Source: Rhodobacterales bacterium HKCCE3408 (GTDB taxonomy: Bacteria > Pseudomonadota > Alphaproteobacteria > Rhodobacterales > Rhodobacteraceae). Taken from it: 64,000 bases of DNA. The notes under the pieces were generated by a model. That model saw nothing but the letters and a program-made list of their open reading frames with translations. It was not told where the DNA came from and searched no databases. The DNA is taken from assembly GCA_015689705.1 (NCBI GenBank), contig WVSN01000003.1:124001-188000 (forward strand), in the 5' to 3' direction. Both the position numbers and the translations under genes were made by a program. Shown piece after piece: positions 1 to 64,000 of the stretch. Each line of letters opens with the position of its first letter. Positions within the stretch are counted from its first letter, which is position 1.

Positions 1-1
1 G

Positions 2-232
2 CCCGGCGCGACGGCGCAGATCCTGCATTCCTATATCGGCCTGACCGATCTGCCGGACGACCTGGAGGGTACGGGCGGTCTCGACCACGAGGGCGAGGAT
101 ATCGCGGTTCACGTCGTGTCGTTCGACCGGGCCATGGAGATGCTTTCGACCGGGGAGCTGGCGAACGCGCCGGCGATCCTGTCGCTGCAATGGCTGGCGG
201 CGAACCGCGCGGGACTGCGCGCACCGGCTTGA
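2..232 (+). CDS. Nudix hydrolase, C-terminal part (ADP-ribose pyrophosphatase-like)
   Basis: This is the 3' end of a gene that begins before the window; about 76 residues are visible, ending at a TGA. The tail reads like the end of NudF-type ADP-ribose pyrophosphatases: a Y-x-G-L stretch, an acidic G-x-D-H-E-G-E-D segment followed by an IAVHVVSFDRAMEML strand/helix, and a closing helix with ILSLQWLA. The Nudix box itself would lie upstream, so family membership is inferred from the tail only. It is followed by a 55-bp gap and a cysK-like gene on the same strand. Confidence 0.6.
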   Translation, partial: PGATAQILHSYIGLTDLPDDLEGTGGLDHEGEDIAVHVVSFDRAMEMLSTGELANAPAILSLQWLAANRAGLRAPA

Positions 233-287
233 AACTCAGGGCGCGGCGCATCATACCCCTGAGGCGACGAATGCCGGGGAGGACGCC

Positions 288-1322
288 ATGACCATCCACA
301 AGGATCTTGCGGCCGCGGTGGGCAACACGCCGCTGATCCGGCTGAACGCCATCAGCGATGCGACCGGCTGCGAGATTCTCGGCAAGGCGGAGTTCCTGAA
401 CCCCGGCCAGTCGGTCAAGGACCGCGCGGCGCTCTGGATTATCCGGGACGCGGTCGAGAAGGGGACACTCAAGCCCGGCGGCACCATCGTCGAAGGCACG
501 GCGGGCAATACCGGCATCGGTCTGGCACTGGTCGGCGCGTCGATGGGCTTTCGCACCGTCATCGTGATCCCCGAGACCCAGAGCCAGGAAAAGAAGGACA
601 TGATCCGGCTCGCGGGTGCCGAGCTCGTGCAGGTTCCGGCGGTGCCCTACAAGAACCCGAACAACTACGTGAAATACTCGGCCCGGCTGGCTGCGGCGCT
701 GAACGAGATCCTGCCCGAGGGCGCGATCTGGGCGAACCAGTTCGACAACACCGCGAACCGGCAGGCCCATATCGACAGCACCGGGCCGGAGATCTGGGAG
801 CAGACCGGCGGCAAGGTCGACGCCTTCGTCGCCTCGGTCGGCTCCGGCGGAACACTGGCCGGCGTCGGTATGGCGTTGCAGCCGAAGGGCGTGAAGATCG
901 CATTGGCCGATCCGGAAGGCTCCGGCGTCTATGGGCTATACACCACGGGCGAACCCGACCCTTCGGGCAGTTCGATCACCGAAGGCATCGGACAGGGACG
1001 GATCACCGCCAACCTCGACGGCTTCACGCCCGACGCCTGTTACAAGATACCCGATTCCGAGGCCCTGCCGCTGGTTTTCGATCTCTTGCGCGACGAAGGG
1101 CTGTGCATGGGCGGATCGACCGGCATCAACATGGCCGGTGCGGTGCGCATGGCCCGTGATCTCGGGCCCGGACATACGGTCGTGACGATCCTGTGCGATT
1201 ACGGCACGCGCTACCAGTCCAAGGTCTGGAACCCTGCCTTCCTGAAGGAAAAGGGGCTGCCGGTGCCGGACTGGCTCGACCGCGCGCCGCTCGACCTTCC
1301 GGACGTGTTCGAGACTCCATGA
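288..1322 (+). CDS. cysK: Cysteine synthase A-like PLP enzyme (first of two)
   Basis: A 344-residue fold-type II PLP enzyme that should make cysteine from O-acetylserine and sulfide in the cytoplasm. The PLP lysine sits in SVKDRAA (K44) and the phosphate/substrate loop is GTAGNTGIG near residue 90, with Ala where most CysK proteins have Ser in TSGNTG. GSGGTLAGVG and the C-terminal GGSTGIN loops are present. It ends in ATGA, shared with the start of the downstream mechanosensitive channel gene. A second, clearly different cysteine synthase is encoded at 50571-51644, so the two may differ in substrate or regulation. It could also be a cystathionine beta-synthase-like enzyme without regulatory domains. 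Confidence 0.85.
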   Translation: MTIHKDLAAAVGNTPLIRLNAISDATGCEILGKAEFLNPGQSVKDRAALWIIRDAVEKGTLKPGGTIVEGTAGNTGIGLALVGASMGFRTVIVIPETQSQEKKDMIRLAGAELVQVPAVPYKNPNNYVKYSARLAAALNEILPEGAIWANQFDNTANRQAHIDSTGPEIWEQTGGKVDAFVASVGSGGTLAGVGMALQPKGVKIALADPEGSGVYGLYTTGEPDPSGSSITEGIGQGRITANLDGFTPDACYKIPDSEALPLVFDLLRDEGLCMGGSTGINMAGAVRMARDLGPGHTVVTILCDYGTRYQSKVWNPAFLKEKGLPVPDWLDRAPLDLPDVFETP

Positions 1323-3751
1323 CGGCCTGGCTCGGCCGGGCGCTTCTGGCGCTGTGTCTGGGCATCGCGCTCGGGCTTGGCACGCCGGCATTCGTGTCTG
1401 CGCAGGACACGCCGTCCAGCGGGCAGGCCGCCGATACCGCCCCCGATTTCGATGCGTTCGAGGCTGTCGCCAGCCGGGCGGAGGCGGCGATCGCCGAGGG
1501 CACGATGTCCAACGCGGATTTCACCGCGCTCCGGACCGAACTGAGCGACTGGCGTGCCCGCTTCCTTGCTGCCGAGAACGCCAATGCTTCGCGAATCTCG
1601 ACCATCCAGGGCCAGATCGATGCGCTCGGCCCCGCGCCCGAGGACGGCCAGACCGAGCTGCAGGAGGTCGCGGACCGCCGCGCGGAACTGGACGCGCGCC
1701 TGTCCGAGGCAGAAGCGCCGCGCCGGCGCGCCTCGGAAGCCTATAACCGCGCCAACGGCCTGATCGGCGAGATCGACCAGCTCATTCGCGCACGCGACAC
1801 AGAAGCGCTGTTCGAGGCCGCGCCCGCACCGGTCAATCCGGCCAACTGGCCGGCCGCGCTGCGGTCGCTCGCTGCGGTGGCCGACGCCGTCCGGGGCGAG
1901 ATCAGCAGCCGCATCTCGGAGGACGCGCCGGGGCTCGGGTCCGGCTTGCCGCTGACGATCCTGCTGGTCGTGCTCGGCCTCGTGCTGATCCTGCGCGGGC
2001 GCGCCTGGACCATCCGGGCGACGAATGCCGTTCTGCACCGGCAGCGCGAACGGGCGCGCCTGACCCTCGGCTTCTTCGTCTCGTTCACGCAGCTCTTCGT
2101 GCCGATCCTCGGCCTTGTCGTCCTGCTCGGGGCTGTGATGTCGACGGGAATTGCCGGTCCCATCGGGCTTGCGCTGCTGACGGACGCCTTCGTCGTCGTC
2201 ATCACGGTCTTCTTCGCGCTCTGGCTGGCCAACCGGCTTTTCCCGGTCAATCCCGACGAGCCGACGGCCCTGACGCTCGCGCCGGAACGGCGGCCCCGGG
2301 CCCGATGGCTCGCCATGTTCATCGGTCTCGGCGTCGGACTGACCCGGTTCGTCGAGACCTTCGCCGGGCTCGACGAGGTCGAGTCCGCGGCCAAGGGCGT
2401 GTTCGTCCTGCCGCTCTACGTGCTGCTGGCCTACATGTTCCTTCGCCTCGCCGGGATCCTCGACCTGATCCGCGGCCGGCTGGAGGAGGATGGGGACGGT
2501 CCCGGCTTCCATGTGCGGCTTCTTCAGGTGCTGTCGCCGGCCCTGCGCCTTGTCGCCATCGTCGGGCCGATCGTCGCCGCGGCGGGCTACTTGGGCGCGG
2601 CCCAGGCGCTGATGGTGCCCGCGGCCCTCAGTCTCGGGGTTCTCGGAGTGCTGCAGGCGCTGCAGATCCCGATCCGCGACACCTACGCCGCGGTCAGCCG
2701 CCGCAGCTTCGAAGATGCCGGGCAGGCGCTCGTGCCCGTCCTCGTGAACTTCGTGCTCGCCTTCGCTGCCCTGCCGGTCTTCGCGCTGATCTGGGGCGTG
2801 CGGCCGGCGGAACTGGGCGAGATCTACGCCCGCTTCAACGAGGGCTTCGCGCTCGGCGGGACGCGGATCACCCCGGGCACGATCTTCTCGGTCGTACTCG
2901 TGTTCCTCATCGGGCTGCTGGCGACCCGGCTCCTGCAGGGGGCGCTGAAAACGACCGTGCTGCCGCGCACGCGCATGGATGCCGGTGCGCGGAACGCGAT
3001 CACCGCCGGGATCGGGTATGTCGGGATCGCGCTGGCGCTTCTGATCGCGATCAACGCGGGCGGGATCGACCTGACCGCGCTGACCTGGGTCCTGTCCGCG
3101 CTCGGCGTCGGGATCGGCTTCGGCCTTCAGAACGTGGTGTCGAACTTCGTGTCTGGCATCATCCTTCTGATCGAGCGGCCGATCTCCGAAGGCGACTGGA
3201 TCGAGGTCAACGGGCAGATGGGGATCGTGAAGTCGATCTCGGTCCGGTCGACGCGGATCGAGACCTTCGACAAGACCGACGTCATCGTGCCGAATGCCGA
3301 TTTCATCTCGGGCACGGTCACGAACTGGACCCGGGGCAACAATATCGGCCGCGCGGTGCTGACGGTCGGCGTGGCCTATGGCACCGATACGCGCCGCGTG
3401 CAGGAGATCCTGACCGACATCGCGAAGTCCCATCCCGGTGTCGCGGCCTATCCCGAACCCGGTGTCGACTTCCTCGGTTTCGGCGCCGACAGCCTCGATT
3501 TCCGCATCCGGGCGATCCTGCGCGACGTGAACCAGATCCTCGTCGTGACGACGGAGATCAACCACCAGATCGCCGAACGGTTCAAGGCCGAGGGGATCGA
3601 GATTCCCTTCGCGCAGCGGGATATCTGGCTGCGCAATCCAGAGGCCTTGCGCAGCGCGTCGTCCGGGGTTTCGATGCCCACCGGGCCGCGCACTGCGAGT
3701 GCGGCGGATATCGATCTCGCCGAGGGCGATCCGGACGGAGACGCAACATGA
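1319..3751 (+). CDS. Large MscS-family mechanosensitive channel with signal peptide
   Basis: An 810-residue membrane protein. The ATG at 1319 overlaps the stop of the previous gene (ATGA) and gives a clean signal peptide (MTAWLGRALLALCLGIALG, ending near VSAQD). A periplasmic, partly coiled-coil region of about 170 residues follows, then roughly ten hydrophobic segments. The MscS core near the C-terminus contains GVGIGFGLQNVVSNFVSG (pore helix TM3) and the beta-domain with ERPISEGDWIEV and IVPNADF. The size and architecture match the MscK/DUF3772 type of channel, which releases solutes during osmotic downshock. It sits in a translationally coupled operon with cysK and alaX-like genes; a reason for that grouping is not evident. 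Confidence 0.9.
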   Translation: MTAWLGRALLALCLGIALGLGTPAFVSAQDTPSSGQAADTAPDFDAFEAVASRAEAAIAEGTMSNADFTALRTELSDWRARFLAAENANASRISTIQGQIDALGPAPEDGQTELQEVADRRAELDARLSEAEAPRRRASEAYNRANGLIGEIDQLIRARDTEALFEAAPAPVNPANWPAALRSLAAVADAVRGEISSRISEDAPGLGSGLPLTILLVVLGLVLILRGRAWTIRATNAVLHRQRERARLTLGFFVSFTQLFVPILGLVVLLGAVMSTGIAGPIGLALLTDAFVVVITVFFALWLANRLFPVNPDEPTALTLAPERRPRARWLAMFIGLGVGLTRFVETFAGLDEVESAAKGVFVLPLYVLLAYMFLRLAGILDLIRGRLEEDGDGPGFHVRLLQVLSPALRLVAIVGPIVAAAGYLGAAQALMVPAALSLGVLGVLQALQIPIRDTYAAVSRRSFEDAGQALVPVLVNFVLAFAALPVFALIWGVRPAELGEIYARFNEGFALGGTRITPGTIFSVVLVFLIGLLATRLLQGALKTTVLPRTRMDAGARNAITAGIGYVGIALALLIAINAGGIDLTALTWVLSALGVGIGFGLQNVVSNFVSGIILLIERPISEGDWIEVNGQMGIVKSISVRSTRIETFDKTDVIVPNADFISGTVTNWTRGNNIGRAVLTVGVAYGTDTRRVQEILTDIAKSHPGVAAYPEPGVDFLGFGADSLDFRIRAILRDVNQILVVTTEINHQIAERFKAEGIEIPFAQRDIWLRNPEALRSASSGVSMPTGPRTASAADIDLAEGDPDGDAT

Positions 3752-4473
3752 CCGAGCCCCTTTTTCGCGCCGACGCTTACCGCAAGTCGGCGACTGCCCG
3801 CGTCACCGGGTTGACGACGGAAGGCGGCGTGGTGCTCGACCGCAGCCTGTTCTACGCCCGCGCCGGTGGTCAGCCGGGCGACAGCGGGCGGATCACCTGG
3901 AAGGGTGGCCGGCTGTCGGTCGCGACCGCGGTGAAGGGCGAGGGCGAGTCCATCGTGCTCCTGGCGGCCGAGCCGGCCGAACTGCCGCCCGTCGGGGCCG
4001 AGATCGAACAGCATATCGACTGGGACCGGCGCTACGGCCATATGCGCGTACATACCGCACTGCACCTTCTGTCGGTCGCGCTGCCCTGGCCGGTGACGGG
4101 CGGCGCGATCTCGACCGATAAGGGCCGGCTCGACTTCGACATGGACGGTCCACCGCCCGACAAGGCGGTGGTCGAGGGTCAGCTCAACATGCTGGTCGAG
4201 CGTGATCTCGCCGTGACCGAAGACTGGATTTCCGAAGAGGACCTCGACGCCAATCCAGGGCTGGTCAAGACGATGTCCGTCGCGCCGCCGCGCGGGCAGG
4301 GGCGGATCCGCCTCGTGCGGATCGGCACGGGCGACGGGCAGGTCGATCTTCAGCCCTGCGGCGGCACCCATGTCGCGCGGACGGGCGAAATCGGACCCCT
4401 GCGGATCGGCAAAATCGAGAACAAGGGCCGGCAGAACCGTCGGGTGACGATCCATCTGGGCGACGAGGCGTAG
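3748..4473 (+). CDS. AlaX-type alanyl-tRNA editing protein
   Basis: A 241-residue free-standing editing domain related to the C-terminal half of alanyl-tRNA synthetase. It hydrolyses mischarged Ser-tRNA(Ala) or Gly-tRNA(Ala) in the cytoplasm. The zinc site is visible as HTALH (H102 and H106) plus a CGGTH motif near residue 205, and the N-terminal half carries the FYARAGGQPGDSG segment typical of the family. Its ATG overlaps the stop of the channel gene (ATGA), so the two are translationally coupled. It is the last gene before the lower-GC region. Confidence 0.9.
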   Translation: MTEPLFRADAYRKSATARVTGLTTEGGVVLDRSLFYARAGGQPGDSGRITWKGGRLSVATAVKGEGESIVLLAAEPAELPPVGAEIEQHIDWDRRYGHMRVHTALHLLSVALPWPVTGGAISTDKGRLDFDMDGPPPDKAVVEGQLNMLVERDLAVTEDWISEEDLDANPGLVKTMSVAPPRGQGRIRLVRIGTGDGQVDLQPCGGTHVARTGEIGPLRIGKIENKGRQNRRVTIHLGDEA

Positions 4474-4531
4474 TGCTACACTTAATCGAGGCTACGTCGC
4501 GAGCGGCGCAAATCCGAAGTTTCTATCTTCC

Positions 4532-4543
4532 GAATTAATTGCC
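4532..4543. repeat. 12-bp direct repeat, left copy
   Basis: GAATTAATTGCC occurs here and again at 5623-5634 in the same orientation. The two copies bracket the low-GC sulfotransferase gene and tRNA-Ser. An AT-rich 12-mer repeated exactly within 1.1 kb of this GC-rich chromosome is suggestive, but chance is not excluded. Confidence 0.45.
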
Positions 4544-4560
4544 GTTACCCCTAAGATCGA

Positions 4561-5439
4561 ATGGATAGAGAGGTTGCCATATCTCCTGAACTTCAATTCC
4601 GCGCTTGGCAAATTAAGCAGCTGCCACGGTTACTAGCAGACCGCTCACGTCTTAAGAGCGGCTTAGCGCATCTCATCAGCCGACAAGAGGACTTGTTCTT
4701 CGTTCACAGCACCGGTCGGTCTGGCACTCAGTTGGTAACCAGCCTCATTGAGGCAGCCGACGATACACTGGTTATGCACGAACCAGATTTTGAAGATGAC
4801 CTGCAGGTTATGGCTGGAATTCGACGACATCCTGGATTTGCCGACCAGTATTGGAAACACTTTAGAGCAGCCCAGATTGCCGAAAGGTGGCATGCAGCGC
4901 CGCATGCCCGGTTGTACGGCGAAGTTACGGGAATGCTCCGTTTCCACTCCTCTACCATTTCACATCTGTTTCCAGACTCGAAGATCTTTCTTCTCGCAAG
5001 AGACGGCCGTGGGGTGATCAGGTCAGTCATGGGATGGCGACAGTTCTACAGCAAACGCTCTCGCGGCGCCTACGCAATATCTCCCGGGCCGGGTGAACCA
5101 TTTTTCTCCCAATGGAAGGGCATGACCAGGTTTGAGAAGGTGTGCTGGAGCTTCGCCGATGGCATGAGGCGCTTGGCCGACGGTATCGACCGTAAGAACT
5201 GGATAAGACTGGAGGACCTTGTAGCGGACTTTCGCGTATTTGAGGAGACGATTGGCGCCAGACTTGGCGTTGCGTTGGAACAACCCACTTGGGCGAAAAT
5301 TGTCGGACGCCCGTCACAGAATTCGCAAAAATCTTACTCATTCCCGGCGTGGCCAGATTGGTCATCAGAGGAAAAATCCGCATACCGTAGGATTTGTGGT
5401 CCGGTCATGCAGGACTTTGGATACGATCTTCCGCGATAA
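4561..5439 (+). CDS. Sulfotransferase-family protein, atypical composition
   Basis: A 292-residue protein with the hallmarks of PAPS-dependent sulfotransferases: a 5'-phosphosulfate-binding loop, [11 protein letters not shown] at residues 49-59, and a 3'-phosphate-binding segment, [16 protein letters not shown] near residues 144-159. Such enzymes transfer sulfate to sugars, lipids or other acceptors; the acceptor cannot be read here. The base composition is markedly lower in GC, with many TTA, AGA and AAT-type codons, unlike the flanking genes. This, and its isolated position beside a tRNA gene, suggest horizontal transfer. There is no strong Shine-Dalgarno before the ATG, so the exact start is uncertain. 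Confidence 0.75.
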
Positions 5440-5514
5440 CGTTTAGATCTTATGCCAAATCCGCACCCATCCCCCTTGTCCCGCTGCCCGGTTCTCGCGT
5501 AAACGCCCTCTACC

Positions 5515-5604
5515 GGAGAGGTGGCCGAGTGGTCGAAGGCGCACGCCTGGAACGCGTGTAGGCGGGAAACCGTCTCCAGGGTTCGAATCCCTGTCTCTCC
5601 GCCA
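5515..5604 (+). tRNA. tRNA-Ser(GGA)
   Basis: The sequence folds as a class II tRNA: 7-bp acceptor stem with one G-U pair, a D arm, an anticodon stem CACGC/GCGTG around loop CTGGAAC (anticodon GGA), a long variable arm, a T arm with GTTCGAATC, discriminator G and an encoded CCA. The long variable arm and G73 are serine identity features. Confidence 0.95.
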
Positions 5605-5622
5605 TACCCATCTTAAAGCACT

Positions 5623-5634
5623 GAATTAATTGCC
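5623..5634. repeat. 12-bp direct repeat, right copy
   Basis: Second copy of GAATTAATTGCC, 19 bp downstream of tRNA-Ser. The segment between the two copies carries the atypical sulfotransferase gene and the tRNA. From here to 5866 no gene is recognisable. Confidence 0.45.
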
Positions 5635-5866
5635 AAGTATGGCGTTTTCCCAGTGTGACTGGCGAAGCGTCGGGCCAAACCACTGCGCCTGATCGCATCG
5701 GATCGCGTCGCCCCGCACGCTGCGCCGGGTTCAGCTCATCCGACGACTGCTCCCATCGATCGAGGTTTTGAGTCTCCGGACGCTGCGAAACCGGTGGTTT
5801 CGAACGCGCACCGCGCATTTTCCGTCATCCGGGCAATTGGCATCGCGCCTGTGGCGGATGGCAGGC

Positions 5867-6745
5867 TCACCGTGACCGGTCGCCGAGCACGTCGACGAGG
5901 CCTGCCCCGACCACCAGCAGGGTTCCGGTCGCTTCCACCAGACCGAATGGTTCGTCAGTCAGCAGGGCCGCGCTCGCAATGCCCACGACGGCTTCGAGCT
6001 GCAGCAGAATACCCAACCTGCCGGCGTCGATATGCATGGAGCCCCACAGCAGGCCCATCATGACCGGAATCATGAAGCCGGCCGAAGCCAGGATGAGCCA
6101 AGGAAGAAGGCGCTCTAGATCCGCCCAGGTGGGTGCCTCGGAATGCGCGTCGAGCGGCAGGAGCGCGATCAAGAGTGCCACGAGGCTTCCATACAGGAAG
6201 AACGAAAAAACGGTCTCGAAGATCCCGACATCCGGCGTGGACCGAACCCGCAGGGTGCCGCAGGCCCAGACCAGGCCGGCCAGCAACGCCAGACCATCGC
6301 CCGCGTTCTGCGGCACCGGCACACCTGTCCGACCCCCGAGGATCGTCACCAGCCCGGCAAGACCGAGAACGAGGGCGATCAGACGCCATCTTGTGAGCGG
6401 CCGCTTCAGGAGCGCCCTTTCCAGCAGCGTGCTCCAGACGGGGGTGACGTAGAAGAGGATGAGCGCGCGGGCGACGTCGGTCAGCAGTACGCTTTCGGAA
6501 TAAAGGGCAACCGCGCCACCGACGAGCAGGCCGGTCGTTCCGTTCCGGAGCCCGGTCGGCCGGCCGGACCAGAGCCGCAGCGCGGCTGGCGCCGCCAGCA
6601 GTAGGGCAGGCGTCGCGAATACCGCGATCGTCGCCCAACCCGCAGCCAGGCCGTTTGCCTCGAACGCCCGGAGCGGGATCCAGAACAGCCCCCAGGCCGA
6701 GGCGGCCACGACAGTGACGAAGATCGGAAGTCTCGTGGCCGTCAC
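5867..6745 (-). CDS. EamA/DMT-family membrane transporter
   Basis: A 292-residue, highly hydrophobic protein with about ten membrane segments in two EamA repeats, the usual layout and length of drug/metabolite transporters that export amino acids or other small metabolites. No ATG fits; a GTG at 6745 preceded by GAAGGTGA at good spacing gives the normal N-terminus (MTATRLPIFVTVVAASAWGL). The reading frame stays open further upstream, but that stretch runs into the neighbouring hydrolase gene and is not hydrophobic. It lies 140 bp downstream of the hydrolase cluster on the same strand and may export a product of that pathway; this link is inference. Confidence 0.8.
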   Translation of the reverse strand: MTATRLPIFVTVVAASAWGLFWIPLRAFEANGLAAGWATIAVFATPALLLAAPAALRLWSGRPTGLRNGTTGLLVGGAVALYSESVLLTDVARALILFYVTPVWSTLLERALLKRPLTRWRLIALVLGLAGLVTILGGRTGVPVPQNAGDGLALLAGLVWACGTLRVRSTPDVGIFETVFSFFLYGSLVALLIALLPLDAHSEAPTWADLERLLPWLILASAGFMIPVMMGLLWGSMHIDAGRLGILLQLEAVVGIASAALLTDEPFGLVEATGTLLVVGAGLVDVLGDRSR

Positions 6746-6885
6746 CTGGTCACCTTCGGTCAGCGCAATGTCCCGGGCGGATGTTTGTCCGGTTCCCGAT
6801 CTGTTGGCCACACGCGATCTCGGCTTCCGGTGACGAGCCGACGGCCTGATTTGGCGCCGGAGCCACGCATTTTCACGCGCTGTCT

Positions 6886-7731
6886 TCAGCGTGCCTGAAG
6901 GATCTCGAGGATCTTCGCTGCCACGGCTTCCGGTCTGTGCCGGACCATCGACACGTGACCCAGTCCCTCGATCTCGTGAAACCGACCGTGCATGGCAAGA
7001 TCCGACACGACCCGGCACATGTCGGGCGGCGTTTGGACATCCTCCGAGAACGAAATGACCTCGAACGGCACGGGGCAGGTTCCAAGGGCATCGCGACAGT
7101 CGAAATCCAGGCAGGCCTGCCATTGCTCGATCGTGTCGGTGGGGTCGCGGTCTCGAAAGCGCTCGGTGTAGCTTGCCTTGATCTGCGCCCAGAGTTCGGG
7201 ATCGCCGAGCGCCTTCGCGGGAAAGGCATAGGGGGCGTAATGCGGCGCAAGAAAGTATTCGGGCAACACGATACCCGCGCGGCGGAGGTCGATCTCGGCC
7301 TGCATCCAGTCGCGCGTGAAGCCGTCGATATAGGCCGCGGTGCCCATCGGTATCGCGAGCCGGACCTTTTCGGGGAAGTCGATCGCCGTCGCCTGGGTGA
7401 CGAGGCCGCCGAGCGACAGGCCACAGACAACGGCCGGTCCATCGCAGATCGCGTCAATCACCGCTGCGCAGTCGCGGGCGTAGTCCGCCATCGTCCAGGG
7501 TGGCGGTGGGGCGGTCGTCTCGCCGGCCCCGCGGGGATCGTAGCTGATGCACCGGTACCGATCCGTCAAATGGCCGAAGATCTGGGAATAGCCATCCGCC
7601 GTGGCGTCTCCGCCGGGGATGAACACGACGTCAGGACCCGAGCCTTCGATCACGACGCGCATGGTGACGCCCTCTTCGGTCGTCAGCTGGCGGACGTTGG
7701 CTCCGGGTCCGAATGCGGGGAAAACGGCCAT
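6886..7731 (-). CDS. Alpha/beta-fold hydrolase
   Basis: A 281-residue soluble alpha/beta hydrolase. The nucleophile elbow is GLSLGG (S106), the oxyanion region includes FIPGGDA, YDPRGAGET follows strand 4, and the late acidic (FSEDVQTPP) and histidine (GLGHVS) positions complete the triad. The length matches single-domain esterases and amidases. The start lies 2 bp after the stop of the M19 dipeptidase gene, so it belongs to the same operon. The substrate is unknown; the company of CocE-type and M19 hydrolases suggests an ester, amide or lactone intermediate. Confidence 0.85.
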   Translation of the reverse strand: MAVFPAFGPGANVRQLTTEEGVTMRVVIEGSGPDVVFIPGGDATADGYSQIFGHLTDRYRCISYDPRGAGETTAPPPPWTMADYARDCAAVIDAICDGPAVVCGLSLGGLVTQATAIDFPEKVRLAIPMGTAAYIDGFTRDWMQAEIDLRRAGIVLPEYFLAPHYAPYAFPAKALGDPELWAQIKASYTERFRDRDPTDTIEQWQACLDFDCRDALGTCPVPFEVISFSEDVQTPPDMCRVVSDLAMHGRFHEIEGLGHVSMVRHRPEAVAAKILEILQAR

Positions 7732-7733
7732 GG

Positions 7734-8759
7734 TCAGGGTCCTGTGATTGAGAGGGACGAGGGCGCCGGTTTCCAGACCTGTCGCGCCACGCGGGCAAAG
7801 TTGAGACCGAGAACCCGCCGAAGGTCGTCATCCGAAAATCCGATCTTCAGCAGCTCCGCCGCAACGTCCGGCAAGCGCCGGATGTCGAGACAAGAGAGCC
7901 CGGGCCCGTAGCCGGCCGATGCGGGCCAGATCGCGTCCGCGTCCGGCGTGACCGACAGGAATTCAACCGGTCCCTCGATCCGGAATTCCGGCGTGTCGTC
8001 GAGGCAGAGACCGACGTGTTCGGTTCCGACGAGGTCGGCGACATAGGCCGCGTGCCGGGCCACGTCGGCCGGTGTCGCCGTCCCCACGCCGAGAAAGAGG
8101 TTTATCCCGTTGATGCCGACGACACCGCCTGTCGCGGCGCAGGCGCGGATCTGGTCGTTGCCGATATTGCGGCCGTGATCGGCCAGGGCGCGCGGGTTGG
8201 AATGGGTGAAATTCACCGGCAGCGCCGATCGCTCCATCGCCTCCATTGTCGTGCGGAAGCCGCAATGAGTGCAGTCGATGACCATTCCGACGCGGTTCAT
8301 CTCGTCGATGACGGCCCGCCCGAAATCGGTGAGGCCGATATCCTCGTCGTGACAGCCGGACCCGGCCGCGCTGTTGCGGTTGTAGGCGAAGTTCATGTGC
8401 CGGACGCCGAGGTCGTAGAGCATCCGGACCATCTCGATCCGGCCACCGAGGACGCGCATTCCCTCGATGTCGAAGGTCACGGCCATGCGGCCTGCGTTCC
8501 GGGCGGCCGCGACCTCCTCAAGACTGGCAACGAGCGTGGCGTAGGGGATCTCGAGCGCGATCTGGTGGCGAAGGGAGGCGAGCGATTGCAGCGTTGTTTC
8601 GGGCGGCCAGGCGTCGAAACCCGCACAGATCGAAAGATAATCGACCCTGGCCTCGCGCCATGGATCCAGGAAGGGTCCGATCGGGGTGCCGGGCAGGACG
8701 GCAAAGCCGCCGTGATCATCCCAGACAAGCGCGTCACGGTAGATCGCGGCGGCGTCCAT
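7734..8759 (-). CDS. M19-family (renal/membrane) dipeptidase
   Basis: A 341-residue amidohydrolase-fold protein of peptidase family M19, normally a dizinc dipeptidase. Visible metal ligands are H16, E99 in TFDIEG, H165 in DCTHCG and H186 in FTHSNPRAL; LCLDDTPE supplies the conserved late Asp region. The first metal motif reads DDHGGF, so the usual second ligand of the HxD pair is Gly18 instead of Asp. No signal peptide is visible, so the enzyme is probably cytoplasmic. It lies 3 bp after a CocE-type hydrolase gene. Family members cleave dipeptides, and some open beta-lactam rings. Confidence 0.88.
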   Translation of the reverse strand: MDAAAIYRDALVWDDHGGFAVLPGTPIGPFLDPWREARVDYLSICAGFDAWPPETTLQSLASLRHQIALEIPYATLVASLEEVAAARNAGRMAVTFDIEGMRVLGGRIEMVRMLYDLGVRHMNFAYNRNSAAGSGCHDEDIGLTDFGRAVIDEMNRVGMVIDCTHCGFRTTMEAMERSALPVNFTHSNPRALADHGRNIGNDQIRACAATGGVVGINGINLFLGVGTATPADVARHAAYVADLVGTEHVGLCLDDTPEFRIEGPVEFLSVTPDADAIWPASAGYGPGLSCLDIRRLPDVAAELLKIGFSDDDLRRVLGLNFARVARQVWKPAPSSLSITGP

Positions 8760-8762
8760 GGC

Positions 8763-10790
8763 TCAGACGAGGTCCCTCGGCACGTCCTCTTCCCACGTTC
8801 GCTCGACCACGATGCCGTCGCCGTCGGATGCCCGCAGCGAGGCCGTGATGCGCCAGACTTCGGGACGCGCCTCGACCCGGACCTCGGTGTCCAGTTCGGT
8901 CCGCCACTCGCCCCGGGCGAAGCTTTTCTGCCATCGGCAATGACCGATGGCGGAATTCGGGTCGTCGGGATGGATGCTGAACGTGTCCTGTGACGATGCG
9001 CGCAGGGTGATGCCGGTATGCAGGTGGGTCACGAGGCCGGTATCGTCGGAGCGGATATGGGTCTCGACCCCTGTTGCGTAATCGATCGTCCGCGTCCGGT
9101 GGTCAGAGCCCGGTACGATGACATCGACCTTGAGCGGGGCCGCACCTTCCGAGGGGCCGAATTCCGGAAGCGCCGGTTCGTCATCAGAGACCGGGCGGAC
9201 CGGCAGATCGAGCGCTGACTGGACCGGATCAATCGACAGTGTCGCCTTCTGTGCGGACGGCCAGATCGTCGGCCAGTAGGCGCTCGACAGGGCGAGACGC
9301 AGGCGGTGCCCGGCCGGGATGCGCTGGCCGATGACGTTGAGCTGAACCGTCACATCGACCGGCTCGTTGACCGGCAGCGGGGCAGGGTCCGAATGGCTCT
9401 CGCGGTGCGTGAGGTTGAGGACGCCGTGGCAAACGAAGGTGGCTCTTCCGTCCGGTGCGACCGTCGACAGGACGGCGGCGATGTTGGCCTGGGGCACGTC
9501 GGAGGCGACCCGGAGCCGGAGCATGGGGAACCCGAGGATCTCGAGGTCGTCGGTCAGTGGCTCGGTCTCGAACCTCTCGACATTGCCGCCCTCCACGTTC
9601 TGGTCGAGCGGCCCGTCGGACCCGCTGCCGTACATGCACCAGACCTGCGCAGCAGCACCCGCGGTCTCGGGCGAGGAGACGACGATCGGGTCAGACGCGG
9701 CGCCCGCAGTTGCGGACAGCTTCCCCGGCGAGAGATGGAGCGTCGTGGGGCTGGTGCGCGGCGACGGCCAGCTTTCTTCCGAAACCCACCGCCCCGGCCG
9801 CTCGGCGGGCCCGGTAGAGGGTTTGTCCGCGTCCTGCATCCAGGCGCGGATCATCGGCTCGTCCATGATGCCGGTCTCGATGCCCTTGAGGTGCTGGTCC
9901 CACCAGCGCAAGCACTCCTGAAGAAATCCGATCCGCGGACCGGGCATCGCGAAGTGCGGGTACTTGTGCGCCCAGGGTCCGACCAGCGCCTTCCGTGGAC
10001 AGCTTAGGTGCTCCATCATCCGGAAGATCGGGTTGGTATAGCCGTCGGCATAGCCGCCGACCGCGTAGACCGGGATCCGGATGTCCGAATAGTCCTCGCA
10101 GATCGAGCCGTGGCGATAGAACGCGTCGCGCCGCTGGTGACGGAACCAGTCGAGCATCCAGAGTCCGTTCGCTTCGAGCCGCTCGGTCCACATCTCGCGC
10201 CAGCGTTCCCCGACAATGGCCGGATCCGGCGGGGTGTTGGCGATGGCGAAGGCCGTCGCGCCCCAGGCAAGCTTGTCGGTCAGCAGCGCGCCGCCCATGA
10301 AGTGGATGTCGTCGGCATAGCGGTCGTCGGTCGAACACAGGGTAATGACCGCGCCGAGACCCTCGGGCTGCCGCGCGGCGACCTGAAGCCCGTTGAACCC
10401 GCCCCAAGAGATGCCGATCATCCCGACCTTGCCGGAACACCAGGGCTGCGCCACCAGCCACTCGATCACGGCGACAGCGTCGTCCTGCTCCTGCTGAAGA
10501 TATTCGCCGAGACAGACGCCTTCGCTGTCGCCGGTCCCGCGCATGTCGACGCGCACGCCGGCATAGCCGTAGCCGGCGAAATAGGGATGGGTCAGGTGAT
10601 CCCGTGCGACCGTCCCGTCGCGCTTGCGATAGGGCAGGTATTCCAGGATCGCCGGAACCGGATCGTCCTCGGCATCCTCCGGCAGCCAGATGCGCGCGGC
10701 AAGCTTCGTGCCGTCGGGCATCGGGATCCAAGTGTTCTCGATCTCGCGAACCTTGCGCGGGAACTCGGTTCGGACTGGGATTTCAACCAC
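8763..10790 (-). CDS. CocE/NonD-family hydrolase (X-Pro dipeptidyl-peptidase fold), copy 1
   Basis: A 675-residue member of the S15/CocE family. The N-terminal alpha/beta domain has the nucleophile motif GISWGG (S128), preceded by DMRGTGDSEG near residues 82-91. A helical cap and a C-terminal jelly-roll (PepX_C) follow. The family includes cocaine esterase, alpha-amino-acid ester hydrolases and glutaryl-cephalosporin acylases, so the reaction class is ester or amide hydrolysis. The GTG start at 10790 follows a GAGG-like site; the gene begins 7 bp after the stop of its paralogue. Confidence 0.9.
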   Translation of the reverse strand: MVEIPVRTEFPRKVREIENTWIPMPDGTKLAARIWLPEDAEDDPVPAILEYLPYRKRDGTVARDHLTHPYFAGYGYAGVRVDMRGTGDSEGVCLGEYLQQEQDDAVAVIEWLVAQPWCSGKVGMIGISWGGFNGLQVAARQPEGLGAVITLCSTDDRYADDIHFMGGALLTDKLAWGATAFAIANTPPDPAIVGERWREMWTERLEANGLWMLDWFRHQRRDAFYRHGSICEDYSDIRIPVYAVGGYADGYTNPIFRMMEHLSCPRKALVGPWAHKYPHFAMPGPRIGFLQECLRWWDQHLKGIETGIMDEPMIRAWMQDADKPSTGPAERPGRWVSEESWPSPRTSPTTLHLSPGKLSATAGAASDPIVVSSPETAGAAAQVWCMYGSGSDGPLDQNVEGGNVERFETEPLTDDLEILGFPMLRLRVASDVPQANIAAVLSTVAPDGRATFVCHGVLNLTHRESHSDPAPLPVNEPVDVTVQLNVIGQRIPAGHRLRLALSSAYWPTIWPSAQKATLSIDPVQSALDLPVRPVSDDEPALPEFGPSEGAAPLKVDVIVPGSDHRTRTIDYATGVETHIRSDDTGLVTHLHTGITLRASSQDTFSIHPDDPNSAIGHCRWQKSFARGEWRTELDTEVRVEARPEVWRITASLRASDGDGIVVERTWEEDVPRDLV

Positions 10791-10797
10791 TTCTGCC

Positions 10798-12822
10798 TCA
10801 CATGCCGTTTCTGGGAATGACGTGGGTTTTCTCTTCCTCGTGAAAGAGCTGGTCGTCCGAGAAACACCGCAGCTTCGAGACGAGGTGAAACTCGGTCGCG
10901 GTTGCCGTCTGCTCGGCGTACGTCTCGATGCGCACGTGCCAGTCGTCCCGCTCGAACTTCGAGGTTTGCTCCATGACCGCCCGGGCGGAAAGCGGATCGT
11001 CGCGGTGGATCGAGTACCGTCGGTCGGAAATGTCGCCGAGGATCGTGCCGATCTCGTCGAGACGGATTTCCCCGACCGGCCCGAAGACCCCGCCGTCGAG
11101 GAAGAACCGCTGCGTCTCGATGCCGGTCGTCAGATCGACGTGAATGGAGCGATCCATGGAACCTTCACGCATCTTCGTGATCGGTCGCTTCTTCGCCCGA
11201 ACCGGCGGCTCCGGTAGGTCGCGCGGGGCAGGAGCGTCGGCAGCCGACATGCGCACGGGCAGGGTGATCGCGGACCGGCCCGTTGCCACGGTCAGCGTCA
11301 CCGGCTCCGGCGCTGGCCAGAGGATCGGCCAATAGGCCGAGCCGATCTGCACCATCAGCCGATGGCCCGGGAGAAGCCGGTAGCCGATGCCGTGCAGCGG
11401 AACCGTCACGGTCATCTCGTCGCCCGGAACGACGGGTCTCGGGTCGGTGTCGCTGTGCCGGTGCATCAGGTTGCAGAAGCCGCGCGTGATGAGCGACTGC
11501 GCGCCGTCCGGTGCTTCGTCGACGAGGAGGGCCGCGACGAAGGCCTGTGTCCTGTCTGCGGCGACGTTCAGGGTAAGCGCGGGCTGGCCGAGGATATCGA
11601 GCGGTTCGCTGACCGGTTCTCCCCGGAAGCAGAGCGCCCCCGCCGCGTCGATCCGGCAGTCGGTCGGCATGTCGCCCGATATCGCGAAAGAACACATGTC
11701 ACCGCCCGCCGAACCGAAGGTCTGCGGTGAGCAGACCGAAAGCGCGGGACCGGCTTCGCCTTCCGTCCCGAGCGCGTGGTCGTTCAGCCAGAGGACCGTA
11801 TCGCTCACGTTCGGCGAGGGCCAGGACGGCTCCTCGACCCATCGGCCGGGCCGTTCCGCATGGGCTCCGGCCGGGGCAACGCTCTCCTGCAGCCAGAACC
11901 TCAGCGGCGGTTCGTCCATGAGGCCGGTGTCGACGCCCTTCAGCCAGTGGTCCCAGAATCGGATCGTCTCGGCGAGGAAGTCGGCCTTCGGCCCGGGCGA
12001 GCCCTCGTGCGGATAGAGATGCGCCCAGGGGCCCATCAGCACCTTGACCGGCCCCTTCAGATGTTCGGCGATCCGGAACGGCGTGTCGCGGAAGAGATCG
12101 GCCCAACCGCCAAAGAAATAGACCGGGATCTCGATGTCGGCGTAGTTCTCCGAGACCGAGCCACGCCGCCACATCGCGTCATGGGTCTGGTGCTCGAGCC
12201 ACATGGCCGGCCAGAAGCGCTGCCCCTCGAGCCGCGCCTTCCACATCGCCAGCCAGTCCGGCCCGACGATCTCCGGGTCCGGCGGGAAAGCGTTGTAGAG
12301 CTGCATGATCGAGCCCCACCAGAAATTGTCGTTGGCGAGAACGCCACCGTAGAAATGGATGTCCTCGAGCCAGCGGTCGTCAGTGCCCATGACGGGGGCG
12401 ATGGCCTTGAGCGCGGGCGGTCGGCGGGCAGCGACCTGGAAGGAATTGTAGGCGCCCCACGACTTGCCGAACATGCCGACCTTGCCGTCGCACCAGTCCT
12501 GCGCGGCGATCCAGGCGATGACGTCGACACCGTCACGGGTTTCGTCCTCGTGGTATTCGTCCAGCATGATCCCGCCGGAATCCCCGGATCCGCGCTGGTC
12601 TACCCTTATCGAGGCGTATCCGGCGGCGGCGAAGTGGGGATGCATCGACTCGTCGCGCATCCGGGTCCGGTCGCGGCGACGGTAGGGGATGTATTCGAGG
12701 ATGCAGGGCACCGGGGTCTCGTGTGCTGACGCCGGCAGCCAGAGCCGGGCGGCCAGCTGCGTGCCGTCCGGCATCGGGATCCAGACGGTTTCGTGGACCT
12801 CGATCTGAAGATCGTCCTTCAT
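10798..12822 (-). CDS. CocE/NonD-family hydrolase, copy 2
   Basis: A 674-residue paralogue of the neighbouring CocE gene. The nucleophile elbow is GKSWGA (S121), with DQRGSGDSGG upstream and the same C-terminal jelly-roll. The start MKDDLQIEVH at 12822 is preceded by AAAGGA and overlaps the stop of the upstream ABC ATPase gene (ATGA), which fixes it. The two copies have clearly different sequences, arguing for two substrates or two successive steps rather than a recent duplication. Confidence 0.9.
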   Translation of the reverse strand: MKDDLQIEVHETVWIPMPDGTQLAARLWLPASAHETPVPCILEYIPYRRRDRTRMRDESMHPHFAAAGYASIRVDQRGSGDSGGIMLDEYHEDETRDGVDVIAWIAAQDWCDGKVGMFGKSWGAYNSFQVAARRPPALKAIAPVMGTDDRWLEDIHFYGGVLANDNFWWGSIMQLYNAFPPDPEIVGPDWLAMWKARLEGQRFWPAMWLEHQTHDAMWRRGSVSENYADIEIPVYFFGGWADLFRDTPFRIAEHLKGPVKVLMGPWAHLYPHEGSPGPKADFLAETIRFWDHWLKGVDTGLMDEPPLRFWLQESVAPAGAHAERPGRWVEEPSWPSPNVSDTVLWLNDHALGTEGEAGPALSVCSPQTFGSAGGDMCSFAISGDMPTDCRIDAAGALCFRGEPVSEPLDILGQPALTLNVAADRTQAFVAALLVDEAPDGAQSLITRGFCNLMHRHSDTDPRPVVPGDEMTVTVPLHGIGYRLLPGHRLMVQIGSAYWPILWPAPEPVTLTVATGRSAITLPVRMSAADAPAPRDLPEPPVRAKKRPITKMREGSMDRSIHVDLTTGIETQRFFLDGGVFGPVGEIRLDEIGTILGDISDRRYSIHRDDPLSARAVMEQTSKFERDDWHVRIETYAEQTATATEFHLVSKLRCFSDDQLFHEEEKTHVIPRNGM

Positions 12823-13817
12823 GCCGGTTCCTTTCGGTGGGCGGGCGGCCGAGCTCCGGGCGCGAGCGGGAAGTGGCAGGCGACGCGACGCCCGCCAATG
12901 TCGGCAGGTGCGGGCGCCTCCGTGCGACAGCGATCCTGGACCCATGGGCAGCGGGTGTGGAACTCGCAGCCCGAGGGTCGGCGGAGCAGCGAGGGGACTT
13001 CGGCCGGCAGCGCGATGCGATCATGCGCGCGGTCGGGATCGGGCTCGGGGTTCGCGGACAGAAGCGCCGCCGTGTAGGGATGCGCCGGAGCATCGAAGAC
13101 ATCCTCGGTCGTCCCGGTCTCGACGAAGCGGCCGAGATACATCACCGCGACGCGGTCGGCGACATGGTGAACGACATGGAGGTTGTGGGTGATGATGAGC
13201 ATGGCGAGCCCGAGCCGCTCGCGCAGGTCGTTCAGGAGGTTCAGAACTTCGCCCTGGACCGACACGTCGAGCCCCGCCGTGGGTTCGTCGGCGATGATAA
13301 GCGCGGGCTCGAGGGCGATGGCCCGCGCGACGCCGACCCGCCGGGCCTGACCGCCGGAGAGCTGGTGCGGGAACCGGCCAGCGAAGTCGGGCGGCAGGCC
13401 GACAAGCGAGAGCAGGCGCTTCGTCTCCGCCTTGAGATTGCGGCCCTGCGCCCCGTGGATGCGGAACGGCTCGGTGACGAGATCGCCCACGGTCATCCGC
13501 GGGCTGAGCGAACCGACCGGGTCCTGGAACATCATCGACATGCGCTGCCGGAGCGGCTTCATGGCCGACTTTCCGAGCGTGTCGATCCGCTGTCCCTCGA
13601 AGGTGATCTCTCCCGCGGAGATGGTCTGTAGCCCGTTGATGGCACGGGCGAGCGTCGTCTTGCCCGAACCGGATTCGCCGACGAGCGCGAAAGTCTCGCC
13701 ACGGCTGATCCCGAGGCTCACGCCGGCCACACCGAGGATGGCCTGGCGCGACAGAAGCCCACCGGCCGGGAAGGCGACCTCGACGTCACGGACAGAGAGG
13801 ATCGTAGCGTCGTTCAT
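12819..13817 (-). CDS. Oligopeptide-type ABC transporter ATPase (OppF/DppF-like)
   Basis: A 332-residue ABC ATPase. Walker A is GESGSGKT (47-54), the signature is LSGGQ, Walker B is ALIIADEP followed by the D-loop TAGLD, and the H-loop is ITHN. The C-terminal oligopeptide extension has the CxxxxxCP cysteines (GCEFHTRCPWVQDRC). With its partner ATPase it would drive uptake of peptides or similar solutes. It shares ATGA overlaps with both neighbours, so translation is coupled through the operon. Confidence 0.93.
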   Translation of the reverse strand: MNDATILSVRDVEVAFPAGGLLSRQAILGVAGVSLGISRGETFALVGESGSGKTTLARAINGLQTISAGEITFEGQRIDTLGKSAMKPLRQRMSMMFQDPVGSLSPRMTVGDLVTEPFRIHGAQGRNLKAETKRLLSLVGLPPDFAGRFPHQLSGGQARRVGVARAIALEPALIIADEPTAGLDVSVQGEVLNLLNDLRERLGLAMLIITHNLHVVHHVADRVAVMYLGRFVETGTTEDVFDAPAHPYTAALLSANPEPDPDRAHDRIALPAEVPSLLRRPSGCEFHTRCPWVQDRCRTEAPAPADIGGRRVACHFPLAPGARPPAHRKEPA

Positions 13818-14794
13818 GCCTCCGCCTCCGCTGGAGACACGGCCTTCACGCAGCGGACGCGGTGACCGCGGCCAATGTCGCGCTCGACCTGTGGTGCAGC
13901 GCAGATGGCCTCGGCGAGGGTGCAGCGCGGGGCGAAGACGCAGCCGCGCGGGCGGGCGCGCAGATCCGGGATCTCGCCGGGTATCGTGGGCAGGTTCCGG
14001 GTGCGCTCGGTCTGCCGCGCCGGATCGCATTCCAGAAGCCGCATCGTGTAGGGATGCTTCGGCTGGTGGAAAATCTGGCGCACGTCACCGCGCTCGACGA
14101 CCTCGCCGGCATACATCACGACAACCTCGTCGCAGAGCTCCGCGATGACACCGAGATGGTGGGAGATGAACAGGACCGAACAGCCGATCTTCCGCTGCAG
14201 GTCCTTCAGAAGTTCGATCGTCGCGACCTCGAGTGTCGCGTCGAGCGCAGTCGTCGGTTCGTCCGCGATCAGAAGCGCAGGCTCCATCATCAACGCCATC
14301 GCGATGGCGATCCGCTGCTTCATGCCGCCCGAGAACTGGTGCGGGTACCGGCGAAGGGCGGCGCGCGCGTCGGGGATGCGGACGAGCTCCAGCATCTCGG
14401 TCGCGCGGGCCAGCTTGGCTGATTTCGACAGGCCCGAGCGGTACTGGATGTTCACCATCTGCCGCCCGACGGAAATGACCGGATTGAGAGCACCCATCGG
14501 GTCCTGGAAGACGGTCGAGATGCGCAAGCCGCGGAGGGCCCGCATCGCCGTGGGGTCGAGGCCGACGAGGTCGTTTCCGTCCTCGAACAGGATGCGGCCG
14601 CCGGTGACGCGCCCGTTGTCGGCCAGAAGCCCGAGGATCGCGTTGATGAGTGTCGACTTGCCGCAACCGGATTCGCCGACGATGCCGACGATGCGGCGTT
14701 CGGGAACCGTGAAGCTCACGTCCTTGAGCGCGTGAAGAGGTCCGGCCTCGGTCGAGAAGGTCACGTTCAGGGTCTCGATGGCAAGAACGCTCAT
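13814..14794 (-). CDS. Oligopeptide-type ABC transporter ATPase (OppD/DppD-like)
   Basis: A 326-residue ABC ATPase with Walker A GESGCGKS (40-47), signature FSGGMKQR, Walker B ALLIADEPTTALD and switch SHH. The C-terminal cysteine-rich tail (RGCVFAPRCTLAEAIC) is typical of OppD/DppD proteins. It is the first of the two ATPases and starts 1 bp after the permease gene. Pairing of the two different ATPases is the normal arrangement for peptide/nickel-type importers. Confidence 0.93.
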   Translation of the reverse strand: MSVLAIETLNVTFSTEAGPLHALKDVSFTVPERRIVGIVGESGCGKSTLINAILGLLADNGRVTGGRILFEDGNDLVGLDPTAMRALRGLRISTVFQDPMGALNPVISVGRQMVNIQYRSGLSKSAKLARATEMLELVRIPDARAALRRYPHQFSGGMKQRIAIAMALMMEPALLIADEPTTALDATLEVATIELLKDLQRKIGCSVLFISHHLGVIAELCDEVVVMYAGEVVERGDVRQIFHQPKHPYTMRLLECDPARQTERTRNLPTIPGEIPDLRARPRGCVFAPRCTLAEAICAAPQVERDIGRGHRVRCVKAVSPAEAEA

Positions 14795-14795
14795 G

Positions 14796-15695
14796 TCAGC
14801 GGCCCTTCAGACGCGGGTCGAAGATGTCGCGCAGCGTCTCACCAAGGAAGGTGAAGCCGAGCGTCGTGACAATGATCGGCAGGCCGCCCGCGATGGCGAT
14901 CCAGGGCGTCTCTCGGATATTCGCGAAGCCGTCGTTCAGGATCGAGCCCCAGGAGGGCGTGGGCGGGCGGACGCCGAGGCCGAGAAAGCTCATCCCGGCC
15001 TCGATGGCGATGACGACGGGGATGTCCATCGAGGCGAGGATGACGATCGGCCCGATCACGTTCGGCAGGATGTGGACGCGCAGGATGCGCGCGGTCGAGG
15101 CCCCCATGCTCTGCGCCGCCATCACGAATTCGGAGCTCTTCAGGGCGATGGTCTGGGTGCGGATGATCCGGGCATAACCCGGCACGTTGACGATGATGAC
15201 CACGACCATGACGGCGGTCAGCGACGGCCCCGTCAAGGTTACGAGCGCAAGCGCCAGCATCACCGTCGGGAAGCTCTTCAGCGCATCGAAGAGCAGGATC
15301 ATCACGTTGTCGAGCCAGCGTGGTCCGTAGCCCGCGATGAGTCCGAGGACGATACCGGCCGCAAGCGAAATCGCGGTCGAGACGAGCGCGACGTAGAGCG
15401 CGATGCGGCCGCCGAAAAGTACGCGCGAGAAGAGATCGCGGCCGAGCTGGTCGGTGCCAAGAAGATGCGTCGTCGACGGATCGAGGAACCGGTCGCGCGG
15501 GCTGAGACCGGCGGGATCGTACTGGGTCAGCAGTCCCGCGAAGATCGACATCACGACGACGAGGACGACGAGCGCAAGACCGAACGCACCGAGAGGCTCG
15601 CGCAGGACGCGGCGAACCTGGCCCATGATCCCGGAGGCCGGAACCACGACGGGCGGATCAGAAACTGCTTCGGACACGGGGGTCGAGCGCTCCAA
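14796..15695 (-). CDS. Peptide-type ABC transporter permease (OppC/DppC-like)
   Basis: A permease of up to 299 residues with about six membrane segments. The DppC-type region LGTDQLGRDLFSRVLFGGR follows the first periplasmic loop, and the EAA loop appears as AAQSMGASTARILRVHILPNV. The longest frame starts with TTG at 15695; GTG at 15677 and ATG at 15626 are alternatives, and no Shine-Dalgarno is decisive. The gene overlaps the end of the upstream permease gene whichever of the first two starts is used. Confidence 0.9.
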   Translation of the reverse strand: MERSTPVSEAVSDPPVVVPASGIMGQVRRVLREPLGAFGLALVVLVVVMSIFAGLLTQYDPAGLSPRDRFLDPSTTHLLGTDQLGRDLFSRVLFGGRIALYVALVSTAISLAAGIVLGLIAGYGPRWLDNVMILLFDALKSFPTVMLALALVTLTGPSLTAVMVVVIIVNVPGYARIIRTQTIALKSSEFVMAAQSMGASTARILRVHILPNVIGPIVILASMDIPVVIAIEAGMSFLGLGVRPPTPSWGSILNDGFANIRETPWIAIAGGLPIIVTTLGFTFLGETLRDIFDPRLKGR

Positions 15696-16602
15696 TGACG
15701 AGATCGGCGATCAGGTTGACGAGGACGAAGAAGGCGGTGGTGACGAGCACGGCGCCGGTCACGACAGGGAAGTTGCGGGTGAGGATCGCGTCGTAGACCA
15801 GCCGTCCGACGCCAGGCCGGGCGAAGACGATCTCGGCGAAGACGGCGGAGGACAGCATCTGCCCGATGCCGATCCCGAGCAGGGTGACCGTCGGCAGGAT
15901 CGCGATGGTCAGCGCGTAGCGGTAGGTCACGAGCGCGTCCGGCAGACCGAAGGCGCGGGCGGTGCGGATATGGGGCGCTTCGAGCACCTCGAGCATCGAG
16001 GCGCGGACCATCCGCGCGATGTAGCCGACCCAACCTAGTCCGACGGCGAGGGAAGGAAGGATGAGGTGGATGAGCTGGTCGCCGAGATGACCGGGCTCGC
16101 CGGCGCCGATGGCCGGCAGCCAGCGCAGAGAGACCGCGAAGATGAGAAGCGCGTAGATCGCGACGACGAAGGACGGAACCGCGATCACCGCGACGGACAG
16201 GACGCCGACAACGCGGTCGGCGAAGCTGCCGCGTTTCACCGCGGCCCAACAGCCGAGCGGGATGCCGAGGCCGACCGACCAGGTAATTCCGCCGACGATG
16301 AGGGCGAGGGTATAGGGCAGCTGCTGAAGGACGACCTCTATTACCGGGCGCCCCGACAGGACCTCGTTGCCGAAGTCGCCCCGCCAGGCCGAGCTGTAGA
16401 AGTTCCAGAACTGCGTCCAGACCGGCTGGTCGAGGCCCATGCGGACGCGCAGCGCCTCCTTCATCGCCTCCGACGCCCGCGGACCGAGCGCGACCGACGC
16501 CGGATCGCCGGGGATCAGGTAGATCATGCAGAACAGGAGCGCCATCGCCACCGAGACGATGACGACGCTGAGACCAAGGCGTTTCGCGGCATAGGCCAGC
16601 AT
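15658..16602 (-). CDS. Peptide-type ABC transporter permease (OppB/DppB-like)
   Basis: A 314-residue inner-membrane permease with about six membrane segments. The N-terminus (MLAYAAKRLGLSVVIVSVAM) is the usual DppB signature, followed by YLIPGDPA and the LGLDQP-like segment MGLDQPVWTQFWNF. The EAA-type loop reads ARAFGLPDALVTYRYAL. It follows the binding-protein gene after a 49-bp gap that contains a GC-rich hairpin. Confidence 0.92.
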   Translation of the reverse strand: MLAYAAKRLGLSVVIVSVAMALLFCMIYLIPGDPASVALGPRASEAMKEALRVRMGLDQPVWTQFWNFYSSAWRGDFGNEVLSGRPVIEVVLQQLPYTLALIVGGITWSVGLGIPLGCWAAVKRGSFADRVVGVLSVAVIAVPSFVVAIYALLIFAVSLRWLPAIGAGEPGHLGDQLIHLILPSLAVGLGWVGYIARMVRASMLEVLEAPHIRTARAFGLPDALVTYRYALTIAILPTVTLLGIGIGQMLSSAVFAEIVFARPGVGRLVYDAILTRNFPVVTGAVLVTTAFFVLVNLIADLVIGALDPRVRSSF

Positions 16603-16621
16603 GAAGGACTCCGGCGGGGAA

Positions 16622-16643
16622 GGGACGGCGCGAGCGCCGCCCC
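16622..16643 (-). terminator. GC-rich hairpin between binding-protein and permease genes
   Basis: The arms 16622-16630 and 16635-16643 form a 9-bp stem with one mismatch and a 4-nt loop. There is no clear U tract. A hairpin at this place in ABC operons often protects the abundant binding-protein mRNA or partly terminates, giving fewer transcripts for the membrane components. That role is inferred from position. Confidence 0.45.
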
Positions 16644-16651
16644 GCCCGCGA

Positions 16652-18208
16652 TCAGGCCGGGGTGAAGCCGCCCAGAAGCGGCTCGCCGTTCGGCTTGAGA
16701 GCCGGAGAGACGGTATCGCGGTGCAGGATGCCCGTGACCTCGTGCGTCAGGAAGACGTACTGACCGCTCTCGTCCATGATGTCCTGCATCCGCTTGTAGA
16801 TCACGTCCCGCTCGGCCGGATCGAGCGTGACGAGGCCCTGCCGGTGCAGTTCGGCATATTCCGCGTTGTCGAAGCGTTCCCAGTTCCAGACACCGACCTG
16901 TTCGGGCGTGAACCAGACCGTTGCCCAGGACGGGTCGGGTTCCATCGAGAAGCGGCCCAGGATCAGCTGAAGCTGCTGCCAGTAATCGCCCGAGGCCTCG
17001 TCGCCGAGGGTCCAGAAGGTGCCGCTGTCGTTTTGCTTGATTTCGCAGGTGATGCCGACATCGGCCAGGTTGGCCTGGATGACCTGTGCCGCGGTCAGGC
17101 GTTCGGACTGGTTGAGGATGTCGAGCGTGACGAAGAGATCGCTCACGCCCGCCTCGGCCAGAAGTTCGCGCGCGCGGTCCGGATCGTAGTCGTAGAGCAC
17201 CGCGTCGCGATGCCCCGGCAGGCCCGGCGCGATGATGCCGGTCGAGACTTCGGCAGCACCGAAGTAGGCAGCGTCGACGACCGTCTGCCGGTCGATGGCG
17301 TGCTGGATCGCACGGCGCACGAGCGGGTTGTCGAGCGGCGGTGCGATGGCGTTCAGGCCCATCCATACATAGGCGAGCGAGGGCTTTTCGACGACGACGC
17401 CGCCGGCGGGCGGGTTCTCGCGAAGACGCTGGACCGAACTGACTGCCGTCCACGTGTAGTCCAGATCGCCGGCTTCGAAGCCAAGCTCCGCTGTCGAGGG
17501 ATCCTCGATCGGCACGATGTGGATTTCCTCGTAGCCGCCCGGCTCGCCCGGCCAGTCGGGGTTGCGTACAAGCGTCGTGCGCTGGCGCGGCACCCATTCG
17601 GTCATGATGTAGGGGCCGGACTGTGCGAAGGGCTCGGTGGTCATCTCGCCCCGCTCCTCCATCGCCCGGCGCGACAGGATCGAGCAGGAGGGTGTCGGCA
17701 GGGTGGAACTCCAGAGCGGTGCGAAGGCCTCGGTCAGGTGGATGCGGCCGGACAGGTCGTCGATCACCTCCACCTCGCTCAATGCCGCCCAGTCACCGGC
17801 ATAGGGGCTCTCGACCGCCGGGTCGGCGATCCGCTCGATCGAGAACTTCACATCGTCCGCCGTCATCTGGCCGTAGCCGTCGGTGAACATGATGCCGTCC
17901 TTGAGGCGGAAGAAGATCGTCACGTCGTCGATCTGCTCCATCTCCTCGGCGGCATAGAGCTCCCACGTCCAGTCGTCGCCCTGCGCGTTGGTGACGAGGC
18001 CGGGGAAGATCTCGCGAATGATGTCCCCTTCGGGCGCGGCGAGCCGGAACGCGGGGTCGAGCACCTGAAGGTCGGAATAGGAGCGCACGGTCAGGACAGT
18101 CCCGTCCTGGCTGAGGGCCATTTTCGGCCACGCTGCCCCGGCGAGGCCAAGCGCACCCGCGCCCTTCAGAACCCCCCGGCGGGAAATGTTGAATAATGAT
18201 CTGGTCAT
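16652..18208 (-). CDS. ABC transporter substrate-binding protein (SBP_bac_5, Tat-exported)
   Basis: A 518-residue extracytoplasmic binding protein. The N-terminus carries a twin-arginine motif and hydrophobic stretch (SRRGVLKGAGALGLAGAAW), so export by the Tat pathway is likely. The mature part has the cluster 5 layout: SYSDLQVLDPAF near the start, YAAEEMEQIDDVTIFFRLKDG, and MTADDVKFSIERI. It feeds the downstream permeases and ATPases. These proteins bind peptides, opines, sugars or metals, so ligand identity is not fixed; the adjacent hydrolases favour peptide- or amide-like ligands. Confidence 0.92.
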   Translation of the reverse strand: MTRSLFNISRRGVLKGAGALGLAGAAWPKMALSQDGTVLTVRSYSDLQVLDPAFRLAAPEGDIIREIFPGLVTNAQGDDWTWELYAAEEMEQIDDVTIFFRLKDGIMFTDGYGQMTADDVKFSIERIADPAVESPYAGDWAALSEVEVIDDLSGRIHLTEAFAPLWSSTLPTPSCSILSRRAMEERGEMTTEPFAQSGPYIMTEWVPRQRTTLVRNPDWPGEPGGYEEIHIVPIEDPSTAELGFEAGDLDYTWTAVSSVQRLRENPPAGGVVVEKPSLAYVWMGLNAIAPPLDNPLVRRAIQHAIDRQTVVDAAYFGAAEVSTGIIAPGLPGHRDAVLYDYDPDRARELLAEAGVSDLFVTLDILNQSERLTAAQVIQANLADVGITCEIKQNDSGTFWTLGDEASGDYWQQLQLILGRFSMEPDPSWATVWFTPEQVGVWNWERFDNAEYAELHRQGLVTLDPAERDVIYKRMQDIMDESGQYVFLTHEVTGILHRDTVSPALKPNGEPLLGGFTPA

Positions 18209-18283
18209 GGCGCCTTCCCTGTCAGTATCTGAGGCTCAGGTGATCCCGGCTCTCGTTGCGAAATGCAGGGCGCCCGCAGGGCC

Positions 18284-18991
18284 CTACGGTTTGGTGCGCC
18301 GGACAGTCCCGTCTCCGGCGCTCGTCGTTGGATCCGCCGGTTTGGCGCCGGTGGTCGGCGACAGACTCTGCGGGATGATGACCGGCGCGTTCACCCAGAC
18401 GGCGCGCGCCGGCCGGTCGCTCTTGTTGCTGATGTGATGCGGCAGTTCGCCGGGTATCGAGTAGCTGTCGCCGGCTCGGAGCGTGATGACCTCCGACTCG
18501 AGAAACAGCACCAGTTCACCTTCCAGAACCAGCACATGCTGTTCGCCAGCGCGCGTGAACAGCAGATCCGGCACCAGACCCGCGTCCGGGGCGTAATCCG
18601 AGATGCCCATGTAGAATTCGCCGCCGATCGAGCTCGAGAGGAGCCAGTCCTGATAGCCCGACTTCTCGGGCGGCTCACCGTAAACGAGGTTCAGGTTGCG
18701 GCGGTTCTCGGCGCGGACGACGTGTTCGCGCTCCAGCGGACCGGAACCGGATCGCGTGGTAAAGAACCATGCCGCTGGAACGGCGAGGGCATCGGCAATG
18801 AGGTTTATCTTGTCCAGCGACGGATTGACCGCGCCGCGTTCGATGGCGCTGAGATGGCTGAGCGATACGCTGGATGCTTCGGCGAGGTCGGCGAGTGTCA
18901 TCTGCCGCGCCCGTCGGAGGGCCCTGATCTCGCTGCCGACGGCAACGATGCTTTCCGGCTTCGAAGCGACAGGATCCGCCGAAACGTCCAC
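18284..18991 (-). CDS. XRE-family regulator with C-terminal cupin domain
   Basis: A 235-residue regulator: an HTH_3 domain at about residues 19-73 (EIRALRRARQMTLADLAEAS followed by SLSHLSAIERG) and a cupin at about 155-215 with EHVLVLEGE- and GDSYSIPGELPHH-type motifs. This architecture is common for repressors that sense a small ligand in the cupin pocket. It is encoded 75 bp upstream of the binding-protein gene on the same strand and is the obvious candidate to control the transporter-hydrolase operon. The operator has not been identified. Confidence 0.88.
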   Translation of the reverse strand: MDVSADPVASKPESIVAVGSEIRALRRARQMTLADLAEASSVSLSHLSAIERGAVNPSLDKINLIADALAVPAAWFFTTRSGSGPLEREHVVRAENRRNLNLVYGEPPEKSGYQDWLLSSSIGGEFYMGISDYAPDAGLVPDLLFTRAGEQHVLVLEGELVLFLESEVITLRAGDSYSIPGELPHHISNKSDRPARAVWVNAPVIIPQSLSPTTGAKPADPTTSAGDGTVRRTKP

Positions 18992-19140
18992 CCGCGCACA
19001 CCCCCGCTGACCTCACGCCGTTGAAGTCTGCGCTCGCCGGGCCAGCCTGTAAAGGAAAAACGCTCGAAAATTCTTTTCTGAGCGAAAGGCCGCGAGATTC
19101 TCTCGTTTCCTCAAGGGCCGGCGCCGATCATCCGGATGAC

Positions 19141-20433
19141 TCAGGCGTCGGCCACGGCACGGATGCTGTCGGCCAGCACGGTCATGACCATCCCGATGTC
19201 CGACTCGGTCGCCACGTAGGGTGGCGCAATGGCGAGAACGTCGCCGATGATCCGGAAGAAGACGCCGCGGCGTTCGGCTTCTTCCCCGACTGCCCGTCCG
19301 AGCCCGCCGACGGATGGGTCGAACTCGACCGCGGCCAGCATCCCCTGGCACCTGGTGTCGATGACGCCGGGCAGGTCGGCGATCGGTGTCAGGTGGCGGG
19401 CAATGCAACGGCCGAGGCGGCCGACATGGGCGACGAGATCCATCTCCTCGTAGATATCCAGGCATTTCAGCGCGACGGCGGCCGCAACAGGATGCCCGCC
19501 ATAGGTCACGCCATGCCCGAAGGTGCCGAGCGCATGCGCATGGCGTGCCACGTCGTTGCGCACGGCATCGGTCATCGCGACCGCGGACATCGGCGCCACG
19601 GCGGCGGTCATCTGTTTGGCCATCGTCAGCAGGTCGGGCCGGATGCCGTAGGTCTCGCAACCGAACCACGCGCCGGTCCGTCCGAAGCCGGTGATGATCT
19701 CATCGCAGATCAGCAGGATGCCGTGGCGGGCAAGAACGTTCTGGATCTCGTCCCAGTAGCCTTCGGGTGGCAGGATGACGCCGCCGGCCCCCATAGCCGG
19801 TTCGCCGACGAAACAGGCGATGGTGCCGGGATCGGCCGCCACGATCTGGTCGTTCAGTTCCCGCGCGCGCCGCCTGGAAAAGTCCGCCTCGCTCTCACCC
19901 GGTTCGGCGTCGTGGAGGTGGTGCGGCCGTCCGGTCCGGATGACGGCATCGAGCGGAAGGGCAAAGCCGTCATGGCAATAGGTGAGACCCGTCGCGGCGG
20001 CGCTGAGTGTCCCGGACCCGTGATAGGCACCCTCCCGCGCGATGATCCGGGTTCGGTCAGTATTTCCCCGCGCATGCTGGCAGAACCGCGCGACCTTGAT
20101 GGCGCTTTCCACTGCCTCCGACCCCGACGTTGCGAACAGAACATGCCCGAGCGGGCCCGGAAGCCGCGCGGCGAGGCGGTCTGCCAGCCTTTCCGTGATC
20201 TCCGGCGTCCGGCCCATGAAGCTGTGATAGTAGCCGAGCGTCCGGATCTGGTTCGCAGCGACCTCGGCCAGCTCGTCGGGGGAAAATCCCAGAGAGGCGC
20301 ACCAGAGCGCGGACACGGCATCGAAGAAGCAGTTGCCCTCGCTGTCGGTCACATAGCAGCCGTCGCCCGATACGATCCGGCGGGGTGGCGTGGTTTCGGC
20401 CTGCACCGGGTCGGTGAACGGATAGAGCTGCAT
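19141..20433 (-). CDS. Class-III (omega) aminotransferase
   Basis: A 430-residue PLP enzyme of the BioA/omega-transaminase group. Visible motifs are FATSGSEAVESAIK near residue 100, the YHG motif (residues 137-139), the PLP aspartate in LICDEIITGFGRTG (D244) and the Schiff-base lysine in TMAKQM (K273). It would move an amino group between an amine or omega-amino acid and a keto acid. It is upstream of the cupin regulator on the same strand, 149 bp away, and may process amines released by the hydrolases; that connection is inferred. Confidence 0.88.
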   Translation of the reverse strand: MQLYPFTDPVQAETTPPRRIVSGDGCYVTDSEGNCFFDAVSALWCASLGFSPDELAEVAANQIRTLGYYHSFMGRTPEITERLADRLAARLPGPLGHVLFATSGSEAVESAIKVARFCQHARGNTDRTRIIAREGAYHGSGTLSAAATGLTYCHDGFALPLDAVIRTGRPHHLHDAEPGESEADFSRRRARELNDQIVAADPGTIACFVGEPAMGAGGVILPPEGYWDEIQNVLARHGILLICDEIITGFGRTGAWFGCETYGIRPDLLTMAKQMTAAVAPMSAVAMTDAVRNDVARHAHALGTFGHGVTYGGHPVAAAVALKCLDIYEEMDLVAHVGRLGRCIARHLTPIADLPGVIDTRCQGMLAAVEFDPSVGGLGRAVGEEAERRGVFFRIIGDVLAIAPPYVATESDIGMVMTVLADSIRAVADA

Positions 20434-20635
20434 GTGCTACGCCTCTTTGCGTGGGGTCGATCCCATATGACGCAAGGACTTGCGCAGGGGCCCACTGCAT
20501 CTGGACTGCAGGATATGCACCGCTTCGACAGCGAAAACCATCGGCACGGTCGACGCGGGTGTCCGGTTTTGGTTAGCTCGTGGTCGGATGGATTTCTGTG
20601 GCATGGAGCCGCCGAAGCCATGCGGGAGGGCCCGA

Positions 20636-20926
20636 ATGATCACCGAGATAGTCACCTTCGCCATCCCTGAGGGGATGGACCGTGAGCGCGTCGTCTCACT
20701 CTTCGAGGAAAGCGCCGAGATCTGGCGCGCGCACCGGAAGCTTCATCGCAAGAACTATCTGTACGATCCCGAGAAGGGCATCGCCGGTGGTGTCTACACA
20801 TGGGACAGCGTGGCCGACGCGAAGGAAGCACACGGAGATGCGTTCGTCGCCCGGGTCGCCGAAACCTTTGGCAGCCGTCCGAGCTTTCAGTACTTCGAAA
20901 CGCCGATCGTCGTTCAGAACAGGTAG
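20636..20926 (+). CDS. YdhR-like/monooxygenase-fold small protein
   Basis: A 96-residue protein of the ferredoxin-like dimeric alpha/beta barrel type. The sequence MITEIVTFAIPEGM, the GLHRKNYLYD-like segment (KLHRKNYLYDPEKG), GGVYTWDS and the closing YFETPIVV resemble YdhR and related mono-oxygenase-like proteins. The ATG is preceded by GGAGGG at good spacing. No partner gene is evident; the nearest is the divergent aminotransferase. Function is only known by fold. Confidence 0.7.
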   Translation: MITEIVTFAIPEGMDRERVVSLFEESAEIWRAHRKLHRKNYLYDPEKGIAGGVYTWDSVADAKEAHGDAFVARVAETFGSRPSFQYFETPIVVQNR

Positions 20927-21072
20927 CTGCAGATGGGAGATGGGACAGGGCGCGCCCTGAATTCCCGATCACCTCTGCCGCCAGAGCGACACGGACGAGA
21001 TCACGGAACGTCCGGGTTCGGTCCTGTCTTCTCTAACACCATCCAGTCAATCACCGGGCCGCTGGTCGCTCG

Positions 21073-22782
21073 TCACGCGCGCGCATGATCCAGGACCGCG
21101 AACCCGAACGGACCCAGTGTCAGGCCGTCGGCAGTCGCCGTCGCGTTCTGGGTCGGGAAGTCGAGCGGCTGCCCCTCGGACGCGAGGCGCAGATCCTCGG
21201 TCCCGAGATTGGCGACGATGCGGAGGCGCTCACCTCCGCCGAACCGCTCGAAGCGGAGGAGGGGGCGCCCGTCCGGATCGCAGACATCGTCGCCACCGGT
21301 GCGGAGGACGGGCATCGTCCTGCGCCAGGCCAGCAGACGCCGGACGAAAGACAGCACCGACCCCGGATCGCCGTCCTGGTCGTCCGCGGCGAGCGGCCGG
21401 TGCGCGTCGGGCATCGGAAGCCAAGGCTCCGCACCCTCACCGAAGCCGCCATTCACTGCGCTGGACGACCAAGGGAACGGCGTGCGGGCGGCGTCGCGGC
21501 CGGGGAAATCCGGGTAAAGGTTCAGCCCCCACGGATCCTCGATATCCTCGCGGTCCAGCTGCGGCTGCGGCAGGCCCAGTTCCTCGCCCTGGAATATGAT
21601 CGCGCCGCCCCGCAGCGTGGCCTGCAGGAACAGAAGAAGCTTCGCCGCCTCGGTCCGGAACCCTGCCTCGACGGCCTCTCCGGCCAGCGCGGAGACGGCC
21701 CGGACGGTGTCGTGATTTGTCAGCACGTTCATCAGCCAGCCATCGCCGATATAGCGCGAGCGTGCCTGTAGTGTGTCGATCCACCGGTGGAGCGAGTCTG
21801 TCTTCTGTATGAGGTCGAAGTCGTAGGCGGCGTGCAGGCGGGTGTCTCCGGCCGTGTACTTCACCGCCAGCCGGGTCGAATCCAGATCGGCCATCTCTCC
21901 GATCAGGACGGCATCCGATCCGGGCGGGCAGATTTCGGACCGCATCTTTTCCAGCACCGTCTGGCCGAACGGCGCGTCGCGGTCGAAAAGGTGGACCTGC
22001 ATCGAGAACGGGTTGTTCGGCCCCCCGCCGACCTCGACATCGTCCTCGTCCGGGACCCGCGCCGGATTCGAGCGCAGGTTGCGGTCCCACCCGATGCACT
22101 GGACCGCATCAAGCCGGAACCCGTCGAAGCCGAGGTCGCGCCAGAAGATCATCGCGTCGATCATCTCGCGCAGGACGTCGTCGTTGCGGAGATTGAGCGC
22201 CGGCTGACAGGCAAGAAACGGGTGGTAGTAGTATTGCGACCGCCGCGGCTCCCACGTCCAGGCGCGGCCGCCGAAGGAGGACAGCCAGTTGTTCGGCTCG
22301 GTCCCGTCCGGGCCAGGATCGGCCCAGACGTACCAGTCGTGCCGCGGATTGGTCCGCGACTCCCGGCTTTCGCGAAACCACGGATGCCGGTCGGAGGTGT
22401 GGCAGGGCACGAAGTCCGCAATGACGCGCAGACCGCGGTCATGGGCGGCCTCGAGCATCCGCAGCACGTCGTCTAGCGTGCCGTGGATCGGGTCGACATC
22501 GCGAAGATCGGTGATGTCGTAGCCGAAATCGACCTGCGGTGACGGGTAGAACGGCGACAGCCAGATCCCGTCGACGCCGAGACCGGCGAGATAGTCGAGC
22601 TTTTCGGTGACGCCGGCGATGTCGCCGATCCCGTCGCCGTTGGCGTCCCGGAAACTGCGCACGTAAACCTGGTAGAATATCGCGCCCTGCCACCAGCGGG
22701 CCGGGTCCGCGCCTTCACCAGCGCCGTCTCGCATCACCGCGTCGAGCAGTTGTGCGTACAAGCGACCGATCATGGCTTCCAT
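21073..22782 (-). CDS. GH13 alpha-glucosidase / trehalose-synthase-like enzyme
   Basis: A protein of about 569 residues with a complete GH13 barrel: YQVYVRSFRDANGDGIGD near the start, nucleophile D225 in GFRLDAV, acid/base E296 in LIGEM, and NHD (D358) as transition-state stabiliser. The C-terminal beta domain is present. The QPQLDREDIEDPW segment resembles oligo-1,6-glucosidases and alpha-glucosidases. Conserved region I reads DFVPCHTS, with Cys127 where the family normally has Asn. The ATG at 22782 (or 22773) is preferred because the upstream extension lacks family similarity. There are no other glycan genes nearby. Confidence 0.88.
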   Translation of the reverse strand: MEAMIGRLYAQLLDAVMRDGAGEGADPARWWQGAIFYQVYVRSFRDANGDGIGDIAGVTEKLDYLAGLGVDGIWLSPFYPSPQVDFGYDITDLRDVDPIHGTLDDVLRMLEAAHDRGLRVIADFVPCHTSDRHPWFRESRESRTNPRHDWYVWADPGPDGTEPNNWLSSFGGRAWTWEPRRSQYYYHPFLACQPALNLRNDDVLREMIDAMIFWRDLGFDGFRLDAVQCIGWDRNLRSNPARVPDEDDVEVGGGPNNPFSMQVHLFDRDAPFGQTVLEKMRSEICPPGSDAVLIGEMADLDSTRLAVKYTAGDTRLHAAYDFDLIQKTDSLHRWIDTLQARSRYIGDGWLMNVLTNHDTVRAVSALAGEAVEAGFRTEAAKLLLFLQATLRGGAIIFQGEELGLPQPQLDREDIEDPWGLNLYPDFPGRDAARTPFPWSSSAVNGGFGEGAEPWLPMPDAHRPLAADDQDGDPGSVLSFVRRLLAWRRTMPVLRTGGDDVCDPDGRPLLRFERFGGGERLRIVANLGTEDLRLASEGQPLDFPTQNATATADGLTLGPFGFAVLDHARA

Positions 22783-22942
22783 ATAGGCAACCCTGTCGCG
22801 AAACGAAACGTCGCGGCCACGCGCCCCACAATCACTCCGGCGAATGCCTTCCGTAACGGAACGCAACCCGCCCGGCGTGCGTTTGTCCCGGGCCACATCG
22901 CGTGCGCAACGACACAAACGTGACTGCACAGGGATGACTGCA

Positions 22943-23329
22943 ATGATCGAAATTCACCACTCCCGCGACGAACCGCTCGTGACGATCCATGCCAGCGGAA
23001 CCCTGACCTCGGCCGATTACGACCGGGCCATTCCCGAGCTTGAGGCGGCGATCGAAAGAACCGACGAGGCTCTGAACGCGATCATCGACGTCTACCGCCT
23101 TGAAGGGATGGAAATGGCCGCGCTCTGGAAGGACCTGAAGTTCGACGTCGACCATTTCCGTGACTTCCGGCGGATCGCCGTCGTCGGGCGTTCTAAGCTG
23201 GTCGAGTGGGGCACCAAGGCCTCGCAGCTGCTGACCAGCGCGGAAATCGAATTCTTCGATGACGGAGAGTCGGACGCGGCCCGGGACTGGGTTCTCGGCC
23301 ACCAGACGCACAGCGCGGCGAGCGGCTGA
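22943..23329 (+). CDS. SpoIIAA-like (STAS-type) protein
   Basis: A 128-residue protein resembling the SpoIIAA-like family, whose members adopt a STAS fold and bind lipophilic ligands or partner proteins. The sequence has the family pattern of an N-terminal beta strand (VTIHASGTLTSADYD), a helix with IPELEAAIE and the central LKFDVDHFRDFRRIAVVG block. ATG at 22943 is favoured by AGGGA a few bases upstream; ATG at 22934 in frame is the alternative. It is divergent from the GH13 gene and precedes dodecin by 83 bp. Confidence 0.75.
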   Translation: MIEIHHSRDEPLVTIHASGTLTSADYDRAIPELEAAIERTDEALNAIIDVYRLEGMEMAALWKDLKFDVDHFRDFRRIAVVGRSKLVEWGTKASQLLTSAEIEFFDDGESDAARDWVLGHQTHSAASG

Positions 23330-23412
23330 GCCGCACCGCGCCCCGTCGCCGGACCGGATAACCTGACCGGGATACCGATCCGGCACAATCCACCAGCCGT
23401 AAGGAGGTTATC

Positions 23413-23616
23413 ATGGCTGTCGCCACAACCACCGAACTGACCGCAATCTCGCCGACAGGGTTCGAAGAGGCCCTGAAGCACGGCGTCGCGCGGGCGAAGA
23501 AGACGCTTCGCAACGTCAAGTCCTGCTGGATCAAGGACCAGGAGCTTCTCGTCGCCGAGGATGGAGCCGACCAGTTCAAGGTCACGATGAAAGTGACCTT
23601 CGTGCTCGACGACTGA
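23413..23616 (+). CDS. Dodecin-family flavin-binding protein
   Basis: A 67-residue protein with the dodecin pattern: an early E-x-T-x-I-S-P-T-G-F-E-E-A segment, ARAKKTLRNVKSCWIKDQE in the middle and a closing FKVTMKVTFVLDD strand. Dodecins form hollow dodecamers that store flavins or coenzyme A and limit photo-oxidative damage. A near-perfect Shine-Dalgarno (AAGGAGGT) sits 5 bases before the ATG, suggesting high expression. A strong hairpin terminator follows. Confidence 0.88.
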   Translation: MAVATTTELTAISPTGFEEALKHGVARAKKTLRNVKSCWIKDQELLVAEDGADQFKVTMKVTFVLDD

Positions 23617-23658
23617 CTGCCGGTTCCGGGGAGCGAAAGCCACTTTCGGAGCCCAAAA

Positions 23659-23688
23659 AAAGGCCCCGGCCAGATGGCCGGGGCCTTT
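23659..23688. terminator. Bidirectional intrinsic terminator
   Basis: A 13-bp perfect stem (23659-23671 and 23676-23688) around loop AGAT, flanked by A-rich and T-containing sides, lies between the convergent dodecin and PRC-barrel genes. It can end transcription from both. Confidence 0.88.
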
Positions 23689-23708
23689 CGTACGTCGTGT
23701 CGGACCGA

Positions 23709-24464
23709 TCAGCTGTGGTCCTGGTCGACCGTCGGTATCGACATCGCCTCGTCGACGAGGATCGGCAGGTCGTAGGACCGTGCCCCCGGCGACCAGGCCG
23801 GGAATCCTTCACGGCCGGACGGCGCATAGTAGGGGTAGGCGTAGGTGCCCGGCCCGTAGCGCGTCGTGGCCGTCACGAGCGTTGCCGCGATCTGGCCGTC
23901 CGCATTGACCATCAGGTCGGAGACGTAGCCGAAGTTCACCCAGGCATCCTCCTCGCCCATGACGCGGACGTAGTCGCCCAGGAGATCCGAGGCCCGCCAG
24001 AGCCCGGTGCCGAGTTCTTCACTGTCGAGGCCGCCCACGACATTGTCGCTCAGCTTCGTGTCTTCGCTCAGGCCGGAGCTGTCGAACAGGTCGAACTCGT
24101 CGACATTGTCCTCGTTGACCGGCACGGCGACTTCGCCGTCGGTGGCGACGACCACCTGGTCCCACGGGACGCTGACATGCGTGTCCCCGATGTCCCAGAA
24201 GCCGCCGACCTCGGCGATCAGGGCTATCACCTCGCCTTCATCGTTCAGGACGAGGTCTTCGACATCGCCGATCCGGGTATCCGCAGAGCCCATCACGTCA
24301 TTGCCGAAGAGCGTGTCCACGCTCCAGGTGTCGGCGTCGCGGAGCTCGTCATAGTTCCAGTCATCGAGTTGGATCATGCCTCCTTCGATGACCTCCTGTG
24401 CCGCCACAGGCAGTCCCTGAAGCGAGACAGCCACGATGGCGAGTGCGGTCGTACGATAAAGCAT
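23709..24464 (-). CDS. Exported PRC-barrel domain protein
   Basis: A 251-residue acidic protein with a signal peptide ending near VAAQEV. It has PRC-barrel-like segments: GSADTRIGDVEDLVLNDEG with the following strand-rich stretch, and a second, weaker copy around VNFGYVSDLMVNADG. PRC-barrels usually mediate protein or RNA contacts; the exported versions in Alphaproteobacteria have no assigned role. A strong AGGAGG precedes the ATG. It is convergent with dodecin and shares its terminator. Confidence 0.8.
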   Translation of the reverse strand: MLYRTTALAIVAVSLQGLPVAAQEVIEGGMIQLDDWNYDELRDADTWSVDTLFGNDVMGSADTRIGDVEDLVLNDEGEVIALIAEVGGFWDIGDTHVSVPWDQVVVATDGEVAVPVNEDNVDEFDLFDSSGLSEDTKLSDNVVGGLDSEELGTGLWRASDLLGDYVRVMGEEDAWVNFGYVSDLMVNADGQIAATLVTATTRYGPGTYAYPYYAPSGREGFPAWSPGARSYDLPILVDEAMSIPTVDQDHS

Positions 24465-24623
24465 CGTATCCTCCTTTCATTCGGTCCGGGGGGCTGTGCG
24501 CCGCGTCCCGGACATGCACAGACACAACGTCCGGGCCGCGTTGGCGTTCCGAGAAAACCGGACAGGCGTGACCGGATTTTCCCGCGCGATGGAACGGCAC
24601 CTGTCGACAGCCGTTGAGTCCGT

Positions 24624-25007
24624 ATGACTGCCGAGAGACGTCCAGAACGCCCGGCCGAGGACGACATGCGTGTCGACAGCGGCCGACGGCTGGAGGCGCC
24701 GGACGCCTATTTCGCCGATCCGATGGAGATCGTCGATCGCGACGAACTCGATTACGAATATCGCCTCGACCTGCTGCAAAGCTGGCTGTCCCGCCTGGCC
24801 GACGGTCGCGCATCGCGCGGGACGCAGACCGAGCTGGAGGGCGCAATCCTGGCCCTGCAGGCGAGATCCAAGCTCAAGGTCGACACGCCGGAAGGTCAGC
24901 CAGACACGACGACATATGGCGGTTCCGACCGCTCGAATCTGCGCGCCTACGGCCTGCAGAGAATGCTACTGTGGCTGAAGGCCCGGTTCCGGGGTCCACC
25001 GGCGTGA
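24624..25007 (+). CDS. Conserved hypothetical protein, small acidic helix type
   Basis: A 127-residue soluble protein. The central part (FADPMEIVDRDELDYEYRLDLLQSWLSR) matches a recurrent proteobacterial pattern in which a P-x-E-V/I-V motif is followed by a helix ending in LL-x-x-W; it is often found beside stress or membrane-homeostasis genes. No catalytic residues can be named. It is the last host gene before the integrated element and is divergent from the PRC-barrel gene. Confidence 0.6.
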   Translation: MTAERRPERPAEDDMRVDSGRRLEAPDAYFADPMEIVDRDELDYEYRLDLLQSWLSRLADGRASRGTQTELEGAILALQARSKLKVDTPEGQPDTTTYGGSDRSNLRAYGLQRMLLWLKARFRGPPA

Positions 25008-25166
25008 CCGGACTGGAGCTCGGCCAAGGGCCGTCATCGGGCAGAGGGCATGCACGATCCGGCCTAATGCTCGCCGTCTACGGCGGAGCAGTGGCTTGCC
25101 AGCTCGGGACAGGCCGAAGCGCGGGTGCGCGCGCAAACCCTGATCAACGGCTACGATGTGATTTAA

Positions 25167-25216
25167 TTGGCTCCGGCGGTAGGGATCGAACCTACGACCA
25201 ATTGATTAACAGTCAA
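25167..25216. repeat. Left att repeat (tRNA-Asn 3' fragment)
   Basis: A 50-bp copy of the 3' half of tRNA-Asn, from the anticodon region to the CCA end on the minus strand, identical to 35714-35763. After 25216 the sequence diverges and the 5' half of the tRNA is missing, so this is a displaced attachment-site remnant and not a functional tRNA. Confidence 0.93.
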
Positions 25217-25293
25217 AGTCACGGGGCCAACGTGGTCCAACGAGTCAGAACGCCGAACTTTGGAAATACCTCTATTTTACTGAAAAGAGACCT

Positions 25294-25364
25294 GATGGTT
25301 GGCAACCATCGTAACGTCAGGTAACGTCGCCAGACGGTAAAATTTGTTACCCTGATGTTACCCC
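25294..25364. promoter_or_regulatory. Repeat-rich attachment-site arm, left
   Basis: The segment holds a hairpin (GATGGTT-GGC-AACCATC, 25294-25310), two direct copies of GTAACGTC starting at 25311 and 25321 (10-bp period), and two copies of GTTACCC starting at 25346 and 25357. The GTTACCC pair recurs inside the right end at 35628-35650. Paired short repeats just inside both ends fit integrase arm-type or excisionase binding sites; the protein that binds them is inferred. Confidence 0.6.
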
Positions 25365-25379
25365 AAGAGGCCGAACTGC

Positions 25380-25574
25380 ATGAAAACCTCTGTTTTGACC
25401 ATACTCGCATTCTCAGTTGCTCTTGCCCTTAGTGGATGCGGTGAGAGCACCGACGAGGCTTATGATCGAGGCTACGATGACGGCTACAACGCTGGCCTCG
25501 ATGAGATGTGTCGCGAGATCAGAAGCACAGCGCCCAATCTAATCAGTCGCTTCAATCAGTGCAGAGGCTCTTAA
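25380..25574 (+). CDS. Small lipoprotein
   Basis: A 64-residue protein with a signal peptide and lipobox LSGC (lipidated Cys near residue 20), followed by an acidic, repetitive YDRGYDDGYNAG segment and two further cysteines. It should be anchored in the inner or outer membrane facing the periplasm. It lies between the left attachment arm and the integrase gene, 2 bp before the integrase start, so it is probably co-expressed with it. Small prophage lipoproteins at such sites sometimes alter phage entry; nothing in the sequence proves that here. Confidence 0.75.
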   Translation: MKTSVLTILAFSVALALSGCGESTDEAYDRGYDDGYNAGLDEMCREIRSTAPNLISRFNQCRGS

Positions 25575-25576
25575 GT

Positions 25577-26758
25577 ATGGGAAAGGCTCTCACAACCGTC
25601 GGAGTAGAGGCCGCCAAACCCGACCCCAGCAAGAGGATCGAGCGGCCAGACCCGGCTCTCTCCGGCCTGTACCTCATAATCCAGCCATCCGGCGCAAAGT
25701 CTTGGGCTCTACGGTACCGTTGGCGGGGCAAGCCGAAGAAATTGACGCTCGGACGCTGGCCCGTTATGGGCGTTGCGGAAGCGCGAAAGGCTGCCACAGA
25801 GGCTCTTGGGACCCTCACCGAGGGAACTGACCCCGGCGCAGTCAAGAAGGCCGCAGAGCTGGCCGACCGCGATAACGTTGCATCACTCATTGAGACTTTT
25901 TCAGCTCGACACCTGTCGAAGCTCAAGAGCGGCGACCACGCCAGGCAATTCCTCGATCGGTTCGTCGTCGCAGCTTGGGGCGATAGAAAAGTCGGCGAGA
26001 TCAAGCGGCGGGACGTGATCGAACTCCTTGATGAGATCGCCGACAGCGGGCGGGGCACCACAGCCAACAGGGTGTTGGCTCACACACGGAAGTTCTTCAA
26101 CTGGTGCGTAGAGCGCGACGTGATCGAGATAGCGCCCACAACTGGAGTTAAGCCTCCGCATCGGGAGCAGAGCCGCGCGCGGGTCCTGAGTGACGAAGAA
26201 ATCAAGCGCTTCTGGAAGGCCTGCGACGCGGTCGGTTATCCATGGGGCCACCTTGGCAAGCTGCTCCTGCTGACTGGCCAGAGGCTAGGCGAGTTGCAGG
26301 GCATGACGCGCGACGAGATCGAGGGCGACCTGTGGCGCCTCGAAGGTGATCGGACGAAGAACGGTCGCGCGCATGACGTGCCGCTCTCAGAGGCGGCACA
26401 GGCCGTCCTAGACGACTGCCCGAAGCTCGGCACCTACGTCTTATCAATGTCTGGCGCCGCGCCGCTGAAGGGCAATCACAGGGGTAGGGGCTACATCGCC
26501 GCCGCTATGGGTGAGGCGGAGCACTGGACCTTCCACGACCTCCGAAGGACCGCCGCGACCGGCATGGCCCGGATCGGGGTTCCGGTACGGATTACCGAGG
26601 CATGCCTGAACCACGTCAGCGGTACCGGCGGCGGGATCGTCGCGGTCTATCAGCGGCACGATTACCTAGTCGAAAAGCGACAGGCGCTCGAAGCGTGGGG
26701 CCGCCTTGTGCTCGACTTGATCGAAGGGCAGGGCAAGGTGATGCAGCTTCAAGGCTGA
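25577..26758 (+). CDS. int: Tyrosine recombinase (integrase) of the element
   Basis: A 393-residue phage/P4-type integrase. The N-terminal part has the DUF4102-like arm-binding module (SGLYLIIQPSGAKSWALRYR, KKLTLGRWP), followed by a SAM-like core-binding domain and the catalytic domain with R236 (TGQRLGEL), K261, H320-x-x-R323 (FHDLRR), H346 (LNHVSG) and nucleophile Y358. The ATG at 25577 lies 2 bp after the lipoprotein stop. It should integrate the element into tRNA-Asn and, with an excision factor, remove it. Unusually, the gene lies at the end far from the intact tRNA. Confidence 0.93.
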   Translation: MGKALTTVGVEAAKPDPSKRIERPDPALSGLYLIIQPSGAKSWALRYRWRGKPKKLTLGRWPVMGVAEARKAATEALGTLTEGTDPGAVKKAAELADRDNVASLIETFSARHLSKLKSGDHARQFLDRFVVAAWGDRKVGEIKRRDVIELLDEIADSGRGTTANRVLAHTRKFFNWCVERDVIEIAPTTGVKPPHREQSRARVLSDEEIKRFWKACDAVGYPWGHLGKLLLLTGQRLGELQGMTRDEIEGDLWRLEGDRTKNGRAHDVPLSEAAQAVLDDCPKLGTYVLSMSGAAPLKGNHRGRGYIAAAMGEAEHWTFHDLRRTAATGMARIGVPVRITEACLNHVSGTGGGIVAVYQRHDYLVEKRQALEAWGRLVLDLIEGQGKVMQLQG

Positions 26759-26824
26759 AACAATTTCGTGACAACGGACACTGTCCCCGTTTTGGTCTGT
26801 AGGCGAGGGGGTTTATTTGTGTTT

Positions 26825-26840
26825 TGTGTAACGTTACACA
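26825..26840. promoter_or_regulatory. 16-bp perfect palindrome upstream of alpA-like gene
   Basis: TGTGTAACGTTACACA is a perfect 16-bp palindrome in an AT-rich 177-bp gap between the integrase and the AlpA-like gene. It contains GTAACG, the same core as the repeats beside the left attachment site. It is a good candidate operator for a dimeric regulator controlling the switch of the element. Confidence 0.6.
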
Positions 26841-26935
26841 GTAAGCCTTTGGAAATAATAGAAAAAAGGTTGCAAGGCGTATCGGTTGGCGCGTATTCCA
26901 TGACGTACAGCGTTTTAACAACGGAGACCTGCACC

Positions 26936-27133
26936 ATGACCCCCGATCCCGAAGCCCGCCTCAATTCCCACGAGGTCCGCGCTCTCTGCGGCGGCGTCAG
27001 CGACATGTGGCTCTGGCGCCGAATGAACGAAGAGGGGGGCACCTTCCCCCGCCCGACCGTCATCGGTCGCCGCCGTTTCTGGCGCCGGGGTGACGTGCTC
27101 GCGTGGTTCGAAGCACAAAATGAGGCCGCTTGA
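26936..27133 (+). CDS. AlpA-like MerR-type HTH regulator / excision factor
   Basis: A 65-residue winged-helix protein: LNSHEVRALCGGVSDMWLWRR, then FPRPTVIGRRRFWRRGDVLAWFEA. The F-P-x-P-x-x-I-x-x-R-x-x-W-x-x-x-D-V/I-x-x-W signature is that of AlpA/phage transcriptional regulators, which activate integrase or early genes and can act as excisionases. The ATG at 26936 is preferred because GGAGA precedes it and the longer open frame upstream lacks similarity. It is followed by a 149-bp gap with no gene. Confidence 0.85.
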   Translation: MTPDPEARLNSHEVRALCGGVSDMWLWRRMNEEGGTFPRPTVIGRRRFWRRGDVLAWFEAQNEAA

Positions 27134-27282
27134 ACAAATAGCCGCCCCGGGCGGACCCGAGGCGGCAAGAAAAGACGACGGGCCCACGAAACCCGATGAA
27201 GATCACCAGCGGACGGGGTGAGGAAACCGCCGCAAGCTAGACACTGAGCCCCCTCGAAAATTGGAAGAGGCCACAAGGTCTC

Positions 27283-27942
27283 GTGTGTGAGGTAATGTCT
27301 AGCAACAAAATACCCGAAATTCAACGACCCGCGATCTTCACGCGCCTGTCGCCGCGCCCGGCCATTTGGCAGCTCGCAGCAGACGAGGAGAATTGGCTCC
27401 TCTTCGCAGTCAGCACCCCGAACCAGAAGAAGAACGGCAAGCGCGACAAGCGCCCCGTCGTGAGCGATCGGCCCTACATCATCTGCGACAGGAAGAAGGC
27501 CGCGACCATGACCCTCGACGTGGCCGTGAAGCGCCTGCGGTTCTTCCGAGAGGAGGGCGATCTCACCCGGTGGAACCGCAAACACGAGGAGCGGCGGCGA
27601 GAGCGGCTGAGCGAACTGGAGAAGCCGCCGCTCATCCCCTTCGACTTCGCAGGTCTGGCGCTCGGATACTTCCCCCGGGAAGGCTCGGCCCTGATCGGCC
27701 TCGACTTCGACGAGGTTGTCGTCGACGGGCGGATCGAGGACTTCGAGCTCGCGGCCTTGGTCGAGGACAGCCCGGCTTACGTCGAGATCAGTACGTCGGG
27801 CTCGGGGGTCCGCGTGGTCATGCCGCGCCGGGAGGGCGACGAGACGCACCACGCAGGAGAACGGAACGGCGTCGGGCTCTTCGTGAGCTCGCGCGGGGCC
27901 GCCTTTGCGATCACAGGCAACGAGGTGAAGGGCAATGGGTAA
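27283..27942 (+). CDS. Primase-polymerase (AEP-type) N-terminal module
   Basis: A 219-residue protein resembling the catalytic N-terminal domain of plasmid and phage primase-polymerases. The metal motif is LIGLDFDE (D141 and D143), followed by YVEISTSGSGVRVVM (residues 167-180), which corresponds to the S-G-x-G segment, and a closing VSSRGAAFAITGNE stretch equivalent to the usual RFFTVTG. The canonical histidine after S-G-x-G is not evident. The GTG at 27283 has AAGG 4 bases upstream; ATG at 27295 is the alternative. The PriCT and helicase parts usually fused to this domain are encoded by the next two overlapping genes. Confidence 0.75.
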   Translation: MCEVMSSNKIPEIQRPAIFTRLSPRPAIWQLAADEENWLLFAVSTPNQKKNGKRDKRPVVSDRPYIICDRKKAATMTLDVAVKRLRFFREEGDLTRWNRKHEERRRERLSELEKPPLIPFDFAGLALGYFPREGSALIGLDFDEVVVDGRIEDFELAALVEDSPAYVEISTSGSGVRVVMPRREGDETHHAGERNGVGLFVSSRGAAFAITGNEVKGNG

Positions 27943-28279
27943 CGCACGCGACGATCGGCTCTTTCGGCTCGTGCTCGATCGCCACGGGGCGGCGCAGGAC
28001 CACGAGCGCCGGGATAGCGGCGAGATCGAGGATCAGGTGCTCGAACACGGGCGCATCGAGGTTGAGACCTTTCGCGAGATCGTCGCGCACGTCGAGAACG
28101 ACGAGCGGTTCGACGAAGTCGGCGACTGGATCGGCATGGTGCGGGCCGCCAAGGAATATTTCGAGATCGTCGATCCTGACCGGCTCGAAGAGGTGCGAGA
28201 GATCGTCGAGGCGTGGTCCGAGACATGGACCGGCGGCGACCACGATCCCGACAAATTCAACGAGGTTTGGGGCAGATGA
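27935..28279 (+). CDS. PriCT-like linker protein of split primase
   Basis: A 114-residue acidic protein. The centre and end (FDEVGDWIGMVRAAKEYF, then EAWSETWTGGDHDPDKFNEVWGR) match the PriCT_2 pattern, in which D-x-W-I-x-V-G-M is followed by a W-S-x-x-S-x-K-Y-D-P segment and a final W. In most relatives this domain joins primase and helicase in one chain. Here it is free-standing: the gene overlaps the primase gene by 8 bp and the helicase gene by ATGA. The family call is by pattern only. Confidence 0.6.
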   Translation: MGNARDDRLFRLVLDRHGAAQDHERRDSGEIEDQVLEHGRIEVETFREIVAHVENDERFDEVGDWIGMVRAAKEYFEIVDPDRLEEVREIVEAWSETWTGGDHDPDKFNEVWGR

Positions 28280-29745
28280 AAACAGGCATGGGAACTTGGA
28301 TACACCACGCGAAAGAGAAGGGATGGACTTCCCCCGGGGAGGCCCGGATCGAGCGGTGGGAACAATGGCCCGATCCGCCGATCGAGCTGGAAACAGTCGA
28401 GGACTTTCAAGCCCGGGTGGTCATCATCGGGCGGCGGTTCTTCGATCGGCTGATGCACGATTTTATCTCGAGCGTAGATGAACTCGGCACGCTGATCGCG
28501 ACCGTGAAATTCCCGAAGCCGAAGACCGCCAAAACTCTGACCGCCGCAATACGGCACGATCAGGCTCGCAAAAAGGCGCAGCGGTTCACGGCGGCGGCCT
28601 TCATGCCCCGTGAGGGTCGCGAGGTGCTTGACCGGATGCCGAACGCCGCCGGGCACCTCAGGCACGCTCCTGGCGCGCGGCTCTTCAACCTGTGGCAGCC
28701 CCCGCGCATACCGGAAGGGCCGCAGCCGGTGCCCGACGTATGGCTCGCCAAAGTGCGTGAGATATGCCCGGACGATCCCGAATATGTTCTCGACTGGATG
28801 GCGATAAAGGTGCAGGGCCACAAGATCGGGGCGGCGATCGTGCTCGGTGGCACCCCCGGGTCGGGCAAGGACCTGATCCTAGGGCCGATCAAGCGGGGCC
28901 TTTCGCCCCATGTGGCCGAGACCGATATCCGGCAGCTCGATGGCGATTTCGCAGGTGACGTGCTCGCCGAGAAAACGCTTGTCGTGGTGCAGGAGGCCCG
29001 AGGGGGCGGCGGGGCTCGCGATCTCAGAGAGCGCGAGGCCGCCTTTCGGCTCCTGATCGCGATCGGCGAGCCCTTCGTCGTGAACCGCAAGAACCGCCCG
29101 CAAACCGCGATCCCGAACGTCGCCGACTACGTGTTCACCATGAACGAAATCGACGGTCTGCACATACCGCCAGACGATCGGCGCTATGCCGTTTTTTGGA
29201 CCGACGCCCCGCAAATGACCGAGGCCGACTATGCGGCCTATACGGCGGCCTATTCGGCGCAGGGGGGCGATGACGCGGTGATCGCCTACCTCGCCCGCCG
29301 CCGGGTGAAACTGAAGCCCGGGGCACCCGCCCCGATGACGCCGGCCAAGCTCCTCGCGCAACAGTCGAGCCTTACCATGCACGCTCGGAAGATCGCCCCC
29401 GAGGTGCGGAAGCGCATTACGCCTCTGGCGTGGGTTACGGTCGACGCGCTGAAAGCCGAGCTCTGGACCGCTTGGGAGGGTGAACCCGACCGCCTCGACA
29501 ATGAGCTCGGCGCGATCCTGAAGGCGCTTGGGTGGGTAAAATGCCCGCACTGGCGCGACGGTCGCGCAGAGGTCGCCGGGACCCGGTTCACGGTGTGGCA
29601 AAATCCGACGGACCCCCCTCGACCCCGTGAGGCGATCCGGCAGGCGTTAAAGGCCGAGAAGACCTCCGAGGCCCGAATAAGGGCACTTCCGACGGACCAC
29701 CCCGGACCACCGACGGAGGGGAGTCCGTCGATGATAATAGAATGA
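28276..29745 (+). CDS. SF3/D5-like replicative helicase (DUF5906 type)
   Basis: A 489-residue ATPase. The first residues (TWIHHAKEKGW) match the T-I-G-T-L-F-H-x-A-K-x-x-G-W tail that follows PriCT in fused primases, so the split lies inside a normally continuous protein. Walker A is GGTPGSGKD (191-199), Walker B is KTLVVVQEA (E240), and VFTMNEIDGLHIPPDDRRY provides the sensor/arginine region. It should unwind the element's origin. The ATG is fixed by the ATGA overlap. Its 3' end contains two copies of the iteron-like repeat. Confidence 0.85.
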   Translation: MKTGMGTWIHHAKEKGWTSPGEARIERWEQWPDPPIELETVEDFQARVVIIGRRFFDRLMHDFISSVDELGTLIATVKFPKPKTAKTLTAAIRHDQARKKAQRFTAAAFMPREGREVLDRMPNAAGHLRHAPGARLFNLWQPPRIPEGPQPVPDVWLAKVREICPDDPEYVLDWMAIKVQGHKIGAAIVLGGTPGSGKDLILGPIKRGLSPHVAETDIRQLDGDFAGDVLAEKTLVVVQEARGGGGARDLREREAAFRLLIAIGEPFVVNRKNRPQTAIPNVADYVFTMNEIDGLHIPPDDRRYAVFWTDAPQMTEADYAAYTAAYSAQGGDDAVIAYLARRRVKLKPGAPAPMTPAKLLAQQSSLTMHARKIAPEVRKRITPLAWVTVDALKAELWTAWEGEPDRLDNELGAILKALGWVKCPHWRDGRAEVAGTRFTVWQNPTDPPRPREAIRQALKAEKTSEARIRALPTDHPGPPTEGSPSMIIE

Positions 29746-29861
29746 TTTCCGTACCCTGCAGCATTTCCGACGGACCGACGGACCATTCCCAGAAACCCAG
29801 AACTAGAGGGGCATAAGACGTGCTCACGGCGACATAGGGCAATGGTCCGGGGTCCGTCGGA
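29604..29861. repeat. Iteron-like repeat cluster, candidate replication origin
   Basis: TCCGACGGACC is present at 29604-29614, 29688-29698 and 29766-29776, its 10-bp core again at 29775-29784, and it is inverted at 29851-29861. Partial copies occur at 29710-29717 and, inverted, at 29724-29730. Copies at 29763-29776 and 29851-29864 form a 14-bp perfect inverted repeat. A short AT-rich stretch (29731-29750) lies between them. The cluster straddles the helicase stop codon and the following 148-bp gap, the position where P4-like satellites keep origin repeats. Confidence 0.65.
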
Positions 29862-29920
29862 AATCACGAAACCGGCCTCCCGGTGGGGGAGTAATGGAAC
29901 CCCGGAAAGGACCCGAAACC

Positions 29921-30190
29921 ATGGACGATCGAACGCACAAAAAACCTAGCGAAGCCGAGAGCGAGGCGGCCCTCGCCGCCTATCACGACCACTGGTGCGA
30001 GCGCCTCGAACACACAGACCCGCGTGCCGTCTTGGCGATCCTCTACGCGATCGCCCGAACCATCGCCAAGACGCAAGGCGGGGTGCAGGCGATCGACGAG
30101 CTGATCGAGGCTGCCGAGGCGATCGCCCGGGAGCACATGGAAGACCCGCCCAATCGCCCACTCGGCTCGAAAGGCCGAAAAATCCACTGA
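29921..30190 (+). CDS. Hypothetical helical protein of the element
   Basis: An 89-residue soluble protein, mostly helical (AALAAYHDHWCERLEHTDPRA, IDELIEAAEAIAREHM), with no family I can name. The ATG at 29921 has AAAGGA 9 bases upstream; an in-frame ATG at 29894 is possible. It sits between the replication genes and the capsid genes. A regulatory or head-assembly role is possible by position only. Confidence 0.6.
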   Translation: MDDRTHKKPSEAESEAALAAYHDHWCERLEHTDPRAVLAILYAIARTIAKTQGGVQAIDELIEAAEAIAREHMEDPPNRPLGSKGRKIH

Positions 30191-30201
30191 GGAGAAAAAT
30201 C

Positions 30202-30378
30202 ATGCCAGCACAACAAACCGACACGCTGACCTTGGCCGAAGACCTCGGCCAGGAGATCGACGCGAAGGCCCGGGAACTCGCCGTTCTGATCGGCAACGGC
30301 AAGGCCGCCGAGGAGCTCGTCGAGATCGCCAAGAACGTCCGAGGCGGGGGCGTCGGCTCCTATTCGTTCAAGCGTTGA
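30202..30378 (+). CDS. Hypothetical 58-residue protein of the element
   Basis: A short gene with AGGAG 7 bases before the ATG. The product is helical and acidic for 40 residues (LTLAEDLGQEIDAKARELAVL), followed by a glycine-rich basic tail (GGGVGSYSFKR). It starts 11 bp after the previous stop and ends 15 bp before the protease frame, so it is probably co-transcribed with the capsid genes. No homologous family is recognised. Confidence 0.6.
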   Translation: MPAQQTDTLTLAEDLGQEIDAKARELAVLIGNGKAAEELVEIAKNVRGGGVGSYSFKR

Positions 30379-30393
30379 CCCCGTGGGCCGCCC

Positions 30394-31185
30394 GTGAGAT
30401 TCTCTGCGCACGCCTCGGTGAGTTCTCGAACCGCCGTGACGACGCAGTCAGCCCCCGGGCGACCCGCAGTCAGCGATTTTTCGAAACCGCACGAACTGAC
30501 GGGGCGCAATGTGTCTGACGTTCTCCATCATGGTCTAGCCCTCGAAACCCGCGCCACTGGCGATGGGATCGTCGAGGGTGTCGCGTCGCCGTTCGGGTCC
30601 ACGCCCGACAGCTATGGCGACGTGGTCGCACGGGGGGCCTTCTCGAAGTCGATCGAGAGCCGCCGCCCGGTGTTTCTTTGGGCGCATGATCCGAGCCGGA
30701 TCGTGGGCAAATGGGAGCACCTCGAAGAGCGCGCCGACGGGCTTCACGTCCGGGGCCGCATCAACCTCAAGACCGAGACAGGTCGCGAGGCCTTCGAGCA
30801 CCTTAAGGCCGGAGACGTCGACGGTCTCTCGATCGGCTTCAACGCCAAGCGCGCGACAGTCGACCGCCAGACCGGGCACCGCACCCTGACCGAGATCGAC
30901 CTCCGCGAGATCAGCCTCGTGGCGATGCCCGCAGCCGAAACGGCCCGGGTGTCCTCGGTCAAATCCATCGCCAGCCCGGAAGAGCTGCGCGACCTTCTGC
31001 GCGAGGCGGGCTTGCCGCACCGTGCTTCCGACAAGATCGCCCGAGCCGGGTGGCACGTCGGGCTGAAGGGCATGGACCCCGAAGAGTTCGAGCGATCGCT
31101 CCGACAGGCCGCCAAGAAATCGGCCGATCGGCGCAATCTGAAAACCCTCGCCGAGCTCCTCGGCGAAGCAGCGAAAGGACGCTGA
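30394..31185 (+). CDS. HK97-type prohead maturation protease
   Basis: A 263-residue S78-type serine protease. The core starts at ETRATGDGIVEGVASPFG, with the catalytic histidine in FLWAHDP (H98) and the nucleophile in DGLSIGF (S146), followed by LREISLVAMPA. The C-terminal 90 residues are charged and helical and may act as a scaffold. It would cleave the capsid protein during head assembly. The frame opens with GTG at 30394, but a GTG at 30511 fits the usual family N-terminus better. The capsid gene follows after 3 bp, as in tailed phages; the portal and terminase genes that normally precede it are absent. Confidence 0.88.
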   Translation: MRFSAHASVSSRTAVTTQSAPGRPAVSDFSKPHELTGRNVSDVLHHGLALETRATGDGIVEGVASPFGSTPDSYGDVVARGAFSKSIESRRPVFLWAHDPSRIVGKWEHLEERADGLHVRGRINLKTETGREAFEHLKAGDVDGLSIGFNAKRATVDRQTGHRTLTEIDLREISLVAMPAAETARVSSVKSIASPEELRDLLREAGLPHRASDKIARAGWHVGLKGMDPEEFERSLRQAAKKSADRRNLKTLAELLGEAAKGR

Positions 31186-31188
31186 CCA

Positions 31189-32391
31189 ATGGAAATCGAA
31201 GAAATCAAGCGCAGCCTCGCGCAGATCAATGAACGCGCCGGGATCGCCGAGGAGGTCCGCGCCGACCTCGACGATCTCTCGAAGAAATTCGAGGCGTTCG
31301 AGCTGAAGCAGGCCCGCGCCGCCGCTCGGGGCATGCCTTCCGGCGAGGCTCCCGCGACGCCCGAGCAGATCGAGCACCGCGACCTCTTCATGCGCTGGAT
31401 GAAGAACCCGCACGCCTCGTCGATCCGGGCCGAGCTCGAAAGCATCGAGAGCAAGGCCGCCGACGGTCTCACGGACGCCGCTGGCGGCGTATTAATACCC
31501 GAGCTCCTCTCCGACCGCATCCTGACCCGCATCAAGCAGGTGAGCCCCATGCGACGCCTCGTGAACGCGCAGGCGATCGGATCGAGCGACTTCAAGGTCC
31601 TGCGCTCCGATAATGCCGCATCAAGCGGTTGGGTCGGCGAGGGCTCGACCCGCAACGAGACCGACACCCCTGGCTTCGAGGGTATCGCGCTTTCCGGCGG
31701 AACGGTCTACGCGCTCATGACCGCGACCGAAGAGATCATGCAGGACAGCAAGTATGATCTTCAGGGCCACCTGATCGAGACTATCGCGACCGAGATGGCG
31801 AAGACCGAGGGCGTGGCGATCATCTCCGGCAACGGCACAAACAAGCCGCGCGGACTCCTCAACGTGACCCCGGAGAGCGCCGAAGATGGCGCTTCGCCCG
31901 CCCGCACCGAAGGGGCGCTCCGCTACCTGCCGACCGGAGTTGCCGGAGGCTTCGGGGCGCTCGACACGGGCTCGCCCTACTTCAACCCCGCCGACGTGCT
32001 CGTTGACGTGGTCTATGACCTGAAGAGCGAGCATCGCGTCGGGGCGACGTGGTGCATGAACTCAGCCACCGCCGCCGTGGTGCGTAAGTTCCGCGACGCC
32101 GATGGCCGCTGGCTTTGGTCTGACGGGATCGCCATGGGGCAGCCCCCGTCACTCCTCGGCTACCCGGTGGAGATCGCCGAGGATTGGCCGGATATCGGGG
32201 CGAACGCGCACCCGATCGCCTTCGGCAACTTCGGTGCCGCCTACTTCCTCGGCGATCGCTCAGGCCTGCGGATGACGCTCGACGACAACATCACGACCCC
32301 GGGCAAAATCCGTTGGTATGTGCGCAAGCGCGTCTTTGGTGCCGTGGTCGATGACGAGGCCGTGCGCGTCATCAAGTGCGCGACGTCGTGA
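31189..32391 (+). CDS. HK97-fold major capsid protein
   Basis: A 400-residue capsid protein of normal length. The first 80 residues are a charged coiled-coil delta region, removed by the protease in relatives. The HK97 core starts near DAAGGVLIPELLSDRI and continues through SSGWVGEGSTRNETD, ATEEIMQDSKYDL, GNGTNKPRGLLN, TWCMNSATAAVVRKFRD and LLGYPVEIAEDWPD, ending with a strand-rich A domain. AAAGGA precedes the ATG. An intact capsid protein next to its protease is the strongest sign that the element can build, or remodel, a virion shell. Confidence 0.93.
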   Translation: MEIEEIKRSLAQINERAGIAEEVRADLDDLSKKFEAFELKQARAAARGMPSGEAPATPEQIEHRDLFMRWMKNPHASSIRAELESIESKAADGLTDAAGGVLIPELLSDRILTRIKQVSPMRRLVNAQAIGSSDFKVLRSDNAASSGWVGEGSTRNETDTPGFEGIALSGGTVYALMTATEEIMQDSKYDLQGHLIETIATEMAKTEGVAIISGNGTNKPRGLLNVTPESAEDGASPARTEGALRYLPTGVAGGFGALDTGSPYFNPADVLVDVVYDLKSEHRVGATWCMNSATAAVVRKFRDADGRWLWSDGIAMGQPPSLLGYPVEIAEDWPDIGANAHPIAFGNFGAAYFLGDRSGLRMTLDDNITTPGKIRWYVRKRVFGAVVDDEAVRVIKCATS

Positions 32392-32469
32392 TCTGAGATC
32401 ACTTGCTACGGAAAAAATCCAACGTGACCGTCGAAGCAGTCAGTGCATTAGAAGCGAGGCTTGCCGGTG

Positions 32470-32501
32470 CGCCCTCTCCTGCCAGCGGTAGGGAGAGGGC
32501 G
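32470..32501. terminator. Hairpin terminator between capsid gene and opposing block
   Basis: A 10-bp perfect GC-rich stem (32470-32479 and 32492-32501) with a 12-nt loop lies between the convergent capsid gene and the first opposing gene. The T-rich side is weak. It probably separates the two transcription units. Confidence 0.65.
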
Positions 32502-32507
32502 TTAGCT

Positions 32508-33122
32508 TCATTCTGTTAAGCGGGGGAACTCCAAGATGGTCACAATAAGCAAAATTAAGAGGAAGAGGAGAAGTCCGGCAAGCACAGCGGGGCCAATCGC
32601 CACGCACAGATAAGCAATGAATAGCGCTGGCTCCCAAAGTTCTGTGGCCCATCGAATAAAGCCGATCTGCCAGTCGGGCATACTGGCGAGAACCTGCTCG
32701 TCGGGGATAATGGGAAGGCCAAAATACGTCCACACCAGTGCGGCCACCAACAACGGGTAGGATAGCAAAATGCCGGCAGTGACCATCAAAGCCCAACTCT
32801 TGTATCGACGCTCCCAGACCTTTACTCGGCGTGCGAATTCCAGGCCCTTGAGAACGTCGAGCCGCTGTCTGGCCGACAGCTCGAGGATCTCCTCTTCCGA
32901 AGTTTGAATATCTACGGTCTGAGCCAGCAATCGAAGAAAGAATGGTTCGATAGCGAGGTCATCAGATTTGCCTTTTGAGAGCATCTCATGGGCCTGTCTT
33001 AACAACGAAGGTGACTGCTCTTGGAGTTCAAAGAGCAGCTTGAGGTCAACTTCCAGACCGACATCGTTGGCCATGACCCAAACTGTATACGCATCCGGTT
33101 CTTGGTGGTGCAGAGCCATCAT
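32508..33122 (-). CDS. Hypothetical membrane protein of the element (cargo block)
   Basis: A protein of up to 204 residues. The first 100 are soluble and helical; membrane segments follow at about 109-135 (ALMVTAGILLSYPLLVAALVW) and 163-200 (long, probably two passes, ending in LLFLLILLIVTIL). No family is recognised. Composition is lower in GC than the capsid genes. It is the most distal gene of a six-gene minus-strand block. The start is uncertain: ATG at 33122, 33119 or 33074. Confidence 0.65.
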   Translation of the reverse strand: MMALHHQEPDAYTVWVMANDVGLEVDLKLLFELQEQSPSLLRQAHEMLSKGKSDDLAIEPFFLRLLAQTVDIQTSEEEILELSARQRLDVLKGLEFARRVKVWERRYKSWALMVTAGILLSYPLLVAALVWTYFGLPIIPDEQVLASMPDWQIGFIRWATELWEPALFIAYLCVAIGPAVLAGLLLFLLILLIVTILEFPRLTE

Positions 33123-33315
33123 CCAAATCTATCGCACCGTACTTTGCCTGCAAGGCTGCCAAGAGGCGCTAGTCCCGAAGAGGTCATGTGCGTCCGGGGG
33201 GCGGGGGCCGAAGTTGGGAACAAGAGCTTCAGGAACCGGCGGGTGGCAGCATTTTTCTCCGCTTGTCACAATACGAAAGAAAACCGGGGCTCGTTGCTAT
33301 AGGGAGCTGGGTGGG

Positions 33316-33831
33316 TCAGCTTATCCTGTCGCGGGCGGCCTCCAGCTCAGTAAGCACCCCGTCTAAGATCTCGCCATTTTGCCCCATACGTTCGACAGCG
33401 AATTTCAAAGTGTCGAGCGAAATGCTGAAGTTGTATTCTGTCTCTTCCTCAGCTTCCATGGCGAACATGGCGTTGATCTCTTCGATCGCCAACACTGCAT
33501 TGAGAACGCTGCGAGACAGCACCGGTCCAAGTAAACCGATTTCTGTGGAAACGGCGTCGAAGTGCCTGAGCAGCATCCGAGGGACAACTACTTGGTCGGT
33601 AACTTTGTCTGCGAAGTCTGATATGCGCTTGAAACTCGAGCGATAGATCGCAATTTCCGCCTCTACTGCTGTAATGACTGCAAGTCGCCGATGCTGCATT
33701 GCGTCGACACGCGCGCGCCGTTCGATGCGCGCGTTAACGTTGAGCGTGATTATCACGCCCGCAAATCCAAACAACCCAACGATGAGTGATTGGAAGTCTC
33801 GAACGAAATCGAGCCATGATGTTATCTGCAT
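33316..33831 (-). CDS. Hypothetical single-pass membrane protein
   Basis: A 171-residue protein with one membrane helix near residues 12-32 (SLIVGLFGFAGVIITLNV), followed by a basic stop-transfer segment (ARIERRARVDAM) and a long helical, partly acidic cytoplasmic region. ATG at 33831 places the helix close to the N-terminus; a frame extension to 33867 exists. No family is recognised. The layout, one anchor plus a coiled cytoplasmic part, resembles that of the gene at 35113-35610. A 193-bp gap with no gene separates it from the next gene downstream. Confidence 0.65.
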   Translation of the reverse strand: MQITSWLDFVRDFQSLIVGLFGFAGVIITLNVNARIERRARVDAMQHRRLAVITAVEAEIAIYRSSFKRISDFADKVTDQVVVPRMLLRHFDAVSTEIGLLGPVLSRSVLNAVLAIEEINAMFAMEAEEETEYNFSISLDTLKFAVERMGQNGEILDGVLTELEAARDRIS

Positions 33832-33930
33832 TTGATGATCTATCCGGACTAGCTTCCCGCAAAACAATCTGCTCGCAGTCCCTCCAGCGGATTGTTCGAT
33901 TTGTGCTGGGTATTACTGTACGAATTGATC

Positions 33931-34425
33931 CTAGTAGAGAGTATTCGGATTTGCATCGAGAGGTGGTTCCTCCCGGAACCTGAAAAGGTGTGTGCGGTCC
34001 TTTTGGCAAGTCTTGTAGTACGCGTCGCCCGTTATGAAATTTATCGTCTTTTCGTTCCGTAGGCAGACAGGGCAAACGTAGTGTTCGGGCTCGCCTTTGG
34101 CCGCGTCGGCCCGCAATCTGTAAACCATGTCACCGAGCGGTGTCTGGACGAGTTCATAACGCGACCTTTCGAGTTCGAATTCTTCAAGTTGCCGCACTTC
34201 TTGTCGGAGCACTACCATCGCGTCGCTTAGCTGAGCGTTCATTAGGTTCGCTGCCGTTAGTTGCGCTGCGAGCTCACTAACCACTCGTTCTAGTTCAGAG
34301 GCTTCCGGAGGTTTGCCCTTTCGCAGCATACCCTGGATTTTCTGTATCGTTTCGGTCGCTTTGCCGGTCGCGTTCACCGCCGTTGAAGCGAGGCCTACGA
34401 CCTCCGAGATGCTGGTTAGGTCCAT
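33931..34425 (-). CDS. Coiled-coil protein with C-terminal zinc ribbon
   Basis: A 164-residue protein: residues 40-90 form a coiled coil, then RYELVQTPLGDMVYRLR and a zinc-ribbon-like end with C118-x-x-C121 and C140. This matches a recurrent accessory-genome pattern in which an ERYEL-x-x-x-x-x-G-x-x-V-Y-x-L segment precedes a CP-x-C zinc ribbon. The fourth ligand is not obvious (H146 is possible). The biochemical role of such proteins is unknown; they are frequent on mobile elements. Confidence 0.65.
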   Translation of the reverse strand: MDLTSISEVVGLASTAVNATGKATETIQKIQGMLRKGKPPEASELERVVSELAAQLTAANLMNAQLSDAMVVLRQEVRQLEEFELERSRYELVQTPLGDMVYRLRADAAKGEPEHYVCPVCLRNEKTINFITGDAYYKTCQKDRTHLFRFREEPPLDANPNTLY

Positions 34426-34435
34426 ACTAGCTCCG

Positions 34436-34816
34436 CTATCTGCAAGTGCCCCAGTAAGCGATGCTGCCAGCTATGGCGAGCAGCGGCTTGTCAGATCCGT
34501 CGACATACTCAAGAACTTCGTGATAGACGACATTCCCGCCACCGCCGGTATCGGCGATGACCTTGAACGCCCAATCCTCTGATCCGCGGTTCAATAAAGT
34601 CACGTCGCTTATGCCGCTGTTGCCGATGACCGGATGGATAACTAGCCCCGTGTCGCGATCGATTGCTACCGAGGTTTCCATCGCCTCATCACCAAGCCAT
34701 GCTATGGAGTCGATGGCCGTGAAAAATCCCTCAATCTCACAGATGTACGAGTAGGGACCCGCATCCGACGCGCATGGAACTGTGACGATCAGCGCACAAG
34801 CCGGCAAAGCTCTCAT
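34436..34816 (-). CDS. Hypothetical secreted protein
   Basis: A 126-residue protein with a signal peptide (MRALPACALIVTVPCASDAG) and a strand-rich mature part containing two cysteines, one early (YSYICEIEG) and one near the end (YWGTCR), which could form a disulfide in the periplasm. The ATG overlaps the stop of the upstream gene (TGATG), so the two secreted proteins are coupled. No family is recognised. Confidence 0.65.
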   Translation of the reverse strand: MRALPACALIVTVPCASDAGPYSYICEIEGFFTAIDSIAWLGDEAMETSVAIDRDTGLVIHPVIGNSGISDVTLLNRGSEDWAFKVIADTGGGGNVVYHEVLEYVDGSDKPLLAIAGSIAYWGTCR

Positions 34817-35085
34817 CACTGATCCCACTGCGCGCGAAAGCGTCCCGGCTCACACCAATAGCGAACAGTTACCCCAGGTTGATTTTGGAACAAATGCGCT
34901 GCGATCTGGCAGTTCTCGGCGTTGTATCTCTCCCCGTCATCGGCATCGAAAGTCGCCACATGGACCCGCATCGTTTGGTCCAAAACCGAGTTGCGATAGA
35001 GGGTGGATACGTCGCGCTCAGCGCTTTGTGCCAACAAAACCGTTGGGGTGAACGTTGCAGCGACGATCCAAGCCAAAATCCGCAT
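34816..35085 (-). CDS. Hypothetical small secreted protein
   Basis: An 89-residue protein with a signal peptide (MRILAWIVAATFTPTVLLAQ) and a mature part of about 70 residues with two cysteines (NCQIAAHLFQ and YWCEPGRF). That segment, followed by a Gln/Pro-rich stretch and YWCEPG, looks like small periplasmic proteins found in Rhodobacterales, but I cannot assign a family. It is coupled to the next secreted-protein gene by a TGATG overlap. Confidence 0.65.
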   Translation of the reverse strand: MRILAWIVAATFTPTVLLAQSAERDVSTLYRNSVLDQTMRVHVATFDADDGERYNAENCQIAAHLFQNQPGVTVRYWCEPGRFRAQWDQ

Positions 35086-35112
35086 TCACATCCCTCGAGT
35101 GACTTACCTCGC

Positions 35113-35610
35113 TCAACGCTGATGTTCAGCCATCATTTCGTCAACCCGGCGTTCGTGATCATTGACACCTTGGACCACCAAATCGACGGTGCGGTCCAAA
35201 AAATCGACGTTCACTATCCACTTTTCCAGCCGGTCACCGGAAAGGGAGTCGAGGCTTTCGAGGTCCTCTACAAACTTGTGAAATTTTCTTAGCGCCTCGT
35301 CGTGTTCGCGCTTTAGTTCGGCCACGGCCAGTTTCTCTACTTCGTGGGCGCCTGAGCGGAGAAGTCCGCGAAAATTCATCATTGCGGCCCATTTCGCTGG
35401 TAGCGCGTCGATACGTTGGTCGAGTTTTTCGAATTTGAAGGCGACCTTAGACATGGTGAGCTTAACGCCCCTGCGTCGATCGCGTGCGTCCACTTCGTCT
35501 GACCGCTCTTGGCTACGATTGGCGACGCGATAACTGAGCCCGGCCACAACAAGAGATAACGCCGAGATAATCAACGAGGCAACCCAAGCCCAGTTTTCCA
35601 GCGTGCTCAC
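35113..35610 (-). CDS. Single-pass membrane coiled-coil protein
   Basis: A 165-residue protein with an N-terminal membrane helix (WVASLIISALSLVVAGLSY, about residues 9-27), a basic stretch and a long helical region rich in charged residues up to the C-terminus. The start is GTG at 35610. It is the first gene of the minus-strand block and lies about 100 bp inside the right attachment repeat, so the block's promoter should be between 35611 and 35713. No family is recognised. Confidence 0.65.
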   Translation of the reverse strand: MSTLENWAWVASLIISALSLVVAGLSYRVANRSQERSDEVDARDRRRGVKLTMSKVAFKFEKLDQRIDALPAKWAAMMNFRGLLRSGAHEVEKLAVAELKREHDEALRKFHKFVEDLESLDSLSGDRLEKWIVNVDFLDRTVDLVVQGVNDHERRVDEMMAEHQR

Positions 35611-35627
35611 GAGAATTCACTCCCGGA

Positions 35628-35650
35628 TTGTTACCCCTATCGTTACCCCC
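35628..35650. promoter_or_regulatory. Attachment-site arm repeats, right
   Basis: Two copies of GTTACCCC, starting at 35630 and 35642, mirror the GTTACCC pair at 25346-25364 near the other end, in the same orientation. The shared motif inside both ends suggests integrase arm-binding sites. Overlap with the promoter of the minus-strand block is possible. Confidence 0.6.
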
Positions 35651-35713
35651 GCGGCAGAAGAACGAGAGCGCGCCCGCGCTGCTCACGACATGATGTTGGT
35701 TTTGCGGGAATTT

Positions 35714-35763
35714 TTGGCTCCGGCGGTAGGGATCGAACCTACGACCAATTGATTAACAGTCAA
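35714..35763. repeat. Right att repeat (within tRNA-Asn)
   Basis: The 50-bp sequence identical to 25167-25216. Here it forms the 3' half of the intact tRNA-Asn, so integration rebuilt a functional tRNA from element-borne sequence. Confidence 0.93.
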
Positions 35764-35789
35764 CTGCTCTACCGCTGAGCTACGCCGGA
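35715..35789 (-). tRNA. tRNA-Asn(GTT), integration target
   Basis: On the minus strand the sequence has acceptor stem TCCGGCG/CGCCGGA, a D arm, an anticodon stem TTGAC with loop carrying GTT, a T arm with GGTTCGATCC, discriminator G and an encoded CCA. The 5' half is host sequence and the 3' half is the att repeat. The promoter side (above 35790) is undisturbed. Confidence 0.95.
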
Positions 35790-35854
35790 ACTGGCAGGGC
35801 GTATAGCAAGCGTTCCCCGGGCCGTCCAGAGGGGCGGGGCCGAAAATCCGGGGC

Positions 35855-36730
35855 TCATCCCGCGGTCAGCCGGAAGGTCGCGTCGGGGGCGATTTCGGGT
35901 TCTGCCGTGACCAGATTTCTGCCTGCAAGATCAATCAGATGCGCGAGGACATTGCGTTCGGCCATGGGCAGGAGGCGGGCATCGACATCAGTGTAGATGC
36001 GCGCCGTCAGCGAGCGCGGATCGGCGGGGCCATGCGCCAGCGCTTGCGTGATCGCGGCCTCGCGCCCGCGGCGATGCGTGGCGAGCTCGGCGATCCGTGC
36101 AGCCGGATCGGCGACCGGGTCGCCGTGGCCCGGGTAATGGACCCGGTCCTCACGGCCGGCCAGCCGGTCGAGCGAGGCGAAGAACGCGGTCATGTCGCCG
36201 TCGGGCGGCGAGACGACCGACGTGGCCCATCCCATCACCAGATCGCCGGAGAACAGCGCCCCGTTCCAGGCGAAGCTCAGGTGGTTGGCCATATGGCCCG
36301 GCGTGTGCAGCGCTTCGATCGTCCAGCCGTCGCCGCCGATGATCTCCCTATCGGCAAGCTGCCGGTCGGGCGTGAAATCGGGATCGACCCCTTCGCCGCC
36401 GCCGAGCGCACCGGTCGTTGCAAGGGCCTGCATCACCGGGCGCCGGCCCCAGTCCGACGGGCCGGCGGCGAGGATCGGCGCGCCTGTCGCGTCGGCCAGC
36501 GGACGGGCGAGCGGCGAATGGTCGAGATGGGAATGCGTGACGAGGATGGCCGTGATCCGCTGTCCCGGGCCAAGGGCGCCGAGAATCGCGGACAGGTGCG
36601 CGTTGTCGGCCGGCCCGGGGTCGATCACCGCGATCTCGGTCTCGCCCACGATGTAGGTATTCGTGCCGCGATGGGTCATCGGCGAGGGGTTGGGCGCGGT
36701 CAGGCACCGCAGGCCGGGTTCGAGCTGCAT
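35855..36730 (-). CDS. MBL-fold metallo-hydrolase (LACTB2-like)
   Basis: A 291-residue metallo-beta-lactamase-fold protein. The metal site is visible as THSHLDHS, HTPGH, SGD and YPGHGD. The N-terminal NPSPMTHRGTNTYIVG and the C-terminal winged-helix-like tail are typical of the LACTB2 group, which includes endoribonucleases and thioester hydrolases. The ATG at 36730 gives the standard N-terminus. It is divergent from the histidine kinase gene, 46 bp apart. Confidence 0.88.
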   Translation of the reverse strand: MQLEPGLRCLTAPNPSPMTHRGTNTYIVGETEIAVIDPGPADNAHLSAILGALGPGQRITAILVTHSHLDHSPLARPLADATGAPILAAGPSDWGRRPVMQALATTGALGGGEGVDPDFTPDRQLADREIIGGDGWTIEALHTPGHMANHLSFAWNGALFSGDLVMGWATSVVSPPDGDMTAFFASLDRLAGREDRVHYPGHGDPVADPAARIAELATHRRGREAAITQALAHGPADPRSLTARIYTDVDARLLPMAERNVLAHLIDLAGRNLVTAEPEIAPDATFRLTAG

Positions 36731-36776
36731 CACGCATCCACTTGTCCTGCGCCCGTGGCGCCGGTTTAGATGACCC

Positions 36777-38093
36777 ATGGCATTCGGCTGGATCAAGCAC
36801 GCTCTGCCGCGGGGGCTGTACGGCCGGGCCGCGCTGATCCTCGTCGTGCCGGTGGTCGGGCTGCAGCTCGTGGTCTCGGCGGCCTTTCTCCAGCGGCACT
36901 TCGAAGGCGTGACCGAGCAGATGACGCGGTCGATCGCGCTCGACCTGACGCTTCTGCACGACCGGCTGGAGGAGGGCGGTATCCCGGCCGCGCAGCCGAT
37001 CGCCGGACCGCTCGAATTCGACCTCGCGCCCGGAACGCAGCCAGACTGGACAGCGACGCAGGACAGCCGGCGACTGTTCTACGACCTCTCGGGACGGGTG
37101 GTCATGCGGACACTTCGGGAAATGGTGCCCGGCGTGACCTGGATCGACATCTACGAGAACGACCGGGTGGTGAAGTTCAATCTCGCGCTCGGATCAGGCG
37201 ACAGCGTCGATGTGACGTTCAGCCGGCGCCGGGTCTCGGCCTCGAATCCGCACCAGCTCCTGGTGCTGATGGTCGCCTCGGGCATGCTGATGACGGCAAT
37301 TGCCTACATCTTTCTGCGCAATCAGTTGCGGCCGATCCGGCGCCTCGCGCGGGCGGCCGAAGCGTTCGGCAAGGGCCAGCGGGTCGAGTACCGGCCGCGG
37401 GGTGCGCTGGAGGTCCGGGCGGCGGGCCGGGCGTTCCTCGACATGCGCAGCCGGATCGAACAGCAGATGCGCGAGCGGACGATGATGCTGTCCGGGGTCA
37501 GCCATGACCTGCGTACGCCGCTCACCCGGATGCGGCTGGCGCTGTCGATGGCCGAGGGCGAAGAAGCGGAGGCGCTGGAACGCGACGTGGAGGAGATGGA
37601 GGGCCTCATCGGGACCTTCCTGGATTTCGCGCGCGGCGAGGCGCTGGACGACCCGGTGCCGTCCGATCCGGTCGAGATCGCGACGCGTGCGGTCGAGAAC
37701 GCCCGGCGCGCCGGCGGCGAGGTTGAGCTGGTGGCGGACGCGCAAGGCCAGATCGTCCCGCTTCGGCCCGCAGCCGTCGGCCGGGCGCTTGCCAACCTTC
37801 TGTCGAACGCGCTGCGGTATGGCAGCCGGGCGCGGGTGTCGGTGCATGTTCTGGAACGCGCCGTGCGCTTCACGGTCGAGGATGACGGTCCCGGCATCCC
37901 GGCGTCGGAGCGTGCCCGGGCGCTGGAGCCGTTCAGCCGGCTGGATGACGCGCGCAACCAGGATCGCGGTCTGGGCGTCGGCCTGGGGCTGGCCATCGCG
38001 AGCGACGTGGCGCGCGGGCATGGCGGCACGCTGCGGCTGTCGGACAGCGCGGATCTGGGCGGATTGCGCGCCGATCTGGTGATCGCGCGTTAG
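36777..38093 (+). CDS. EnvZ-like sensor histidine kinase
   Basis: A 438-residue inner-membrane kinase: TM1 near residues 18-37, a periplasmic domain, TM2 near 161-180, HAMP, a dimerisation domain with phospho-acceptor H243 (SGVSHDLRTPL) and an ATPase domain with LLSNALRYG (N box), DDGPGIP (G1) and GVGLGLAI (G2). The length and layout match EnvZ-type osmosensors. The partner response regulator is not in the window, which is unusual for this type. Confidence 0.9.
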   Translation: MAFGWIKHALPRGLYGRAALILVVPVVGLQLVVSAAFLQRHFEGVTEQMTRSIALDLTLLHDRLEEGGIPAAQPIAGPLEFDLAPGTQPDWTATQDSRRLFYDLSGRVVMRTLREMVPGVTWIDIYENDRVVKFNLALGSGDSVDVTFSRRRVSASNPHQLLVLMVASGMLMTAIAYIFLRNQLRPIRRLARAAEAFGKGQRVEYRPRGALEVRAAGRAFLDMRSRIEQQMRERTMMLSGVSHDLRTPLTRMRLALSMAEGEEAEALERDVEEMEGLIGTFLDFARGEALDDPVPSDPVEIATRAVENARRAGGEVELVADAQGQIVPLRPAAVGRALANLLSNALRYGSRARVSVHVLERAVRFTVEDDGPGIPASERARALEPFSRLDDARNQDRGLGVGLGLAIASDVARGHGGTLRLSDSADLGGLRADLVIAR

Positions 38094-38118
38094 ACGCGGC
38101 GGGAGTGTCTGAAAGAGA

Positions 38119-38195
38119 TGGTAGGCCCGGCAGGACTCGAACCTGCAACCAAAGCGTTATGAGCGCTCTGCTCTAACCAATTGAGCTACAGGCCC
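38119..38195 (-). tRNA. tRNA with anticodon CAT, probably tRNA-Ile2
   Basis: On the minus strand: acceptor stem GGGCCTG/CGGGCCT with a G-U first pair, D arm GCTCAATTGGTTAGAGC, anticodon loop CTCATAA, T arm GCAGGTTCGAGTCCTGC, discriminator A and an encoded CCA. Anticodon CAT fits elongator Met or lysidine-modified Ile2. The GCGCTCATAACGC arm and the following TTTGG resemble Ile2 more than Met; the isotype is not certain. Confidence 0.85.
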
Positions 38196-38301
38196 CGGTG
38201 CCGAAGTGCCTACCAGACCGGCGCGACGGGTCAAGCGCGTCGTTGCGGGGGGCGGGGGGATGCGCTATCGCCGGGCCGGAACCGGGACTGGCGGGGCAGG
38301 C

Positions 38302-39357
38302 ATGAGCGAGCGGAAGAACGGGGTCACCTACGCCGAGGCGGGCGTCGACATCGACGCGGGCAACGCGCTGGTCGAACGCATCAAGCCCGCGGCGAAGCGG
38401 ACGGCGCGGCCCGGCACGATGTCGGGCCTTGGCGGGTTCGGGGCGCTGTTCGACCTGAAAGCCGCGGGCTACACCGACCCGATCCTTGTCGCCGCCACGG
38501 ACGGGGTCGGCACCAAGCTGCGGATCGCGATCGATACCGGCAATCTGTCGACGATCGGCCAGGACCTCGTTGCGATGTGCGTCAACGATCTGGTCTGCCA
38601 GGGCGCGGAGCCTCTGTTCTTCCTTGACTATTTCGCGACCGGAAAGCTCGATGTCGACCGCGGCGCGGCCATTGTCGAGGGGATCGCAAAAGGCTGCGAA
38701 CTGGCCGGATGCGCATTGATCGGTGGCGAGACTGCCGAGATGCCCGGCATGTACGAAGGCGAGGATTTCGACCTCGCCGGCTTCGCCGTCGGCGCGATGG
38801 AGCGCGGGTCTGACCTGCCGTCCCGCGTGACCGAGGGGGACGTGCTCCTCGGGCTGCCCTCTGCCGGCGTGCATTCCAACGGCTATTCGCTGGTCCGGCG
38901 GTTGGTCGAACGGGCCGGGCTCGGCTGGTCCGATCGCGCGCCGTGGTCCGCTGACGGTCTCAGCGTGGCCGACAGCCTGCTGACCCCGACCGTGATCTAC
39001 GTCCCCGACGCGCTGCGGGCGATCCGCGCCGGCGGGGTCCACGCGCTGGCCCATATCACCGGCGGCGGCCTGACCGAGAACCTGCCGCGGGTCCTGCCAG
39101 ACGGGCTCGGGGCCGACATCGACCTCAACACTTTCCCGGTACCCCCGGAATTTCTCTGGATCGCCGAGAGCGCCGGCATCGCCGATGCAGAGATGCTGCG
39201 CACGTTCAATTGCGGGATCGGCATGGTCCTCGTGGTCGCGGCTGACAGGTGGGAGGCGCTGGCGGAAGCGTCCGGACTGGCGGTCCGGAAGATCGGCACG
39301 GTCACGGCCGGACAGGGCGTTCGCTATTCCGGACGGTTCGGAGGCCACGCCGCGTGA
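38302..39357 (+). CDS. purM: Phosphoribosylformylglycinamidine cyclo-ligase
   Basis: A 351-residue AIR synthetase for the fifth step of purine synthesis. Typical segments are [58 protein letters not shown] and [13 protein letters not shown]. The ATG at 38302 matches the family N-terminus (YAEAGVDI); the longer frame has no similarity. It shares GTGA with purN, so the two are coupled. Confidence 0.96.
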
Positions 39358-39947
39358 CCAGACGCGTCGCCGTGCTGATTTCGGGCGGCGGCTCGAACAT
39401 GGTCGCGCTGGCCCGGTCGATGACCGGAGACCACCCGGCGCGTCCGGTTCTCGTCCTGTCGAACAAAGCCGACTCGGCCGGTCTGACGCGCGCCGCCGAG
39501 ATGGGGATCGAGACGGCCGTGGTCGATCACCGTCCGTTCGATGGCGACCGCTCGGCCTTCGAGGCCGTTCTGCACGACCGGATCGCAGCGGCCGAGCCAG
39601 ATATCCTGTGCCTTGCCGGGTTCATGCGCGTCCTGACCGCCGGTTTCGTCGAACGCTGGCAGGGCCGGATGCTCAACATCCACCCGTCGCTTCTGCCGAA
39701 ATATCGCGGTCTCCACACCCATGCCCGCGCGCTCGCGGCCGGGGATGCGGAGCATGGATGCACGGTCCATGAAGTGACCCCGGCGCTCGATGACGGGCCG
39801 ATCCTCGGGCAGGCGCGGCTTTCGATCGATCCGGCCGACACGCCCGATACGCTCGCAGCGCGGGTGCTGGAACTCGAGCACCAGCTCTATCCGGCCGTTC
39901 TGCGCCGCTTCGCGGCCGGCGACCGGCGCGTGATCCTGATGCCCTAG
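39354..39947 (+). CDS. purN: Phosphoribosylglycinamide formyltransferase
   Basis: A 197-residue GAR transformylase (third step of purine synthesis) using 10-formyl-THF. Motifs: ISGGGSNM near the start, [28 protein letters not shown] with the catalytic histidine, and [16 protein letters not shown] with the catalytic aspartate. The start is the GTG inside the GTGA overlap with purM. The family-typical length supports this start. Confidence 0.95.
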
Positions 39948-40043
39948 TCCGGGCCCGACCGCGCTGCCCGCCTTGACTCTCCGGGTGCTCATGAGTGCAG
40001 TAGCGCGAAAGAATATCATAATTAGAGATTCCAAGCGTTCTCC

Positions 40044-41204
40044 TTGACCGACATCCTGACCACAACCGAGGCGCTGAAAGCCTTCTGCGACCGCGCCGCC
40101 TCTCAGCCCTATGTGACCGTCGATACCGAGTTCCTGCGCGAGCGGACCTATTTCGCGCAGCTCTGCCTCGTTCAGCTCGCCATTCCGGGCGAGGGTGACG
40201 AAGGCGCGGTGCTCGTCGATCCTCTCGCGTCCGGCCTGTCGCTCGAGCCGCTCTACGAGCTCTTCCGCAACCAGAACGTCGTGAAGGTGTTCCACGCCGC
40301 CCGGCAGGATCTGGAAATCTTCTATGTCGAAGGTGGGCTGGTGCCCGCACCGCTGTTCGATACGCAGGTCGCGGCGATGGTCTGCGGTTACGGCGATCAG
40401 GTCGGCTACGAGACGCTGGTGCGGCGGATCGCGAAGGCCGGCCTCGACAAGTCCTCACGCTTCACCGACTGGTCGCGCCGGCCGCTGACGAAGGCGCAGC
40501 AGACCTATGCGATCGCCGATGTCACGCATCTGCGGCAGATCTACGAACATCTGAACGAGGAGCTGACGCGCACTGGCCGGGTCGGTTGGGTCGAGGAGGA
40601 GCTGAGTGCGCTCACCGACGCGTCGAACTACGTGGTCGATCCAGAAGAGGCGTGGCGGCGGCTCAAGATCCGGGGCAATTCCGGCAAGTTCCTCGCCGTG
40701 GTCAAGGAACTCGCCGCTTTCCGCGAGCGCCTGGCGCAGGAACGGAACGTGCCACGGACGCGGATCATCAAGGACGACGCGCTGCTCGAAGTCGCATCCA
40801 TGAAGCCCCGCCGGGTCGAGGATCTGGGCCAGTCGCGGCTGGTTCAGCGCGACGCGCGCAAGGGCGACCTGGCCGACGGGCTGATCGCGGCGGTGGAGCG
40901 TGGCCTGGCGACGCCGCCCGAGCAATATCCGCACCTGCCGAAGGGCCGGGACCGGTCGGCGATGAACCCTGCGCTCGCCGATCTGATGCGCGTGCTTTTG
41001 AAGGCCAAGGCCGAAGAATCGGGCGTCGCGCAGAAACTGATCGCGTCGGCCTCGGATCTTGACGACATCGCCGCAGGACATCTCGACGGGATGTGGTCGA
41101 AGGGCTGGCGGCACGAGGTCTTCGGCCGCGACGCGCTGCGCCTCTGCCGGGGCGAGATCGCGCTGGCCGCCAAGGGCCAGAAGGTCAAGATCGTCGAAGT
41201 CTGA
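40044..41204 (+). CDS. rnd: Ribonuclease D
   Basis: A 386-residue 3'-5' exoribonuclease for tRNA maturation. The DEDD residues lie in VTVDTEFLRERTY, HAARQDLEIF and YAIADVTHLRQIY; an HRDC domain follows in the C-terminal half (LKIRGNSGKFLAVVKELAAF). The start is TTG at 40044, since no in-frame ATG precedes the conserved N-terminus. An AT-rich stretch just upstream (40005-40030) could be its own promoter after purN. Confidence 0.93.
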   Translation: MTDILTTTEALKAFCDRAASQPYVTVDTEFLRERTYFAQLCLVQLAIPGEGDEGAVLVDPLASGLSLEPLYELFRNQNVVKVFHAARQDLEIFYVEGGLVPAPLFDTQVAAMVCGYGDQVGYETLVRRIAKAGLDKSSRFTDWSRRPLTKAQQTYAIADVTHLRQIYEHLNEELTRTGRVGWVEEELSALTDASNYVVDPEEAWRRLKIRGNSGKFLAVVKELAAFRERLAQERNVPRTRIIKDDALLEVASMKPRRVEDLGQSRLVQRDARKGDLADGLIAAVERGLATPPEQYPHLPKGRDRSAMNPALADLMRVLLKAKAEESGVAQKLIASASDLDDIAAGHLDGMWSKGWRHEVFGRDALRLCRGEIALAAKGQKVKIVEV

Positions 41205-41210
41205 GCCGCC

Positions 41211-41657
41211 CTAGCGGCTGGCCACCAGACGGTTTCGCGCGCCTTCCACCACGATCTGCCGGATCTGCGCGAGGTCCTGGTTCGACAGCGCGGTGCCCGC
41301 CAGCACTTCCCGCGACCGTTGAGAGCCCTGCCGCGTCTGGACCGGCGGCTCGAACACCCGGAACTCCAGGATCAGGATCCCGTCTTCCCGGCTGCGCTCG
41401 ACAAGGTCGGCCTCCCAGAAGCCCTGGCGCGGCGGCAGGCCGATGGCGGAGACCACGGCGCCGGTCGGCAGGCGTGTCAGGTCGAGGTCGATCACCTGAT
41501 CAATCAGGGGGCGGGGATCGGCAGGCTCGGCCTGCTGTTCGGCCACATCGATGCGTTCCTCGCGCGGGCCGCCGAACCAGTTGAACGGGTTCAGCCGGCT
41601 TTCGCACGCCGCCAGCACCAGAAATGCCGCAAAAAGAAGACCAGTCCGTATCGCCAT
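41211..41657 (-). CDS. Hypothetical lipoprotein
   Basis: A 148-residue lipoprotein with signal peptide and lipobox LAAC (MAIRTGLLFAAFLVLAACES). The mature part contains NPFNWFGG early, ADPRPLIDQVIDLDLTRLPTGAVVSAIGLPPRQGFWEADL and a basic C-terminus. Related alphaproteobacterial proteins share the motif G-x-x-x-x-A-x-G-x-x-P-x-Q-G-x-x-x-A-x-L, but no function is assigned. It converges on rnd (6 bp apart) and diverges from sufE. Confidence 0.75.
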   Translation of the reverse strand: MAIRTGLLFAAFLVLAACESRLNPFNWFGGPREERIDVAEQQAEPADPRPLIDQVIDLDLTRLPTGAVVSAIGLPPRQGFWEADLVERSREDGILILEFRVFEPPVQTRQGSQRSREVLAGTALSNQDLAQIRQIVVEGARNRLVASR

Positions 41658-41754
41658 CCGCCCCTCCGACCCCGGGTTGCCTCTGCCTAGCCTATTGGCC
41701 CCGCGTTGAAAAGCACGAGGGATGCGTCTAAGTCCCGAGCGTAAAGGAGATGCC

Positions 41755-42183
41755 ATGGCCAGCGAAGCGTTCGAAGAGATCGCCGAGACCTTCGACTTCC
41801 TCGACGACTGGGAGGACCGGTACCGCCATGTCATCGAGCTTGGCCGTGCCATGGACCCGCTGGAAGACGCCTTTCGCGTGCCCGCGACCAAGGTCGACGG
41901 CTGCGCCAGCCAGGTCTGGATCGTACCGGAAATCGACGGAGAGGGGCCGGGGGCCGTGTTCCGCTTTCGCGGCGACAGCGACGCGATGATCGTTCGCGGG
42001 CTGATCGCGATCCTACACGCGCTTTATTCCGGATTGCGGGTCGGCGAGGTGCTGGCCGTCGATGCCCCGGCCGAGCTTGGCCGGCTCGGTCTCGACGATC
42101 ACCTGTCCTCGCAGCGGTCGAACGGGCTTCGCGCGATGGTCGAGCGCATCCGAAACCTCGCGGCGCGCGCTAAAGCCGCATGA
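41755..42183 (+). CDS. sufE: Cysteine desulfuration protein SufE
   Basis: A 142-residue SufE-type sulfur acceptor that takes persulfide sulfur from SufS for iron-sulfur cluster assembly. The active cysteine is in KVDGCASQVW (C50); FDFLDDWEDRYRHVIELG and the C-terminal GL-DDHLSSQRSNGLRAMVERI match the family. AAAGGAGA precedes the ATG. The last 14 bp overlap the end of the convergent DUF1638 gene. Confidence 0.94.
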   Translation: MASEAFEEIAETFDFLDDWEDRYRHVIELGRAMDPLEDAFRVPATKVDGCASQVWIVPEIDGEGPGAVFRFRGDSDAMIVRGLIAILHALYSGLRVGEVLAVDAPAELGRLGLDDHLSSQRSNGLRAMVERIRNLAARAKAA

Positions 42184-42811
42184 GCGCCGCCCCGAGATCC
42201 CCGTAGCCCGTTACCCGCCGTTCGAAAGCGAGGCCGAGAAACTCAGCAGCTTTCCGGGCCTTTTCCGTCAGGGCCGGGTCCTCGGTCTGGGCCTGGTAGA
42301 CGAGCTTTTCGTAGTGGCCGAAATAGGTGTCCCGCAGTTCCGGATGGCGGTCGAGGCCGAGGGGTTTGGTGACAAATGCGTCGAACTGCCGGACCAGGAA
42401 ATCGGTCAGGTAGAAGGCGGTGAATTCACTTTCACTTCGCCCTGCAAATATTTCGTTTCCTTCAAAAAAGCTGTAGCAATGCGGCCCGTCCAGCATCCGG
42501 ACGCCAAGCCGGGCGCAGGCCGCCTGCAACAGCCCGCCAGTGCCGCAGTCGGCATAGGCGACGAAAATGTCCTCGTAGTCGTCCTGGTGTCGCGCGACGG
42601 CGGCCTCCACGGCTGCCGGGATCTTCTCGGGCGTGTTGTGCAGGATCGCCGGCAGGCAGGCGAGGTCGACATGGCCGAGTCCGGCCTGCGCCTTAACGGC
42701 GAGGATCTCGCGGGCGAGCGCCCCGCAGGCAAGAACCAGCACGCGCCCTGTTCCGCGGGCGGTAAGGCCATCGGTCGTCAGTGCCCGGTCGTCGAGCGGG
42801 GCCACCGTCAC
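42170..42811 (-). CDS. DUF1638-family protein
   Basis: A 213-residue protein of the DUF1638 family: RVLVLACGALAREI at the start, IFVAYADCGTGG in the middle with conserved cysteines, GPHCYSFFEG, and a C-terminal Y-x-x-D-F-L-V-x-x-F block. It has no confirmed function, but relatives often sit beside corrinoid-protein genes, as here with the B12-binding gene three genes upstream. The GTG start at 42811 overlaps the upstream stop (GTGA). Confidence 0.85.
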   Translation of the reverse strand: MTVAPLDDRALTTDGLTARGTGRVLVLACGALAREILAVKAQAGLGHVDLACLPAILHNTPEKIPAAVEAAVARHQDDYEDIFVAYADCGTGGLLQAACARLGVRMLDGPHCYSFFEGNEIFAGRSESEFTAFYLTDFLVRQFDAFVTKPLGLDRHPELRDTYFGHYEKLVYQAQTEDPALTEKARKAAEFLGLAFERRVTGYGDLGAALMRL

Positions 42812-43527
42812 GTGATCTCCTCCCGTCCGTCGTCGGTCAGAAGCCAGACCCGCCGCCCCTCGATCGCTACGGCGGAAACGGGTCCGCCATAGGCCGCACC
42901 GGTGTCGATATTCACCCGGTTGCCCCAGTGTTCGACGTGGCTGGCCGGGGTGTGGCCGTGAACGACGAGGAAGCCGTGGTCGGACAGATCGAGCAGGAAT
43001 TCGTCGCGGATCCAGATCAGGTCGAGCGGGTTCTGGTCCTCGAGCGGGATTCCCGGGCGGATACCGGCATGGACGAACAGGCACTCGCCCGCACGGTGCT
43101 GGAACGGCAGGCCGCCCAGGAAGTCGCGATGCGCCTTGGGCACGGTTTCGACGGCCCGGGCGCGAAGGGTCGCGTCAGTCATGCCCTTCACGCTGTAGCT
43201 TTTCAGCGTCGTGCGACCGCCGATGCCCGAGGAAAGATAGTGGAACGTGCCCCGCGGCGTGACCGAGTTCGGCGCGCCATTCAGGAATTCGTGGAACATG
43301 TGGTCGTGATTGCCGCGCAGGACGATGACACGGGCGTTTTCCGCCGACAGTTTCGCGAGGTAGTCGACCACGCCAGCGGAGTCGGGGCCGCGATCCACCA
43401 GGTCGCCGATATGAATCAGCTCCGCGTCCTCGGTGCCTTCGCGCGCCCGGTCGGCAGCGACACGATCGTGCGCGCCCTTCAGAAGGTCGAGCTGGCCGTG
43501 GATATCGCCGATGGCATAAAGGGTCAT
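42808..43527 (-). CDS. Metallophosphoesterase (serine/threonine phosphatase-like)
   Basis: A 239-residue calcineurin-like phosphoesterase. The metal-binding motifs are all present: GDIHGQ, GDLVDRG, GNHD, then VHAGI and HGHT. This is the PrpA/ApaH-like layout, so protein phosphatase or dinucleoside tetraphosphatase activity is possible. ATG at 43527 gives the standard N-terminus MTLYAIGDIHG. It is coupled to the DUF1638 gene downstream. Confidence 0.88.
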   Translation of the reverse strand: MTLYAIGDIHGQLDLLKGAHDRVAADRAREGTEDAELIHIGDLVDRGPDSAGVVDYLAKLSAENARVIVLRGNHDHMFHEFLNGAPNSVTPRGTFHYLSSGIGGRTTLKSYSVKGMTDATLRARAVETVPKAHRDFLGGLPFQHRAGECLFVHAGIRPGIPLEDQNPLDLIWIRDEFLLDLSDHGFLVVHGHTPASHVEHWGNRVNIDTGAAYGGPVSAVAIEGRRVWLLTDDGREEIT

Positions 43528-43588
43528 GGGCGCACAAATGCAGGGGTGTGCGGACGCGTCAATCCCCGTCTCGCGCCCGCATCCGTGG

Positions 43589-44101
43589 TCACGATTGGTG
43601 CGCGACCGGTCCCGCCGCCTCAGCATCGGTCAGGGCAAGTGTCGCGTCGCGCCGTGCGAGGCATTCGGCCGGCCAGAGCTCGGACCGGGCGTAATATTCG
43701 GGCACTGCGGGAATCCCCTCGGGAAGCACGACCCAGGGCTGTTTCGACTCAGTGAAGATGTGAATGTCAGGCGGGAAACGGTCAGGATCTTCCAGCGTGC
43801 CCATGCGGACGAAGAAGAACCGCGGACCGGCGCCGGGATAGACGCTCCAGAGCGCGACGTGGCAGTCGGGGCATCGGGCGATCTTCTGGCCAATGCCGCT
43901 TTCGCTCGGGGTATGGATGACCGCGGGTCTGCCGCGGATCAGGGCGACCCTGTGCGCTTCGATCAGCCCGTTCATCACGAAGGCAGAACCGGTTTCCCGC
44001 TGGCACCAGCGGCAATGGCAGGCATGGACGAAAAGCGGTGTGTCGAGCAGTGCGTAGGCGACCGTTCCGCAGGTGCAGCGACCCGGGAACGGTCCGGTCA
44101 C
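43589..44101 (-). CDS. GFA-family (glutathione-dependent formaldehyde-activating type) protein
   Basis: A 170-residue zinc-binding protein with the GFA cysteine pattern: GRCTCGTVAY, then HACHCRWCQRETGSAF, and CPDCHVALWSVY. Family members bind zinc, and one enzyme adds glutathione to formaldehyde; most are uncharacterised. The GTG start at 44101 lies 1 bp after the stop of the B12-binding gene. Formaldehyde chemistry would suit a neighbour of methyl-transfer genes, but this is inference. Confidence 0.85.
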   Translation of the reverse strand: MTGPFPGRCTCGTVAYALLDTPLFVHACHCRWCQRETGSAFVMNGLIEAHRVALIRGRPAVIHTPSESGIGQKIARCPDCHVALWSVYPGAGPRFFFVRMGTLEDPDRFPPDIHIFTESKQPWVVLPEGIPAVPEYYARSELWPAECLARRDATLALTDAEAAGPVAHQS

Positions 44102-44102
44102 G

Positions 44103-44807
44103 TCAGGCCCCGGCGCGCAGCACGTTGTGCTTGCGGGCGACGAATTCCTTCGCCGTCTCGACCGCCACGGCGGCGTCGCGGCAATAGGCGTCGGCGCCGA
44201 TGGCGCGGCCGAATTCCTCGTTGAGGGGCGCCCCGCCGACCAGCACGATGTAGTCGTCGCGGATGCCCTTCTCCTTCATCGTGTCGATCACGACCTTCAT
44301 GTAGGGCATCGTCGTCGTCAGCAGCGCCGACATGCCGAGGATGTCCGGCTGCTCGGCCTCGAGCGCGGCGAGATAGGCCTCGACCGCGTTATTGATGCCG
44401 AGATCGACCACTTCGAACCCCGCGCCTTCCATCATCATGGAGACGAGGTTCTTGCCGATGTCGTGGATGTCGCCCTTCACGGTGCCGATCACCATCTTGC
44501 CGACGCGCGGCGCGCCGGTTTCGGCAAGAAGCGGCTTCAGGATCGCCATCCCGCCCTTCATGGCGTTGGCGGCCAGAAGCACCTCGGGGACGAAGAGGAT
44601 CCCGTCGCGGAAGTCGTTGCCCACGATGGTCATCCCGCCGACAAGCGCCTTGGTCAGGATGTCGTAGGGTTCCCATCCGCGATCCAGCAGGATGTGCGTG
44701 GCCTCCTCGATCTCTTCCTTGAGACCGTCGTAGAGGTCGTCGAACATCTGGCTGACGAGTTCCTCGTCGTCGAGTTCGGAGAGGATGATTTCGTCGTCGT
44801 CAGACAT
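44103..44807 (-). CDS. Corrinoid (B12)-binding protein, MetH-module type
   Basis: A 234-residue protein made of a helical cap and a cobalamin-binding Rossmann domain, as in MtbC proteins and the B12 modules of methionine synthase. The cobalt-ligating motif is GDIHDIGKN (D113, H115, G118), with GMSALLTTTM and VLVGGAPLNEEFG following. It lacks homocysteine- or folate-binding domains. With Bmt (47790-48803) it can form part of a split methionine synthase, as described for Phaeobacter relatives; the pterin-binding part is not in the window. Confidence 0.9.
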   Translation of the reverse strand: MSDDDEIILSELDDEELVSQMFDDLYDGLKEEIEEATHILLDRGWEPYDILTKALVGGMTIVGNDFRDGILFVPEVLLAANAMKGGMAILKPLLAETGAPRVGKMVIGTVKGDIHDIGKNLVSMMMEGAGFEVVDLGINNAVEAYLAALEAEQPDILGMSALLTTTMPYMKVVIDTMKEKGIRDDYIVLVGGAPLNEEFGRAIGADAYCRDAAVAVETAKEFVARKHNVLRAGA

Positions 44808-44893
44808 GGAAGCACGCGCCTCGACAGGGAGTTAGATGCGGTTTTCTAACGTCCCTGCCGGCTACTGACCATCTGGTTTGCGACGAAAAACGG

Positions 44894-45727
44894 CTAGGCG
44901 GCGACGGTTCGCCGCCGTGCGACCAGTGTCAGCCCGCCAAGTCCGGCAATCATGAGCCATGCGCCCGCGGGCAGCGGAAGGGCGGCGATCTCGGCCGAGA
45001 TGACCTCTGCGATGCGGGCATGGACCGCCTCGGTCGGGTGCACCGGGTCCCAGAACACGTAGCCATCGCAGGAAATCGCGCCCTGGAAGCAGTGGCCGGT
45101 CGTGTTGGTGAAGGCGGGATCGGCGAGGATCGACTGGAACTCGCCCGCGACATCGGCGTAGCGCACTTTCAGCCCGAAGGTTTCAAGCAGCGCGGCGGTC
45201 TGCTGCAGGCCGGCATTCCACTGCTGCGACAGAAGCGTCGCGCCCGGCACCGACGCGCCGGCCGGCACCTGGCCGAGGTCCGGGAGCCCGGGCAGGACGA
45301 AGCGCGAGATTCCGTAGACGGCGTTCAGTTCAAGCACGCCCGCCGCGATGCTGCCGAGCGCGGTGCCGACAACGACAGGCGCGAGCCGCGGATCAGAGAT
45401 GTTCAGAAGATCGTTGCCGCCGAACCAGGCCACGACGCGGGTCGTCGGCGAAAGGGACGGGGTCGAACCGGCGAAGGCCATGCGCTGTTCGGCGAAGTCC
45501 GACAAGGTCGGGTTCGGGATTGCGCGGGCGCCGCCGACGGCGAAGTTGCGCCCGGAGGCAAGATCGAGACCGAGCTGCGTGGTCCACGGATCGCCGTTCG
45601 TGAACGGAGCGCCGAAGACGCCCGGATCGCTCAGCGAATCTCCGAAGACGACGGTGTTGGACATGGTGGATGCCGAAACGGCAAACGGCATTGCGGCCAG
45701 CAGGGCCGCTGCAAAATGACGGAACAT
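44894..45727 (-). CDS. GDSL/SGNH-type secreted hydrolase with VPLPA-CTERM tail
   Basis: A 277-residue exported protein: signal peptide to SASTM, then the SGNH blocks VVFGDSLSDPG (nucleophile Ser), AVGGA, FGGNDLLN and WDPVHPTEAVHARIAE (Asp and His). The last 30 residues are ALPLPAGAWLMIAGLGG followed by a short hydrophobic run and an RRR end, which is a VPLPA-type exosortase sorting signal. The mature enzyme is probably surface-attached or released after processing. It is divergent from the radical SAM gene. Confidence 0.88.
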   Translation of the reverse strand: MFRHFAAALLAAMPFAVSASTMSNTVVFGDSLSDPGVFGAPFTNGDPWTTQLGLDLASGRNFAVGGARAIPNPTLSDFAEQRMAFAGSTPSLSPTTRVVAWFGGNDLLNISDPRLAPVVVGTALGSIAAGVLELNAVYGISRFVLPGLPDLGQVPAGASVPGATLLSQQWNAGLQQTAALLETFGLKVRYADVAGEFQSILADPAFTNTTGHCFQGAISCDGYVFWDPVHPTEAVHARIAEVISAEIAALPLPAGAWLMIAGLGGLTLVARRRTVAA

Positions 45728-45839
45728 GAACCCCTCCCCAGGAAATGTACGATGGAAAACAGACCAAACCGGGTCCGGCAGGTCCAGACTTCCGTCGGGT
45801 GACCTTGCGCATGTTCATGCTCCGTTCTATTTTCGATCC

Positions 45840-46925
45840 ATGCCCGCCCCGCCAGACAGCATCGACGACGCAAGACGCCGCGCCCGCGGGGCAGCGACCA
45901 ACCGGACCAACCGGTTCGAACGGTTCGTGCACGAGGCCGAGGATGACGGATGGGGTTTGCCCGAAGACCTGCCGCCGATCCGGACCGAGGTGGCCGAGGA
46001 GAGGGCGCGCACGATCATTACGCGCAACACGTCGCCCGACGTCCCGTTCGACCGCTCGATCAATCCGTATCGTGGCTGCGAACACGGCTGCGTCTACTGC
46101 TTCGCACGGCCAAGCCACGCTTTCCTCGGCTATTCGCCGGGCCTCGATTTCGAAACCCGGCTGATCGCCCGGCCGAACGCGGCCGCGCTGCTGGAGGCCG
46201 AGCTGCGAAAGGCGTCCTACACGCCCGAGGTCATCGCCATCGGCACGAATACCGATCCCTATCAGCCGGTGGAGCGTGACCGGAGGATCATGCGGCAGGT
46301 GCTCGAAGTTTTGCAGGCCTTCCGCCATCCGGTCGGCATAGCGACCAAGGGCACGCTGGTCGAACGAGATGCGGATATCCTGTCCGAGATGGGGCAGGCA
46401 GGGCTCGCGCGGGTGGGCCTGTCTGTCACGACGCTCGATCCGGCGCTCGCCCGGAAAATGGAACCGCGGGTGCCGTCGCCGGCCCGCCGTCTGGCCGCGA
46501 TCGAGACGCTGGCGAAGGCCGGGGTGGAGGTCCGGGTCATGGTGTCGCCCATCGTTCCGGGCCTGACCGATCACGAGATTGAAACGATCCTTGCCTCCGC
46601 GCGCGATGCCGGTGCCGTTGCAGCCAGCATGATTTCGCTGCGCTTGCCGCGTGAAGTGGCCGATCTCTGGCGCGACTGGCTGCAGGAACACTATCCCGAG
46701 CGGTTCAACAGGGTGATGACCAAAGTGCGCGAGATGCATGGCGGACAGGACTACGACCCGTCCTGGGGCAGGCGAATGACGGGTGAGGGCATCTTTGCAC
46801 GCCTTATGCAGGACAGGTTTGCGCGCGCGACAAAGGCGACCGGGCTGGCGACGCGTCTGCCGCCGCTGCGGACCGATCTGTTCCGACCGCCGCCCCGCGC
46901 AGGCGACCAGCTCAGCCTGTTCTGA
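45840..46925 (+). CDS. PA0069-family radical SAM protein
   Basis: A 361-residue radical SAM enzyme of the SplB-like PA0069 group. The iron-sulfur motif is CEHGCVYCFARPSH, with the SAM-binding segments GTNTDPYQP, IATKGTLVERD and VMVSPIVPGLTD. The C-terminal region (SWGRRMTGEGIFARLM and a final DQLSLF) is typical of this group. The substrate is unknown; similarity to spore photoproduct lyase suggests nucleic acid or repair-related chemistry. ATG at 45840 starts the conserved N-terminus. Confidence 0.9.
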   Translation: MPAPPDSIDDARRRARGAATNRTNRFERFVHEAEDDGWGLPEDLPPIRTEVAEERARTIITRNTSPDVPFDRSINPYRGCEHGCVYCFARPSHAFLGYSPGLDFETRLIARPNAAALLEAELRKASYTPEVIAIGTNTDPYQPVERDRRIMRQVLEVLQAFRHPVGIATKGTLVERDADILSEMGQAGLARVGLSVTTLDPALARKMEPRVPSPARRLAAIETLAKAGVEVRVMVSPIVPGLTDHEIETILASARDAGAVAASMISLRLPREVADLWRDWLQEHYPERFNRVMTKVREMHGGQDYDPSWGRRMTGEGIFARLMQDRFARATKATGLATRLPPLRTDLFRPPPRAGDQLSLF

Positions 46926-47077
46926 CCAGCCGCTCTACGGTCCGATCACATCTTTGAAACCCGGTCGAATTGCCCCTCCGGGACACGCGAAATGATATAT
47001 CTGGAGCGCGTGTTCGCCTGCGCGCGGGAATTGGTCCCGGAGCTAAGGGTTCGGCGACACGTGACAGGGTAACCTTC

Positions 47078-47719
47078 ATGAGACTCGGACTTCCCGTCCT
47101 CGCCGCGCTATTCTGCGCCGCGTTCACGGGTTTCGCGTCTGCTGCGACGATCTCTCTCGACGTCGATCGATCGCCGACGATGGGCGCGAACGTCTACAGC
47201 AATGGAACGGACAGCGTGGCGGTCAGCGCCGTGACGCTGTCGGGCGGAAGCGCCATCTACACTGGAAGTTGGGCCGGCAACGGCGTCGGGGCCTGTTCGG
47301 GCACTGTCGCCGGTCGCACCTGCCGGGGCGACCTGGCCGGGATCGACGGCGGATGGGCGGTTGATGGCCGCGGGATCGCGGAGATGCTGACGCTGGATTT
47401 CGGCAGTCAGCTCGTCTCGATCACGCAGCTGGTCTTCGGCAAGATCGAGGCAGGGGATGATTTCATCCTCTACACCTTCGGGAATGGCGCCGGGACCGCA
47501 CCGACCGCGAGCACGGGGCTGACTTCGGTCTTCGCGTCCTTCGCTCCGACCCCGTTCGCGAGCGTCTTCGGGGTCGCGGCGCCGGGGTACGACGACGAGT
47601 GGAAGCTGCGTTCAGTCAGCTTCGATGTGGCTCCGGTGCCGGTTCCGGCAGCGGGTCTGCTTCTTGTCGGCGGTCTCGGGGCGCTGTCGCTGATGCGTCG
47701 GCGCCGTCAGACGGCCTGA
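47078..47719 (+). CDS. Secreted protein with VPLPA-CTERM sorting tail
   Basis: A 213-residue exported protein with a signal peptide ending in FASAAT and a strand-rich, Gly/Ser/Thr-rich body containing CSGTVAGRTC. The C-terminus reads VPVPAAGLLLVGGLGALSLMRRRR, cut here by position at about residues 186-210: a P-A-x-G-L-L-L motif, a membrane helix and arginines, as in VPLPA/PEP-CTERM substrates. No catalytic motif is seen; a surface or biofilm role is possible. Confidence 0.8.
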   Translation: MRLGLPVLAALFCAAFTGFASAATISLDVDRSPTMGANVYSNGTDSVAVSAVTLSGGSAIYTGSWAGNGVGACSGTVAGRTCRGDLAGIDGGWAVDGRGIAEMLTLDFGSQLVSITQLVFGKIEAGDDFILYTFGNGAGTAPTASTGLTSVFASFAPTPFASVFGVAAPGYDDEWKLRSVSFDVAPVPVPAAGLLLVGGLGALSLMRRRRQTA

Positions 47720-47741
47720 CAGCCAGGACGGATTGAACAGA

Positions 47742-47765
47742 AAGGCCGCCCCACAGGGCGGCCTT
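47742..47765. terminator. Bidirectional terminator between VPLPA-CTERM gene and bmt
   Basis: A 10-bp perfect stem (47742-47751 and 47756-47765) with a 4-nt loop and AA/TT at its ends lies between the two convergent genes. Confidence 0.8.
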
Positions 47766-47789
47766 ATTCGTTGCCACGGGGCTGATCGG

Positions 47790-48803
47790 TCAGCCGCGGC
47801 GGCGACCCCGGCGCTCGCGCCGCTGCGGGCCGGCACCATCGGTGCCATCGCTTTCCGACGAGAACCCGCCCAGTTCGGCGGCGATCGTCTCCAGCGTCGG
47901 CGGGTCGGAAGGTTCCATGCTTTCAAGGGCTTCCCGCATCATCCTCAGGTGCTCGCCCTCGGTCCCGCAGCAGCCGCCGATGATCTTTGCGCCGGAATTC
48001 CTGGCGAGCACCGCGTACCGCGCCATCAGCTCGGGCGTGCCGTCATAGTGGATGTGGCCATCGACGTATTTCGGGATACCGGCATTGCCCTTGGCGATCA
48101 CCGGCCGCTCCGATCCCGCGGCCCGGAAGCCGAGCACCGTGCGCAGAAGGTCCGAGGCGCCGACGCCGCAATTCGCCCCGTAGGCCACCGGCGGCACGTC
48201 CAGCGTCTCGACCAGCGCGGCCAGATCGGAGGAGGTGAAGCCCATCATCGTGCGGCCCGCGGTGTCGAAGCTCATCGTGCCGCACCAGGGCATGCCGGCG
48301 AGCTTCGCCGCCTCGGCCGCCGCGCGGTATTCCTCGGGCGCGCTGATCGTTTCGATCCATAGCACGTCCGCACCGCCCGCCTTCAGCCCCTCGGCCTGTT
48401 CGTGGAACATCTCGACAGCGGTCTCGTGGGTCAGCGAGCCCATCGGCGCCATGATCTCTCCCGTCGGACCCATGGATCCGGCGACGATCACGGTCCGGCC
48501 GGAGGCGTCGGCGACCTCGCGCCCGATCTCGGCCGCGATGCGGTTCAGGTCGTGCGCGCGGTCCTGCGCGTTGTGCAGCTTCAGCCGCGCGCGCGTTCCG
48601 CCGAAGGAGTTGGTCAGGAACAGGTCCGACCCGGCCTCGACCGCGCCGCGGTAGAGCTGCGCCACCCGTTCGGGATGGTCGGTGTTCCAAAGCTCCGGCG
48701 CGTCGCCGGACTGGAGCCCCATGTTGAACAGCGTCGTGCCGGTCGCGCCGTCGGCGAGGATCCAGTCACGTTCGGCCAGAAGCCGCGAAAGCGGGTCGGT
48801 CAT
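47790..48803 (-). CDS. bmt: Betaine/homocysteine S-methyltransferase domain protein
   Basis: A 337-residue homocysteine-binding barrel, equal to the N-terminal module of MetH. Motifs: [15 protein letters not shown] at the start, [27 protein letters not shown] and the zinc cysteines GGCCGT. The last 30 residues are basic ([10 protein letters not shown]). It makes methionine from homocysteine, either with betaine or as the homocysteine module of a split, B12-dependent synthase; the separate B12 protein at 44103-44807 favours the latter. It follows the zeta-inhibitor gene on the same strand. Confidence 0.88.
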
Positions 48804-48896
48804 GGCGTGCTCCTTTGTGCGCGCCGTGCCTCACTCCGGCCCGGCGCGCAACGTCGAATGCTGCATGAAGATCATGAGGCCGGTTTCAGAACCGGC

Positions 48897-49211
48897 TCAT
48901 GCCTCGTCCAGAAGCTGGCCCTTGGCGACCGCGAGCAGCTGGTCGTATTTCGCCCGCACCTCGGATTCCGGGACGGTGTCGCCGAGATCGCCGAGGACCT
49001 TGCGCATCACGTCCTCGTGCCCGGCCTCCTCGAAATCGGCGCGCACGACCTCCTTGGCATAGGTATCGGCATCTTCGCCGGTCTTGCCCAGAAGCTCGGC
49101 CACCCAGAGGCCCATCAGCTTGTTGCGGCGCGCTTCGGCCCGGAACTGCATCTCGGCGTCATGGGCGAACTTGTTCTCGAACGCGTTCTCACGGTCGTCG
49201 AAGGTGGTCAT
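48897..49211 (-). CDS. DUF1476 protein, ATP synthase zeta-inhibitor family
   Basis: A 104-residue helical protein with the family signature [17 protein letters not shown] at the N-terminus and [18 protein letters not shown] later. In Paracoccus and relatives this protein binds F1 and inhibits ATP hydrolysis through its N-terminal segment. ATG at 49211 begins exactly at the conserved region. It is divergent from purC (201-bp gap) and lies 93 bp upstream of bmt. Confidence 0.9.
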
Positions 49212-49412
49212 GGCAGCATCTCCAGGGGCCGACGTTTCTGCCAGTTCCATAGGACGGGAGGGCGTCCGAGGGCAAGGCACGAGACGCGCGCGGCGGCCTT
49301 ATCCCCTGCGCCGTGGGGCCCGACCGGCGGTCCCGCTTGCGGGTTTGGCCTCTTTGTCCTATTAGCCGCCGGGCGGTGCGGCCAACCGGACCGCCCTCAG
49401 CAAGGATTCCCC

Positions 49413-50174
49413 ATGGCGCGACGCAAGAAGGTCTACGAAGGCAAGGCCAAGATCCTTTACGAAGGCCCCGAACCCGGGACCCTCGTGCAGTACTTCAAGG
49501 ATGACGCGACCGCCTTCAACGCCGAGAAGAAGGCGACGATCGACGGAAAGGGCGTGCTGAACAACCGGCTGAGCGAGTTTTTCATGTCGGGCCTCAACGC
49601 CGTCGGCGTGCCGACCCATTTCATCCGCCGGATCAACATGCGCGAGCAGCTGATCCGCGCGGTCGAGATCATTCCGCTCGAGGTCGTGGTGCGCAACGTC
49701 GCGGCCGGCTCGATCTCCAAGCGTCTCGGGATCGAGGAAGGCACGCCGCTGCCGCGCCCGATCGTGGAGTTCTACTTCAAGAACGACGAACTGGGCGATC
49801 CGATGGTCTCCGAGGAGCACATCATCGCCTTCGGATGGGCGACGCAGCAGGATCTCGACGACATGGTCTCGCTCGCGCTTCGGGTGAACGATTTCCTGTC
49901 CGGCCTCATGCTCGGCGTCGGCATCAAGCTGGTGGACTTCAAGATCGAGATCGGCCGGATCTGGGACGGCGACTACATGCGCCTGATCGTGGCCGACGAG
50001 ATCTCGCCCGACAGCTGCCGGCTCTGGGACATCGAAAGCGGGCGGAAGCTCGACAAGGACGTGTTCCGCCGCGATCTCGGCGACCTGGCCGACGCTTACA
50101 CGGAAGTCGCGCGGCGGCTTGGCGTGATGCCGACCGGGCCGCAGGGTGCGGTGAAACCGACGCTCATCAACTAA
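49413..50174 (+). CDS. purC: SAICAR synthetase
   Basis: A 253-residue phosphoribosylaminoimidazole-succinocarboxamide synthase. Typical segments are [40 protein letters not shown], and DFKIEIGR with [12 protein letters not shown]. The ATG at 49413 with AAGGA upstream gives the standard N-terminus. purS, a second cysK and purQ follow on the same strand. Confidence 0.96.
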
Positions 50175-50241
50175 AGGATCGCCGCGCCCCTTGTCTGGCG
50201 TGGCGGTTGAGTATTTGCGGAAAGATGAAGGGGCAGGGGCG

Positions 50242-50472
50242 ATGCGCGCGACGGTGACGGTGATGCTGAAAGACGGCGTTCTCGATCCGAAGGGCGAGGC
50301 GGTGCGCCATGCGCTCGGCTCGATGGGCTTCGACGGCGTCGAGGGCGTCCGCCAGGGCAAGGTGATCGAGCTCGACCTCGCCGACGGCACGACCGAGGCG
50401 CAGGTTGTCGAGATGTGCGAGAAGCTGCTCGCCAATACCGTCATCGAGAGCTACCGGGTGCAGATGGGCTGA
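50242..50472 (+). CDS. purS: FGAM synthase subunit PurS
   Basis: A 76-residue small subunit of the PurLQS formylglycinamidine synthase complex. The sequence MRATVTVMLKDGVLDPKGEAV, the middle GVRQGKVIELDL and the closing MCEKLLANTVIESYRV fit the family closely. The ATG at 50242 is preceded by GGGGC rather than a clear Shine-Dalgarno. It normally adjoins purQ; here a cysteine synthase gene separates them. Confidence 0.95.
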   Translation: MRATVTVMLKDGVLDPKGEAVRHALGSMGFDGVEGVRQGKVIELDLADGTTEAQVVEMCEKLLANTVIESYRVQMG

Positions 50473-50570
50473 GGCCCGGCCGCGCTCTGCACAACGCGAC
50501 ACTTTACGCCACACCCGCCCGGCCCCACACTGCCCGCATCATCCATGGCAGACCAGGGAAGGGGCACGAC

Positions 50571-51644
50571 ATGGGCATTCGCCAGACCAACGGGCGCGGA
50601 CGGCTCTACGACAGCATTCTCGACACGGTGGGCGACACGCCGGCCATCCGGGTCAACCGGATCGCCCCGGATCACGTGACCGTCTACGTGAAGGCCGAAG
50701 CCTTCAATCCGGCCGCGTCGGTCAAGGACCGGCTGGCGCTCAACATCATCGAGGCGGCAGAGCGGAACGGCACGCTGAAGCCCGGGCAGACGGTGGTCGA
50801 GGCGACTTCGGGCAATACCGGCATCGGGCTGGCCATGGTCTGCGCGGCCAAGGGCTATCCGCTCGTGGTGACGATGGCCGAGAGCTTCTCGGTCGAACGG
50901 CGCCGGCTGATGCGGTTCCTTGGCGCAAAGGTCGTCCTGACGCCGAAGGCGCAGGGCGGGTTCGGCATGTACAAGAAGGCCATGGAACTGGCCGAAAAGA
51001 ACGGCTGGTTTCTCGCCCGCCAGTTTGAGACCGACGCGAATGCCGATATCCACGAGAACACCACCGCGCGCGAGATCCTTGCCGATTTCGAAGGGCAGAA
51101 GCTCGATTACTGGGTCACCGGCTACGGTACCGGCGGGACGGTGACCGGCGTGGCCCGCGTCCTGCGGAAGGAACGGCCCGACACGAAGATCGTCCTGACC
51201 GAACCCGCCAATGCCGCGCTCATCAGCTCGGGCATCGCGCAGGAACGCAACGGCAGGGATGTCGCCGCCGGACACCCGGCATTCGAGCCGCACCCGATCC
51301 AGGGCTGGACCCCGAATTTCATCCCCTACGTGCTGCAGGAGGCGATCGACGGCAGCTACTACGACGAGCTGCTGCCGATCGCGGGTGCGGACGGCATCGC
51401 CTGGGCCAAGCGGCTTGCGGCGGAGGAGGGGATCTTCACCGGCATCTCGGGCGGATCGACCTTCGCCGTGGCGATGAAGCTGGCCGAGACCGCGCCCGAG
51501 GGCTCGGTGATGCTGGTCATGCTGCCGGATACCGGCGAGCGCTATCTTTCCACGCCGCTCTTCGAGGGAATCCCCGAGGGCATGACCGAGGAGGAAGCCG
51601 CGATCTCGGCCTCAACGCCCTCGGCGCAGATGGCGGCGGAGTAG
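50571..51644 (+). CDS. cysK: Cysteine synthase A (second copy)
   Basis: A 357-residue O-acetylserine sulfhydrylase-type PLP enzyme. The PLP lysine is in ASVKDRLA (K52), the substrate loop is TSGNTGIG and the phosphate loop is GTGGTVTGVARVL. The C-terminal extension after ISGGSTF is longer than usual, ending in an Ala/Ser-rich tail. AGGGAAGGGG precedes the ATG. It is inserted between purS and purQ. It is distinct from the copy at 288-1322 throughout, so the two are old paralogues or have different origins. Confidence 0.92.
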   Translation: MGIRQTNGRGRLYDSILDTVGDTPAIRVNRIAPDHVTVYVKAEAFNPAASVKDRLALNIIEAAERNGTLKPGQTVVEATSGNTGIGLAMVCAAKGYPLVVTMAESFSVERRRLMRFLGAKVVLTPKAQGGFGMYKKAMELAEKNGWFLARQFETDANADIHENTTAREILADFEGQKLDYWVTGYGTGGTVTGVARVLRKERPDTKIVLTEPANAALISSGIAQERNGRDVAAGHPAFEPHPIQGWTPNFIPYVLQEAIDGSYYDELLPIAGADGIAWAKRLAAEEGIFTGISGGSTFAVAMKLAETAPEGSVMLVMLPDTGERYLSTPLFEGIPEGMTEEEAAISASTPSAQMAAE

Positions 51645-51698
51645 GGCGGCCGAAAAGGGGCTGGCGCGGGCGGCGGAACTGAGGCAATAGCCACGGCC

Positions 51699-52367
51699 AT
51701 GAAAGCCGCCGTCATCGTCTTCCCCGGATCGAACTGCGACCGCGATCTCGCCGTGGCCTTCCGCGCCGCGGGCTTCGAGACGCAGATGGTCTGGCACAAG
51801 GAAACGGATCTGCCGGCGGGGCTGGACCTGGTCGGTGTGCCGGGCGGCTTTTCCTACGGCGACTACCTGCGCTGCGGGGCTATCGCGGCGCAATCGCCCG
51901 TCGCCGCCGCGCTGCGCGCCTTCGCCGACCGGGGCGGCCATGTCATCGGCATCTGCAACGGCTTCCAGATCCTGACCGAGACCCGCATCCTGCCCGGGGC
52001 GCTGCTGCAGAACGCAGGCATCAAGTATATCTGCCGGCAAGTGGGTCTTCGGGTCGAGACCGCCGACAGCGCCTTCACCGGCGGTTACGCGGCGGGGCAG
52101 GAGATCACGCTGCCCATCGCCCATCACGAAGGCAACTACACCGCCGATCCCGAGACGCTCGCCCGGCTGCGCGGCGAGGATCGGATCGCCTTCCGGTATC
52201 TCGACACGCCGAACGGCGCCGCCGACGACATCGCGGGGATCCTGTCGGAGAACCGCCGCGTGCTCGGCATGATGCCGCATCCGGAACGAGCCGCCGATCC
52301 GGCGCTTGGCGGCAGCGACGGCGCGGCGCTTTTCGCTTCGCTCGCCGGGCTTCTCGCGCCGGCCTGA
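51699..52367 (+). CDS. purQ: FGAM synthase glutaminase subunit PurQ
   Basis: A 222-residue class I glutamine amidotransferase that supplies ammonia to PurL. The N-terminus [15 protein letters not shown], the nucleophile motif GICNGFQIL and the late HPERAADP (His-x-Glu) are all present. Together with purS it indicates the three-subunit PurLQS enzyme; purL is not in the window. Confidence 0.96.
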
Positions 52368-52416
52368 CCGGTTCGGCCATCTTGCCGGTTTCGACCGGCT
52401 CCGATACTTCTGTTCC

Positions 52417-54183
52417 ATGTCTGCCAAGGAGACATCTGACATCGCCCGTCCGCTGGCCTCGGCCCGCAGGCCCTGGCTCGTGCGCGCCGGGATCATCGCG
52501 TTTCTCGGGCTCGCCATCGCGGTGGTCTGGATGTCGAACTATTACCTCTCGGACCGCTTCACCGAGAGCGTGCGGACCCGGGCGGGCATCCGGCAGGCGC
52601 TGTATGCGGGGACGGTGGTCTCCGAGCTTCAGCGGAATTCGGTCGTCCCGCTTCTGCTCAGCCGTGATCCGACGCTGATCCGGGCGCTCGAGGGCGGCGA
52701 TTTCACCAACACCTCGCAGCGGCTGATTTCCTATGTCGAGGAGATCGGGGCGGCCTCGCTCGTGCTGCTCAATCGCGACGGGCGCGTGGTGGCGGCGACG
52801 GACCGGGCGCGGCTTGGCGAGAACCGGATGAACGACCAGTTCTTCGTGCAGGCACAGCGCACGCCGGACACGGTGTTCACCCTGAATCCGCAGGAACCCA
52901 ACGCCTACAACTTCATCTTCTCCCGCCGCATCCGCGAGGATAACCGCTTCCTCGGCGTGATCGTCGTGGAGGTGGACCTCGCGCGGATCGTGGAGCGCTG
53001 GCGCGGGACGGGCGAGGCGCTGATGGTGCTTAATTCCGAGGGCACGATCATCCTGTCGACCGAGCCCCGGTGGCGTGGCCGGACCGAGGAAGAGGCGCTT
53101 GCCGTGTCCGACCCGCCGTCCGCCATCCAGCGCGCTCTCGACGCGACGGGGGCCTGGGGCTTCGGGACCGAGGGGCCTTACTTCCTCGACGACGACACGT
53201 TGCGGCTGGAATCGCGCATCCCGTTCCGCGGCTGGCGGCTGGTCAGCTTCACCGCCTATTCCAGCGTGCGCGAGCGGGTGAACGGAGTCCTCGCGCTCGA
53301 GATCATGGGATTCGCCCTGATCCTGGCCGGCGGCTTCTACTGGATGAGTCGCCGCGCCCGGATGCAGAGCCGCGTGCTGTTGCGGGAATCGGCGGAGCTT
53401 CGCCGCCTCAACGACCGGCTGCAGCGGGAAATCGCCGAACGTCAGCGGGTCGAAAAGACCCTCGAAGAGGCCGAACAGAGCCTTCAGCAGAGCCAGAAAC
53501 TCGCCGCGCTCGGCGAGATGTCGGCGGCCGTCAGTCATGAGCTGAACCAGCCGCTGGCGGCGATGAAGACCTACCTCGCCGGCGCCAAGCTTCTGCTGCA
53601 GCGGCGGCGGCCGGACGAAGCGCTCAGTTCGTTCCAGCGCATCGACGACCTGATCGAGCGCATGGGCGCGATCACGCGGCAGCTGAAAAGCTATGCCCGC
53701 AAGGGCAGCCAGGCCTTCGAGCCGGTCGATCTGCGCGAAGCATTGCACGCCGCCTTGGCCATGATGGAGCCGCAGCTTCGGCAGATGACGGTGGAGATCA
53801 ACCAGACCCTGCCGCGGCGTCCGGTGATGGTGCTGGCCGACCGGCTGCGGCTTGAACAGGTCATCATCAACCTCCTTCGCAATGCGCTCGACGCGATGCG
53901 GGACGAACCCCGCCGCGAGCTCGACCTGCTGATCGCCGAGGGCGAGGAGGCGGTCCTGACCGTGCGCGACAACGGACGGGGCATCGAGGATCTCGACGCG
54001 CTCTTCGAGCCGTTCTACACGACCAAGGCCCCGGGCGACGGGGTCGGTCTCGGGCTTGCCATCTCGTCGGGAATCGTGGCCGATCTCGGCGGGCGGCTCA
54101 CGGCGCGCAACGGAGAGACGCGCGGCGCCGTGTTCCAGCTGCGCCTGCCGATCTACGGCGAAGGCACCGAGGCCGCGGAGTGA
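52417..54183 (+). CDS. dctB: C4-dicarboxylate sensor kinase DctB-type
   Basis: A 588-residue inner-membrane histidine kinase: TM1 at about 23-41, a tandem-PAS periplasmic sensor (dCache), TM2 at about 291-310, a coiled-coil linker, the H box AVSHELNQPLAAMKTYL (H374) and an ATPase domain with NLLRNALDAM and GVGLGLAIS. The HELNQPLAA H box is characteristic of DctB. It should sense succinate, malate or fumarate. dctD follows after 16 bp; the DctPQM transporter is not in the window. Confidence 0.92.
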   Translation: MSAKETSDIARPLASARRPWLVRAGIIAFLGLAIAVVWMSNYYLSDRFTESVRTRAGIRQALYAGTVVSELQRNSVVPLLLSRDPTLIRALEGGDFTNTSQRLISYVEEIGAASLVLLNRDGRVVAATDRARLGENRMNDQFFVQAQRTPDTVFTLNPQEPNAYNFIFSRRIREDNRFLGVIVVEVDLARIVERWRGTGEALMVLNSEGTIILSTEPRWRGRTEEEALAVSDPPSAIQRALDATGAWGFGTEGPYFLDDDTLRLESRIPFRGWRLVSFTAYSSVRERVNGVLALEIMGFALILAGGFYWMSRRARMQSRVLLRESAELRRLNDRLQREIAERQRVEKTLEEAEQSLQQSQKLAALGEMSAAVSHELNQPLAAMKTYLAGAKLLLQRRRPDEALSSFQRIDDLIERMGAITRQLKSYARKGSQAFEPVDLREALHAALAMMEPQLRQMTVEINQTLPRRPVMVLADRLRLEQVIINLLRNALDAMRDEPRRELDLLIAEGEEAVLTVRDNGRGIEDLDALFEPFYTTKAPGDGVGLGLAISSGIVADLGGRLTARNGETRGAVFQLRLPIYGEGTEAAE

Positions 54184-54199
54184 CATCGAGGGTGGACCC

Positions 54200-55516
54200 A
54201 TGAAGATCGCCATCGTGGATGACGAACAGGACATGCGGCAGTCGATCAGCCAGTGGCTGGCGCTGTCAGGCTTCGAGACCGAGACCTATCCCAGTGCCGA
54301 AGAGGCGCTGAAGGGGATCGGTGCGGACTTTCAGGGCATCGTCGTCAGCGACATCAAGATGCCGGGCATGGACGGGATCCAGTTCCTCAAGCGCCTGATG
54401 GGCATGGATAGCGGTCTGCCGGTCATCATGATCACCGGCCACGGCGACGTGCCGATGGCGGTCGAGGCGATGCGGATCGGGGCCTACGATTTCCTCGAGA
54501 AGCCGTTCAATCCCGACCGGATGACCGAGCTGGCCAAGCGCGCGAGCCAGACGCGCCGCCTTACGCTCGACAACCGCGCGCTGCGGCGCGAGCTGTCGGA
54601 TGGCACGGTCCTGATGCGGAAGCTGATCGGCTCGTCCCCGGTGATGGAGCGGCTGCGCGAGGATATCCTCGATCTCGGCCAGGCCGATGGCCATGTCCTC
54701 ATCACCGGCGAGACCGGGACCGGCAAGACGCTGGTCGCCCACGCGCTTCACGCCGTCGGCCCGCGCGCCGGCAAGTGCTTCGCGACGCTGTCCTGCGCTG
54801 CCCATGCCGAGGAAGATCTGGCGCGGATCCTGTTCGGTCCGGTCGACGAGGGCCAGGACCTGCCGATGATGGAGCAGGCGCGTGGTGGCAGCCTGGTGCT
54901 GGAAGACGTCGAATCCCTGCCGCAGCCGCTGCAGGCCCGGCTTCTGACCGCGATCAACGACCAGGGCACCCCGGCCGAGACCCGGATCGTCGCGATCTGC
55001 AACGCGCCCGAGCCGGAAGGCTGTGAAAGCGCGCTGCGGCCCGACCTGTTCTACCGGCTTGCCGCGATGCGGATCGACCTGCCGCCGCTCCGCCAGCGCG
55101 GCGAGGATATCCTGACGCTGTTCAACCGGTTCGGAGAGCAGTTCGCCGACGAATATGGCACCGAGGCACCGGAAGTGACCGCGCAGGAAGCCGCGCAACT
55201 TCTGCAGGCCCCGTGGCCCGGCAACGTCCGGCAACTCATCAACATCGCCGAGCGCGCGATCCTGCAGCAGCGCCGCGGTTCGGGCTCGATCGCGTCGCTT
55301 CTGATGAGCGACAATGCCGAGATCGCGCCGCAGGCTGTGGGCGAGGGCAAGCCGCTCAAGGAATATGTCGAGGCGTTCGAGCGGATGCTGATCGACAACA
55401 CGATGCGCCGGCATCGCGGCTCGATCGCGAGCGTGATGGAAGAGCTGAGCCTGCCGCGCCGGACGCTGAACGAGAAGATGGCGAAGTACGGGCTCAGCCG
55501 GTCGGATTACCTCTGA
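54200..55516 (+). CDS. dctD: DctD-like response regulator lacking the GAFTGA loop
   Basis: A 438-residue NtrC-type regulator: receiver with D7, D8, phospho-acceptor D51 and K101; AAA+ domain with Walker A GETGTGKT (170-177); and a Fis-type HTH at the C-terminus (GSIASVMEELSLPRRTLNEKM). Two key AAA+ features are altered. The segment that should hold GAFTGA (about 203-230) has no such motif, and the Walker B acidic pair is E235-D236 instead of D-E. Sigma-54 contact is therefore unlikely; it may activate sigma-70-type promoters, as reported for NtrC of Rhodobacter capsulatus. Translation follows dctB closely. Confidence 0.88.
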   Translation: MKIAIVDDEQDMRQSISQWLALSGFETETYPSAEEALKGIGADFQGIVVSDIKMPGMDGIQFLKRLMGMDSGLPVIMITGHGDVPMAVEAMRIGAYDFLEKPFNPDRMTELAKRASQTRRLTLDNRALRRELSDGTVLMRKLIGSSPVMERLREDILDLGQADGHVLITGETGTGKTLVAHALHAVGPRAGKCFATLSCAAHAEEDLARILFGPVDEGQDLPMMEQARGGSLVLEDVESLPQPLQARLLTAINDQGTPAETRIVAICNAPEPEGCESALRPDLFYRLAAMRIDLPPLRQRGEDILTLFNRFGEQFADEYGTEAPEVTAQEAAQLLQAPWPGNVRQLINIAERAILQQRRGSGSIASLLMSDNAEIAPQAVGEGKPLKEYVEAFERMLIDNTMRRHRGSIASVMEELSLPRRTLNEKMAKYGLSRSDYL

Positions 55517-56044
55517 GGCCCGCTTCTCGGCCCCCGCTGTTGGGGCTGCGCCTCAGGCGCAAGGCCGACAATTCCGACAATCGTCCGCACCGTATTCGCC
55601 CATGAAAGCAAGGCGAATGCGGGCTGCGGCCGGTCGTGCCACCGCGCGCGGCCCAAAATCGGCATTGTAATCGGACCATAGCCACCATTATTGTGAATAA
55701 ATCGGTCGGGCGATATCGCCCCCCGATCCTCGAGTTTCTCTGCCGATACCGTATCGCGTCCGAAAGCCCGCGGCGGTGTGGGACAGGAATACGGACTGGC
55801 CGCACAAGCTGCACCGGTCCGGACGAACAGCCCCCAACGGGGCTCGCAATTGGTGACGTGCCCGAGGGCTGCGTCATCGGAGACAAACCGCGATGAAACG
55901 CGTGTGGACATTGACGGAACCTGCCGGCGGGGCGCTGTCCCGGCCCGGCTTTCCGTCTGTCTGCCACCCCATCGCTTCAGGATTGCATGACCGGAACGCC
56001 GCGCCCCCAGGGCGACGGCGCGCACTGTCATGCGCAAGGACATC
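55517..56044 (+). promoter_or_regulatory. Long rne upstream region and probable 5' leader
   Basis: This 528-bp gap has no convincing gene. A weak promoter-like pair (TTGTAA at 55665-55670 and TTATTG at 55688-55693, 17-bp spacing) lies in its only AT-rich part, next to a strong palindrome at 55701-55727. Transcription from there would give a leader of about 340 nt before rne. RNase E genes are commonly autoregulated through such leaders; that this applies here is inference. Confidence 0.5.
55701..55727. promoter_or_regulatory. Strong palindrome at the likely start of the rne leader
   Basis: GGGCGATATCGCCC (55708-55721) is a perfect 14-bp palindrome, extended by ATCGG (55701-55705) pairing with CCGAT (55723-55727). 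In RNA it would form a stem-loop at or near the 5' end; in DNA it could be an operator. Confidence 0.6.
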
Positions 56045-58726
56045 ATGGCAAAGAAGATGCTCATCGACGCCACCCACCCGGAGGAGACCCGGGTTGTCGT
56101 GGCTGACGGAAACAAGGTCGACGAATTCGATTTCGAGTCGCTGAACAAGCGGCAGCTCGCAGGCAACATCTATCTGGCGAAGGTCACGCGGGTCGAACCG
56201 TCGCTGCAGGCGGCGTTCGTCGATTACGGCGGCAACCGGCACGGGTTCCTCGCCTTCTCCGAAATTCACCCCGACTACTACCAGATCCCGGTCGCCGACC
56301 GCGAGGCGCTGCTCCGGGAGGAACGTGAATACGCCGAGGCGCAGGCGCGCGAGGAGGCCGAGGCCGCGTCGAAGCCGAAGCGCCGCCGCCGTCGCCGCAA
56401 GGGGTCGGACAGCCGGGCCGAGGACAGCGGCGCGGACGCCGTCAGCCGCGGCGATGCACAGCCGTCAGGCATGGACGTGATCGACCTCGAAGGCGAGGCA
56501 GACGAGGATTCCGAGGCGCTGGCCGAGGCCGTGGGCGAGGATATCGCCGGCGTGCAGGGTGCGACTGACGACGAGCCTGTCGCCGCATCGGACGAGGCCG
56601 AGGCAGACGAATCTCAGGCCCCGGCAGAGGATCAGTCGGACGATCAGGACGACGAGGGCGACGAGGATGACGACGACACCGAGGCGCGCGCCGCCGAGGA
56701 AGGCATCGACACCGTCGCCGATGACGACGCGCACGAGGACATCCGCCCGGCCCGCAAGCCGCGGCCGCGCAAATACAAGATCCAGGAGGTCATCAAGGTC
56801 CGCCAGATCATGCTGGTGCAGGTCGTCAAGGAAGAGCGCGGCAACAAGGGCGCCGCGCTGACCACCTACCTTTCGCTCGCCGGCCGCTACTGCGTCCTGA
56901 TGCCGAACACCGCCCGCGGCGGCGGCATTTCCCGCAAGATCACCCAGGCGACCGACCGCAAGAAGCTGAAGGACATCGCCGTCTCGCTCGACGTGCCGCA
57001 GGGTGCGGGTCTCATCATCCGCACCGCCGGTGCGCAGCGGACGAAGACCGAGATCAAGCGCGACTACGAATACCTCCAGCGCCAGTGGGAGCAGATCCGC
57101 GAACTGACGCTCAAGTCGATCGCGCCCGCGCCGATCTACGAGGAAGGTAACCTCATCCACCGCTCGATCCGCGATCTCTATTCGAAGGATATCGACGAGG
57201 TGCTGGTGGAGGGCGAGGCCGGCTATCGCCAGGCCAAGGACTTCATGAAGATGATCATGCCGTCCCACGCCAAGAACGTGAAACACTACCACGAGGGCCT
57301 GCCGCTCTTCGCCCGGTTCCAGGTCGAGGGCTACCTCGCCGACATGTTCAACCCGGTCGTGCAGCTGAAATCCGGCGGCTACATCGTCATCGGCGTGACC
57401 GAGGCGCTCGTCGCCATCGACGTCAACTCGGGCAAGGCCACCAAGGAAGGCTCGATCGAGGAGACGGCGCTCAAGACGAACCTCGAGGCGGCCGAGGAAG
57501 TGGCGCGGCAGCTTCGCCTGCGCGACCTTGCCGGTCTCATCGTCATCGACTTCATCGACATGGACGAGCGGCGGAACAACAACTCGGTCGAGAAGCGTCT
57601 GAAGGACGCGCTGAAGACCGACCGCGCCCGCATCCAGGTCGGCCGTATCTCGGCCTTCGGGCTGTTGGAGATGAGCCGCCAGCGTCTGCGTCCGGGCATG
57701 CTCGAGGCAACGACGCAGGCCTGCGCGCATTGCCACGGCACCGGCCTCATCCGGTCCGACGACAGCCTTGCGCTGTCGATCCTGCGCCAGCTCGAGGAAG
57801 AGGGCACGCGGCGGCGGACGAAGGAGATCCTGCTGACGGCGCCCGTTGGCATCATCAACTTCATCGTCAACCACAAGCGCGAATACCTCGCCGAGCTCGA
57901 GGGGCGTTACGGCCTGTCGATCCGGCTGGAAGCGGAACCGACGATGATCCCGCCGGATTACCGGATCGAGAAGTTCAAGACCGCGACCCGGCGTGTGCCG
58001 GAAGTGGCGCCGATCCTGTCGATGGATGCCGGCCTGATGGACGCGATCGAAGAGGCCGAGGAAGCCGAAGCGCTCGATGTCGAGGTCGAGGAGCAGGCCG
58101 AGCCTGCCCGGGCTCCGGAAGCCGAGTCCGAGAGCGAGGGAGGCGGCAAGAAGCGCCGTCGTCGTCGCCGTGGTGGCCGTGGCCGGCGCAAGGATGAGGG
58201 GCGCGACGGCAAGCCGTCCCAGTCCGAAGCGGCCCAGGACGGCCCGGCCGAGGAGAGCGCCGAGCCGCAGCCCCAGTCCGAGCCGACCGAGAGCCCCGAA
58301 CCCGCCGAGGCGGCCGAACCGGCCGAGGCGGTCAAGGAGAAGCCGAAGCGGCGGAGCCGGAGCCGGTCGAAGGCCAAGCCCGACGAGACGCAGGCTGAAC
58401 CCGTGGCCGAGGAGGCATCGACCGAACCCGACGCGGCGCCGGCCGAGTCTGCGCCCGAGGAGGCAGCCGAACCGGTCGCCGAAGAAGCGCCGGCGAAGAA
58501 ACCCCGCAGCCGTCGCAAGGCTCCGGCCAAGACCAAGGCTCCGGCCGCCGCGGAAGAGCCCGCGCCGCAGCCGGAACCGGCGGAAGCCGTCGCTGCGCCC
58601 GATGCGAAGTCCGAGCGTCCCGCACCCGAGCCGAAGGTCGAGCCCGAACCGGAGCCGGTCGGTGCCGCGAGTGACGCCGATGACGGAAAGCCCAAGCGCC
58701 GCGGCTGGTGGTCGCTCGGCAAGTAA
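56045..58726 (+). CDS. rne: Ribonuclease E with acidic insertion in the S1 domain
   Basis: An 893-residue endoribonuclease that starts mRNA decay and processes rRNA. The S1 domain begins at NIYLAKVTRVEPSLQAAFVDYG but is split by an insertion of about 160 residues (roughly 84-243) with an RRRRRRKG patch and long Asp/Glu runs; it resumes at KIQEVIKVRQIMLVQVVKEERG. Catalytic Mg ligands lie in AIDVNSGKA and VIDFIDMD, the zinc link is CAHCHGTG, and the C-terminal 250 residues are Ala/Pro/Glu-rich with Arg-rich RNA-binding patches. AAGGA lies 4 bases before ATG 56045. Confidence 0.95.
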   Translation: MAKKMLIDATHPEETRVVVADGNKVDEFDFESLNKRQLAGNIYLAKVTRVEPSLQAAFVDYGGNRHGFLAFSEIHPDYYQIPVADREALLREEREYAEAQAREEAEAASKPKRRRRRRKGSDSRAEDSGADAVSRGDAQPSGMDVIDLEGEADEDSEALAEAVGEDIAGVQGATDDEPVAASDEAEADESQAPAEDQSDDQDDEGDEDDDDTEARAAEEGIDTVADDDAHEDIRPARKPRPRKYKIQEVIKVRQIMLVQVVKEERGNKGAALTTYLSLAGRYCVLMPNTARGGGISRKITQATDRKKLKDIAVSLDVPQGAGLIIRTAGAQRTKTEIKRDYEYLQRQWEQIRELTLKSIAPAPIYEEGNLIHRSIRDLYSKDIDEVLVEGEAGYRQAKDFMKMIMPSHAKNVKHYHEGLPLFARFQVEGYLADMFNPVVQLKSGGYIVIGVTEALVAIDVNSGKATKEGSIEETALKTNLEAAEEVARQLRLRDLAGLIVIDFIDMDERRNNNSVEKRLKDALKTDRARIQVGRISAFGLLEMSRQRLRPGMLEATTQACAHCHGTGLIRSDDSLALSILRQLEEEGTRRRTKEILLTAPVGIINFIVNHKREYLAELEGRYGLSIRLEAEPTMIPPDYRIEKFKTATRRVPEVAPILSMDAGLMDAIEEAEEAEALDVEVEEQAEPARAPEAESESEGGGKKRRRRRRGGRGRRKDEGRDGKPSQSEAAQDGPAEESAEPQPQSEPTESPEPAEAAEPAEAVKEKPKRRSRSRSKAKPDETQAEPVAEEASTEPDAAPAESAPEEAAEPVAEEAPAKKPRSRRKAPAKTKAPAAAEEPAPQPEPAEAVAAPDAKSERPAPEPKVEPEPEPVGAASDADDGKPKRRGWWSLGK

Positions 58727-58746
58727 GCTGCAGGACAATAGACAAC

Positions 58747-58769
58747 ACGCCCGGGCAAGTCCCGGGCGT
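58747..58769 (+). terminator. rne terminator
   Basis: A 9-bp stem (58747-58755 and 58761-58769) with loop CAAGT is followed by CTTCGTTTT, 20 bp after the rne stop. Confidence 0.85.
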
Positions 58770-58877
58770 CTTCGTTTTCAGAACCGTACGTGTCTCAGGT
58801 TCCGCCCTCCCCGCACTGCCCAAGGCGGCCGGTCATTGTCGCGGGCTCTACCCTGCAAGCGACCGCGTCTCCGACGC

Positions 58878-59636
58878 TCAGTCGGTCGCGGCGCGTACCT
58901 CGTCGACCATCTCGGCCATCTGCTCGCCGGGAACGAAGCCGCGGACGAGCTGATCGCCAAGGACGAAGGTCGGTGTGCCGGAAATCTGCAGGGCGCGCGC
59001 CAGGTCGTAATTCGCGGTGATGATCTCATCGATCCGTGGATCGTCCATCGCGGCGAGGATCTCGTCGCCGTCATAGCCCAGATCGCCGGCCAGGCGCGAC
59101 AGCGCGCCCTCGGTCATGTCGCTGCGCATGGTCATCAGCGCGTCATGCAGAACGGCATAGGCCTCTTCGCCCACCGCGTATCGGGCGGCGAGTGCGAAGC
59201 GGGCGGCCAGAACCGACTGTTCCCCGAGGATCGGGAATTCCTTGATTACGAGACGGATATTGCCGTCGCTGTTCAGCAGGTCGGTGACTTCGGGCGCAGC
59301 TCGGCGGCAATAGGTACAGCGGTAATCCATGAACTCGACGATCGTCACGTCGCCATCCGGATTGCCGAGAACGAGATCGCCGGGCGCATCGAAAATCGCC
59401 TCCGAATGGACCGCGACCAACTGCATGTCGCGTTCTGCCCCCGCGGCGGCCTCACGCGACTCCAGCACGGCGATCGCTTCCATGAGAACTTCGGGGTTTT
59501 CGAGCAGGTAGTCGCGGACCTCGGCGCGGAAGGCCTCACGCTCGGCGTCGGTCATGTCGACTATATCGGCGGAGGCGGGCAGGGCGAGGCCGGCGGCAAG
59601 CGCGGTCGCGGGAAGAAGGCGGCGGATCATTGTCAT
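58878..59636 (-). CDS. DsbA-family periplasmic thiol oxidoreductase
   Basis: A 252-residue exported thioredoxin-fold protein: signal peptide ending in PASAD, an N-terminal helical extension, active site YRCTYCRR (C107 and C110) and the cis-proline loop SGTPTFVLGDQLVRG. The layout matches the DsbA/Com1/ScsC-like group that oxidises or isomerises disulfides in the periplasm. It overlaps the end of the M48 peptidase gene by ATGA, so the two exported quality-control proteins are coupled. Confidence 0.9.
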   Translation of the reverse strand: MTMIRRLLPATALAAGLALPASADIVDMTDAEREAFRAEVRDYLLENPEVLMEAIAVLESREAAAGAERDMQLVAVHSEAIFDAPGDLVLGNPDGDVTIVEFMDYRCTYCRRAAPEVTDLLNSDGNIRLVIKEFPILGEQSVLAARFALAARYAVGEEAYAVLHDALMTMRSDMTEGALSRLAGDLGYDGDEILAAMDDPRIDEIITANYDLARALQISGTPTFVLGDQLVRGFVPGEQMAEMVDEVRAATD

Positions 59637-60961
59637 CTCCTGTCTGCGGCCAGTTCCGCCGCGCGCAGGACATCCTGTGCGCGGCGCCAGCCGGGGGAGC
59701 CGTTGGGCAGAAGCCCGACGGCGCGATTTGCGTGAACGGCGGCGGTGTCGAATTCGCCCTGAAGTGCATAGCGCTCGGCCGTGACGGCCGAGGCCATCCC
59801 GTTGTTGCCGTTGCGCGAAAAGGCGAGCGCCAGGTCGCGCAGGAGGCCGGGATTGGCCGGGTCGCGGGCATAGGCCTGTTCCAGCACCGACAGGGCCTGC
59901 GCGTCATTGCCGGCGGTCTCGGTGGCAAGCAGCGCGCGGCCGTACGCCGAAAGGATCAGCGGCTCGGACGGGGCAAGCTGGACCGCGCGGGCATAGGCCG
60001 CGACGGCCTGGCCGAAATTCCGGCTCTCGAACAGGAACTGGCCCTGCAGCTCCTGGTAGTACGGATCGTCGGGGCGCAGCGCGAGCAGGCGACCGATCTC
60101 GGACAGCGCACCGGCGGTGTCGGCATTGCGGTGATGCGCGATGGCCCTCCGCAGGATCGAGATCTCGTCGGATGCATTGCCAACCTGCCGCAGAGTCCAG
60201 CGCGGGTTCCGCAGAAATGCCGAAAGCTTTCCGGTGGTCCGCGCGTACCAGTATTGCGCCGCGGTCGTCGGCCCCGTCGCAGCGCCGCCGCGCCCGTTGG
60301 CGAAGGCCTCGACGGCGCGCAGCCGGTCGCGCGTCAGCGGATGGGTGCGCACATAGGGGTCCTGCCGGGCGGCCGACAGCACTTCCTGCCCGCGGAAGAT
60401 CTCCAGCACCTCGCGCATGGCCGACGGGTCGATCCCGGCCGAGACCATGTAGCGCAGGGCCGACTGGTCGGCGCTCGCCTCCTCGGACCGGGAATGGGCG
60501 AAGAACACCCGCTGCGCCGTCGAAGCGGCCCCAAGCGCGACCCCGCCCGCCGCTTCGGCATTGCCGGACGCACCGAGGGCGAGGGCCGCGAGGATGCCGA
60601 GCCCGGCGCCCCGGCTGGCCCGGTCGGCGGCCGCGGGGCGCGACGTCAGGTGTCCGTTGGCGATATGCGCGGCCTCGTGGGCCAGGACCGCCTGCAACTG
60701 GTCGGGACTGTCGAGCTGCATGAGAAGGCCCGAGGTGACGAAGATATGCTGCGCATCGGCGACGAAGGCGTTCAGATCGTCGTCGTTGAGCACGATGATC
60801 CGGACAGACCGCGGCAGCCCGGCCTGCGCCAGCACCGGCGCGGCGAGCTCGCGCAGGCCGCGCTCGATCTCGGCGTCGCGGATGATCGACTGCGCGGCCG
60901 CGGGCAGGGCGCCCGCGAACAAGGCCAGCGCGGCGACCAGCGCCCGGATGCGATCCAGCAT
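59633..60961 (-). CDS. M48-family periplasmic metalloprotease with TPR repeats (BepA/YfgC-like)
   Basis: A 442-residue exported protease. Signal peptide to PAAAQ, zinc motif HEAAH (H95, E96, H99) with the third ligand in SRSEEASADQ (about 158-165), then several TPR-like repeats (AYARAVQLAPSEPL, LEQAYARDPANPGLL). BepA-type enzymes oversee assembly or clearance of outer-membrane proteins. ATG at 60961 removes an upstream extension lacking a signal sequence. It is divergent from the aminotransferase, with 55 bp between the starts. Confidence 0.9.
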   Translation of the reverse strand: MLDRIRALVAALALFAGALPAAAQSIIRDAEIERGLRELAAPVLAQAGLPRSVRIIVLNDDDLNAFVADAQHIFVTSGLLMQLDSPDQLQAVLAHEAAHIANGHLTSRPAAADRASRGAGLGILAALALGASGNAEAAGGVALGAASTAQRVFFAHSRSEEASADQSALRYMVSAGIDPSAMREVLEIFRGQEVLSAARQDPYVRTHPLTRDRLRAVEAFANGRGGAATGPTTAAQYWYARTTGKLSAFLRNPRWTLRQVGNASDEISILRRAIAHHRNADTAGALSEIGRLLALRPDDPYYQELQGQFLFESRNFGQAVAAYARAVQLAPSEPLILSAYGRALLATETAGNDAQALSVLEQAYARDPANPGLLRDLALAFSRNGNNGMASAVTAERYALQGEFDTAAVHANRAVGLLPNGSPGWRRAQDVLRAAELAADRR

Positions 60962-61016
60962 GATTGACCTGCCCTGCCGAAGCTGCTTCTTGGCGCGCAA
61001 CCTTACGGAGGAAGCG

Positions 61017-62177
61017 ATGCGAACTTCAAGCCGCGGGGCGGTCGATCCCTTCATCGTGATGGACGTGATGGAAGCCGCGCGGAAGGCCGAGGCGACCGGT
61101 CGGCATGTCATTCACATGGAGGTCGGCCAGCCCGGCACCGGGGCGCCCAGGGCGGCGCGCGAGGCGCTGGCGCGGGCGATGGAGAAGGGGCCGCTCGGCT
61201 ATACGGTCGCGCTCGGCCTGCCCGAGCTGCGCGCCGGTATCGCGGCGCTCTATGGCGAGTGGTACGACGTGGATCTCGATCCGGACCGTGTCGTGGTGAC
61301 GGCGGGGGCCTCGGGCGCCTTCCAGCTGGCCTTCGCATCCCTGTTCGACGCGGGCGACCGGGTGGGACTGGGAGAGCCCGGCTACCCGTCCTATCGCCAG
61401 ATCCTGCGTGCCATGTCGCTCGAGCCGGTCGCGCTTCAGACCGACGAAGCCGCGCGCTTCCAGCCGGTCGCGTCGCAGGTGACGTCCGATCTTCAGGGCC
61501 TTCTGATCGCATCGCCGGCGAATCCGACAGGTTCGATGCTGGACCGGGAGGCGCTTGGCGGGCTTGCGGCGGCCTGCGCGGAGCATGACACCGCGCTCAT
61601 CTCTGACGAGATCTACCATGGCCTGCACTACGAGGCGCCCGCGGTCTCGGCGCTCGAGGTCACCGACGAGGTCTATGTCGTCAATTCCTTCTCGAAATAC
61701 TTCTCCATGACCGGCTGGCGGCTTGGCTGGATGGTGGTGCCGGAGGATCATGTGCGCATCGTCGAGCGGTTGGCGCAGAACCTGTTCATCTGCCCGCCCC
61801 ATGCCAGCCAGATCGCCGCGCTCGGGGCGCTCAGTCCCGAGGGACGGGCCGAGCTGGATGGCCACCGCGCGGTCTACGCGAAGAACCGCACTATCCTGCT
61901 GGAGGGGCTGGCGCAGGCCGGCTTCACCCGCGTCGCCCCTGCCGATGGCGCGTTCTATGCCTATGCTGACGTGTCGGGCGTGACCGACGACAGTCTCGCC
62001 TTCGCGGCCGAAATCCTCGAGGCGACAGGGGTCGCGGTCACGCCGGGGCTGGATTTCGACAAGCGGCGCGGGGCGACGACGCTGCGGTTTTCCTATGCCG
62101 GCACGCCGGAGGACATCGCCGAGGGCGTGTCGCGGCTGGCCGGCTTCATGGCCGGGCGGAAGGCTGCCGGCGAATAG
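61017..62177 (+). CDS. Class I/II PLP aminotransferase
   Basis: A 386-residue fold-type I aminotransferase. The N-terminal HMEVGQPGTGAP, GPLGYTVALGLPELR, TAGASGAFQLAF (PLP phosphate), SPANPTG, DEIYHGL and lysine K227 in NSFSKYFSMTGWRLGW are all visible. It probably acts on aspartate, aromatic or other amino acids; similar proteins are labelled pyridoxal-dependent aminotransferases without firm substrate. GGAGGA lies a few bases before the ATG at 61017. The amidase gene follows 66 bp downstream. Confidence 0.9.
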   Translation: MRTSSRGAVDPFIVMDVMEAARKAEATGRHVIHMEVGQPGTGAPRAAREALARAMEKGPLGYTVALGLPELRAGIAALYGEWYDVDLDPDRVVVTAGASGAFQLAFASLFDAGDRVGLGEPGYPSYRQILRAMSLEPVALQTDEAARFQPVASQVTSDLQGLLIASPANPTGSMLDREALGGLAAACAEHDTALISDEIYHGLHYEAPAVSALEVTDEVYVVNSFSKYFSMTGWRLGWMVVPEDHVRIVERLAQNLFICPPHASQIAALGALSPEGRAELDGHRAVYAKNRTILLEGLAQAGFTRVAPADGAFYAYADVSGVTDDSLAFAAEILEATGVAVTPGLDFDKRRGATTLRFSYAGTPEDIAEGVSRLAGFMAGRKAAGE

Positions 62178-62243
62178 GCCGCGAATTGCCCGCGCCGGGG
62201 CGGTTTGCTAGAAGCTGTGGAAAGACACTTCGGCGAAAGACCG

Positions 62244-63446
62244 ATGATCCGGGCAGTCCTGAGTTTCGTTTTGACCCTCTCGCTTGCAGGGCCTCTGGCC
62301 GCGCAGGAGTTGCGCGCATTGGCGCGGATCGTGGCCGAGGACTCGGCCGCGCGCGATGCCGGGCGGGGGGCCGAGATCTCCCTGGGGCTGAGCCAGCCGG
62401 TGCCGTTCCGCGTCGCGCTGGCCGACAATCCGCCGCGGCTGGTGCTCGACCTGCGCGAAGTGGTCTGGGACGGGCTGCCGGAGGGGTTCGACGCCGCCGA
62501 AGCCGTCACGGGTGTCGTGACCGGTGCGGCCGGGCTGTCGCCCGGCTGGTCGCGCATGGTGCTGAGCCTCGACCGCCCGCTCGGGATCGAGACGGCGGCG
62601 ATGACGACCGATCCCGGAACCGGGCAGGCGCGCGTTTCGATCACGCTCACCCCTGTCAGCGCGGAGCAATTCGCCGCCATGGCGGCCGCCGACAGTGCCA
62701 TTGCCGCGCCGGTCCGTTCAGCACCCGCGCCGTCCGCGCCCGGGCGGCTCGTCGTCGCGCTCGATCCCGGGCATGGCGGTGTCGATCCCGGGGCGCAGTC
62801 CGATGGCCACGACGAGGCCGACCTGACGCTTCTGTTTGCCCGCGAACTGGCCGAGCGGCTGATCCGGACCGGCCAGGTCGACGTTGTCCTGACCCGGACC
62901 GAGGACGTCTTCGTGCCGCTGCCCGAACGGGTGTCGATCGCGCGCGGCGCGCTGGCCGACCTGTTCGTGTCGCTTCATGCCGACGCGCTGGCCGAAGGAC
63001 GCGCGACCGGCGCCACCGTCTACACGCTCAGCGACAGCGCGTCGGACGCGGCATCGGCGGCCCTGGCCGAACGGTTCGACCGGATGGACCTGCTGCAGGG
63101 GGTGGATCTGAGCCAGTCGGACGACGAGATCGCGGATGTGCTGATGGATCTCGCGCGCCTGGATACCGATGCGCGGTCCGAGGCCCTGGCGGATACGCTG
63201 GTGGCCGGGATCGCGTCGTCGGATGCCGGTCTTCACCGGCATTCACGCCTCGAGGCCGGTTTCACCGTTCTGACCGCGCCCGACATTCCGTCGGTGCTGG
63301 TGGAACTCGGCTTCCTGTCCGACCCGCGCGATCTCGAACGGCTGACGGACCCGGACTGGCGGGCGTCGTTTCAGGATGCGCTGGTTCAGGCGATCCTCGA
63401 CTGGGCTGCCACTGATGCCGCCGAAGCGGCCCTTCGCCGTCAATGA
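62244..63446 (+). CDS. N-acetylmuramoyl-L-alanine amidase (AmiC-type)
   Basis: A 400-residue exported cell-wall amidase: signal peptide ending in LAAQE, an AMIN domain (PFRVALADNPPRLVLDLREV), and the zinc Amidase_3 domain with LDPGHGGVDPGA (H177), FVSLHADA and VELGFLS (catalytic Glu). It cleaves septal peptidoglycan during cell separation. ATG at 62244 gives a normal signal peptide; the longer frame is not exported. The last 7 bp overlap the convergent methyltransferase gene. Confidence 0.92.
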   Translation: MIRAVLSFVLTLSLAGPLAAQELRALARIVAEDSAARDAGRGAEISLGLSQPVPFRVALADNPPRLVLDLREVVWDGLPEGFDAAEAVTGVVTGAAGLSPGWSRMVLSLDRPLGIETAAMTTDPGTGQARVSITLTPVSAEQFAAMAAADSAIAAPVRSAPAPSAPGRLVVALDPGHGGVDPGAQSDGHDEADLTLLFARELAERLIRTGQVDVVLTRTEDVFVPLPERVSIARGALADLFVSLHADALAEGRATGATVYTLSDSASDAASAALAERFDRMDLLQGVDLSQSDDEIADVLMDLARLDTDARSEALADTLVAGIASSDAGLHRHSRLEAGFTVLTAPDIPSVLVELGFLSDPRDLERLTDPDWRASFQDALVQAILDWAATDAAEAALRRQ

Positions 63447-64000
63447 GCGCGCGCGAGCCAGACCGAATGTCCGCGCAGCTCGGCATCCTCGGGGCGGAAC
63501 CAGAGGACGTCGAAGCCGTTGTCGGACAAGTGCGCGCGGTATTCCGCCGGCGACAGCGAAGCGTGGTAGATCGGACTGCGTCCCACGGTTCCGACCGCCT
63601 CGCCCGCATCGGGGCCGGTGGTGAAGAGAAGACGGGCCCCGGGTGCGGCATGGGCCGCGAAGACCGGGAACATCGCGCGCTGATCATCCGGCGAGAGGTG
63701 AAAGAACGAGTTGAACGCGACGATCACATCGAATGTCTCGCCCAGATCGAGGCCGCGCATGTCGGCATGGATCGCACGCGCGCCCGGCAGGGCTTCGCGA
63801 AAGAAGGCGATCATCGCCCCGGCACCATCGACGCCGGTGACCGCCGCGCCCTGGCCAACGAACCACTCCGCCACCGGCCGCCCGGCGCCGCAGCCAAGGT
63901 CGAGCACCCGCGCGTCCGGCTGTCCGGCCAGAGCGGCGGCCAGCGCCGGCTCCTCCCACAGCTCGACATTGCGGTCGCGCGCCCAGTCCGCCGCTTCGCG
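63440..64000 (-). CDS. Class I SAM-dependent methyltransferase, C-terminal part
   Basis: The reading frame is open to the window edge (187 codons visible including the stop), so the start is outside. Motif I is VLDLGCGAGRP, followed by GVDGAGAMIAFFREALPGA, the IHADMRGLDLG motif II region and DVIVAFNSFFHLSPDDQ. This is a small-molecule-type Methyltransf_25-like protein. The upstream residues (RNVELWEEPALAAALAGQ) match the usual N-terminal helix of such enzymes. The substrate is unknown. Confidence 0.85.
   Translation of the reverse strand, partial: REAADWARDRNVELWEEPALAAALAGQPDARVLDLGCGAGRPVAEWFVGQGAAVTGVDGAGAMIAFFREALPGARAIHADMRGLDLGETFDVIVAFNSFFHLSPDDQRAMFPVFAAHAAPGARLLFTTGPDAGEAVGTVGRSPIYHASLSPAEYRAHLSDNGFDVLWFRPEDAELRGHSVWLARAH

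Follow-up and report, generated by a model that had tools for sequence, protein, structure and literature searches.

A probable PICI-like phage satellite with its own capsid protein and protease at a tRNA-Asn gene of a Rhodobacterales bacterium

Introduction

The phage satellites known so far fall into those that remodel a stolen head, those that contribute a single capsid homolog, and those that encode the complete head together with packaging genes. A capsid homolog is known from SaPIbov5, whose protein Ccm is 24% identical to the capsid protein of the helper, sits in pentamers and forms no capsids alone (PMC8569155). Satellites with a complete head are the capsid-forming PICIs (cf-PICIs; Alqurainy et al. 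2023, as described in PMC10690885 and PMC12409344). The Gram-negative PICI EcCICFT073 uses the cos sites of its helper and full-sized helper capsids (PMC6092414). Here we describe an integrative element of Rhodobacterales bacterium HKCCE3408, found in a window of 64,000 nucleotides, which is the whole stretch of DNA analysed. It carries a major capsid protein (MCP) and a protease of its own, and its lineage stands between these known satellites, with a shell protein, with or without a protease, presumably placed on a foreign portal.

Results

The element spans 10.6 kb (window positions 25167-35763) and is bounded on both sides by a perfect direct repeat of 50 bp (50/50 identical), as the initial annotation had claimed. 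The right copy is formed by the 3' end of a tRNA-Asn gene (Table 1). In relatives without the element, the same 50 bp are found, identical, in their tRNA-Asn, which is intact; their right flank matches that of the host, and synteny of the left flank is absent within 1.5 kb. An integrase and a specific attachment site, two marks of a PICI, are thus both present.

Table 1. Features of the element, with positions in the window
Feature	Position	Strand	Evidence and remarks
att repeat, left (integrase-proximal) copy	25167..25216		50 bp, 100% identical to 35714-35763
Small ORF, 64 aa, possibly lipoprotein	25380..25574	+	No Pfam match, no family
Tyrosine integrase	25508..26758	+	PF13356, PF22022, PF00589; PHROG 1, E 3e-63
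AlpA-like regulator/excisionase	26768..27133	+	PHROG 66, E 9e-4
Primase N-terminal part, ORF 1 of 3	27283..27942	+	PHROG 13901 DNA primase/helicase, 8.5e-12
Primase middle part, ORF 2 of 3	27935..28279	+	65% identity to E2 primase residues 203-315
Helicase domain, ORF 3 of 3	28276..29745	+	PF19263 DUF5906, 2e-10; PHROG 1156 DNA primase, 3e-14
Small protein, 98 aa	29894..30190	+	phmmer 3e-27 to E2 148-aa protein; no Pfam/PHROG family
Small ORF, 58 aa	30202..30378	+	In DNA block 67% identical with E2
S78 prohead protease	30394..31185	+	PF04586, 2e-28
MCP, HK97 fold	31189..32391	+	PF05065, 8e-68, full profile 1-280/280
Putative membrane protein, cargo	32508..33122	-	Hydrophobic stretches; no Pfam/PADLOC match
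Cargo ORF	33316..33867	-	No Pfam match above cut-off, no PADLOC match
Cargo ORF, coiled coil and cysteine motif	33931..34425	-	No Pfam/PADLOC match
Cargo ORF	34436..34828	-	No Pfam/PADLOC match
Cargo ORF	34816..35085	-	No Pfam/PADLOC match
Cargo ORF, N-terminal hydrophobic segment and coiled coil	35113..35610	-	Weak DUF7310, below cut-off
att repeat, right copy	35714..35763		Inside tRNA-Asn 35715-35789 (-)

The integrase, AlpA-like regulator and replication genes of the initial annotation are all present, with the amendment that the replication protein is spread over three ORFs (27283-29745). An HDLRRT box is visible in the integrase sequence, and the AlpA-like protein matches (phmmer, 1e-18) a better AlpA encoded by a related element, L049. 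Together, the three overlapping replication ORFs match a single ORF of 796 aa in a sister element, E2, described below; the first aligns with E2 primase residues 4-200 at about 49% identity. The ATG of the second overlaps the stop of the first (ATGGGTAA), and the third, whose longest ORF begins at 28213, shares an ATGA overlap with the second. Judged from the letters at both joints, these overlaps favour a real split of the primase over a frameshift or a sequencing error. The element thus has the AlpA-type regulator and the primase/replication module of a PICI. Further downstream, the last 44 aa of the 58-aa ORF gave no Pfam match above the cut-off.

The prohead protease and the capsid gene are both intact, the latter matching its profile over the full length, in agreement with the initial annotation. 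In an alignment with four related proteases, the likely catalytic residues H98, S146 (in the motif GLSIGF) and E are conserved. The AF2 model of the MCP (pLDDT 74) has a helical, delta-like N-terminus, and its best fold matches are the RcGTA MCP (6tb9, 1e-24) and the MCP of the cf-PICI EcCI2 (9gyi, 2e-20); the latter also matches the MCP profile at 7e-74. Among the MCPs found in phages bearing a portal or TerL, none exceeds about 43% identity to this protein.

We scanned all 95 ORFs of at least 40 aa on both strands of the element against PHROGs. The matches listed (25 of 26 families) were confined to families of integrases, primases, proteases and major head proteins and to families lacking a named function, and they included no gene for a portal, terminase, connector or tail. 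The claim that the element holds nothing else from a virion module was thus upheld, and profile and PHROG scans gave no hidden portal or terminase. As in PICIs, the genes are insufficient for a complete infectious particle. None of sid, psu, delta and alpha, the P4-like set, is named among the same listed matches (25 of 26 families). Neither a TerS nor a recognised cos/pac site that would account for packaging specificity was found in the element. In the host genome, the models searched gave no match for the PF04860 portal or the PF03354 TerL, no resident helper phage, and no PF05065/HK97-type capsid beyond the MCPs of the two elements; a helper must therefore come from outside.

The final 3 kb of the element, passed over in the initial annotation, comprise six minus-strand genes with a GC content of 0.54, unlike the remainder of the element. 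No Pfam match above the cut-off was obtained for any of these six cargo genes, and PADLOC found no defence gene among them.

The same genome carries the second element, E2 (contig C23, 262167-272302), which is 10.1 kb long and has a 53-bp tRNA-Leu repeat. Its gene order is that of the window element: int, AlpA, primase, small protein, protease, MCP. Since the proteases are 55% identical and the MCPs, 48% identical, are both full length, function has been kept in both elements.

Searching genome contigs with the MCP alone gave no match, and an alignment query gave matches. At least 13 related elements, with two probable ones, fall into a single MCP clade (support 100/99) of 15 rows, set against 49 phage and gene-transfer-agent (GTA) rows in a tree from which the EcCI2 MCP was left out. 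No full-length prophage bearing the MCP of the element was found, and no clade member has a TerL or portal within the sequence covered, several contigs being partial. The GTA MCPs form a clade apart. Within the host family, MCP matches occur in 239 of 298 genomes, and most of the examined ones adjoin a portal or TerL as capsids of GTAs or prophages. IMG/VR islands with the order MCP-protease-portal-connectors-TerS-TerL (L236, L238, L243) have MCPs in a remote clade. The element family extends beyond Rhodobacterales.

Complete relatives measure 8.5-10.6 kb. Conserved boundaries were found in E2 and in L149, L150, L152, L153 and L155, with tRNA-derived repeats of 44 bp in L152, 57 bp in L153, 49 bp in L155 and 18 bp in L149 and L150. 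Another relative, L231, is a metagenome contig of 8,908 bp whose exact 141-bp terminal repeat closes it as an 8.77-kb circle, an episomal-size form; its gene content is limited to int, AlpA, helicase, protease and MCP. The MCP is the sole virion gene common to all clade members. The protease is present in the window element, E2, L149, L155 and L231 and absent from L150-L153, and some relatives gain a TerS or a tape-measure protein. The small head module of a protease and an MCP, in which the initial annotation saw a possible new type, is thus not constant across the family.

Discussion

The satellite reading of the initial annotation is well supported: the searches yielded no hidden portal or terminase and no parent prophage, and related elements have conserved boundaries. 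The element is intact, its ends and gene content are defined, and it contains no portal, terminase or tail gene. We consider it probable that it is a PICI-like phage satellite at tRNA-Asn whose own MCP, matured by its own protease, forms or dominates a small head served by a helper. An infecting helper phage would trigger the AlpA/int module, upon which the element would be excised, then replicated by its own primase-helicase. Protease and MCP would be expressed from the element at a late stage, and the matured MCP would form or dominate a small shell, of a size that fits a genome of 10 kb. The helper would supply the portal as base of this shell, the terminase for filling it and the tail for joining. 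We infer helper dependence and a small capsid; the MCP may make up the whole shell, the element then building a capsid for itself, or copolymerise with the MCP of the helper. Several observations count against this explanation: the primase lies in three ORFs, neither a TerS nor a recognised cos/pac site was found in the element, the models searched gave no resident helper, L150-L153 have no protease, so that self-maturation does not extend to the whole clade, and several clade members are partial contigs.

A quite possible alternative, to which we give somewhat less than an even chance, is that the MCP acts in the manner of Ccm, co-assembling with the helper MCP, for example in pentamers, and forcing small heads that package the element. 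The precedent is a pentamer occupant unable to form capsids by itself (PMC8569155), and many clade members have, like SaPIbov5, an MCP without a protease. However, the window element and four of its relatives have their own protease, which SaPIbov5 does not, and its MCP, complete and with a helical, delta-like N-terminus, reaches no more than about 43% identity to the MCPs found in portal- or TerL-bearing phages. It is unlikely that the capsid protein serves only interference or host defence by poisoning helper assembly, the element itself moving in ordinary helper heads. Satellites often interfere with their helpers and SaPIbov5 Ccm blocks phage reproduction (PMC6092414), but the retention of a protease gene beside that of the MCP, at a divergence of about 50%, points to productive assembly, and related elements add a TerS or tape measure, that is, packaging and assembly functions.

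The order of protease and MCP is as in phages and the GC content of the cargo end differs from the rest, as might be expected of a former tailed prophage in which these two genes were left by chance. This is very improbable given the perfect att repeats, the core genes unbroken save for the cleanly split primase, the repetition of the layout by E2 in the same genome, and a similarly sized family that shares the missing genes. Irregular losses and full-length relatives with the same MCP were not found, and the defective-prophage reading was rejected. A domesticated host function, as a GTA or an encapsulin-like compartment, is likewise very improbable: the closest solved fold is that of the RcGTA MCP and GTAs are common in the host family, but the GTA MCPs lie in a separate clade, and the MCP gene lies within a mobile element (int, att, primase) whose presence differs between host genomes. 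Both the GTA and the encapsulin readings were rejected on this clade separation and mobile-element setting.

The best reading is thus a satellite whose MCP replaces or redirects the shell of its helper, of a type between SaPIbov5 and the cf-PICIs. We tentatively suggest that the lineage may carry only the virion parts that set size, namely the shell protein always, the protease often, a tape measure sometimes and at most a TerS, and steal the rest. The tape-measure protein of some members would set tail length, whereas portal, terminase motor, connectors and other tail parts would come from the helper, giving hybrid particles with a satellite-defined shell. The lineage makes testable how a satellite MCP is fitted to the portal of a helper, what sets the small size of heads, and how satellites gain or lose head genes step by step. 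It also shows that a protease gene and a capsid gene standing by themselves in a bacterial genome can be something other than the debris of a prophage, a point that bears on automatic annotation. Satellites with an MCP and a tape measure, or capsid-only alphaproteobacterial satellites, were not found in the open-access papers searched.

Small integrative satellites are also known from the sea as PICMIs and VEIMEs (PMC10803314, PMC11389934); a point of difference is that PICMIs are reported to carry no capsid-remodelling genes. The Streptomyces satellites MulchRoom and MiniFlayer likewise have their own capsid proteins but, in contrast to our element, possess a full head module (TerS, TerL, portal, scaffold, adaptor) and no obvious replicase (PMC10690885). 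Integrase, AlpA, primase and a specific att site are shared with Gram-negative PICIs such as EcCICFT073 (PMC6092414). As to SaPIbov5-type PICIs, the likeness, drawn from their description (PMC8569155, PMC6092414), is a satellite MCP homolog without portal or TerL that works with the head machinery of the helper; Ccm has no partner protease in its island, occupies pentamers only and belongs to a different host, whereas the window element encodes a protease (PF04586, 30394-31185). With cf-PICIs, as far as the accounts cited above describe them, the element shares integration, int, an AlpA/regulator, a primase, its own HK97-fold MCP with a head maturation protease, and a presumed dependence on helper tails, and, of the solved structures, that of the EcCI2 MCP (9gyi) has one of the folds nearest to its own; the portal, head-tail connectors, TerS, TerL and HNH genes of cf-PICIs in those accounts are absent from it. 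The element is best described as a new variant among the PICI-like satellites that carry capsid genes.

Boundaries and gene content of the element

E1, a putative PICI-like satellite, is a genuine and complete element: it lies between two copies of a perfect 50-bp direct repeat, and the right copy of this attachment site (att) is the 3' end of tRNA-Asn. From the left att follow a tyrosine integrase, an AlpA-like protein, a primase-helicase, two small proteins, a prohead protease and an HK97-fold major capsid protein (MCP). Repeats and gene order agree with the initial annotation. Six minus-strand genes, without a Pfam match above cut-off, form the distal end. Portal, terminase and tail genes had been described as absent. 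We scanned both strands against PHROGs, covering each of the 95 ORFs of 40 aa or longer, and found none: the 25 families listed of 26 matching were only integrase, primase, protease, major-head or function-unnamed. The MCP covers the whole PF05065 profile, and the best solved-structure matches of its AlphaFold model (pLDDT 74) are the capsid proteins of the gene transfer agent (GTA) RcGTA and of EcCI2, a capsid-forming PICI (cf-PICI). In alignment, the protease retains H98, S146 (in GLSIGF) and a conserved E, residues typical of S78 peptidases and presumably catalytic.

PF05065 capsid genes number exactly two in the genome and lie about 110 kb apart on the same contig. The second belongs to E2, a sister element with matching order (integrase, HTH/AlpA-like protein, primase, small protein, protease, MCP) bounded by a perfect repeat. 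The MCPs of E1 and E2 are 48% identical and the proteases 55%; over the protease-MCP block the nucleotide identity is 67%, and the two elements have different integrases. Since MCP and protease genes are full length at such divergence, selection has probably maintained both in the two elements. E2 also contains a stretch of 56 bp that matches the tRNA-Asn att of E1 at 89% identity. This stretch is about 190 bp away from the tRNA-Leu att copy of E2, points the same way relative to the element, and may be a relic attP remaining after an integrase swap. The primase-helicase of E1 consists of three overlapping ORFs colinear with a single 796-aa protein of E2. Sequencing error is a possible source of this split; with stop/start overlaps at the two joints (ATGGGTAA and ATGA), the ORFs resemble translationally coupled subunits more than a decaying gene.

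Related elements and capsid phylogeny

When one genome per GTDB species was searched with an alignment, nine MCP relatives were recovered, eight of them with an integrase nearby and without large terminase (TerL) and portal in the neighbourhood; L149 to L155 are among them. Related elements with conserved boundaries were looked for, and tRNA-derived att repeats were found in E2 and in five relatives spanning about 8.5 to 10.5 kb. In E2 and L155 taken together, the 25 strongest of 43 PHROG families include no portal, terminase or tail family. The PF04860 portal is absent genome-wide from the hosts of E1, L150, L151 and L153; the remaining host genomes have one, but away from the element. The TerL profile PF03354, which does not cover all TerL types, is missing from 8 of 10 host genomes. 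By the models used, E1 has no resident helper. In L153, copies of the satellite's distal-end sequence, including a truncated small terminase (TerS) gene, adjoin the complete satellite and mark where another element, tandem or decayed, ends at the tRNA-Thr that the satellite occupies. The OLD/GajA-like gene of L150 is probably defence cargo.

Coordinates, hosts and att repeats of the elements and features
Locus	Host	att	Coordinates	Feature
E1	HKCCE3408	50 bp, tRNA-Asn	window 25167-35763	element
E1			window 27283-29745	primase-helicase
E2	HKCCE3408	53 bp, tRNA-Leu	C23:262167-272302	element
E2			G000:C23:262358-262413 (L047:10359-10414)	att-like stretch
L149	Defluviimonas	18 bp, tRNA-Arg	11351-14416	tape measure
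L150	Pseudomarimonas (gammaproteobacterium)	18 bp, tRNA-Leu	10856-12991	OLD/GajA-like ATPase-TOPRIM gene
L151	Thermohalobaculum
L152	Roseovarius	44 bp, tRNA-His	11678-13462	tape measure
L153	Marimonas lutisalis	57 bp, tRNA-Thr	1-4300	second element end
L154	Rhodobacteraceae HLUCCO18		11264-13417	tape measure
L154			9549-9791	protease tail ORF
L155	Aestuariivirga	49 bp, tRNA-Gln
L156			11282-13630	tape measure
L069			6237-8135	tape measure
L228			1355-3064	tape measure
L051	G153		8099-17318	island

The satellite MCPs form one clade in both of two maximum-likelihood trees. One tree includes 49 phage/GTA rows, selected for being the closest found (the phages through short patterns), and groups 15 rows together (support 100/99): 13 satellites plus the probable satellites L275 and L330. 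Full-length prophage relatives with an E1-type MCP were sought here, and no member shows TerL or portal in its available sequence, which is a partial contig for L226, L228, L229 and L330. The other tree unites 13 satellites at 100/97, far from islands of cf-PICI layout. Satellites L069, L156, L051, L234 and L237 have capsids that belong elsewhere in this tree, which suggests that the satellite arrangement evolved more than once. The L051 island encodes int, AlpA, a DUF3987 helicase, this differently branching MCP and two TerS-like genes.

L231, an 8,908-bp IMG/VR contig, encodes int, AlpA, helicase, protease and MCP, the last two being its only recognised virion genes. Its 141-bp exact terminal repeat closes it to 8,767 bp and shows that a protease-plus-MCP element exists on its own, as a circle or concatemer, but says nothing of packaging.

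Variable head and tail genes

Protease is present in E1, E2, L149, L155, L231 and L275, and TerS in L150, L151, L153, L226 and L330. A tape measure gene directly follows the MCP, without other recognised tail genes, in L149, L152, L154 and L228, and likewise in L229, which has a gp10-like gene besides. Outside the clade, L069 and L156 share this arrangement, L156 again with a gp10-like gene. Tail length could be set by such a tape measure of the satellite's own. In L154, a separate 80-aa ORF before the MCP corresponds to the C-terminal tail of the protease, the catalytic domain being gone, and the five columns invariant in all six aligned sequences fall in this tail (about 80 aa). Together these observations suggest a non-catalytic role for the tail.

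Proposed cycle and comparison with known satellites

The anatomy of E1 most likely reflects a helper-dependent cycle. Helper phage infection would start it, AlpA and integrase would drive excision, and the element's own primase-helicase would replicate it. Protease and MCP would be made late, and a small shell would assemble on the helper portal, be filled by helper TerL and receive a helper tail. The data directly show the genes, boundaries and lineage of E1 and, by the models used, that no helper is resident; its reliance on a helper, the size of its head and the make-up of its shell are what we infer. The main rival is that the E1 MCP mixes with the helper MCP, as the capsid homolog Ccm of SaPIbov5 co-assembles with helper CP (PMC8569155). 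Ccm, 24% identical to helper CP, forms pentamers only and no shells alone, and its island lacks a protease (PMC8569155); the protease of E1 argues mildly for a self-sufficient shell.

The gene set of cf-PICIs comprises MCP, protease, portal, connectors, TerS, TerL and HNH, and tails are all that they still require (PMC10690885; PMC12409344). PICMIs encode no capsid remodelling (PMC10803314). As a contrast to E1, the IMG/VR islands L236, L238, L240, L241 and L243 have the cf-PICI layout (int, primase, MCP, protease, portal, connectors, TerS, TerL), the MCP being interrupted in L240 and L241. We did not file E1 as a cf-PICI because it lacks portal, connectors and terminase. It shares the capsid-homolog strategy with SaPIbov5-type islands but has a protease. 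Such reduced elements may have been described before, and we rate E1, proposed as a possible new type, as a variant of the known PICI-like satellites with a capsid gene, between cf-PICIs and SaPIbov5-type islands.
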